From NCBI RefSeq assembly GCF_023343835.1, contig NC_064466.1, positions 372,001 through 436,000 of the forward strand: a stretch of DNA of 64,000 bases, given 5' to 3'. Each line of letters opens with the position of its first letter. Within the stretch, counting starts at the first letter, position 1. The notes beneath the pieces were generated by a model. It was not told where the DNA came from, did not search any database, and saw only the letters and a program-made list of their open reading frames with translations. This DNA comes from Lagopus muta (lineage: Eukaryota > Chordata > Aves > Galliformes > Phasianidae). The position numbers were made by a program, and so were the translations under genes. Below are positions 1 to 64,000 of the stretch, piece by piece.

Positions 1-130
1 GGAGTATTGGGGGTCCCTATGGGGTGGCACATTTGGGGTCCCAAAGGTGGGACAGGTGGGACTCCATAAGTGGAATATTTGGGGGTCCCTATGGGGTGAG
101 ACATTGGGGGTCCTTATGGGACAGCTGGGA
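1..130. repeat. G-rich short tandem repeat at left edge
   Basis: About 35-bp units of the form 'gggggtccctatggggtg' repeat three to four times and run off the left edge. Nothing coding is visible. The stretch 130-300 is a less regular lead-in to the large array that follows. Confidence 0.6.
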
Positions 131-299
131 CCCCAAAAGTGGGGGGGTTGAGGGAATGGATGTTTTTGGGGGCGATGGAACCGCAGCTGGACACCCCAGG
201 TTGAAGGGCACCCAATGAGCCAAGGGAGCCTTGGCTGAACCCCGAACCAACTCGGCTGTGCCGACATGAAGCCAAAGGAGGACGGGTGGCACAGAGTGA

Positions 300-3200
300 C
301 ATCAATGGGATCCATTGATTCGAGGGAGGGAGGGGACAGCAGGGACAACGGACAGCAATGATGGACACCCAGGGCTGAAGGTCACCCAGTGGGACAGGAG
401 AACATTTATGGAGCCACGTAACAACAGGAGTGACCCAATGTGAGGATGGGGGTTGGTGCTGAGGGATTGCAGTGGGTCCCAATGTCCCCAGGAGGGGCTG
501 AGGGCCACCAGGAGGGACAACGGACACCAATGATGGACACCCAATGCTGAAGGTCACCCAATGGGACAGGAGAACATTTACTGCACCTGAACCAACTCAA
601 GTGTTCCAACATGAAGCCAGACGTGGATGGCAGATGGTGCTGAGTGCCACCAATGGGTCCCAATGTCCCCAGGAGGGGCTGAGGGCCACCAGGAGGGACA
701 ACAGACACCAATGATGGACACCCAGGGCTGAAGGTCACCCAAGGGGACAAGAGAACATTTATGGAGCCACGTAACAACAGGAGTGACCCAGTGGGGACAG
801 GGATTGGTTGCCGAAGGATTGCAGTGGGTCCCAATGTCCCCAGGAGGGGCTGAGGGCCACCATGAGTGACAACAGTGATGGACACCCAGGGTTGCAGGTC
901 ACCAATGGGACAGGAGAACATTTATGGAGCCACATAACAACGCGAGCGACCCATTGAGGACAGGAGCTTGTGCTGAGGGATTGCAGTGGGTCCCAATGTC
1001 CCCAAGTAGCTCCAAGGGCCACCAGGAGGGACAACGGACACCACTGATGGACACCCAGGGCTGAAGGTCACCCAGTGGGCCAAGAGGACGTTGATGGGGC
1101 CAGGGAACAACAGCAGTGTCCCAGCATGAAGATGCAGAAGAGCAGGGGATGGTGTTGGTGACATCAGGGTGTCCCCAAGCCGTTCCAAGGGCCACCAGGA
1201 GGGAGAACGGACAGCCATGATGGACACCCAGGGCTGATGGTCACCCAATGGGACAGGAGAACATTTATTGCACCTGAACCAACTCCAGTGTTCCAACATG
1301 AAGCCAAAGGTGGATGGCAGATGGTGCTGAGTGCCACCAATGGGTCCCAATGTCCCCAGGAGGGGCTGAGGGCCGCCAGGAGGGACAACAGACACCACTG
1401 ATGGACACCCAGGACTGAAGGTCACCCAAGGGGACAAGAGAACATTTATGGAGCCACGTAACAACAGGAGTGACCCAGTGTGAGGATGGGGGATGTTGCT
1501 GAAGAATAGCAGTGGGTCCCAATGTCCCCAAGCAGTTCCAAGGGCCACCAGGTGGGACAACAGACACCAATGATGGACACCCAGGGTTGCAGGTCACCCA
1601 GTGGGACAAGAGAACATTTATAGAGCCATGTAACAACGCGAGCAACCCATTGGGGACAGGAGCTTGTGCTGAGGGATTGCAGTGGGTCCCAATGTCCCCA
1701 AGTAGCTCCAAGGGCCACCAGGAGGGACAACGGACGCCACTGATGGACACCCAGGGTTGCAGGTCACCCAATGGGCCAAGAGAACATTTATTGCACCTGA
1801 ACCAACTCCAGTGTTCCAACATGAAGCCAGACGTGGATGGCAGATGGTGCTGAGTGCCACCAATGGGTCCCAATGTCCCCAGGAGGGGCTGAGGGCCACC
1901 ATGAGTGACAACAGACACCACTGATGGACACCCAGGGCTGAAGGTCACTCAATGGACCAAGAGAACATTTATAGAGCCAGGTAACAACAGGAGTGACCCA
2001 GTGGGGACAGGGATTGGTGCCGAAGGATAGCAGTGGGTCCCAATGTCCGCAGGAGGGGCTGAGGGCCACCAGGAGGGACAACAGTGATGGACACCCAGGG
2101 TTGCAGGTCACCAATGGGACAGGAGAACATTTATGGAGCCATGTAACAACATGAGTGTCCCAAGGTGAGGACAGGAGTTGGTGCTGAGGGATTGCAGTGG
2201 GTCCCAATGTCCCCAGGAGGGGCTGAGGGCCACCAGGAGGGAGAACGGACACCACTGATGGACACCCAGGGCTGAAGGTCACCCAGTGGGCCAAGAGAAC
2301 ATTTACAGAGCCATGTAACAATGTGAATGTCCCAACTTGAGGACAGGGGTTGGTGCTGAGGGATTGCAGTGGGTCCCAATGTCCCCAAGTAGCTCCAAGA
2401 GCCACCAGGAGGGACAGCGGACAGCCATGATGGAGACCCAGGGCTGAAGGGCACCCAGTGGGACAGGAGAACATTTATGGAGCCATGTAACAACAGGAGT
2501 GACCCAGTGGGGACAGGGATTGGTGCCGAAGGATTGCAGTGGGTCCCAATGTCCCCAGGAGGGGCTGAGGGCCACCATGAGTGACAACAGACACTTCTGA
2601 TGGACACCCAGGGCTGAAGGTCACCCAATGGGCCAAGAGAACATTTATGGAGCCACGTAACAACGCGAGTGACCCAGTGTGAGGATGGGGGATGTTGCTG
2701 AAGAATAGCAGTGGGTCCCAATGTCCCCAAGCTGTTCCAAGAGCCACCAGGAGGGACAACGGACACCACTGATGGACACCCAGGGTTGCAGGTCACCCAA
2801 TGGGACAGGAGAACATTTACTGCACCTGAACCAACTCAAGTGTTCCAACACGAAGCCAGACATGGATGGCAGATGGTGCTGAGGGCCACCTATGGGTCCC
2901 AATGTCCCCAGGAGGGGCTGAGGGCCACCAGGAGGGACAACGGACACCAATGATGGACACCCAGGGCTGAAGGTCACCCAATGGGACAGGAGAACATTTA
3001 TAGAGCCACATAACAACACGAGTGACCCAGTGGGGACAGGGATTGGTGCTGAGGGATTGCAGTGGGTCCCAATGTCCCCAAGCTGTTCCAAGGGCCACCA
3101 GGAGGGACAACGGACACCACTGATGGACACCCAATGCTGAAGGTCACCCAATGGGCCAAGAGAACATTTATAGAGCCATGTAACAACAGGAGTGACCCAG

Positions 3201-6200
3201 TGTGAGGATGGGGGATGTTGCTGAAGAATAGCAGTGGGTCCCAATGTCCCCAAGCAGTTCCAAGGGCCACCAGGAGGGACAACAGACACCAATGATGGAC
3301 ACCCAGGTTTGAAGGTCACCCAGTGGGACAAGAGAACATTTATGGAGCCATGTAACAACGCGAGCGACCCATTGGGGACAGGAGCTTGTGCTGAGGGATT
3401 GCAGTGGGTCCCAATGTCCCCAAGTAGCTCCAAGGGCCACCAGGAGGGACAACGGACACCACTGATGGACACCCAGGGTTGCAGGTCACCCAATGGGCCA
3501 AGAGAACATTTATTGCACCTGAACCAACTCAAGTGTTCCAACATGAAGCCAGACGTGGATGGCAGATGGTGCTGAGTGCCACCAATGGGTCCCAATGTCC
3601 CCAGGAGGGGCTGAGGGCCACCAGGAGGGACAACAGACACCACTGATGGAGAGCCAATGCTGAAGGTCACCCAAGGGGACAGGAGAACATTTATAGAGCC
3701 GTGTAACAACACGAGTGTCCCAACGTGAGGACAGGGGTTGGTGCCGAAGGATTGCAGTGGGTCCCAATGTCCCCAGGAGGGGCTGAGGGCCACCATGAGT
3801 GACAACAGTGATGGACACCCAGGGTTGCAGGTCACCAATGGGACAGGAGAACATTTATAGAGCCACGTAACAACACGAGCGACCCATTGGGGACAGGAGC
3901 TTGTGCTGAGGGATTGCAGTGGGTCCCAATGTCCCCAAGTAGCTCCAAAAGCCACCAGGAGGGACAATGGACGCCACTGATGGACATCCAATGCTGATGG
4001 TCACCCAATGGGCCAAGAGGACATTGATAGAGCCACATAACAACATGAGTGTCCCAGTGTGAGGATGGGGGATGTTGCTGAAGAATAGCAGTGGGTCCCA
4101 ATGTCCCCAAGTAGCTCCAAAAGCCACCAGGAGGGACAACGGACACCAATGATGGACACCCAAGGTTGAATGTCACCCAATGGGCCAAGAGAACATTTAT
4201 TGCACCCGAACCAACTCAAGTGCTCCAACACGAAGCCAGACATGGATGGCAGATGGTGCTGAGTGCCACCAATGGGTCCCAATGTCCCCAGGAGGGGCTG
4301 AGGGCCACCAGGAGGGACAACAGACACCAATGATGGACACCCAGGGTTGCAGGTCACCAATGGGACAGGAGAACATTTATAGAGCCACATAACAACACGA
4401 GTGACCCAGTGGGGACAGGGATTGGTGCTGAGGGATTGCAGTGGGTCCCAATGTCCCCAAGCTGTTCCAAGGGCCACCAGGAGGGACAACGGACACCACT
4501 GATGGACACCCAATGCTGAAGGTCACCCAATGGGCCAAGAGAACATTTATAGAGCCATGTAACAACAGGAGTGACCCAGTGTGAGGATGGGGGATGTTGC
4601 TGAAGAATAGCAGTGGGTCCCAATGTCCCCAAGCAGTTCCAAGGGCCACCAGGAGGGACAACAGACACCAATGATGGACACCCAGGTTTGAAGGTCACCC
4701 AGTGGGACAAGAGAACATTTATGGAGCCATGTAACAACGCGAGCGACCCATTGGGGACAGGAGCTTGTGCTGAGGGATTGCAGTGGGTCCCAATGTCCCC
4801 AAGTAGCTCCAAGGGCCACCAGGAGGGACAACGGACGCCACTGATGGACACCCAGGGTTGCAGGTCACCCAATGGGCCAAGAGAACATTTATTGCACCTG
4901 AACCAACTCCAGTGTTCCAACATGAAGCCAGACGTGGATGGCAGATGGTGCTGAGTGCCACCAATGGGTCCCAATGTCCCCAGGAGGGGCTGAGGGCCAC
5001 CATGAGTGACAACAGACACCACTGATGGACACCCAGGGCTGAAGGTCACTCAATGGACCAAGAGAACATTTATAGAGCCAGGTAACAACAGGAGTGACCC
5101 AGTGGGGACAGGGATTGGTGCCGAAGGATAGCAGTGGGTCCCAATGTCCGCAGGAGGGGCTGAGGGCCACCAGGAGGGACAACAGTGATGGACACCCAGG
5201 GTTGCAGGTCACCAATGGGACAGGAGAACATTTATGGAGCCATGTAACAACATGAGTGTCCCAAGGTGAGGACAGGAGTTGGTGCTGAGGGATTGCAGTG
5301 GGTCCCAATGTCCCCAGGAGGGGCTGAGGGCCACCAGGAGGGAGAACGGACACCACTGATGGACACCCAGGGCTGAAGGTCACCCAGTGGGCCAAGAGAA
5401 CATTTACAGAGCCATGTAACAATGTGAATGTCCCAACTTGAGGACAGGGGTTGGTGCTGAGGGATTGCAGTGGGTCCCAATGTCCCCAAGTAGCTCCAAG
5501 AGCCACCAGGAGGGACAGCGGACAGCCATGATGGAGACCCAGGGGCTGAAGGGCACCCAGTGGGACAGGAGAACATTTATGGAGCCATGTAACAACAGGA
5601 GTGACCCAGTGGGGACAGGGATTGGGTGCCGAAGGATTGCAGTGGGTCCCATGTCCCCAGGAGGGGCTGAGGGCCACCATGAGTGACAACAGACACTTCT
5701 GATGGACACCCAGGGCTGAAGGTCACCCAATGGGCCAAGAGAACATTTATGGAGCCACGTAACAACGCGAGTGACCCAGTGTGAGGATGGGGGATGTTGC
5801 TGAAGAATAGCAGTGGGTCCCAATGTCCCCAAGCTGTTCCAAGAGCCACCAGGAGGGACAACGGACGCCACTGATGGACACCCAGGGTTGCAGGTCACCC
5901 AATGGGACAGGAGAACATTTACTGCACCTGAACCAACTCAAGTGTTCCAACACGAAGCCAGACATGGATGGCAGATGGTGCTGAGGGCCACCTATGGGTC
6001 CCAATGTCCCCAGGAGGGGCTGAGGGCCACCAGGAGGGACAACGGACACCAATGATGGACACCCAGGGCTGAAGGTCACCCAATGGAACAGGAGAACATT
6101 TATAGAGCCACATAAACAACACGAGTGACCCAGTGGGGACAGGGATTGGTGCTGAGGGATTGCAGTGGGTCCCAATGTCCCCCAAGCTGTTCCAAGGGCC

Positions 6201-7863
6201 ACCAGGAGGGACAACGGACACCACTGATGGACACCCAATGCTGAAGGTCACCCAATGGGCCAAGAGAACATTTATAGAGCCATGTAACAACAGGAGTGAC
6301 CCAGTGTGAGGATGGGGGATGTTGCTGAAGAATAGCAGTGGGTCCCAATGTCCCCAAGCAGTTCCAAGGGCCACCAGGAGGGACAACAGACACCAATGAT
6401 GGACACCCAGGTTTGAAGGTCACCCAGTGGGACAAGAGAACATTTATGGAGCCATGTAACAACGCGAGCGACCCATTGGGGACAGGAGCTTGTGCTGAGG
6501 GATTGCAGTGGGTCCCAATGTCCCCAAGTAGCTCCAAGGGCCACCAGGAGGGACAACGGACACCACTGATGGACACCCAGGGTTGCAGGTCACCCAATGG
6601 GCCAAGAGAACATTTATTGCACCTGAACCAACTCAAGTGTTCCAACATGAAGCCAGACGTGGATGGCAGATGGTGCTGAGTGCCACCAATGGGTCCCAAT
6701 GTCCCAGGAGGGGCTGAGGGCCACCAGGAGGGACAACAGACACCACTGATGGAGAGCCAATGCTGAAGGTCACCCAAGGGGACAGGAGAACATTTATAGA
6801 GCCGTGTAACAACACGAGTGTCCCAACGTGAGGACAGGGGTTGGTGCCGAAGGATTGCAGTGGGTCCCAATGTCCCCAGGAGGGGCTGAGGGCCACCATG
6901 AGTGACAACAGTGATGGACACCCAGGGTTGCAGGTCACCAATGGGACAGGAGAACATTTATAGAGCCACGTAACAACACGAGCGACCCATTGGGGACAGG
7001 AGCTTGTGCTGAGGGATTGCAGTGGGTCCCAATGTCCCCAAGTAGCTCCAAAAGCCACCAGGAGGGACAATGGACGCCACTGATGGACATCCAATGCTGA
7101 TGGTCACCCAATGGGCCAAGAGGACATTGATAGAGCCACATAACAACATGAGTGTCCCAGTGTGAGGATGGGGGATGTTGCTGAAGAATAGCAGTGGGTC
7201 CCAATGTCCCCAAGTAGCTCCAAAAGCCACCAGGAGGGACAACGGACACCAATGATGGACACCCAAGGTTGAATGTCACCCAATGGGCCAAGAGAACATT
7301 TATTGCACCCGAACCAACTCAAGTGCTCCAACACGAAGCCAGACATGGATGGCAGATGGTGCTGAGTGCCACCAATGGGTCCCAATGTCCCCAGGAGGGG
7401 CTGAGGGCCACCAGGAGGGACAACAGACACCAATGATGGACACCCAGGGTTGCAGGTCACCAATGGGACAGGAGAACATTTATGGAGCCACGTAACAACA
7501 CGAGTGACCCAGTGGGGACAGGGATTGGTGCTGAGGGATTGCAGTGGGTCCCAATGTCCCCAAGCTGTTCCAAGGGCCACCAGGAGGGACAACGGACACC
7601 AATGATGGACACCCAATGCTGAAGGTCACCCAATGGGGCCAAGAGAACATTTATAGAGCCAGGTAACAACAGGAGTGACCCAGTGTGAGGATGGGGGATG
7701 TTGCTGAAGAATAGCAGTGGGTCCCAATGTCCCCAAGTAGCTCCAAAAGCCACCAGGAGGGACAGTGGTCACCACTGATGGGACACCCAATGCTGATGGT
7801 CACCCTAAGGGCCAAGAGAGCATTTATAGAGCCACGTAACAATGCGAGCGTCGCAAGGTGAGG
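300..7863. repeat. ~172-bp minisatellite array, ~44 units, with higher-order structure
   Basis: The landmark 'gagaacatttat' recurs every 170-176 bp. Each unit also holds 'cagtgggtcccaatgtcccc' and 'ccaccaggagggaca'. Neighbouring units differ at many sites, but blocks repeat almost exactly at larger offsets. About 1.25-4.35 kb matches 4.35-7.47 kb at an offset near 3,102 bp (18 units), and about 3.0-4.3 kb also matches 4.38-5.0 kb at an offset of 1,379 bp (8 units). This indicates recent segmental copying within an older array. The array abuts the TRAPPC5 stop codon, so TRAPPC5 transcripts probably end inside it. The many 60-450 codon open frames here arise from the repeat and are not genes. 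Confidence 0.93.
7823..7828 (-). promoter_or_regulatory. TRAPPC5: Possible variant poly(A) signal for TRAPPC5
   Basis: TATAAA on the minus strand lies about 67 nt past the TRAPPC5 stop codon, in the first unit of the 172-bp array. No AATAAA is seen nearer. The same motif recurs in most array units, so the true cleavage site cannot be fixed from sequence. Confidence 0.3.
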
Positions 7864-7894
7864 ACGGGGGACACCCCCCATCTCCAGGCCCCCC

Positions 7895-8460
7895 TCATCG
7901 CCCCTCCAGGCTCTTGTCCCTGGCGATGACCCCCTCCTCAAACTTGATCATCAGCGTGGTGCCCTTGTGCCAATGCGCCGTCACCTTGGCCGGGAAGCCG
8001 CTGGCTCCCAGCACCGCCTCCACCAAACCGGCCGTGAAGGCGGCGCAGTTGAGCGTGCTGTTCTCCCTGGGCACGGAGATGAAGGTGTTGACCAGAGGCT
8101 CCCTCTCGATGACGTAGAACGTCTTGTCGTCGTCGTTGGCCTGCTCCAGCTTGTCGGCCTCCTTCCCGAACAGCGCCCTCCACACGGGGCTTTGACGAAC
8201 AGGAGGATGCTCAGCACTTTGGTCTCGCGGCGCCCGCCCCGCTCGCGGCTCACCAGCGGGTCCAGGAGGCGCAGGCCGACCTGGTGGCCCAGCTGGGCCA
8301 GTTTGGACTGCAGCTCGGCCACCGAGTAGACGCGGCGCTGGCAGTACTGCACCAACTCGCAGAAGAGGAGGGCGAAGGCACTCAGGCTCACCTCCCCCCG
8401 CGGGCGGCCCAGCGGGCGCTCCAGCAAAGGGGATTTGCCACGGGTGAAGCGGGATTCCAT
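7895..8460 (-). CDS. TRAPPC5: TRAPPC5, TRAPP complex subunit 5 (single coding exon)
   Basis: Subunit of the TRAPP tethering complexes, which activate Rab1/Ypt1-type GTPases on ER-Golgi and Golgi membranes (Bet3-like fold, known for the family). The frame opens MESRFTRGKSPLLERPLGR, includes 'EVSLSAFALLF', 'LFGKEADKLEQANDD', 'ENSTLNC' and 'AHWHKGTTLMIKFEE', and ends RDKSLEGR-stop. These are close matches to human TRAPPC5 as I recall it, and the 188-residue length is the same. The ATG at 8,460 lies 4 nt after a splice acceptor (caatacag|gacc), so the 5' UTR is split and the whole coding region is in exon 2. The frame slips near 8,188-8,192: the sequence reads GTCAAAGCC where one more A (AAAA) would keep the conserved VWRALFGKE segment in frame. 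I take this as a sequence error rather than a pseudogene, because codon usage and conservation hold on both sides. Confidence 0.95.
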
Positions 8461-8463
8461 GGT

Positions 8464-10000
8464 CCTGTATTGGGGGGGGGGGGGTAAAAGTGAGGGGGGG
8501 TCGGTGGGTGGGGTGGGGGGAACCCACTGTGGGGTGGGGGGTGGGAGGGAGCCATTGGGAGTTGATGGGTGGGGGGAAGGAAGGGCTTGTTGGGTGGGGG
8601 GGGGAGGAGATTCCATGGTCCTATGGTGGGGGGGGGTGTAAAAGTGAGTGGGGGGGTCGGTAGGTGGGGTGGGGGGAACCCACTGGGGGGTGGGGGTTGG
8701 GAGGGAAGCCATTGGGAGCTGATGGATGGGGAAGGAAAGGCTCCTTGGGTGGGGGGGGAGGAGATTCCATGGTCCTATATTGGGGGGGGGTGTAAAAGTG
8801 AGGGGGGGTGGGGAGGGGGGTGGGGAGGGGGCTGGGGGTGGGGTGGGGGCCTACTGGGGTGGTGGGTGCTGCGAGGGAGCCATTGGGAGCTGTTGGGTGG
8901 GGGGAAGGGAGATTCCATGGTCCTATATTGAGGGGGGGGGCTGTAAAAGTGAGGGAGGGGTTGGTGGGGGGTGGGGGGAACCCACTGGGGGGGTGGGGGC
9001 TGGGAGGGAGCCATTGGGAGTTGATGGGTGGGGGGACGGGGGGGGGTCATTGAGGGGGGGGGAAGGAGATTCCATGGTCCTATATTGGGGGGGGTGTAAA
9101 AGTGAGGGGGGTGGGGAGGGGGGTGGGGAGGGGGGTGGGGAGGGGGGTGGGGAGGGGGGTGGGGAGGGGGGAACCTGCTGGGGGAGTGGGGGCTGGGAGG
9201 AAGCCATTGGGAGTTGATGGGTGGGGAAGGAAGGGCTTGTTGGGTGGGGGGGGGAGGAGATTCCATGGTCCAGTATTGGGGGGGGGGGTAAATGTGAGGG
9301 GGGGGTCGGTGGGTGGTGGGGGGGAATCCACTGGGGGGTGGGGGCTGGGAGGGAGCCATTGGGAGTTGATGGGTGGGGAGGGGGGTCACTGGAAGCTGAT
9401 GGGTGGGGGGACTTCAGTGGGTGGGTGGGAGAAGTTGTGGGAGGGAGCTGATGGGTGGGGGACGGGGGGGGGTCATTGCGTGGGGGGGAAGGAGATTCCA
9501 TGGTCCTATATTGGGGGGGGGGCGGGTAAAAGTGAGGGGGGGTCGGTGGGTGGGGGGTGGGGGGAACCCACTGGGGGGGTGGGGGTTACGAGGGAGCCAT
9601 TGGGAGCTGATGGGTGGGGGGGGGGGAACCCATTGGGTGGGGGGAGGAAGCCATTGGGAGTTGATGAGGAGGGGACGGGACCCGTTGGGTGGGGGGAGAA
9701 CCCAGTGGAGACAGTTTGGTGGGGGGGGGGGCACTCATCGGGATGGGGGGGACATTGGGGGGGGGCTGGGGACCCATTTATGGGGGGGCAGCCCTCGTTG
9801 GGTGCTGCTGGGTGGGGGGGGGGGGCACTAATTGGGAGACGCTGGGTGGGGGAGGGGCTCGGGGGGGGGGAATAGGAGATGGGGGGGGGGGGCATTAATT
9901 GGGTTGGGGGGGGGAAGCCTCTGTGGGGAGGGGGAACCCATAATGAGACCAGGGTTGGGGGGGCACCCATATCCCACTGGGGGGGGGAACGGGGCCGCCA
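8464..10000. repeat. ~150-bp G-rich minisatellite in TRAPPC5 intron 1 carrying copies of its acceptor and ATG
   Basis: Units of about 148-235 bp made of G runs, 'gtaaaagtgagggggg' and 'gccattgggagttgatggg'. Each early unit holds 'gattccatggtcctatattg', a copy of the TRAPPC5 exon-2 border read on the other strand (acceptor AG, gacc, ATGGAATC). ATG copies lie with their first base at 8,616, 8,770, 8,918, 9,075, 9,266 and 9,501, in addition to the real one at 8,460. Beyond 9.6 kb the units degrade into G-rich spacer. Confidence 0.88.
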
Positions 10001-10084
10001 TATTGCCTCAGGGCCCATTTGGGGGGGGGCCCAGAGACCCCCACGCCCCAACACCCCCCCGTCGCCCCCCCCGCAGCCCCTTAC

Positions 10085-10150
10085 CAGCAACGCCGCTGTC
10101 AAGCCGCTCTACCGCTTTACGGCCGCCGCTGTCGTAAAAGCGCAGCGCAG
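10085..10150 (-). other. TRAPPC5: TRAPPC5 noncoding first exon (5' boundary approximate)
   Basis: On the minus strand a good donor, GTTGCTG|gtaagg, ends the exon at 10,085. It pairs with the acceptor just before the TRAPPC5 start, giving a ~1.6 kb 5' UTR intron. The upstream limit of the exon is not marked in the sequence; I place it within the CpG-rich block. Confidence 0.6.
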
Positions 10151-10260
10151 AGCGGGGAGTTGAGAGATGGGCGTGGCCGAAGCGGGAGGGGCGGGGCCAG
10201 GGGTAGAAGCTCCGCCTCCAACCGGAAGTGCGGGTGGTGGCGCCGCTCAGAGGGAGGGGA
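10100..10260 (-). promoter_or_regulatory. TRAPPC5: TRAPPC5 CpG-rich core promoter
   Basis: CpG-dense unique sequence between two arrays. It has an Sp1-type GC box (ggggcggggc, about 10,188-10,197), a perfect ETS/GABP site (accggaagt, 10,221-10,229) and no TATA box. This is typical of a housekeeping gene. It is the only non-repetitive stretch between 8.5 and 12.0 kb. Confidence 0.6.
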
Positions 10261-10261
10261 A

Positions 10262-10660
10262 ACCCATAAAGATCCATGGAGACCCATAGAGACCCCATAG
10301 AGAGGGATTCATGGAGACCCCATAGAAAGACCCCTAGAGAAACCCCATAGAGACCCAGAGAGACCCCATAGAGATCCATGGGGACCTATGGAGACCCATG
10401 GAAACCCATAGACACCCATAGAGACCCATAGAGGGATTCATAGACCCCATAGAGACCCATAGAGAAACCCCATAAGACCCCATAGAGAGACCCATAGAGA
10501 CCCATAGAGAGACCCATAGAGAAACCCCATAGAGACCCCAAAGGGAAACCCACAGAGTCCCATAGAGATCCATAGAGCCCCATAGAAACCCCATAGACAC
10601 CCATAGAGACCCATAGAGACCCCATAGAGAGGCCCCATAGAGACCCATAGGGAGCAGCCT
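10262..10660. repeat. ~10-11-bp minisatellite (ccatagagac)
   Basis: About 38 units of 'cccatagaga' with small variations. No coding signal; it lies just upstream of the TRAPPC5 promoter. Confidence 0.85.
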
Positions 10661-10679
10661 GAACTGCTGACCCATGGGA

Positions 10680-10890
10680 TCTGTGGTGTATTATGGGGCC
10701 CCTATGGGGTCTGTGGGTGCTATGGGGCACCTATGGGTGCCATTGGGTACCTATGGGGTCTGCGGCTGCTGTAGGGCACCTATGGGTGCTATGAGGTGCC
10801 TACGGGGTCTGTGGGTGTTGTGGGGGCACCTATGGGGTCTGTGGGTGCTATGGGGCGTCTATGGGGTCTGTGGGTTCTGTGGGGCATCTA
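10680..10890. repeat. Short minisatellite (ggtctgtgggtgctatgggg)
   Basis: About seven units of roughly 30 bp ('tatggggtctgtgggtgct' with 'gggcacctatggg'). Nothing else is seen here. Confidence 0.75.
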
Positions 10891-12010
10891 TGCACTGAGG
10901 GGCACCGGGGGGCTCTGAGAAGCACTGGGGGGCACTGGGGGCACAAGGGGGCTCTGATGGGCTCCGGGGGCAGTGGGGGGCAGTGGGAAGCACTGGGGGT
11001 CACTGGGGGGTTCTGAGAGGCACTGGGAGGACACTGGGGGCACTGGGGGGCACTGGGGGGCATTGACAAGAACTGGGGGGCTCTGAGGGGCACTGACGGG
11101 CACTGATGGGCACTGGGGGGCAGTGGGAAGCACTGGGGGGGGCACTGAGGGGCTCTGAGGAGCACTGGGGGGCACTGGGGGGGCATTGACAAGAACAGAA
11201 CTGGGGGGCGCTGGGGGGCAGTGGGGGGTTCTGAAGAGCACTGGGGGGCTCTGAGAGGCACTGGGGGGGCACTGGGGGCAGTGGGGGACACTGGGGGGCA
11301 TTGACAAGATCTGGGGGCACTGGGGGCACAAGGGGGCTCTGATGGGCTCCGGGGGCAGTGGGGGGCAGTGGGGGGTTCTGAGAGGCACTGGGGGAACTGG
11401 GGGCAGTGGGGGGCACTGGGGGGCTCTGAGGGGCACTGATGGGCACTGGGGGGCAGTGGGAAGCACTGGGGGGGGCTCTGGGGGGCTCTGAGGAGCACTG
11501 GGGGGCTCTGAGGGGCACTGGGGGGGCACTGGGGGCAGCGGGGGGCACTGGGGGGCATTGACAAGAACTGGGGGTCACTGGGGGGATCTGAGGGGCACTG
11601 ACAGGCACTGAGGGGCACTGGGGGGCGCAAGGGGGCTCTGATGAGCACTGGGGGGCAGTGGGGGGGCACTGACAAGAATTGGGGGTCACTGGGGGGCTCT
11701 GAGAGGCAGTGGGGGGCAGTGGGGGGCTCTGAGGAGTACTCAGGGGCTCTGAGAGGCACTGGGGGGGCACTGGGGGGCACTGGGGGGCATTGACAAGACC
11801 AGAACTGGGGGGCACTGGGGGGCAGTGGGGGGTTCTGAAGAGCACTGGGGGGCTCTGAGGGGCACTGGGGGGGCACTGGGGGCAGTGGGGGGCAGTGGGG
11901 GGCATTGACAAGAACTGGGGGTCACTGGGGGGCTTTGAGGAGCACTGGGGGCAGTGGGGGGCAGTGGAAAACACTGGGGGGCAGTGGGGGGATCTGAGGG
12001 GCAGTGGGGG
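10891..12010. repeat. G-rich array of ~10-bp words (cactgggggg)
   Basis: Around 110 words of 'cactgggggg', 'ctctgagggg' and 'cattgacaag' in changing order, with loosely repeated ~300-bp blocks. The minus-strand open frames of 200-350 codons rich in Pro, Ser and Cys are products of this repeat. Confidence 0.85.
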
Positions 12011-12024
12011 GCACAGGTGAAGCT

Positions 12025-12185
12025 GTGTCAATTTAAGGTTAAGGCTGAGTTTAGGGGCGGATTCAATCATTTAGGGTTAGGGCAGGTTTGGGTTTTGGGG
12101 CTGAGTCTGGAGCAAATTGGGGTCGGGCTGAATTTGGGATCAGGCTGCATTTGGGGTCAGGCTGAGTTTGGGGTGGTTTGGGTTC
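12025..12185. repeat. Dispersed duplicate of a segment in lectin intron 5
   Basis: The run of words 'aaggctgagttta', 'ggattcaatcattta', 'gggttagggcagg' and 'ggagcaaattggggt' appears in the same order at about 21,085-21,240. This copy lies just past the 3' end of the lectin gene; the other is inside the gene. Confidence 0.6.
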
Positions 12186-12620
12186 GGACTGATTTTGAGG
12201 TTTGGTTGGGTTTGGGAATTCGGGGGGCTTTGGGGATCGGGGGTGTTTGTTGAGGGTTCCTGCAGGGCGTTTGTGGGGCGTTTGGAGGGGATTTGGGGTC
12301 GTGCAGGGTGTTTGTGGGGCATTTTGGATTCAATTTGGGGTCCTGCAGGGTGTTTGTGCGGTGTTTGGATGGGATTTGGGGTCATGCAGGGTGTTTGTGG
12401 GGCATTTAGAAACAATTTGGGGTCGTGCAGGCTGTTTGTGGGGCGTTATGGAGAGGATTTGGGGTCGTGCAGGGTGTTTGTGGGGCGTTTTGGATTCAAT
12501 TTGGGGTCCTGCAGGGTGTTTGTGGGGCTTTTGGATGGGATTTGGGGTGGTGCAGGGTGTTTGTGGGGCTTTTGGATTCAATTTGGGGTCGTGCAGGGTG
12601 TTTGTGGGGTCTTTGCGCCC
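12185..12620. repeat. ~58-bp minisatellite downstream of the lectin gene
   Basis: Seven units of about 58 bp carrying 'gcagggtgtttgtggggc' and 'ggattcaatttggggtc'. The last unit passes into C-rich sequence at 12,620 shortly before the lectin poly(A) signal. Confidence 0.85.
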
Positions 12621-12748
12621 CGCATTCCCCCCCCCCCCCCCGCACGGCGCATCTCCTGCCCCATCTCCCCGTGGGTTCAGCGCCCCCCTCCCATTCCCCC
12701 CCCCCCAAAAACGGACGCAGCTGAGCCGCTCTCTGGCTCTGCTCGCAT

Positions 12749-12754
12749 TTTATT
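12749..12754 (-). promoter_or_regulatory. Poly(A) signal of the type II lectin gene
   Basis: AATAAA on the minus strand, 166 nt past the lectin stop codon. It fits the end of this gene and no other gene in the window. Confidence 0.7.
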
Positions 12755-12919
12755 CCCCCCGCTGACCCCGACTTTCGCTCGCCGCTTCCCCCCATAGCGG
12801 ACGCACACGGGTCGGATCCTCACCCCGCAGCTCCGCGCTTCGCACGGCGCCCAGCGGAGGCGAATGGCGGGAGGCTTTTCGTGGTTCCCCTCCGCTGCCC
12901 CCCCCGAAACCCGGCGTCG

Positions 12920-15900
12920 TCACGGCCGCCCCTCGCACGCCCAGGGCCGCCCCTCGCACACCCAGGGCAGCGCGCTGTCGCACGGCCACTCGAAGCGCGT
13001 CCCGTCCGGCCGCAGCGCCGCGCACTTCTGCTGCCGCCCCCCGTCCGCTTCGTTCGGGTGCCGCCGGCTGCGACGGAAGCGCGGTGGGTTTTGGGGAGGA
13101 TTGAGGAGTGGGGGGGGGGGTTTAGGGGTGGAGATGGGGGTCTCTCCCCCCCCCTTCTCTCGTCTCCTCATCCCCGGCCCCCCCCCTCGTACCCCCCCCC
13201 CCCCCCCCCGTACCCCTGGGTCCGGGTCACGACGGAGCCGTTCGCTCGTTTCCAGGTGCGCTCCAGCTCTTCGTCTCTGATTCCGAGCCACGAGGAGCCG
13301 AGCAGCGCGCTTTGGAGGTGAGCCTGGGGGGCGGCGGCGGTCGATGGGACGCTGAGACCCCCCCCCCCCTCCCCCAATCCGACCCCCCTCCCGGGACCCC
13401 CAGGACCCCCAAGGACGCCGGGTCCCACCGCCGGCTGGGTCCCGGTGCTGTGATGCCCCCAAAGCTGCCGGCTCTGCCCCGACGTGGGGCGACTTGGGGG
13501 GGAAATGTGGGGTCTTTTTTTTGGCTGGGGGGAGGTTGAGGGGGGGGGGGACGGCGGGATTTGGGGTTACGGCGGGATGAAGGGTTGGGGGGAGTCGGGT
13601 TGGTGGTCGGGGGGAGCAGGATTGGGGTGAGAGGCGGCAGGGTTAGGGATGATGGCAGGATTGGAATTAGAGCAGGATTAGGATTGGGGGTCATGGCAGG
13701 ATTGGGGTGGGAGGCAGCACAATTTGGGATTACATCAGGATTAGGATTGGGGGCTGCAGGATTGGGGTGGGGGATGGCAGGATTAGGGTTGTGGGCAGCA
13801 GGGTTAGGGACTGTAATAGGATTGGGGTGGGAGGCGGCAGGATTGGGGGTTATGGCAGCATTGGGGCTGTGGCAGGATTGGGATTAGAGCAGGATTAGGA
13901 TTGGGGGTGGCAGGATTGGGGTGGAGGTAGCAGGATTAGGGATTGTAGTAGGATTGAGGTGGGAGGCTGCAGGATTAGAGATTATGGAAGGATTGGGGGC
14001 TATGGCAGGATTAGGATTACAGCAGGATTAGGATTGGGGGGCAGCAGGATTGGGGTTTATGGCAGGATTGAGATTGGGGATGGCAGGATTGGGATTAGAG
14101 CAGGATTAGGGGTTGTGGTACGATTAGGATTTAGGGATGGCAGGATTGGGGTGGGAATGGGATTCTGGTCATGGATCGGGGTTGGGTGCAGATGGGATTA
14201 TGGTTATGGATTAGGATTAAGTGTAGGATGGGGATTGGGTTATGGTGATGGATTAGGATTGGAGGTAGGATGGGATGGGGCTGTGGCCATGGATTGGGGT
14301 TGGTGTGGATGGGATTCTGGTTATGGATTGGGTTGGGTGTAGGATGGGGTTGTGGCCATGGATTGGGGTAGGGTGTAGGATGGGGGCAGGATCCTGGCCA
14401 TGGATTGGGGTTGGAGGTAGGATGGGATTCTGGCCATGCATTGGGGTTGGTGTGAATGGGATTCTGGTTATGGATTGGGGTTGGGTATAGGATGGGGTTG
14501 GGGTCATGGATTGGGGTGGGGTGTAGGATGGAAATAGGATTCTGGTCATGGATTGGGGTTGGTGTGGATGGGATTCTGGTTATGGATTGGGGTTGAGTGT
14601 AGGATGGAAATAGGATTCTGGTCATGCATTGGGTTGGGGGTAGGATGGGATTCTGGCCATAGATTGGGGTGGGTGTAGGATGGCGTTGTGGCTGTGCATT
14701 GGGGTTGGTGTGAATGGGATTCTGGCCATGGATTGGGTTGGGTGTAGGATGGGGATGGGGTTGTGGTCATGGGATGGGATTGAGTGTAGGATGGAAATAG
14801 GATTCTGGTCATGGATTGGGGTTGGGTGTAGGATAAGATTCTGGCCATGGATTGGGGTTGGAGGTAGGATGGGATGGGGCTGTGGTCATGGATTGGGGTT
14901 GGGTGTGGATGGAAATAGGATTGTGGTCATGGATTAGGGTTGGATGTAGCATGGGATTGTGGTCATGTGATAGGGTTGAGTGTAGGATGGGGACGGGGTT
15001 GTGGCCATGGATTAGGGTGGGGTGGATGGGTTTCTGGTCATGGATTAGGATTGGAGGTAGGATGGGATGGGGTCATGGATTGGGGTTGGTGTGGATGGTG
15101 TTGTGGCCATGGATTAGGGTTGGGTGTAGGATGGGAATGAGATTCTGGCCATGGATTGGGGTTGGAGGTAGGATGGGGATGGGGTTGTGGTCATGGATTG
15201 GGGTTGGGTGTGGATGGAAATAGGATTCTGGTCATGGAATAGGATTGGAGATGGGATGGGGATGGGATTCTGGTCATGGATTGGGATTGGTGTGAATGGG
15301 ATTCCGGTCATGGATTGGAGTTGGGTGCAGATGGGATTATGGTTATGGATTAGGGTTGGGTGTAGGATGGGGATCAGATTATGGCCAGGGATTAGGATTG
15401 GAGATAGGATGGGATGGGGCTGTGGCCATGGATTGGGGTTGGGTGTAGGATGGGATTGTGGTTATGGATTAGGATTGAGTGTAGGATGGGGGTTGGGTTA
15501 TGGTGATGGATTAGGGTGGGGTGTGGGATGGAAATAGGATTCTGGTCATGGAATAGGATTGAAGATAGGATGGGAATGGGATTCTGGCCGTGGATTGGGG
15601 TTGGGTGTAGGATGGGATTGTGGTCATGCGATAGGGTTGAGTGTAGGATGGGGATTGGGGTTGTGGTGATGGATTGGGGTTGGGTATAGGATGGGTTGTG
15701 GTCATGGGATGGGATTGAATGTAGGATGGAAATAGGATTCTGGCCATGGGTTGGGGTTGGGTGTAGGATCTGAATGGGATTGTGGCCATGGATTGGGGTT
15801 GGAGGTAGGATGGAAATAGGATTCTTTCCATGGATTAGGGTTGGGTGTAGGATGGGGATGGGATTGTGGCCATGGATTGGGGTTGGATGTAGGATGGGGA

Positions 15901-17573
15901 TGGGGTTGTGGTCATGGATTGGGGTTGAGTGTAGGATGGAAATAGGATTCTGGCCATGGAATAGGATTGGGTGTAGGATGGGGATGGGATTCTGGCTGTG
16001 GATTGGGGTTGGTGTGAATGGGATTCTGGTTGTGGATTGGGGTTGAGTGTAGGATGGAAATAGGATTCTGGCCATGGGTTGGGGTTGGGTGTAGGATCTG
16101 GAGGGGGTTGTGGTCATGGATTGGGGTTGGGTATAGGATGGGGTTGTGGCCATGGGATAGGATTGAGTGTAGGATGGAAATAGGATTCTGGTCATGGATT
16201 GGGGTTGGAGATAGGATGGGGATGGGATCCTGGCCATGGATTGGGATTGGTGTGAATGGGATTGTGGTCATGGATTGGAGTTGGGTGTAGGAGGGAAATA
16301 GGATTCTGGTCATGGATTGGGGTTGGTGTGGATGGGATTCTGATTAGGGATTAGGGTTGGGTGTAGGATGGGAATGAGATTCTGGCCATGGATTTGGATT
16401 GGAGGTAGGATGGGGATGGGGTTGTGGTCATGGATTGGGGTGGGGTGTGGATGGAAATAGGATTCTGGTCATGGATTGGGGTTGGAGATAGGATGGGGAT
16501 GGGATTCTGGCCGTGGATTGGGGTTGGGTGTAGGATGGGATTGTGGTCATGCGATAGGGTTGAGTGTAGGATGGGGATGGGGTTGTGGCCATGGATTGGG
16601 GTTGAGTGTAGGATGGGTTGTGGTCATGGGATGGGATTGAATGTAGGATGGAAATAGGATTCTGGGCATGGATTGGGGTTGGAGGTAAAATGGGGGTGGG
16701 GTTGTGGCCATGGATTAGGATTGGAGGTAGGATGGGATTCTGGCCATAGATTGGGGTTGAGTGTAGGATGGAAATAGGATTCTGGCCATGGATTAGGACT
16801 GGGGGTAGGATGGGGATGGGATTCTGGTCATGGATTGGGGTTGGAGGTAAAATGGGGTTATGGTGATGGATTGGGGTTGGGTGTAGGATCTGGATGGGAT
16901 TGTGGCCATGGATTGGGGTTGGGTATGGGATGGAAATAGGATTCTGGCCATGGATTGGGGTTGGTGTGAATGGGATTCTGGCCATGGATTGGGGTTGGAG
17001 GTAAAATGGGGGTGGGGTTGTGGCCATGGATTAGGATTGGAGGTAGGATGGGGTTATGATGATGGATTGGGTGGGGTGTAGGATGGAAGTAGGATTGTAG
17101 CCATGGATTGGGGTTGGGTGTAGGATGGAAATAGGATTCTGGTCATGGATTAGGCTTGGAGATAGGATGGGGATGGGATTCTGGCCGTGGATTGGGGTTG
17201 GTGTGAATGGGATTCTGGTTATGGATTGGGTTGGGTATAGGATGGGGTTATGATGATGGATTGGGGTTGGGTATAGGATGGAAATAGGATTCTGGCCATG
17301 GATTAGGGTTGGAGGTAGGATGGGGTTGTGGCCATGGATTGGGGTTGGGTGTAGAATGGGGGCAGGATCCTGGTGGTGGATGAGGGTGGGGGTCGGCTGT
17401 AGGATGAGGGTCTGGGTTTGGGGTCACCTTCTCCTCGTCGCCGTCCACCTCCAGCAGCTCTGCCCCATGCGCTGAGCAGAAGCCCCACGCGCCGTCCCAC
17501 GTCTCGGTTGTGCTGGAGTAGAAATAACAGGACCCCCCAAAATACGTCCAACCCTGGGGGCAAACGGGGCAAC
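12920..17573 (-). CDS. C-type lectin domain exons (exons 6-8) of the type II lectin
   Basis: Exon 6 (17,428-17,573) opens the fold with CPQGWTYFGGSCYFYS. Exon 7 (13,214-13,323) holds 'GSSWLGIRDEE'. Exon 8 (12,920-13,067) holds the closing 'CAAL...FEWPCDSALPWVCE' and the stop. The cysteine spacing is that of a long-form C-type domain. Calcium and sugar contacts look degraded: the usual EPN or QPD is HPN, and the WND triplet before the penultimate cysteine is absent (FEW-P-C). Calcium-dependent sugar binding is therefore doubtful. The last 14 residues contain a 21-bp tandem duplication (PWVCEGR then PWACEGR), which adds an extra cysteine. Intron 7 is only 146 nt, whereas introns 5 and 6 are expanded by arrays. 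Confidence 0.88.
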
Positions 17574-20500
17574 CTGGGCAGGGGACACAAACCCCAAACG
17601 GGGCTGTGAGACCCCATTCCGTCCGCTTTGGGGTCTGGGTTTAACCTGGAAGAATTCAGGGTTCTACACAACCGTGGCCCCATGGGGGGTTTGGGTTCAG
17701 CCCCAGTCCTGTGGATGTGGGGCTACGATGGGGGCAGGGTTGGGATTTGGGGTGGAATTGGGGTCAGCTGGAGCCCCCTGTGTTTAGGGTTGGGTGAAGG
17801 TCAGAGCCCTGCTGGGGTTGGGTTGGGGTTTGGGATCAGGGCTGGGTTGGATTTGGGATCAGGGCTGGGTTGGGATTTGGGATCAGGGCTGGGTTGGGAT
17901 TTGGGATCAGGGCTGGGTTGGGATTGGGATCAGGGCTGGATTGGGTTTGGGATCAGGGCTGGATTTGGGATCAGAGCTGGGTTGGATTTGGGATCAGGGC
18001 TGGGTTGGATTTGGGATCAGGGCTGGGTTGGATTTGGGATCAGAGCTGGGTTGGGATCAGGGCTGGGTTGGATTTGGGATCAGGGCTGGGTTGGATTTGG
18101 GATCAGGGCTGGGTTGGGATTTGGGATCAGGGCTGGGTTGGGATTTGGGATCAGGGCTGGGTTGGGATTGGGATCAGGGCTGGATTGGGTTTGGGATCAG
18201 GGCTGGATTTGGGATCAGAGCTGGGTTGGATTTGGGATCAGGGCTGGGTTGGATTTGGGATCAGGGCTGGGTTGGATTTGGGATCAGGGCTGGGTTGGAT
18301 TTGGGATCAGGGCTGGGTTGGGATTTGGGATCAGAGCTGGGTTGGATTTGGGATCAGGGCTGGGTTGGGGTTTGGGATCAGGGCTGGGTTGGGATTTGGG
18401 ATCAGGGCTGGGTTGGGATTTAGGATCAGGGCTGGATTGGGATTTGGGATCAGGGCTGGGTTGGGATTTGGGATCAGAGCTGGGTTGGATTTGGGATCAG
18501 GGCTGGGTTGGGATTTGGGATCAGGGCTGGGTTGGGTTTGGGATCAGGGCTGGGTTGGGATTTAGGATCAGGGCTGGGTTGGATTTGGGATCAGGGCTGG
18601 GTTGGGATTTGGGATCAGGGCTGGGTTGGATTTGGGATCAGGGCTGGGTTGGATTTGGGATCAGGGCTGGGTTGGGATTTGGGATCAGGGCTGGGTTGGG
18701 GTTTGGGATCAGGGCTGGGTTGGATTTGGGATCAGGGCTGGGTTGGGATCAGGGCTGGGTTGGGATTTGGGATCAGGGCTGGGTTGGATTTGGGATCAGG
18801 GCTGGGTTGGGGTTTGGGATCAGGGCTGGGTTGGATTTGGGATCAGGGCTGGGTTGGATTTGGGATCAGAGCTGGGTTGGGATCAGGGCTGGGTTGGATT
18901 TGGGATCAGGGCTGGGTTGGATTTGGGATCAGGGCTGGGTTGGATTTGGGATCAGGGCTGGATTGGGATTTAGGATCAGGGCTGGGTTGGGATTTGGGAT
19001 CAGGGCTGGGTTGGGATTTAGGATCAGGGCTGGGTTGGATTTGGGATCAGGGCTGGGTTGGATTTGGGATCAGGGCTGGGTTGGGTTTGGGATCAGGGCT
19101 GGGTTGGGTTTGGGATCAGGGCTGGGTTGGATTTGGGATCAGGGCTGGGTTGGATTTGGGATCAGGGCTGGGTTGGATTTGGGATCAGGGCTGGGTTGGG
19201 TTTGGGATCAGGGCTGGGTTGGGTTTGGGATCAGGGCTGGGTTGGATTTGGGATCAGGGCTGGGTTGGGTTTGGGATCAGGGCTGGGTGGGATTTGGGAT
19301 CAGGGCTGGGTTGGAATTGGGATCAGGGCTGGGTTGGGGTTTGGGATCAGGGCTGGGTGGGATTTGGGATCAGGGCTGGGTTGGATTTGGGATCAGGGCT
19401 GGGTTGGAATTGGGATCAGGGCTGGGTTGGGATTTGGGATCAGGGCTGGGTTGGGATTTAGGATCAGGGCTGGGTTGGGTTTGGGATCAGGGCTGGGTTG
19501 GGATTTAGGATCAGGGCTGGGTTGGGATTGGGATCAGGGCTGGGTTGGGATTGGGATCAGGGCTGGATTTGGGATCAGAGCTGGGTTGGATTTAGGATCA
19601 GGGCTGGGTTGGGATTTGGGATGAGGGCTGGATTGGGATTTGGGATCAGAGCTGGGTTGGATTTGGGATCAGGGCTGGGTTGGGGTTTGGGATCAGGGCT
19701 GGGTTGGGATTTGGGATCAGGGCTGGGTTGGATTTGGGATCAGGGCTGGATTGGGATTTGGGATCAGGGCTGGGTTGGGATTTGGGATCAGGGCTGGGTT
19801 GGATTTGGGATCAGGGCTGGGTTGGGATTTGGGATCAGGGCTGGGTTGGGATTTAGGATCAGGGCTGGGTTGGGGTTTGGGATCAGGGCTGGGTTGGGAT
19901 TTAGGATCAGGGCTGGGTTGGATTTGGGATCAGGGCTGGGTTGGGATTTGGGATCAGGGCTGGGTTGGATTTGGGATCAGGGCTGGGTTGGATTTGGGAT
20001 CAGGGCTGGGTTGGGATTTGGGATCAGGGCTGGGTTGGGGTTTGGGATCAGGGCTGGGTTGGATTTGGGATCAGGGCTGGGTTGGGATCAGGGCTGGGTT
20101 GGGATTTGGGATCAGGGCTGGGTTGGATTTGGGATCAGGGCTGGGTTGGGGTTTGGGATCAGGGCTGGGTTGGATTTGGGATCAGGGCTGGGTTGGATTT
20201 GGGATCAGAGCTGGGTTGGGATCAGGGCTGGGTTGGATTTGGGATCAGGGCTGGGTTGGATTTGGGATCAGGGCTGGGTTGGATTTGGGATCAGGGCTGG
20301 ATTGGGATTTAGGATCAGGGCTGGGTTGGGATTTGGGATCAGGGCTGGGTTGGGATTTAGGATCAGGGCTGGGTTGGATTTGGGATCAGGGCTGGGTTGG
20401 ATTTGGGATCAGGGCTGGGTTGGGTTTGGGATCAGGGCTGGGTTGGGTTTGGGATCAGGGCTGGGTTGGATTTGGGATCAGGGCTGGGTTGGATTTGGGA

Positions 20501-23500
20501 TCAGGGCTGGGTTGGATTTGGGATCAGGGCTGGGTTGGATTTGGGATCAGGGCTGGGTTGGGTTTGGGATCAGGGCTGGGTGGGATTTGGGATCAGGGCT
20601 GGGTTGGAATTGGGATCAGGGCTGGGTTGGGGTTTGGGATCAGGGCTGGGTGGGATTTGGGATCAGGGCTGGGTTGGATTTGGGATCAGGGCTGGGTTGG
20701 AATTGGGATCAGGGCTGGGTTGGGATTTGGGATCAGGGCTGGGTTGGGATTTAGGATCAGGGCTGGGTTGGGTTTGGGATCAGGGCTGGGTTGGGATTGG
20801 GATCAGGGCTGGGTTGGGATTGGGATCAGGGCTGGATTTGGGATCAGAGCTGGGTTGGATTTAGGATCAGGGCTGGGTTGGGATTTGGGATGAGGGCTGG
20901 ATTGGGATTAGTGGGGTTTGGGCTGGGTTGGGGTTGGTTTAAGCGCTGTGTATGTAGGGTATATTTGGGGCTGGGCTGGGTTTAGGTTCGATTTGGGTTT
21001 AGGTTCAATCCTGTGTTTTTAGGATCCCAGCTGCAGGAAGGGTTCAGACCCCACAGCAGCCCAGGTGGAGCTGAAGCTGCGTCTGTGTAAGGTTAGGGCT
21101 GAGTTTGGGGTTGGATTAAATCATGTAGGGTCAGGGCAGGGTCAGGATGTGGGGCTGAGTTTGGAGCAAATTGGGGTTGGAGCGAGTTTGGGGTTGAGCT
21201 GTGTTTGGAGTCAGACTGAGTTTGGGGCAGTTTGGGGCCAGGCTGCCTTTGGGGTCAGACTGGATTTGAGGCAGATTGGGGTCAGGCTGCATTTGGGGTT
21301 GGGCTGAGTTTGGGGTCAGATTGGATTTGGGGCAGTTTGGGGTCAGCGTAAGTTTGGGGTCGTGCTGAGTTTGGGGCCAGGCTGAGTTTGGGGTCAAACT
21401 GGATTTGGGGCAGTTTGGGGTCAGGCTGGATTTGGGGCAGTTCAGGTTTGAACTGAGTTTGGGGCCAGGCTGAGTTTGGAGCAGTTTGGGTTCAGGCTGG
21501 GTTTAGGGTCATGCTGAGTTTGGGGTCCAACTGGATTTGGGGCTGTTTGGGGTCAGGCTGAGTTTGGGGCAGTTCGGATTTGAACTGAGTTTGGGTTCAG
21601 GCTGAGTTTGGAGCAATTTGGGGTCAGGCTGAGTTTGGGGTCAGGCTGGATTTGGGGCTGTTTGAGTTTGAACTGAGTTTGGGGTCCAACTGGATTTGGG
21701 GCTGTTTGGGGTTAGGCTGAGTTTGGGGCAGTTCGGATTTGAACTGAGTTTGGGTTCAGGCTGAGCTTGGGGTCAGGCTGGATTTGGGGCAGTTCGGATT
21801 TGAACTGAGTTTGGGTTCAGGCTGAGTTTGGAGCAATTTGGGGTCAGGCTGAGTTTGGGGTCAGGCTGGATTTGGGGCTGTTTGAGTTTGAACTGAGTTT
21901 GGGGTCAGGCTGAGTTTGGGGCAGTTTGGGGTCAGGTTGAATTTGGGGTCAGGCTGGATTTGGGGCAGTTTGGGGTCAGGCTGCGTTTAGGGTCAGGCTG
22001 GATTTGGTGCAGTTCAGGTTTGAACTGAGTTTGGGGTCAGGCTGAGTTTGGAGCAGTTTAGGGTCAGGCTGAGCTTAGGATCAGGCTGCGTTTGGCGTCA
22101 GGCTGAATTTGGGATCCAACTGGATTTGGGGCAGTTCAAGTTTGAACTGAGTTTGGGGTCAGGCTGCATTTGGGGCAGCTTGGGGTCAGGCCGGATTTGG
22201 GGCTGTTTGGGGTCAGGCTGAGTTTGGAGCAGTTTAGGGTCAGTCTGAGCTTAGGGTCAGGCTGAGTTTGGGGTCAGGCTGGATTTGGGGCAGTTCAGGT
22301 TTGAACTGAGTTTGGGGTCAGGCTGAGTTTGGGGTCAGGCTGGATTTGGGGCTGTTTGAGTTTGAACTGAGTTTGGGGCCAGGCTGAGTTTGGAGCAGTT
22401 TGGGTTCAGGCTGAGGTTTAGGGTCATGCTGAGTTTGGCGTCCAACTGGATTTGGGGCAGTTTGGGGTTAGGCTGCGTTTAGGGTCAGGCTGGATTTGGG
22501 GCAGTTTAGGTTTGAACTGAGTTTGGGTTCGGGCTGAGTTTGGGGCAGTTTGGAGCAATTTGGGTTCAGGCTGAGTTTGTGGCCAGGCTGCTGCCTCTTT
22601 GGGCTGCAGCAGCCCCCAGACCCCCAGCAGACCCCCATCACCCCCCACTGGGCACTGACAGGAGCGCGCGCACAGCTCCTCGCCGCTCCCGTGCGCGACC
22701 CATCGGCTCCACTCGCGGTCCCCCACGTAGAGCATCACCGTCTGCCTCGCGTTGTTGCCGTAGTTGAAGTAGAGCCGCTGCCCGGCCAGAGCCAGCAGCC
22801 CCCCTCCTCCGCACTCCCACCGCTGCAACCTTCCGTCCTCCCTGCAGGGCTGCAGCATCACGACGGATAAATTCTGCCCCGCCGCCGCCGTGACGCACAG
22901 CCGCCTCTCCGCGTTCCAGAGCCGCATCCCCGGCAGCCACTGGAAGCGTTGGGCCGCCGATTCGGGAAGGCACGGAGAGGCGGTCAGCTGCCGCCCGCGG
23001 GCTTCCACGCACATGTCGTGAGCTCTGTTGTACAGCAGGAAGGAGCGGGACGCTGCGGGAACGGAGGTTGGGGTTTTGGGGTGCGGGGACGGGGCTGCGG
23101 TTGGGGATGGGGGCTGGAGGGGGGGGGGAACGCGGCGCGCACCCATGCCGGGGTTGGGCTGCAGCTTCTCCGCGTCCTGCAGGGCTGCGGTCAGCGCTGC
23201 GACTGGGGGAGAGAAGGGGAATCCTGAAAGTGTAGGGCATCAAGGGGGCGGGGAGGAAGGGGGGGGGAGACGGACGGCCCAGCTCCGCCCCCGGCAGACC
23301 CAGCATCGTCTCCTAAAGTTGGGGAGACCCCACGGAGACCCCGGTACCCAAATTCTGTCCCCATATCATCCCCAAGGGTTGGAGAGCCCCCACAGAGCCC
23401 CCCAGCACTGAACTCTGCCCCAACAGCCCCTAAAACACGAGGGGAGTCCCCGTGGAGACCCCCAGGACCCCAATTCTGCCCCCGGCAGCCCCAGCATCAC

Positions 23501-25409
23501 ATCCTAAAGTGGGGAAGACCCCCATGGAGCCCCCCAGCACTGAACTCTGCCCCAACAGCCCCAGCATCATCCTCAAAAGTGAGGGAGACCCCCGTGGAGC
23601 CTCCCCTCCCCCCCCAGGACCCCAACTCTGTCCCCAGCAGCATCCCTTGAAGTGGGGGAGCCCCTATAGAACCCCCCCCCTCAAAAAAAACCCTCAACTC
23701 AGCCCCAACCTCATTTCCCAAGGGTGGGGTCCCCATGGAGACCCCCCAGGACCCCAACTCTGCCCCCAGCAGCCCCAGCATCATCCCCAAAAGTGGGGAA
23801 GACCCCCGTGGAGCCCCCCAGCACCTGAACTCTGCCCCCAGCAGCATCCTCTAAAGTGGGGGAGCCCCTGTGGAGACCCCTCCCCCAAAAAAACACTTCA
23901 GCTCAGCCCCAACCTCATTTCCCAAGGGTGGGGTCCCCATGGAGACCCCCAGGACCTCAACTCTGCCCCCAGCAGCCCCAGGATTGGTGTCAACATCCCC
24001 CAAAGTGAGAGAACCCCTATGGAGACCCCCGGAGCCCCAACTCTGCCCCAACATCACCTCCCGATGTTGGGGAGCCCCCAAGGAGCCCCCCCAGCACCTT
24101 CCCTCTGCCCCACGTCATTCCCCAAGGTTGGGGACCCCTCCGTTGAGCCCCGCAGACCCCATACTCACTCCGCCTCGTCCCGAGGGAGAGGAGGAAGACG
24201 TTGAGCAGCACCGAGAGCCCCAGGGCCACAGCCCCCACCAGCAGCAGCCTGTCCTGGGGGCAGCCCTGCCTCACTGGGGACACTGGGGGGAGGAGGTGAC
24301 AACGGGTCGCTATGGGGCGGCAGGACCCCGATTTGGGCTGCGTTGCCTCGTCCCTATGGGTCGCTCACGCCGTACCTGGGGGGTCAGGTGAGTGCTTCCG
24401 GCTCGGAGCAGTGATGGGGGGGTCCAAAGGTTCGTAGGGGTTCTCCTCCATGGGGTGCAGGTCGCTGCAGGCTGTGGAGGGGACAGCGCTCATGGGGGAA
24501 CCCCCCCTGTGCCCCACCTCCAAATGGAGGGACTCACCCTGAGCACCGAAATGAGGGGTTCCCCCCAGTGTCACCGTGCTGGGGACCCCCCCCTTGGGCA
24601 CTGGAGATGGGGGATCTGCCCCAGGAGAGGGCACTGGGGGGTGGAAATGGGGGCAGGGGGCCACCACCAAGCCTGGGGGTCCCTCATCACCTTAATGAGA
24701 GGTCCCCCCTGGTGTCACCATGCTGGGACCCCCCCCCTTGAGCACTGGAGATGGGGGATCTGCCCCAGGGGTGGGCGCTGGGGGGTGGAAATGGAAATCA
24801 TCCCCTAAAACAGGGGAGACCCCCATGGAGACCCCCAGGAGCCCAACTCTGCCCCCAGCAGCCCCAGCATCATCCCCAAAAGTGGGGGAGACCCCTATGG
24901 AGCCCCCCCCCCCCAGGACCCCAATTCTGCCCACAGCAGCATCCCCTGAAATGGGGGAGCCCCTATGGAGACCCTCCCCAAAAAAAACCCTCAACTCAGC
25001 CCCAACCTCATTTCCCTTTGGTGCCCTTTGATGCCACCATCAAGCCTGGGGGTCCCTCATCACCTTAATGAGAGGTCCCCCCCTGGTGTCACTGTGCTGG
25101 GACCCCCCCCTTGGGCACTGGAGATGGGGGATCTGCCCCAAGGGTGGGCACTGGGGGGTGGAAATGGGGGCAGGGGTCCCTTTGGTGCCACCAGCCCTGG
25201 GGATCTCTTTTGGGGATGAGGAGCCCCCCCTTGGTGCCACAGCTCATCCTAGGCACTCCCCCCCCTCCCCACCTCAGATCACCTCTGGTTGTCACCACGC
25301 ACCTCAGTGACCCCCCCCCCCCATCACCACCCCCCACCCCCCACCTACCCTTGTCCCCACAGGGTCCTCCTGTCCCCCACTCCTGCCCGGACTCGATGTT
25401 GCCGTACAT
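12920..25409 (-). CDS. Type II membrane lectin: R-type (CysR) domain joined to a C-type lectin domain, 8 coding exons, 375 aa
   Basis: Coding exons on the minus strand, 5' to 3': 25,349-25,409; 24,376-24,471; 24,169-24,282; 23,143-23,202; 22,660-23,052; 17,428-17,573; 13,214-13,323; 12,920-13,067 (stop). They total 1,128 nt, and every junction has GT-AG borders and a matching phase. Predicted order: cytosolic tail 1-64, transmembrane helix ~65-87, short stalk to ~111, mannose-receptor-type cysteine-rich domain ~112-241, C-type lectin domain ~242-375. In human the place next to TRAPPC5 is taken by FCER2, CLEC4G and CD209, all type II C-type lectins, so this is probably a relative of that cluster. 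None of those has a CysR domain. It is presumably an endocytic or signalling receptor at the cell surface. I do not recognise a named orthologue, so I leave the symbol empty. Confidence 0.85.
13550..17395. repeat. Lectin intron 6 minisatellites
   Basis: About 13,550-14,150 repeats ~30-bp words around 'ggcaggattggggt'. From 14,150 to 17,395 the unit is ~55 bp, with 'catggattggggttgg', 'gtgtaggatgg' and 'ggattctgg'. It fills the intron between the first two C-type domain exons almost to the splice sites. No exon-like sequence is seen inside. Confidence 0.92.
17816..20915. repeat. 24-25-bp minisatellite with 1,339-bp higher-order duplication, lectin intron 5
   Basis: About 125 units of 'ttgggatcagggctgggttgg'. 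A block at about 18,602-19,060 reappears at 19,941-20,400 with essentially the same order of unit variants (offset 1,339 bp). Because many units are 24 bp and lack stops, plus-strand open frames of up to 626 codons result. They have no other coding signal. Confidence 0.95.
21065..22575. repeat. ~24-bp minisatellite (ggggtcaggctgagtttgg), lectin intron 5
   Basis: Units alternate 'ggggtcaggctgagttt', 'ggatttggggcagtt' and 'tttgaactgagttt'. It ends right before the CysR exon, and its first 170 bp match the dispersed segment at 12.0 kb. Confidence 0.9.
22660..23052 (-). CDS. Cysteine-rich (ricin-B/R-type) domain exon of the type II lectin
   Basis: One 393-nt exon encodes the whole domain: SRSFLLYNRAHDMCVEA, then 'RLCVT', 'LQRWECGGGG', 'LYFNYGNNARQTVMLY' and 'EWSRWVAHGSGEELC'. 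Order and spacing follow the N-terminal CysR domain of MRC1-family receptors (FxxYN...CV, RLC, WEC, FNYGN, WSRW, final LC). That domain in MRC1 binds sulphated GalNAc using a tryptophan in the WSRW segment, which is kept here. In MRC1, PLA2R1, LY75 and MRC2 the domain is at the extracellular N terminus of a type I protein; here it follows a type II anchor. Donor TCCT|gtcagt leaves phase 1, which exon 6 of the C-type domain completes. Confidence 0.9.
23143..24282 (-). CDS. Transmembrane (exon 3) and stalk (exon 4) exons of the type II lectin
   Basis: Exon 3 (24,169-24,282) encodes a hydrophobic run LLLVGAVALGLSVLLNVFLL flanked by CPQDR and GTRR: a single-pass anchor with no signal peptide, hence type II. 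Exon 4 (23,143-23,202) encodes the 20-residue stalk (AALTAALQDAEKLQPNPGM), amphipathic and much shorter than the coiled-coil necks of FCER2 or CD209. Phase 1 at both borders matches the neighbouring exons. Confidence 0.83.
23290..24150. repeat. C-rich imperfect repeats in lectin intron 3
   Basis: Units of roughly 65-140 bp containing 'ccccatggagacccccagga' and 'aactctgcccccagcagc'. Related units continue in intron 1 (24.48-25.25 kb), so the same repeat family has spread across two introns around the tail exon. Confidence 0.75.
24376..25409 (-). CDS. Cytosolic tail exons (exons 1-2) of the type II lectin
   Basis: Exon 1 (25,349-25,409) starts with ATG and reads MYGNIESGQEW, donor AAGG|gtaggt. 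Exon 2 (24,376-24,471) adds CSDLHPMEENPYEPLDPP and ends in phase 1 before the membrane exon. Two tyrosines lie in YxxPhi form, YGNI near the N terminus and YEPL in the middle. Such motifs bind AP-2 for endocytosis, and YxxL with upstream acid residues can also act as a half-ITAM. The alternative start at the Met of HPMEEN would drop exon 1; I prefer the exon-1 ATG because its phase fits exactly. Confidence 0.7.
24480..25330. repeat. C/G-rich imperfect repeats in lectin intron 1
   Basis: Two to three copies of a ~300-400 bp block with 'gggcactggagatgggggat', 'tgggggtggaaatgggggca' and 'ggtgtcacc'. The blocks share words with the intron 3 repeats. No exon with splice sites is recognised inside. 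Confidence 0.7.
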
Positions 25410-25990
25410 CGTCCTCTTGTCACCAATGAACCGTCCTTGTGTCTGTCCTGGTTGATAAGAGCAGAGAAAAAGGGGGGGGGGGGGGGGGGGGGGGACACGA
25501 CAGGATGTGGGGGGGGCCTCAAAAGGGGCCCCTCAGCACCCACAGCTCCGTCCCTGCGCCCCAGGGCTGGGCTGGAGGTGATGCCAACAGTGACGGGTGC
25601 CGGAGGCTGCACCCATGGGTGCGGGAGATGTGGGGAGAGGAAGGACTGGGGGACACCCCGATGGCACCCAGGGTGACCCCGTGGCGGTGCCTGTCGTGCC
25701 CCCCATGCTCGAGCTGTCCCCACATCTGCTGTGTCCCCATTGTCCCCATGGCCAGGGAGCATCCACTGCCATCCCCATGGTGTCCCCACGGTGTCCCCAT
25801 GCCAACACCCGCGATGTCCCCGTGCCCAACACATCCCTGCTGTGCACCCATCCCAGCACCCAGGGTGACAAAAGGGGCCCTCAGGGGGGGCGAGGGGGGG
25901 GGGGACAGGACAGGGGCACCCTGCTGGGCTCTGCAGGAAGAGCTGGGTGCTATCGGCATCCGCCAGCCTCAGCCACAGCGCCCGGCTGTG
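25410..25990. other. Mostly non-repetitive 5' flank of the lectin gene
   Basis: Contains a long poly-G run (about 25,471-25,494) and then ~500 bp of C-rich, weakly repetitive sequence with 'tgtccccat' words. It probably holds the lectin promoter or 5' UTR, but I see no clear TATA box or initiator. The minus-strand open frame across it has no recognisable domain. Confidence 0.4.
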
Positions 25991-26945
25991 GGGGCACCGC
26001 TGTGGGGGTGTGGGGTGACGATGGGTGCCCTGTGGGGTGACGATGGGGCCCTGTGGGGTGACGATGGGGCCCTGTGGGGTGATGATGGGGCCCTGGGGGT
26101 GATGATGGGTGCCCTGGGGGGTGACGATGGGCGTCCTGTGGGGTGATGATGGGCACCCAGTGGGGTGATGATGGGGCCCTATGGGGTGATGATGGGGCCC
26201 TGTGGGGTGACAATGGGGCCCTGGGGGGTGACGATGGGTGCCCTGTGGGGTGACAATGGGGCCCTGTGGGGTGACGATGGGTGCCCTGTGGGGTGATGAT
26301 GGGCGGCCTGTGGGGTGACGATGGGCACCCTGGGGGGTGATGATGGGCGCCCTGGGGGGTGACATTGGGTGCCCTGGGGGGTGATGATGGGCACCCAGTG
26401 GGGTGACAGTGGGGCCCTATGGGGTGACGATGGGCGCTCTGGGGGGTGATGATGGGTGCCCTGTGGGGTGATGATGGGCGCCCTGTGGAGTGAGGATGGG
26501 CGCCCTGTGGGGTGACAATGGGCGCCCTGGGGGGGGGTGACGATGGGCACCCAGTGGGGTGACAATGAGCGCCCTGTGGGGTGATGATGGGTGGCCTGTG
26601 GGGTGATGATGGGGCCCTGGGGGGTGACAATGGGTGCCCTGGGGGGTGATGATGGGCGCCCTGTGGGGTGACGATGGGCGCCCTGTGGGGTGACAATGGG
26701 CGCCCTGGGGGGGTGACGATGGGGCCCTGTGGGGTGACAATGGGGCACCGTGTGGGGTGACAATGGGCACCCTGGGGGGTGACGATGGGCACCCAGTGGG
26801 GTGACGATGGGTGCCCTGTGGGGTGACAATGGGTGCCCTGTGGGGTGATGATGGGCACTCTGTGGGGTGATGATGGGGCCCTGGGGGTGACAATGGGTGC
26901 CCTGGGGGGTGACAATGGGCGCCCTGGGGGGTGACGGGCATCCCG
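25990..26945. repeat. 22-23-bp minisatellite (gccctgtggggtgacgatgg)
   Basis: About 42 units between the lectin and PNPLA6 genes. Variation is limited to a few positions (gatgatgg/gacgatgg/gacaatgg). His/Pro-rich minus-strand open frames of 320-420 codons are repeat products. Confidence 0.93.
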
Positions 26946-26959
26946 TGGCTGCACCACGT

Positions 26960-29650
26960 CCCACAGCGTTGCCAGTTGTCCCCTGGCTGTGGTGGCAGTC
27001 CCAAGATGGTGCTGGCTGTCCCACAGTGGCACCAGGTGTCCCATGGTGGTGGCAGCTGTCCCATGGCCATGCTGGATGTCCCATGGCGGTGGTGGCTCTC
27101 CCAGAGTGGTGACAACTGTTCCCAGGTGATGGTGGCAGTCCCATAGTGGTGACAGCTGTCCCAAGGTGGTGGCTGCCCTATAGTGGTACCAGGTGTCCCA
27201 TGGTGGTGGTGGTGGCTGTCCCATAGTGGTGACATCTGTCCCATAGTGGTGGTGACTGTCTCACAGTGGTGCCAGGTGTCCCATGGCACTGGTGCCAATC
27301 CCAAGGTGGTGACAGCTGTCCCAAGATGGTGGTGGCTGTCCCATAGTGGTGACATCTGTCCCAAGATGGAGAGGCTGTCCCACAGGGGTGCCTGGTGTCC
27401 CAAGGTGGTGGCAGCTGTTCCATATTGGTGACATCTGTCCCATGGTGGTGACTGTCCCACAGTGGCACCAGGTGTCCCATGGTGGTGGTGGCAGTCCCAA
27501 GATGGTGGTGGCTGTTCCATAGTGGTGACATCTGTCCCATGGTGGTGACATCAGTCCCAAGACAGTGGTGGCTGTCCCATAGTGGCACTAGATGTCCCAT
27601 GGCACTGGTGGCAGTCCCATGGTGGTGGCAGCTGTCCCAAGACAGTGGTGGCTGTCCCACAGTGGCACTAGATGCACTGGTGACAGTCCCAAGGTGGTGA
27701 CAGCTGTTCCATATTGGTGACATCAGTCCCAAGATGGTGCTGGCTGTCCCACAGTGGCACCAGGTGTCCTATGGCACTGGTGCCAATCCCATAGTGGTGA
27801 CAGCTGTCCCCAGATGATGGTGGCAGTCCCAAGATGGTGACAGCTGTCTCACAGTGGTACCAGGTGTCCCAGGGCACTGGTGCCAATCCTATAGTGGTGA
27901 CAGCTGTCCTAAGACAGTGGTGGCAGTCCCAAGATGGTGGTGGCTGTCCCACAGTGGTGACATCTGTCCCAAGATGGAGAGGCTGTCCCACAGGGGTGCC
28001 TGGTGTCCCAAGGTGGTGGCAGCTGTTCCATATTGGTGACATCTGTCCCAAGGTGGTGCTGGCTGTCCCATAGTGGTGCCAGGTGTCCCATGGCACTGGT
28101 GCCAATCCCATAGTGGTGACAGCTGTCCCATGGTGGTGACATCAGTCCCAAGACAGTGGTGGCTGTCCCATAGTGGCACTAGATGTCCCATGGCACCGGT
28201 GGCAGTCCCAAGGTGGTGACATCTGTCCCATAGTGGTGCTGGCTGTCCCACAGTGGCACCAGGTGTCCTATGGCACTGGTGCCAATCCCATGGTGGTGAC
28301 AGCTGTTCCCAGATGATGGTGGCAGTCCCAAGATGGTGACAGCTGTCCCATAGGGGTGACATCAGTCCCAAGACAGTGGTGGCTGTCCCACAGTGGCACC
28401 AGCTGTCCCATGGCACTGGTGACAGTCCCAAGATGGTGCTGGCTGTCCCATGGTGATGCCAGGTGTCCCATGGTGGTGGCAGCAGTTCCAAGGTGGTGAC
28501 ATCAGTCCCAAGATGTTGCTGGCTGTCCCATGGTAGTGACATTTGTCCCATAGTGGTGACATCTGTCCCATGGTGGTGACATCAGTCCCAAGATGGTGCT
28601 GGCTGTCCCACAGTGGTACCAGATGTCCCATGGCACTGGTGGCAGTCCCATGGTGGTGGTGGCTGTTCCATATTGGTGACATCTGTCCCAAGGTGGTGAC
28701 TGTCCCACAGTGGCACCAGATGTCCCATGGCACTGGTGACAGTCCCAAGGTGCTGATGACTGTCCCACAGTGGTGCCAGGTGTCCCAGGGCACTGGTGCC
28801 AATCCCATGGTGGTGACATCTGTCCCAAGACAGTGGTGGCTGTCCCACAGTGGCACCAGCTGTCCCATGGTGGTGGTGGCTGTCCCAAGGTGGTGGCAGC
28901 TGTTCTATAGTGGTGACAGCTGTCCCAAGACATTGGTGGCAGTCCCAAGATGGTGACAGCTGTCCCAAGATGGAGAGGCTGTCCCACAGGGGTGCCTGGT
29001 GTCCCAAGATGGTGACAGCTGTCCCATATTGGTGACACTTGTCCCAAGATGGTGCTGGCTGTCCCACAGTGGCACCAGGTGTCCCATGGTGGTGGCAGCT
29101 GTCCCAGGTGATGGTGGCAGTCCCTAGGTGGTGACATTTGTCCCATGGTGGTGGTGGCTGTCCCACAGTGGGACCAGCTGTCCCATGGTGGTGGTGACAG
29201 CTGTTCCATAGTGGTGACATTTGTCCCAGGATGGTGGTGGCTGTCCCACAGGGGTACCAGGTGTCCCAAGGTGGTGGCAGCTGTTCCATATTGGTGACAT
29301 CTGTCCCAAGGTGGTGGTGACTGTCCCATAGTGGTACCAGGTGTCCCATGGTGGTGGCAGCAGTTCCAAGGTGGTGACAGCTGTCCCATAGTGGTGACAT
29401 CTGTCCCAAGATGGTGCTGGCTGTCCCATGGTGATGCCAGGTGTCCCATGGCACTGGTGCCAATCCCATAGTGGTGACATCTGTCCCATGGTGGTGACAT
29501 CAGTCCCAAGACAGTGGTGGCTGTCCCACAGTGGTGACATTTGTCCCATAGAGGTGACATCAGTCCCATGGTGGTGACATCAGTCCCAAGATGTTGCTGG
29601 CTGTCCCGCAGTGGCACCCGGTGTCCCATGGCTCTGGTGGCAGTCCCACA
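26960..29650. repeat. ~30-bp minisatellite (tgtcccatagtggtgacagc)
   Basis: About 90 units of 27-33 bp, 'ctgtcccaaggtggtg' with variants, and larger blocks that recur (for example the 'agatggagaggctgtcccac' block at about 27.36, 27.97 and 28.97 kb). It ends shortly before PNPLA6. Confidence 0.92.
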
Positions 29651-30222
29651 GCAGTGCCAACCGTCCCATGTGCCGCAGAGGTGCCAGGTGTCCCCACGGC
29701 TCTCCCCACGTGTCCCTGTCCCCATGCCCCCCCTGTCACCCCCACCCTGTAGTGTCCCTGCACCATGCAGTGTCACTCAGTGCCAGCTGTCCCTGTGTCA
29801 CTCACTGCCCCGCTGCCCCCCCTGCTTTCGCTCTGGACGGACAAACAGACGCCGGGTTCGTTTTTAAATAACAATAATTAAAAAAACAAAACAAAACAAA
29901 AACAAAACCAACCATCGAGCAAAGAAACAAAACGGAACGGAAGAGAACCGAACAAAAATCCTCCAGCAGTCGTTTCCTCCCCGCCACCACGAGGTCGGCC
30001 CTGCGGCGACAAGGGGGGGTTTGGGCCAGTGCAACAGTGCAGGATGGGGGGGGGGAAAGGAGGGGACCTGCGACCCCCTGAATTGGGGACGGTGCTGGGT
30101 GGGTGGGGAGCGCCATGGGGCAAAGCCACGGCCACAAAGTGGGGTGGGGGGCCCCGGGGCGCGGAGGTAGAGCTGGGGGGCAGCAACCGGGGGCTGCCGG
30201 GGTCCTTCAGGGTCTGCAGGGT
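29650..30222 (-). other. PNPLA6: Probable PNPLA6 3' UTR and end region
   Basis: Unique sequence just past the PNPLA6 stop. On the gene strand it is C-rich, then has a T-rich run (about 29,870-29,945, TTTTG words). I find no AATAAA or ATTAAA on the minus strand, so the 3' end is not fixed. Confidence 0.45.
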
Positions 30223-57262
<27,040 letters not shown>

Positions 57263-57689
57263 GTCCGCCGAGGGGCTTCGCCCATGCAGAAATCTACCAA
57301 AAAAGGGGGAAATTATGAAAATACTGCGGGGTTCGCAGCTCGGATGGGACACAGGAGGGACACCAGGGAATGGTGACAGCGTGGGGTCGAAGTGAGGCTG
57401 CGTTTGGCTTTTTTAACCCAGTGGGGTGCATAGGTGACCCCAGAGCGTCCCCTGGGTGTCCTCGAGGTGGGGACACCTGCAGACAGGGTGAATTTGGGGC
57501 GGGGGGTGGCTGCCCACCCCAGTTGGATGCATGGGGGCTGTGGCACGGGGTGTCCCCAGGGTGTCCCCACGGTGCTGGGTGGCACAGAGTGCAGCAGCTG
57601 TTGGAAGATTTCTGTGTCCTTGCAGAGAGGAACTGTCCCAGGCGTTGCGACAGCCTGGAAGCCTCTGCTGTCCCAGTGTCACAAGGTGT

Positions 57690-58378
57690 CACACCCCTCC
57701 CCCCCCCCCCCAACACCCAAAGGGGACAGTGCCACCTCCCCCCCCCCAGCACCCAAAGGGGACAAAGCCACTTCCCCCATCCCCCAGCACCCAAAGGGGA
57801 CAGTGCCACCTCCCCCCATCCCCCAGCACCCAAAGGGGGACAGTGCCACCTCCCCCCCCCCAGCACCCAAAGGGGGACAGTGCCACCTCCCCCCCCCCAG
57901 CACCCAAAGGGGACAGTGCCACCTCCCCCCCCAGCACCCAAAGGGGACAGTACCACCTCCCCCCCCCCCCAGCACCCAAAGGGGACAAAAGCCACTTCCC
58001 CCCCCCCCCCAACACCCAAAGGGGACAGTGCCACCTCCCCCCCCCCCAGCACCCAAAGGGGACAGTGCCACCTCCCCCCATCCCCCAGCACCCAAAGGGG
58101 ACAGTGCCACCTCCCCCACCCCACACACCCAAAGGGGACAGTGCCATCCTCCCCCCCCCCCAGCACCCAAAGGGGACAGTGCCACCTCCCCCCCAGCACC
58201 CAAAGGGGACAGTGCCACCTCCCCCCCCCAGCACCCAAAGGGGACAGTGCCACCCCCCTCCCCCCCCCAGCACCCAAAGGGGACAGTGCCACCCCCCCCC
58301 CCCCCCCCAGCACCCAAAGGGGACAGTGCCACCTCCCCCAGCACCCAAAGGGGACAGTGCCACCTCTTCCCCCCCCCC
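57690..58378. repeat. ~33-bp C-rich minisatellite (cacccaaaggggacagtgcc)
   Basis: About 20 units in PNPLA6 intron 1, each with a run of 6-14 C residues next to 'agcacccaaaggggacagtg'. Run lengths vary and are likely prone to sequencing error. The following 58,380-58,980 is C-rich low-complexity sequence without clear units. Confidence 0.94.
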
Positions 58379-59031
58379 CCCGTCCTTCCCAAGGACACCC
58401 CAAGAGGCGGCGGTGCCACCAGCACACCGTGGATCGGCAGCGTCACCCACTGCTACCGGGGGTGGGGACCGGGGGGGTGGGGACAAACAACCCCTGCGGC
58501 GCCATTCCCCCCCACCATAGGGTGTCAGTGCCCCCCCCTCCCCCCCCCCCCCGAGGGTTCCTGCCCCACCCCACCGTGCTGAGCCCCCCAGCCCGCCCCA
58601 CAACCCCGCGCTTGATGCTGCCCCTTCCCCTCTGCATTTAATACCCCCCCCCCCCCAAATTAAAATCCATCCACCAAGATCAATATTACTCCCCCTCCCC
58701 CCTCCCCCCCCCCCAAACCCATACATCACCCTTAGGGCTAATATTGCCCCCTCCCCACCCACACATCCCCCCCCAAAAATCTGCATTCCCACCCCCCAAA
58801 TCCATATCCCCTCCCCCCACGGCTATCATTGCTCTCCCCCAATCCCTTTTGCCCTCTCCCCCACCCTCACATCCCTTTTGCAGAGGGAACGAACCGCTCC
58901 CTACACCCACTCCCAGCCCCCCCCCCCGAGGGGTATTACCCTCCCCGCCCCCCCCCCCCCCCCCGCACCCCCCCCCCGCACAGACCCTCTCCTCAGAGCG
59001 CTCCTGCCCCCCTCTCCCCCCCCGCCCTCAC

Positions 59032-59110
59032 CAATTGCTTCCCGCCCCGCTCCGGCCTCGGCGGCGGCTCCGGGAGGTCATGGTCCCTTTAAAACCTCCT
59101 CCCGACGTCT
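59032..59110 (-). other. PNPLA6: PNPLA6 first exon with an upstream ATG (5' boundary approximate)
   Basis: The donor AATTG|gtgagg ends the exon at 59,032. An ATG at 59,081 opens MTSRSRRRGRSGAGSN. If spliced to the acceptor at 57,293 the next codon is TGA, so this would be a 16-codon upstream open frame and the protein would start in exon 2 at 57,262. A different first-exon isoform cannot be excluded. Confidence 0.5.
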
Positions 59111-59290
59111 CTCTGTGATGACGTAAGCGGAAGGAGGGCGGAGAGCATCTCGGCGACGCCGCCATCTTCGGAAGGTCCACCGGGGGAGGTAAAGCCAGCA
59201 GCCGCCATTTTGAGTGCGGCGTTTGTTTTGTGACGTCATCACGACGCGCCTATCCGAGTGTTTTCATCCCTGGCGCCATCTTGGGAGTGG
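59105..59290 (-). promoter_or_regulatory. PNPLA6: PNPLA6 CpG promoter with CRE and YY1 sites
   Basis: The block includes TGACGTAA (59,119-59,126) overlapping an ETS core CGGAAG (59,128-59,133), and YY1-type GCCGCCAT motifs at 59,158-59,168 and 59,201-59,212, with a third CGCCATCTTGG near 59,274-59,284. It also has a perfect palindromic CRE TGACGTCA (59,231-59,238). No TATA box. It sits between the PNPLA6 first exon and the MCOLN1 3' end. Confidence 0.65.
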
Positions 59291-59628
59291 CAATGGAGGG
59301 CGGCGCGTGGCCCAGAACCCTGAGGAGGGGCTTAAAAATAAAGGGGGGGGCGGGGTGGTGGTGGGGGGGGGGGAAACCCCGGGGGCACCCCAAGCTGAAC
59401 CCATAGGGCTGACACCTCGAGCTGAGGGCACACTAGGTGACAAGACCCCCCAAAGAGCCCCCTGTCCCCAGGGTCCCTTCCCTCCCACAGGACAGCACAG
59501 CCCCCAGGACCCCCCCTCAAACCCCCCCTCCCCCCCCCCACTCCCACGGGCACCCGGAGGTGCCAACGAACCCCTCCTCCACGTGCTGAGCCCCACAGAG
59601 CACAGAAGCACCGTTTCCCCTCAGCTGC

Positions 59629-59634
59629 TTTATT
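59629..59634 (-). promoter_or_regulatory. MCOLN1: Probable MCOLN1 poly(A) signal
   Basis: AATAAA on the minus strand, about 1.13 kb past the MCOLN1 stop and ~350 bp before the PNPLA6 promoter. The intervening sequence (59,640-60,764) is unique to mildly repetitive, suiting a 3' UTR. I see no nearer AATAAA on this strand. Confidence 0.6.
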
Positions 59635-59639
59635 CCCCC

Positions 59640-60764
59640 AGGCTGAGAACAGCCGCAACTCGCTCCACAAATGAACACGGCCTCCCCACGCCAGCCCAGC
59701 TCCCATCTGCAGCCATTTCAACCTTCCTCAGCACAAAAGCCGTGCCTGGAACAGGCAGCTGTTGGCTGCACTCCAGCACAGAGCAGCTGCCTTCAACCCC
59801 CTCCCCCCCCCCCCCCCCCCCCCCAAGGACAAAAAGCTTCTCTCAGCCTGGGCTGTAAACACGCAGCCCTGTGCCAACAGCACAACAGAGCAAGCTGCAG
59901 GGAGGGCAGGAGGACACAGCCTGGCTCCTGGGCCTGTGGTTGGGATGGGACAGAGGCATGAGACACAGTGCTGCAGACCTTTGTGCCTCAACAGCCCCTA
60001 AAATGGTTGAGGGGATGCAGGATGGGAGAGAAGGATACCACCCCAGTGCAGCCAAAGGGGCTCTGGGCTCCTGACCGTGGGCACAAATGGGGAACCTGAT
60101 GTCAGCAGGTGGCTCAGGGTTCGTCCCTGTACTTATTCCCAAAGTGCTGATGGCCCCAAGGGGCTGCAAGTGGCTGAGAGGCTGCAGGGCTCGGGGGTAA
60201 AAAGCTCCAGATGCATCTCTGATTCAGCCAACGGGACGCTGGGCTGCAGGATGAGGGTGAGGATAAGCGTCCAGGGCAGCCAAAGGGCTGTGGAGCTGTA
60301 GGACAAAGGCCAAGATGTGTCCCCAGGGCACTGCGAGGCTCTAGGCAAGTTCAGGATGTGGCCCAACGGCAAACTGGACCGGGGAGCGAGGGCAGGGATG
60401 AGTCCAGCACACAGCTGAGGGGCTGCAGGGCTTCAGGATGAAGCATCAGCCGAGTCCTCGACGCAACAGAAGCAGGGCTGAGCTCCCAAAGCCCCTAAAA
60501 CACAGCTGGGGGGCTGCAGCTCAGCTCCCGAGTTGCTGCCAGGCTGTAGTTCAGCATTGGGAGCACAGAGGCACAGCGGCTGTGGAGGGAAAAAAGAAAT
60601 GGCAGGACAGGCGTCCATCTGTGCAGCCCATCGCCTGGGGGGCGTCCATCTCTTCTCGCTCCTTTGGGGCCGGTGCCGAGTCATTAAAAGCAGACGATAA
60701 AATAAATTAAGAGGGCGCGCAGCCAGCAGGAGCGTGGGGCACCTGGAAGTGCTGGGATCCTCCC
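59640..60764 (-). other. MCOLN1: Probable MCOLN1 3' UTR
   Basis: Between stop and poly(A) signal. It contains a long C run (about 59,802-59,824) and a loose repeat of 'ggggctgcagggctc' words at 60.16-60.43 kb. No other gene is seen. Confidence 0.55.
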
Positions 60765-63573
60765 TCAGTTCACCAGCATCGCGTTGTCCTGCAGAGGAGC
60801 CCTGCAGGGAGACAGCAGGGGTGAGATCTGATGAGGAAAGCAAGCTTCAAACAGAGGCAGCTGAAGGTGGCAGAGAGCCACGAGGCAAGCAATGGACAAC
60901 AGAGCAGCACCGATGGGCACAGATACAGTCAGGGGTCCCCCAGGGGCATTTTGGGGGACGGCAAGATGGATGTTGGTGCCACAGCACGGCCCGACAGGGC
61001 CTGCAAATCACAACCCACGTGGCACTGGCTGTGCACAGGAGTGGCCAGCAGTAAAGAAGGGCTGTAAATTCTCCCCCTCCCAGCACTCACCGTTCACAGC
61101 AGCAGAACACTGAGCAGGTCGAGGCGCTGTCACGACGGTACTTGCCCGACTTGGGGCTGTCCTTGCACTCTGCAATGTAGGCGTGGAGCTGGGACACGGG
61201 TGTTTCGCCCTCGCATTGGTGCTGCAGAGGCAGAGACGGGGACAAGAGAGCGCTTCAGCTGCACCAAGGGGGGACTCTGCCCCACGGCAGCGCCCTTGAA
61301 AAGAGCTCGGGATCTCGGCTGGGGCGCAGCCTCACCTTGATGGTCTCGTAGGAGCCGGTGATGAGGGCGATGAAGAGGCTGAGGACCATGTAGATGAAGA
61401 GGCTGATGAAGGTGTACAGGTAGATCTGGCTGAAGAGCCACACCAGGTAACTGTTCTGCTGCATCTCGGCGAAGGTGACGAACATGTCGTCCCCGTTGAT
61501 GAGAGAGAAGAGGCATTCAGACACCATGGAAAGGGACCGGAACTGGGATGGGACAAAGCAGCCGTGTCACCTCCTGTCCCTTCCACTGCCAGGCTGAAGG
61601 CTCCCAAAAAGCCACTGCTCCTCAATAGCCTGCAGAGCACTGCAATGGGAGCCTGGTCTAACCCACAAAGCAGGGCCCACCTCCCCCTAAATCACAGCAG
61701 GGGCCCCGAGGTGGAAGGAAGCCCAGAGGTGGGTGAAGCCCACCCAGCCTTGTTTGCAGAGGAGCAGAGAGAAGCACCTTGACGTGGTACGGCCCCCAGC
61801 ACGATCCATCCACAGAAGCAGTAGCCCAGGTAGATGACGGCCACGCGAGCAGCAGAAGCGGATGACGTTTGGGAGGGCCACCCTCAGCGTGACGATGAGG
61901 ATCTGGTGGGCAAAAAGCTGTCAGGGTTAACCTCCATCCTTCGTGGAGGTGGGGAGAGGGGAACCCATGCACTCAGATGGGAAGGGGACCCATGAGCTGA
62001 GTGAACGGGGACGATGCCCACAGAGGGTGGTAGCGGGGACAGGAGGTGAAGCATCCTATGTGACCCCACGGCGCCCAGCAGAGCAGGGCACGGAACTGGG
62101 AACGCGCACAGCAGCCGTAGGATGGGCCCCAAGGGCCACCAGTTGTCTCTGTGCTCTTGGAAACGTCCCCATCGGGTGACAGGGCACCTCCCCAAAGCCA
62201 CTCACGTTGTACTTTTGGAAGAAGGTGAGGGTAGCGAATGACCCCGACCCAAACCAGCAGCGTGGAGGTGCCCAGGAGGATGCTGCAGACGTCGTAATCA
62301 GCAAAGTTCTGTGGGGACAGAGGTTGACGCAGGCCTGAAACCAAAAGGAAAAGGGGACTCGGGGGTCCCACCTGGGCCAGGACCCCCCCCAAGAGGAGCA
62401 ACCACCATCAGAGCTCTGCTCACATTAGGAGCACAGCGTGCTGCAGGCCCCCCCCTGGAGTGGGGGGACATCCACAGCAATGGCCAAAACACCAAAACGC
62501 ACTCAGGGTCTGCATGCCCCCCACTACCTTGGACTCAATGCCGATCTTCATGATGGTTCCCAGCACGGTGAGGACATCGCTGATGACCAGCAGGATGTAC
62601 CAACCGTTGAGGAACTCCATCCTGTCCGACAGGCACACGCTCTGCTTGTAGCGGCGCTGGAAGAACTGACTGAATTCCTGCGTGGGGAGGAGAAACCGGG
62701 GTCCTCAATGCATGGGGGCCGAGTGCTGCCCACCCCTTGGTACCCACAGGAGGGGAAAGGACCCCATCAAGGCTGGAAAAGACCTCCAAGATCATCAAGT
62801 CAACCCCAACCCACCCCCGCTATGCCCACTAAGCCACGTTCCTCAGTGCCACCCCTTGGAGACAGTGACCCCACCACCTCCCTGCACCTGACCACACATT
62901 TTTCCTAAACCCAGGCAGGAGCTGTGGCTTTGTTTGAGCACCCCCCATGCTACAAAGGCATCGTGAGACACAGCAACACAGCCAGAATGCTGAAAAAAGC
63001 CCAGCTTGGTGGCAAGCTCAACCCCACGAGCTCTAAGAGGGACAGCAGCTCGCATGAGCGCCGCTTCCCCCCTCACTCACGTGCTGCAGCATCACGCCCC
63101 TGACGATGGAGCGGGCGCAGAGGACGAAGGAGAGCGAGCAGACGAGGATGACGACGACGTCGAAGAACAGCCGGAAGGAGTTGTCACCTCCAGGAGGCAC
63201 AGGGACGTCAAAGAGAGGCCCCAGCAGCGCTCCCAGCCAGCACGGCCTGGCATCTGTCCCCAGATGCCACCTCCATCGCCACCAACGCAGCTCCTACCTC
63301 GGCCGAAGACGCTGTGGTCTTTGCACTCCTTGATGTCAGCCCGGTTGTCGAGGCGGATTTTCACCCGGCCGCTGTGCGCCTTGTTGTCAAACGTGATCTG
63401 GGAGAAGGGAGTTGCTTGTGAAACCGGAGGGACGACCCCCAGCCCTGCACCAGCCCTGCTCACGGTTTGCACTCACGGTGATGGTGAAGGTGTAGCAGTC
63501 TGGGATTTCGTTGTTGATGATGGTCTGGATGTTGATGGCTTTCAGCTTGAATTGGATGGTGACGTTGATGAGC
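60765..63573 (-). CDS. MCOLN1: MCOLN1 (mucolipin-1/TRPML1), 3' part; N-terminal exons lie beyond the right edge
   Basis: Lysosomal PI(3,5)P2-gated cation channel. Exons: 63,477-63,573 ([20 protein letters not shown], lumenal domain); 63,298-63,397; 63,081-63,187 ([21 protein letters not shown]2); 62,528-62,677 ([21 protein letters not shown]3); 62,206-62,308 ([19 protein letters not shown]4); 61,778-61,902 (S5); 61,336-61,542 (pore, [12 protein letters not shown], with the NGDD filter, then S6); 61,091-61,221 (tail with the palmitoylated CCC motif); 60,765-60,801 ([11 protein letters not shown]-stop). Phases agree throughout. One extra base in 62,206-62,308 (CCC near 62,238) and two in 61,778-61,902 (near 61,851 and 61,792) break the frame; splice sites are good, so error is likely. 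Adjacency to PNPLA6 supports MCOLN1 over MCOLN2 or MCOLN3. Confidence 0.96.
62757..62890 (-). mobile_element. CR1-type LINE fragment in an MCOLN1 intron
   Basis: 'ggctggaaaagacctccaag' followed by 'atcatcaagtcaaccccaac' and 'tatgcccactaagccacgtt' is the reverse-oriented CR1 3' region commonly seen in bird introns. About 130 bp remains. Confidence 0.72.
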
Positions 63574-64000
63574 CTGTGGGAAAGGGGGAAAATGTTCATT
63601 AAGAGCCCTCCTGGGGCAAGTCCAGAGTGCAACACAGCCCTGCACCAACCCCCAAAACTGAGCTGAGTCAAACAGCCGCAGCAGTGGGGAAATGTCTGCT
63701 TTGGGGCTGTGCACAGCCACAGGAGAAGGCATTGGAGGGCCAAACTGCAGCCCCCAGCATCAATGAATTGGGCTTTGGGGGAGCTACGCTGCATCTCTCA
63801 GCAGCAGCAGCACTGCTGTCCCTCTGTCCAGCACCACCACCAACACATGGAGCTGAAACAACGACCTGATTGTGCTGAAAACCTGCTCCCGGGCCACCAA
63901 AACAAGGCAGTTTTGAGGGAAGGAAACAACCCTCAACCCTGAGTATTGCAGGGTAGAAACGGAGCCTCGGGGCCAGCTCTGCAGCCAACACCGACAGAGA
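63574..64000. other. MCOLN1: MCOLN1 intron sequence at right edge
   Basis: Unique, moderately GC-rich sequence with no exon that I can recognise on the minus strand. The next upstream MCOLN1 exon should lie beyond 64,000. Confidence 0.5.

Follow-up and report, generated by a model that had tools for sequence, protein, structure and literature searches.

Does a single gene beside TRAPPC5 join a mannose receptor-type CysR (R-type) domain to a C-type lectin domain in one type II membrane protein? The CysR domain is mainly known from large type I endocytic receptors, which it caps at the N terminus, and an excerpt of PMC4229073 gives the MRC1 family layout as type I, with a CysR, an FNII domain and eight C-type domains encoded by 30 exons. 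We addressed the question in a window (the whole stretch of DNA analysed, 64,000 nucleotides, C41:372001-436000) and drew the genomic comparators from its own 1.03-Gb genome of 165 contigs.

We rebuilt the gene from the DNA and found eight minus-strand exons between 25,409 and 12,920, with GT-AG borders at all seven introns (Table 1). The spliced frame of 1,128 nt encodes 375 amino acids plus a stop codon without any internal stop, and exons 1 to 7 exit in phases 1, 1, 1, 1, 1, 0 and 2. The eight exons, GT-AG borders and matching phases claimed in a sequence-only reading of this DNA were thus all reproduced, and the junctions that it proposed at 24,169/23,202, 23,143/23,052 and 22,660/17,573 were exact to the base. 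Its further claim, that the CysR exon leaves in phase 1 and is completed by a distant C-type exon, was confirmed across the 5,086 bases of intron 5. A 21-base tandem repeat at 12,924-12,968 doubles the end of the coding frame and encodes the terminal CEGRPWACEGRP, including a C-terminal cysteine that presumably pairs with the extra N-terminal cysteine, as in CD209-type domains.

Table 1. Exons and associated signals of the gene, in window positions
Feature	Position	Strand	Description
Exon 1	25349..25409	(-)	Start codon; beginning of the cytoplasmic tail, with YGNI (residues 2-5); exits in phase 1; donor AGG/GTAGGT (slash marks the exon border)
Exon 2	24376..24471	(-)	Cytoplasmic tail, containing EENPYEPL with its YxxL at residue 33; phase 1-1
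Exon 3	24169..24282	(-)	114 nt; predicted membrane helix, residues 66-86; phase 1-1
Exon 4	23143..23202	(-)	Short stalk (20 residues); phase 1-1; weak donor TGG/GTGCGC
Exon 5	22660..23052	(-)	Encodes the entire CysR (R-type) domain; phase 1-1; its donor is the weakest of the seven
Alternative phase-1 donor of exon 5 (last base before it)	22642	(-)	GGG/GTGATG
Intron 5	17574..22659	(-)	5,086 bases, 90% minisatellite
Exon 6	17428..17573	(-)	146 nt; first third of C-type domain; phase 1-0; extra CD209-type N-terminal cysteine
Exon 7	13214..13323	(-)	110 nt; middle of C-type domain; phase 0-2
Exon 8	12920..13067	(-)	148 nt; end of C-type domain and stop codon; without EPN or WND
AATAAA	12749..12754	(-)	166 nt past the stop codon

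GC content at codon positions 1, 2 and 3 of the spliced frame was 0.65, 0.55 and 0.87, and the third position was the GC-richest in every one of the eight exons (0.89 in exon 5). The accuracy of individual bases calls for some caution in this region, since TRAPPC5, at ~8,460-7,895 (-), gave TRAPP family matches in two adjoining frames, with the change near 8,191, implying a frame change in the assembly or the allele. That such single-base faults occur next door, and that the C-type domain has lost its calcium motifs (see below), could be taken to mean that the gene is a decaying pseudogene, but all eight exons are open, their borders are intact and their composition is codon-like, and we regard decay as highly improbable.

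Pfam recognized both lectin-type domains in the 375-amino-acid protein, Lectin_C at 5.8e-12 and CysR_MRC2_N (PF24562) at 1.4e-10, each above its gathering cut-off, together with a Ricin_B_lectin match below its own cut-off (25.7 of 29 bits). Compared with solved structures in the PDB, the CysR exon matched the mannose receptor CysR at 1.2e-26, followed by Endo180 at ~9e-7, and its six canonical cysteines are present. This exon was also detected alone, both by Pfam in the window frames and by a genome-wide profile search. An AlphaFold model of it, again alone, had a pLDDT of 43.7 and was not carried into a fold search. Taken singly, exons 6, 7 and 8 went undetected by Lectin_C in the window frames (E up to 0.1) and were not among the 126 places of a genome-wide Lectin_C search; the domain scores only when they are joined. 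The frame over exon 6 gave a sub-threshold match to UL45. The six-frame Pfam search covered the window outside 1-7,800, 26,101-29,500, 30,501-33,400, 40,401-45,400 and 48,601-51,200 and the plus strand of 12,801-22,500, stretches that are mostly minisatellite.

The best membrane-helix window of the protein falls in exon 3. Nearer the N terminus, sampling every five residues found no hydrophobic 19-residue window, unlike what a signal peptide would give, and no FNII match was found in the protein or in the minus-strand frames of 12,701-26,100. From these features, we predict a type II layout consisting of a cytoplasmic tail, an internal helix, a stalk, the CysR and a C-terminal C-type domain.

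A search of the whole genome for the CysR family yielded nine matches, namely, four on C10, two on C11, one each on C28 and C1, and the exon described here on C41. From scores, order and layout, we read the C28 locus as MRC2 and the C11 loci as LY75/PLA2R, and by the same features we gave the name MRC1L-A to the C10 gene that lies at the highest coordinate. The four MRC1-like CysR exons of C10 form an array consistent with the bird MRC1L array, which, in an excerpt of PMC4229073, comprises five genes, one of them without a CysR. All four are phase 1-1, as is exon 5. In a tree of 11 CysR sequences, the CysR of the C41 gene grouped with the six MRC1 and MRC1L CysRs (support 87/95) in a group that was unresolved inside, and its place there is unsure because its branch, at 2.0 changes per column, was flagged as long by the tree tool and the support lies below the tool's 95 mark.

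The length of this branch makes an older origin possible. The protein would be the same, and the chimeric gene discussed below would stand, but the layout would date from the amniote ancestor or earlier and would have been lost elsewhere, rather than being the bird or reptile invention that had been proposed. The CysR is only 37% identical to that of MRC1L-A, which is itself 74% identical to that of human MRC1, as an early date would predict; however, genes on GC-rich microchromosomes evolve fast, and such evolution also gives a long branch. In mammals, MCEMP1, a small type II protein, is encoded between RETN and TRAPPC5. It could, as a small type II protein at this interval, be a remnant of an old layout, and a figure legend in PMC4467842 includes it in the neighborhood of RETN and TRAPPC5. 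All in all, we think an early date possible but rather unlikely.

The C1 match (C1:35365236-35365571 (-), 42 bits, above the family cut-off) is a ninth CysR-like exon lying outside the C10, C11 and C28 loci. We considered it as a second chimera and rejected it, as the 10 kb downstream on the same strand gave no Pfam match; our guess is that its host gene is PTPRB. The C1 locus is an unusual home for this domain, and it had been claimed that vertebrate CysR domains belong to the MRC1 family; CysR-like exons may exist beyond that family. A genome search with the whole protein, in which the best 36 candidates were scored, gave 24 matches. Every one of the eight exons appeared a single time, on C41, and the remaining matches were the CysR exons of the C10 array, four in number, and C-type exons, some of C41 and some of other loci. 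Neither a retrocopy nor a second copy of the gene was among them. First C-type exons resembling that of this gene were seen at C161:274951-275091, C59:10000276, C1:113785, C1:118005 and C40:667562.

For the C-type domain, we compared solved structures and then exon plans. By summed chain score, the C-type part matched the phospholipase A2 receptor at 1.7e-18 and the yolk sac IgY receptor at 2.8e-18, and the best single-domain chain was CD209-like protein B at 1e-15, whose alignment (61 bits) beats any single domain of the other three chains shown. A second type II lectin gene, gene A, lies outside the window at C41:294,155-281,778, 91 kb away. Our model of gene A has nine exons, i.e., one for the tail, a 114-nt membrane exon, four stalk exons and three C-type exons of 152, 110 and 133 nt (phases 1-0, 0-2 and 2), with the inner exons ahead of the C-type domain all 1-1. 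The two genes thus have in common the 114-nt 1-1 membrane exon, the 110-nt 0-2 middle C-type exon and the phase series of the C-type exons, and their first C-type exons are ~37% alike; gene A was the one neighbor with which the type II exon plan was compared in full. The gene differs from gene A, which has four stalk exons and intact EPN and WND motifs, in having a single stalk exon followed by the CysR and in having lost both motifs. The best single-domain relatives of gene A were CLEC4E, FCER2 and CD209, with multidomain chains of the mannose receptor family higher by summed score, and gene A is a candidate for an avian DC-SIGN/CD23-like receptor. An excerpt of a 2020 review (PMC7403975) states that no chicken DC-SIGN orthologue has been identified yet. 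Farther along C41, gene B was recognized from a membrane-helix segment and a first C-type exon (~275.5 and 270.8 kb), the latter ~51% like that of gene A. Both gene A and gene B (282-294 and 271-276 kb) lie on the far side of TRAPPC5 from the gene under study.

The C-type domains of MRC1L-A are split elsewhere. In four of its eight domains, inspected by eye, the splitting introns are offset downstream by ~5, 9, 8 and 22 codons and have phases 1, 1, 2 and 0, and it is by these intron positions, rather than by a C-type tree, that we judged the relationship. Furthermore, the extra N- and C-terminal cysteine pair of the C-type domain recurs in the alignments with both CD209-like protein B and gene A. 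By exon phases and intron positions, therefore, the gene follows the type II plan in its membrane anchor and C-type end, and the MRC1 plan in its CysR exon. As in CD209, FCER2 and CLEC4G, there is a short tail, an internal anchor, a stalk and one C-terminal C-type domain on a phase-1 plan, with the C-type domain in three exons (1-0, 0-2 and 2-stop), the extra cysteine pair and a location near TRAPPC5, but in contrast to those genes a whole CysR stands between the stalk and the C-type domain and EPN/QPD and WND are missing. MRC1 and the avian MRC1L genes, with whose CysRs it groups, share the 1-1 phase of the CysR exon and four of five residues of the sulphated-sugar pocket (described below), whereas they are type I proteins of a family with 8 or 10 C-type domains; the protein studied here is type II by prediction, with one C-type domain whose introns are at other places, no FNII match, a CysR that is not N-terminal and no signal peptide-like start. 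Taken together, these results support the claim made for this locus, a single type II gene in which a CysR of the MRC1 kind is combined with one C-type domain, and they add that the C-type domain follows the CD209/FCER2 exon plan. We consider it probable that one chimeric gene encodes a 375-residue type II receptor of this composition.

The alternative that two genes are present, a type II CysR protein ending within intron 5 and a separate C-type gene, has to be weighed against the content of that intron. Its length (5.1 kb) and the continuation of the CysR reading frame beyond the exon 5 donor (ORF 22,424-23,239) would suit two genes, but the minus strand of this largely minisatellite intron yielded neither a Pfam domain nor a membrane-helix segment, AATAAA and ATTAAA are likewise missing from it, which counts for little because the stretch is C-rich, and the C-type exons begin in phase 1 with no anchor or start of their own in sight. 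From 30,000 down to 7,305, the minus strand has no ATTAAA and just one AATAAA, the one behind exon 8. Separate genes therefore seem very improbable to us, and we continue with the single chimeric gene.

Whether the product always contains the CysR depends on how exon 5 is spliced. Scored with frequency tables, the exon 5 donor is the weakest of the gene at -0.89 and stands at the 81st percentile of local GTs, against the 85th to 99.6th percentiles for the other six donors; the exon 4 donor is weak as well (-0.15). The exon 5 acceptor is strong (98.8th percentile), and an alternative phase-1 donor 18 nt downstream, at 22,642, scores -0.09 and would add six residues. Weak donors are perhaps not unusual here, as two in the gene A model score -1.19 and -1.28. 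Because exon 5 is symmetric (1-1), its skipping would keep the frame, and partial inclusion is possible. The more radical alternative is that exon 5 is absent or rare in the product, with exons 1 to 4 joined to exons 6 to 8 and the CysR exon left as a cassette or relic. The in-frame skip and the weak donor would permit this, but its frame is open throughout, with six cysteines and four of five pocket residues retained and third positions GC-rich (0.89), and few local sites surpass its acceptor, all of which makes its general absence unlikely.

We then looked at the residues expected to contact ligands. According to an excerpt of a 2024 DEC205 paper (PMC10914487), N118, N121, Y130, L135 and W136 form the pocket in which the mannose receptor binds 4-SO4-GalNAc, and an excerpt of an Endo180 paper (PMC4635314) has the sugar stacking on this CysR tryptophan. 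By alignment, the corresponding residues of the chimeric CysR are N, N, Y, E and W, i.e., four of the five are kept and L is replaced by E; at 37% identity, the chance of such a match is ~0.07, as estimated by hand. All five are found in human MRC1, mouse MRC1 and MRC1L-A, and the other seven genomic CysRs have 0 or 1 of them. The position changed from L to E is one of two described as hydrogen bonding the sulphate in PMC10914487. With a sulphate-contact residue changed, binding of a sulphated glycan by the chimeric CysR is plausible only, and we would put it a little short of an even chance.

In sugar-binding C-type domains, EPN or QPD and WND are the motifs for calcium and sugar. The C-type domain of the chimeric gene has EAD or HPN (depending on the alignment) and RFE in their place. 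Their replacement makes the usual sugar binding by this domain unlikely, and the acidic residues that are left mean that weak calcium binding may still occur. Of the "two-lectin receptor" that had been proposed, the two domains themselves are borne out by Pfam, but two working lectins are doubtful, as the C-type domain is without EPN/QPD and WND. The tail carries two YxxI/L motifs, YGNI and EENPYEPL, of which the second may be endocytic or hemITAM-like.

How might such a gene have arisen and what might it do? Exon shuffling, which had been suggested for this locus, fits the exon phases, the CysR exon being 1-1 as in MRC1L and the rest being as in gene A. Probably, a phase 1-1 CysR exon was copied from an MRC1-type gene into a type II lectin gene belonging to the FCER2/CD209 cluster, where it entered a phase-1 intron that separated the stalk from the C-type exons, and, as the exon is symmetric, a single insertion would have given a working frame. 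The CysR would then be the main sugar binder, recognizing sulphated GalNAc- or galactose-type glycans without calcium by analogy with the mannose receptor, and the C-type domain, its usual calcium/sugar motif lost, may have turned to protein binding, oligomerization or a structural role. The YEPL that follows acidic residues in the tail could serve endocytosis and perhaps hemITAM-type signaling, judging from a short motif, and if exon 5 were skipped, the gene would also make a short type II C-type receptor of the ordinary kind. This whole scheme, an exon-shuffling chimera across two immune lectin families in which sugar binding has shifted to the imported CysR and exon 5 is an optional cassette giving two receptors, we put forward tentatively, as possible but less likely than not.

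Carried as one symmetric exon in a compact type II receptor, the CysR would show exon shuffling among immune receptors in readable form and would offer a small natural construct for studies of sulphated-glycan recognition in birds. It would also alter what to seek in the chicken lectin repertoire. A word search of the open-access literature, mostly titles and the starts of abstracts, found no description of a type II CysR plus single C-type layout among the matches listed. An excerpt of PMC7349971, citing Larsen 2019, describes chicken CLEC17AL-A and -B as group II C-type receptors and suggests a receptor absent from mammals; either of them may correspond to gene A, gene B or the chimeric gene.

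Pfam searches of translated frames placed the chimeric gene among neighbors on the same strand, with MCOLN1 at ~61-64 kb, PNPLA6 at ~37-56 kb and TRAPPC5 at ~8.5-7.9 kb, giving the order MCOLN1-PNPLA6-[chimeric gene]-TRAPPC5. Opposite PNPLA6, at ~52,329-52,535 (+), the Pcf11 RFEG repeat family gave a match below its cut-off (5.3e-8), probably as an effect of repeat composition. An Rfam scan of the window gave no match. AATAAA occurs 16 times on the two strands of the window, against 7.3 expected. Minisatellite arrays fill introns and spacers at 337-7,871, 14,152-17,381, 17,815-20,932, 40,264-45,507, 48,544-51,206 and other places, and make up ~90% of introns 5 and 6 of the chimeric gene.
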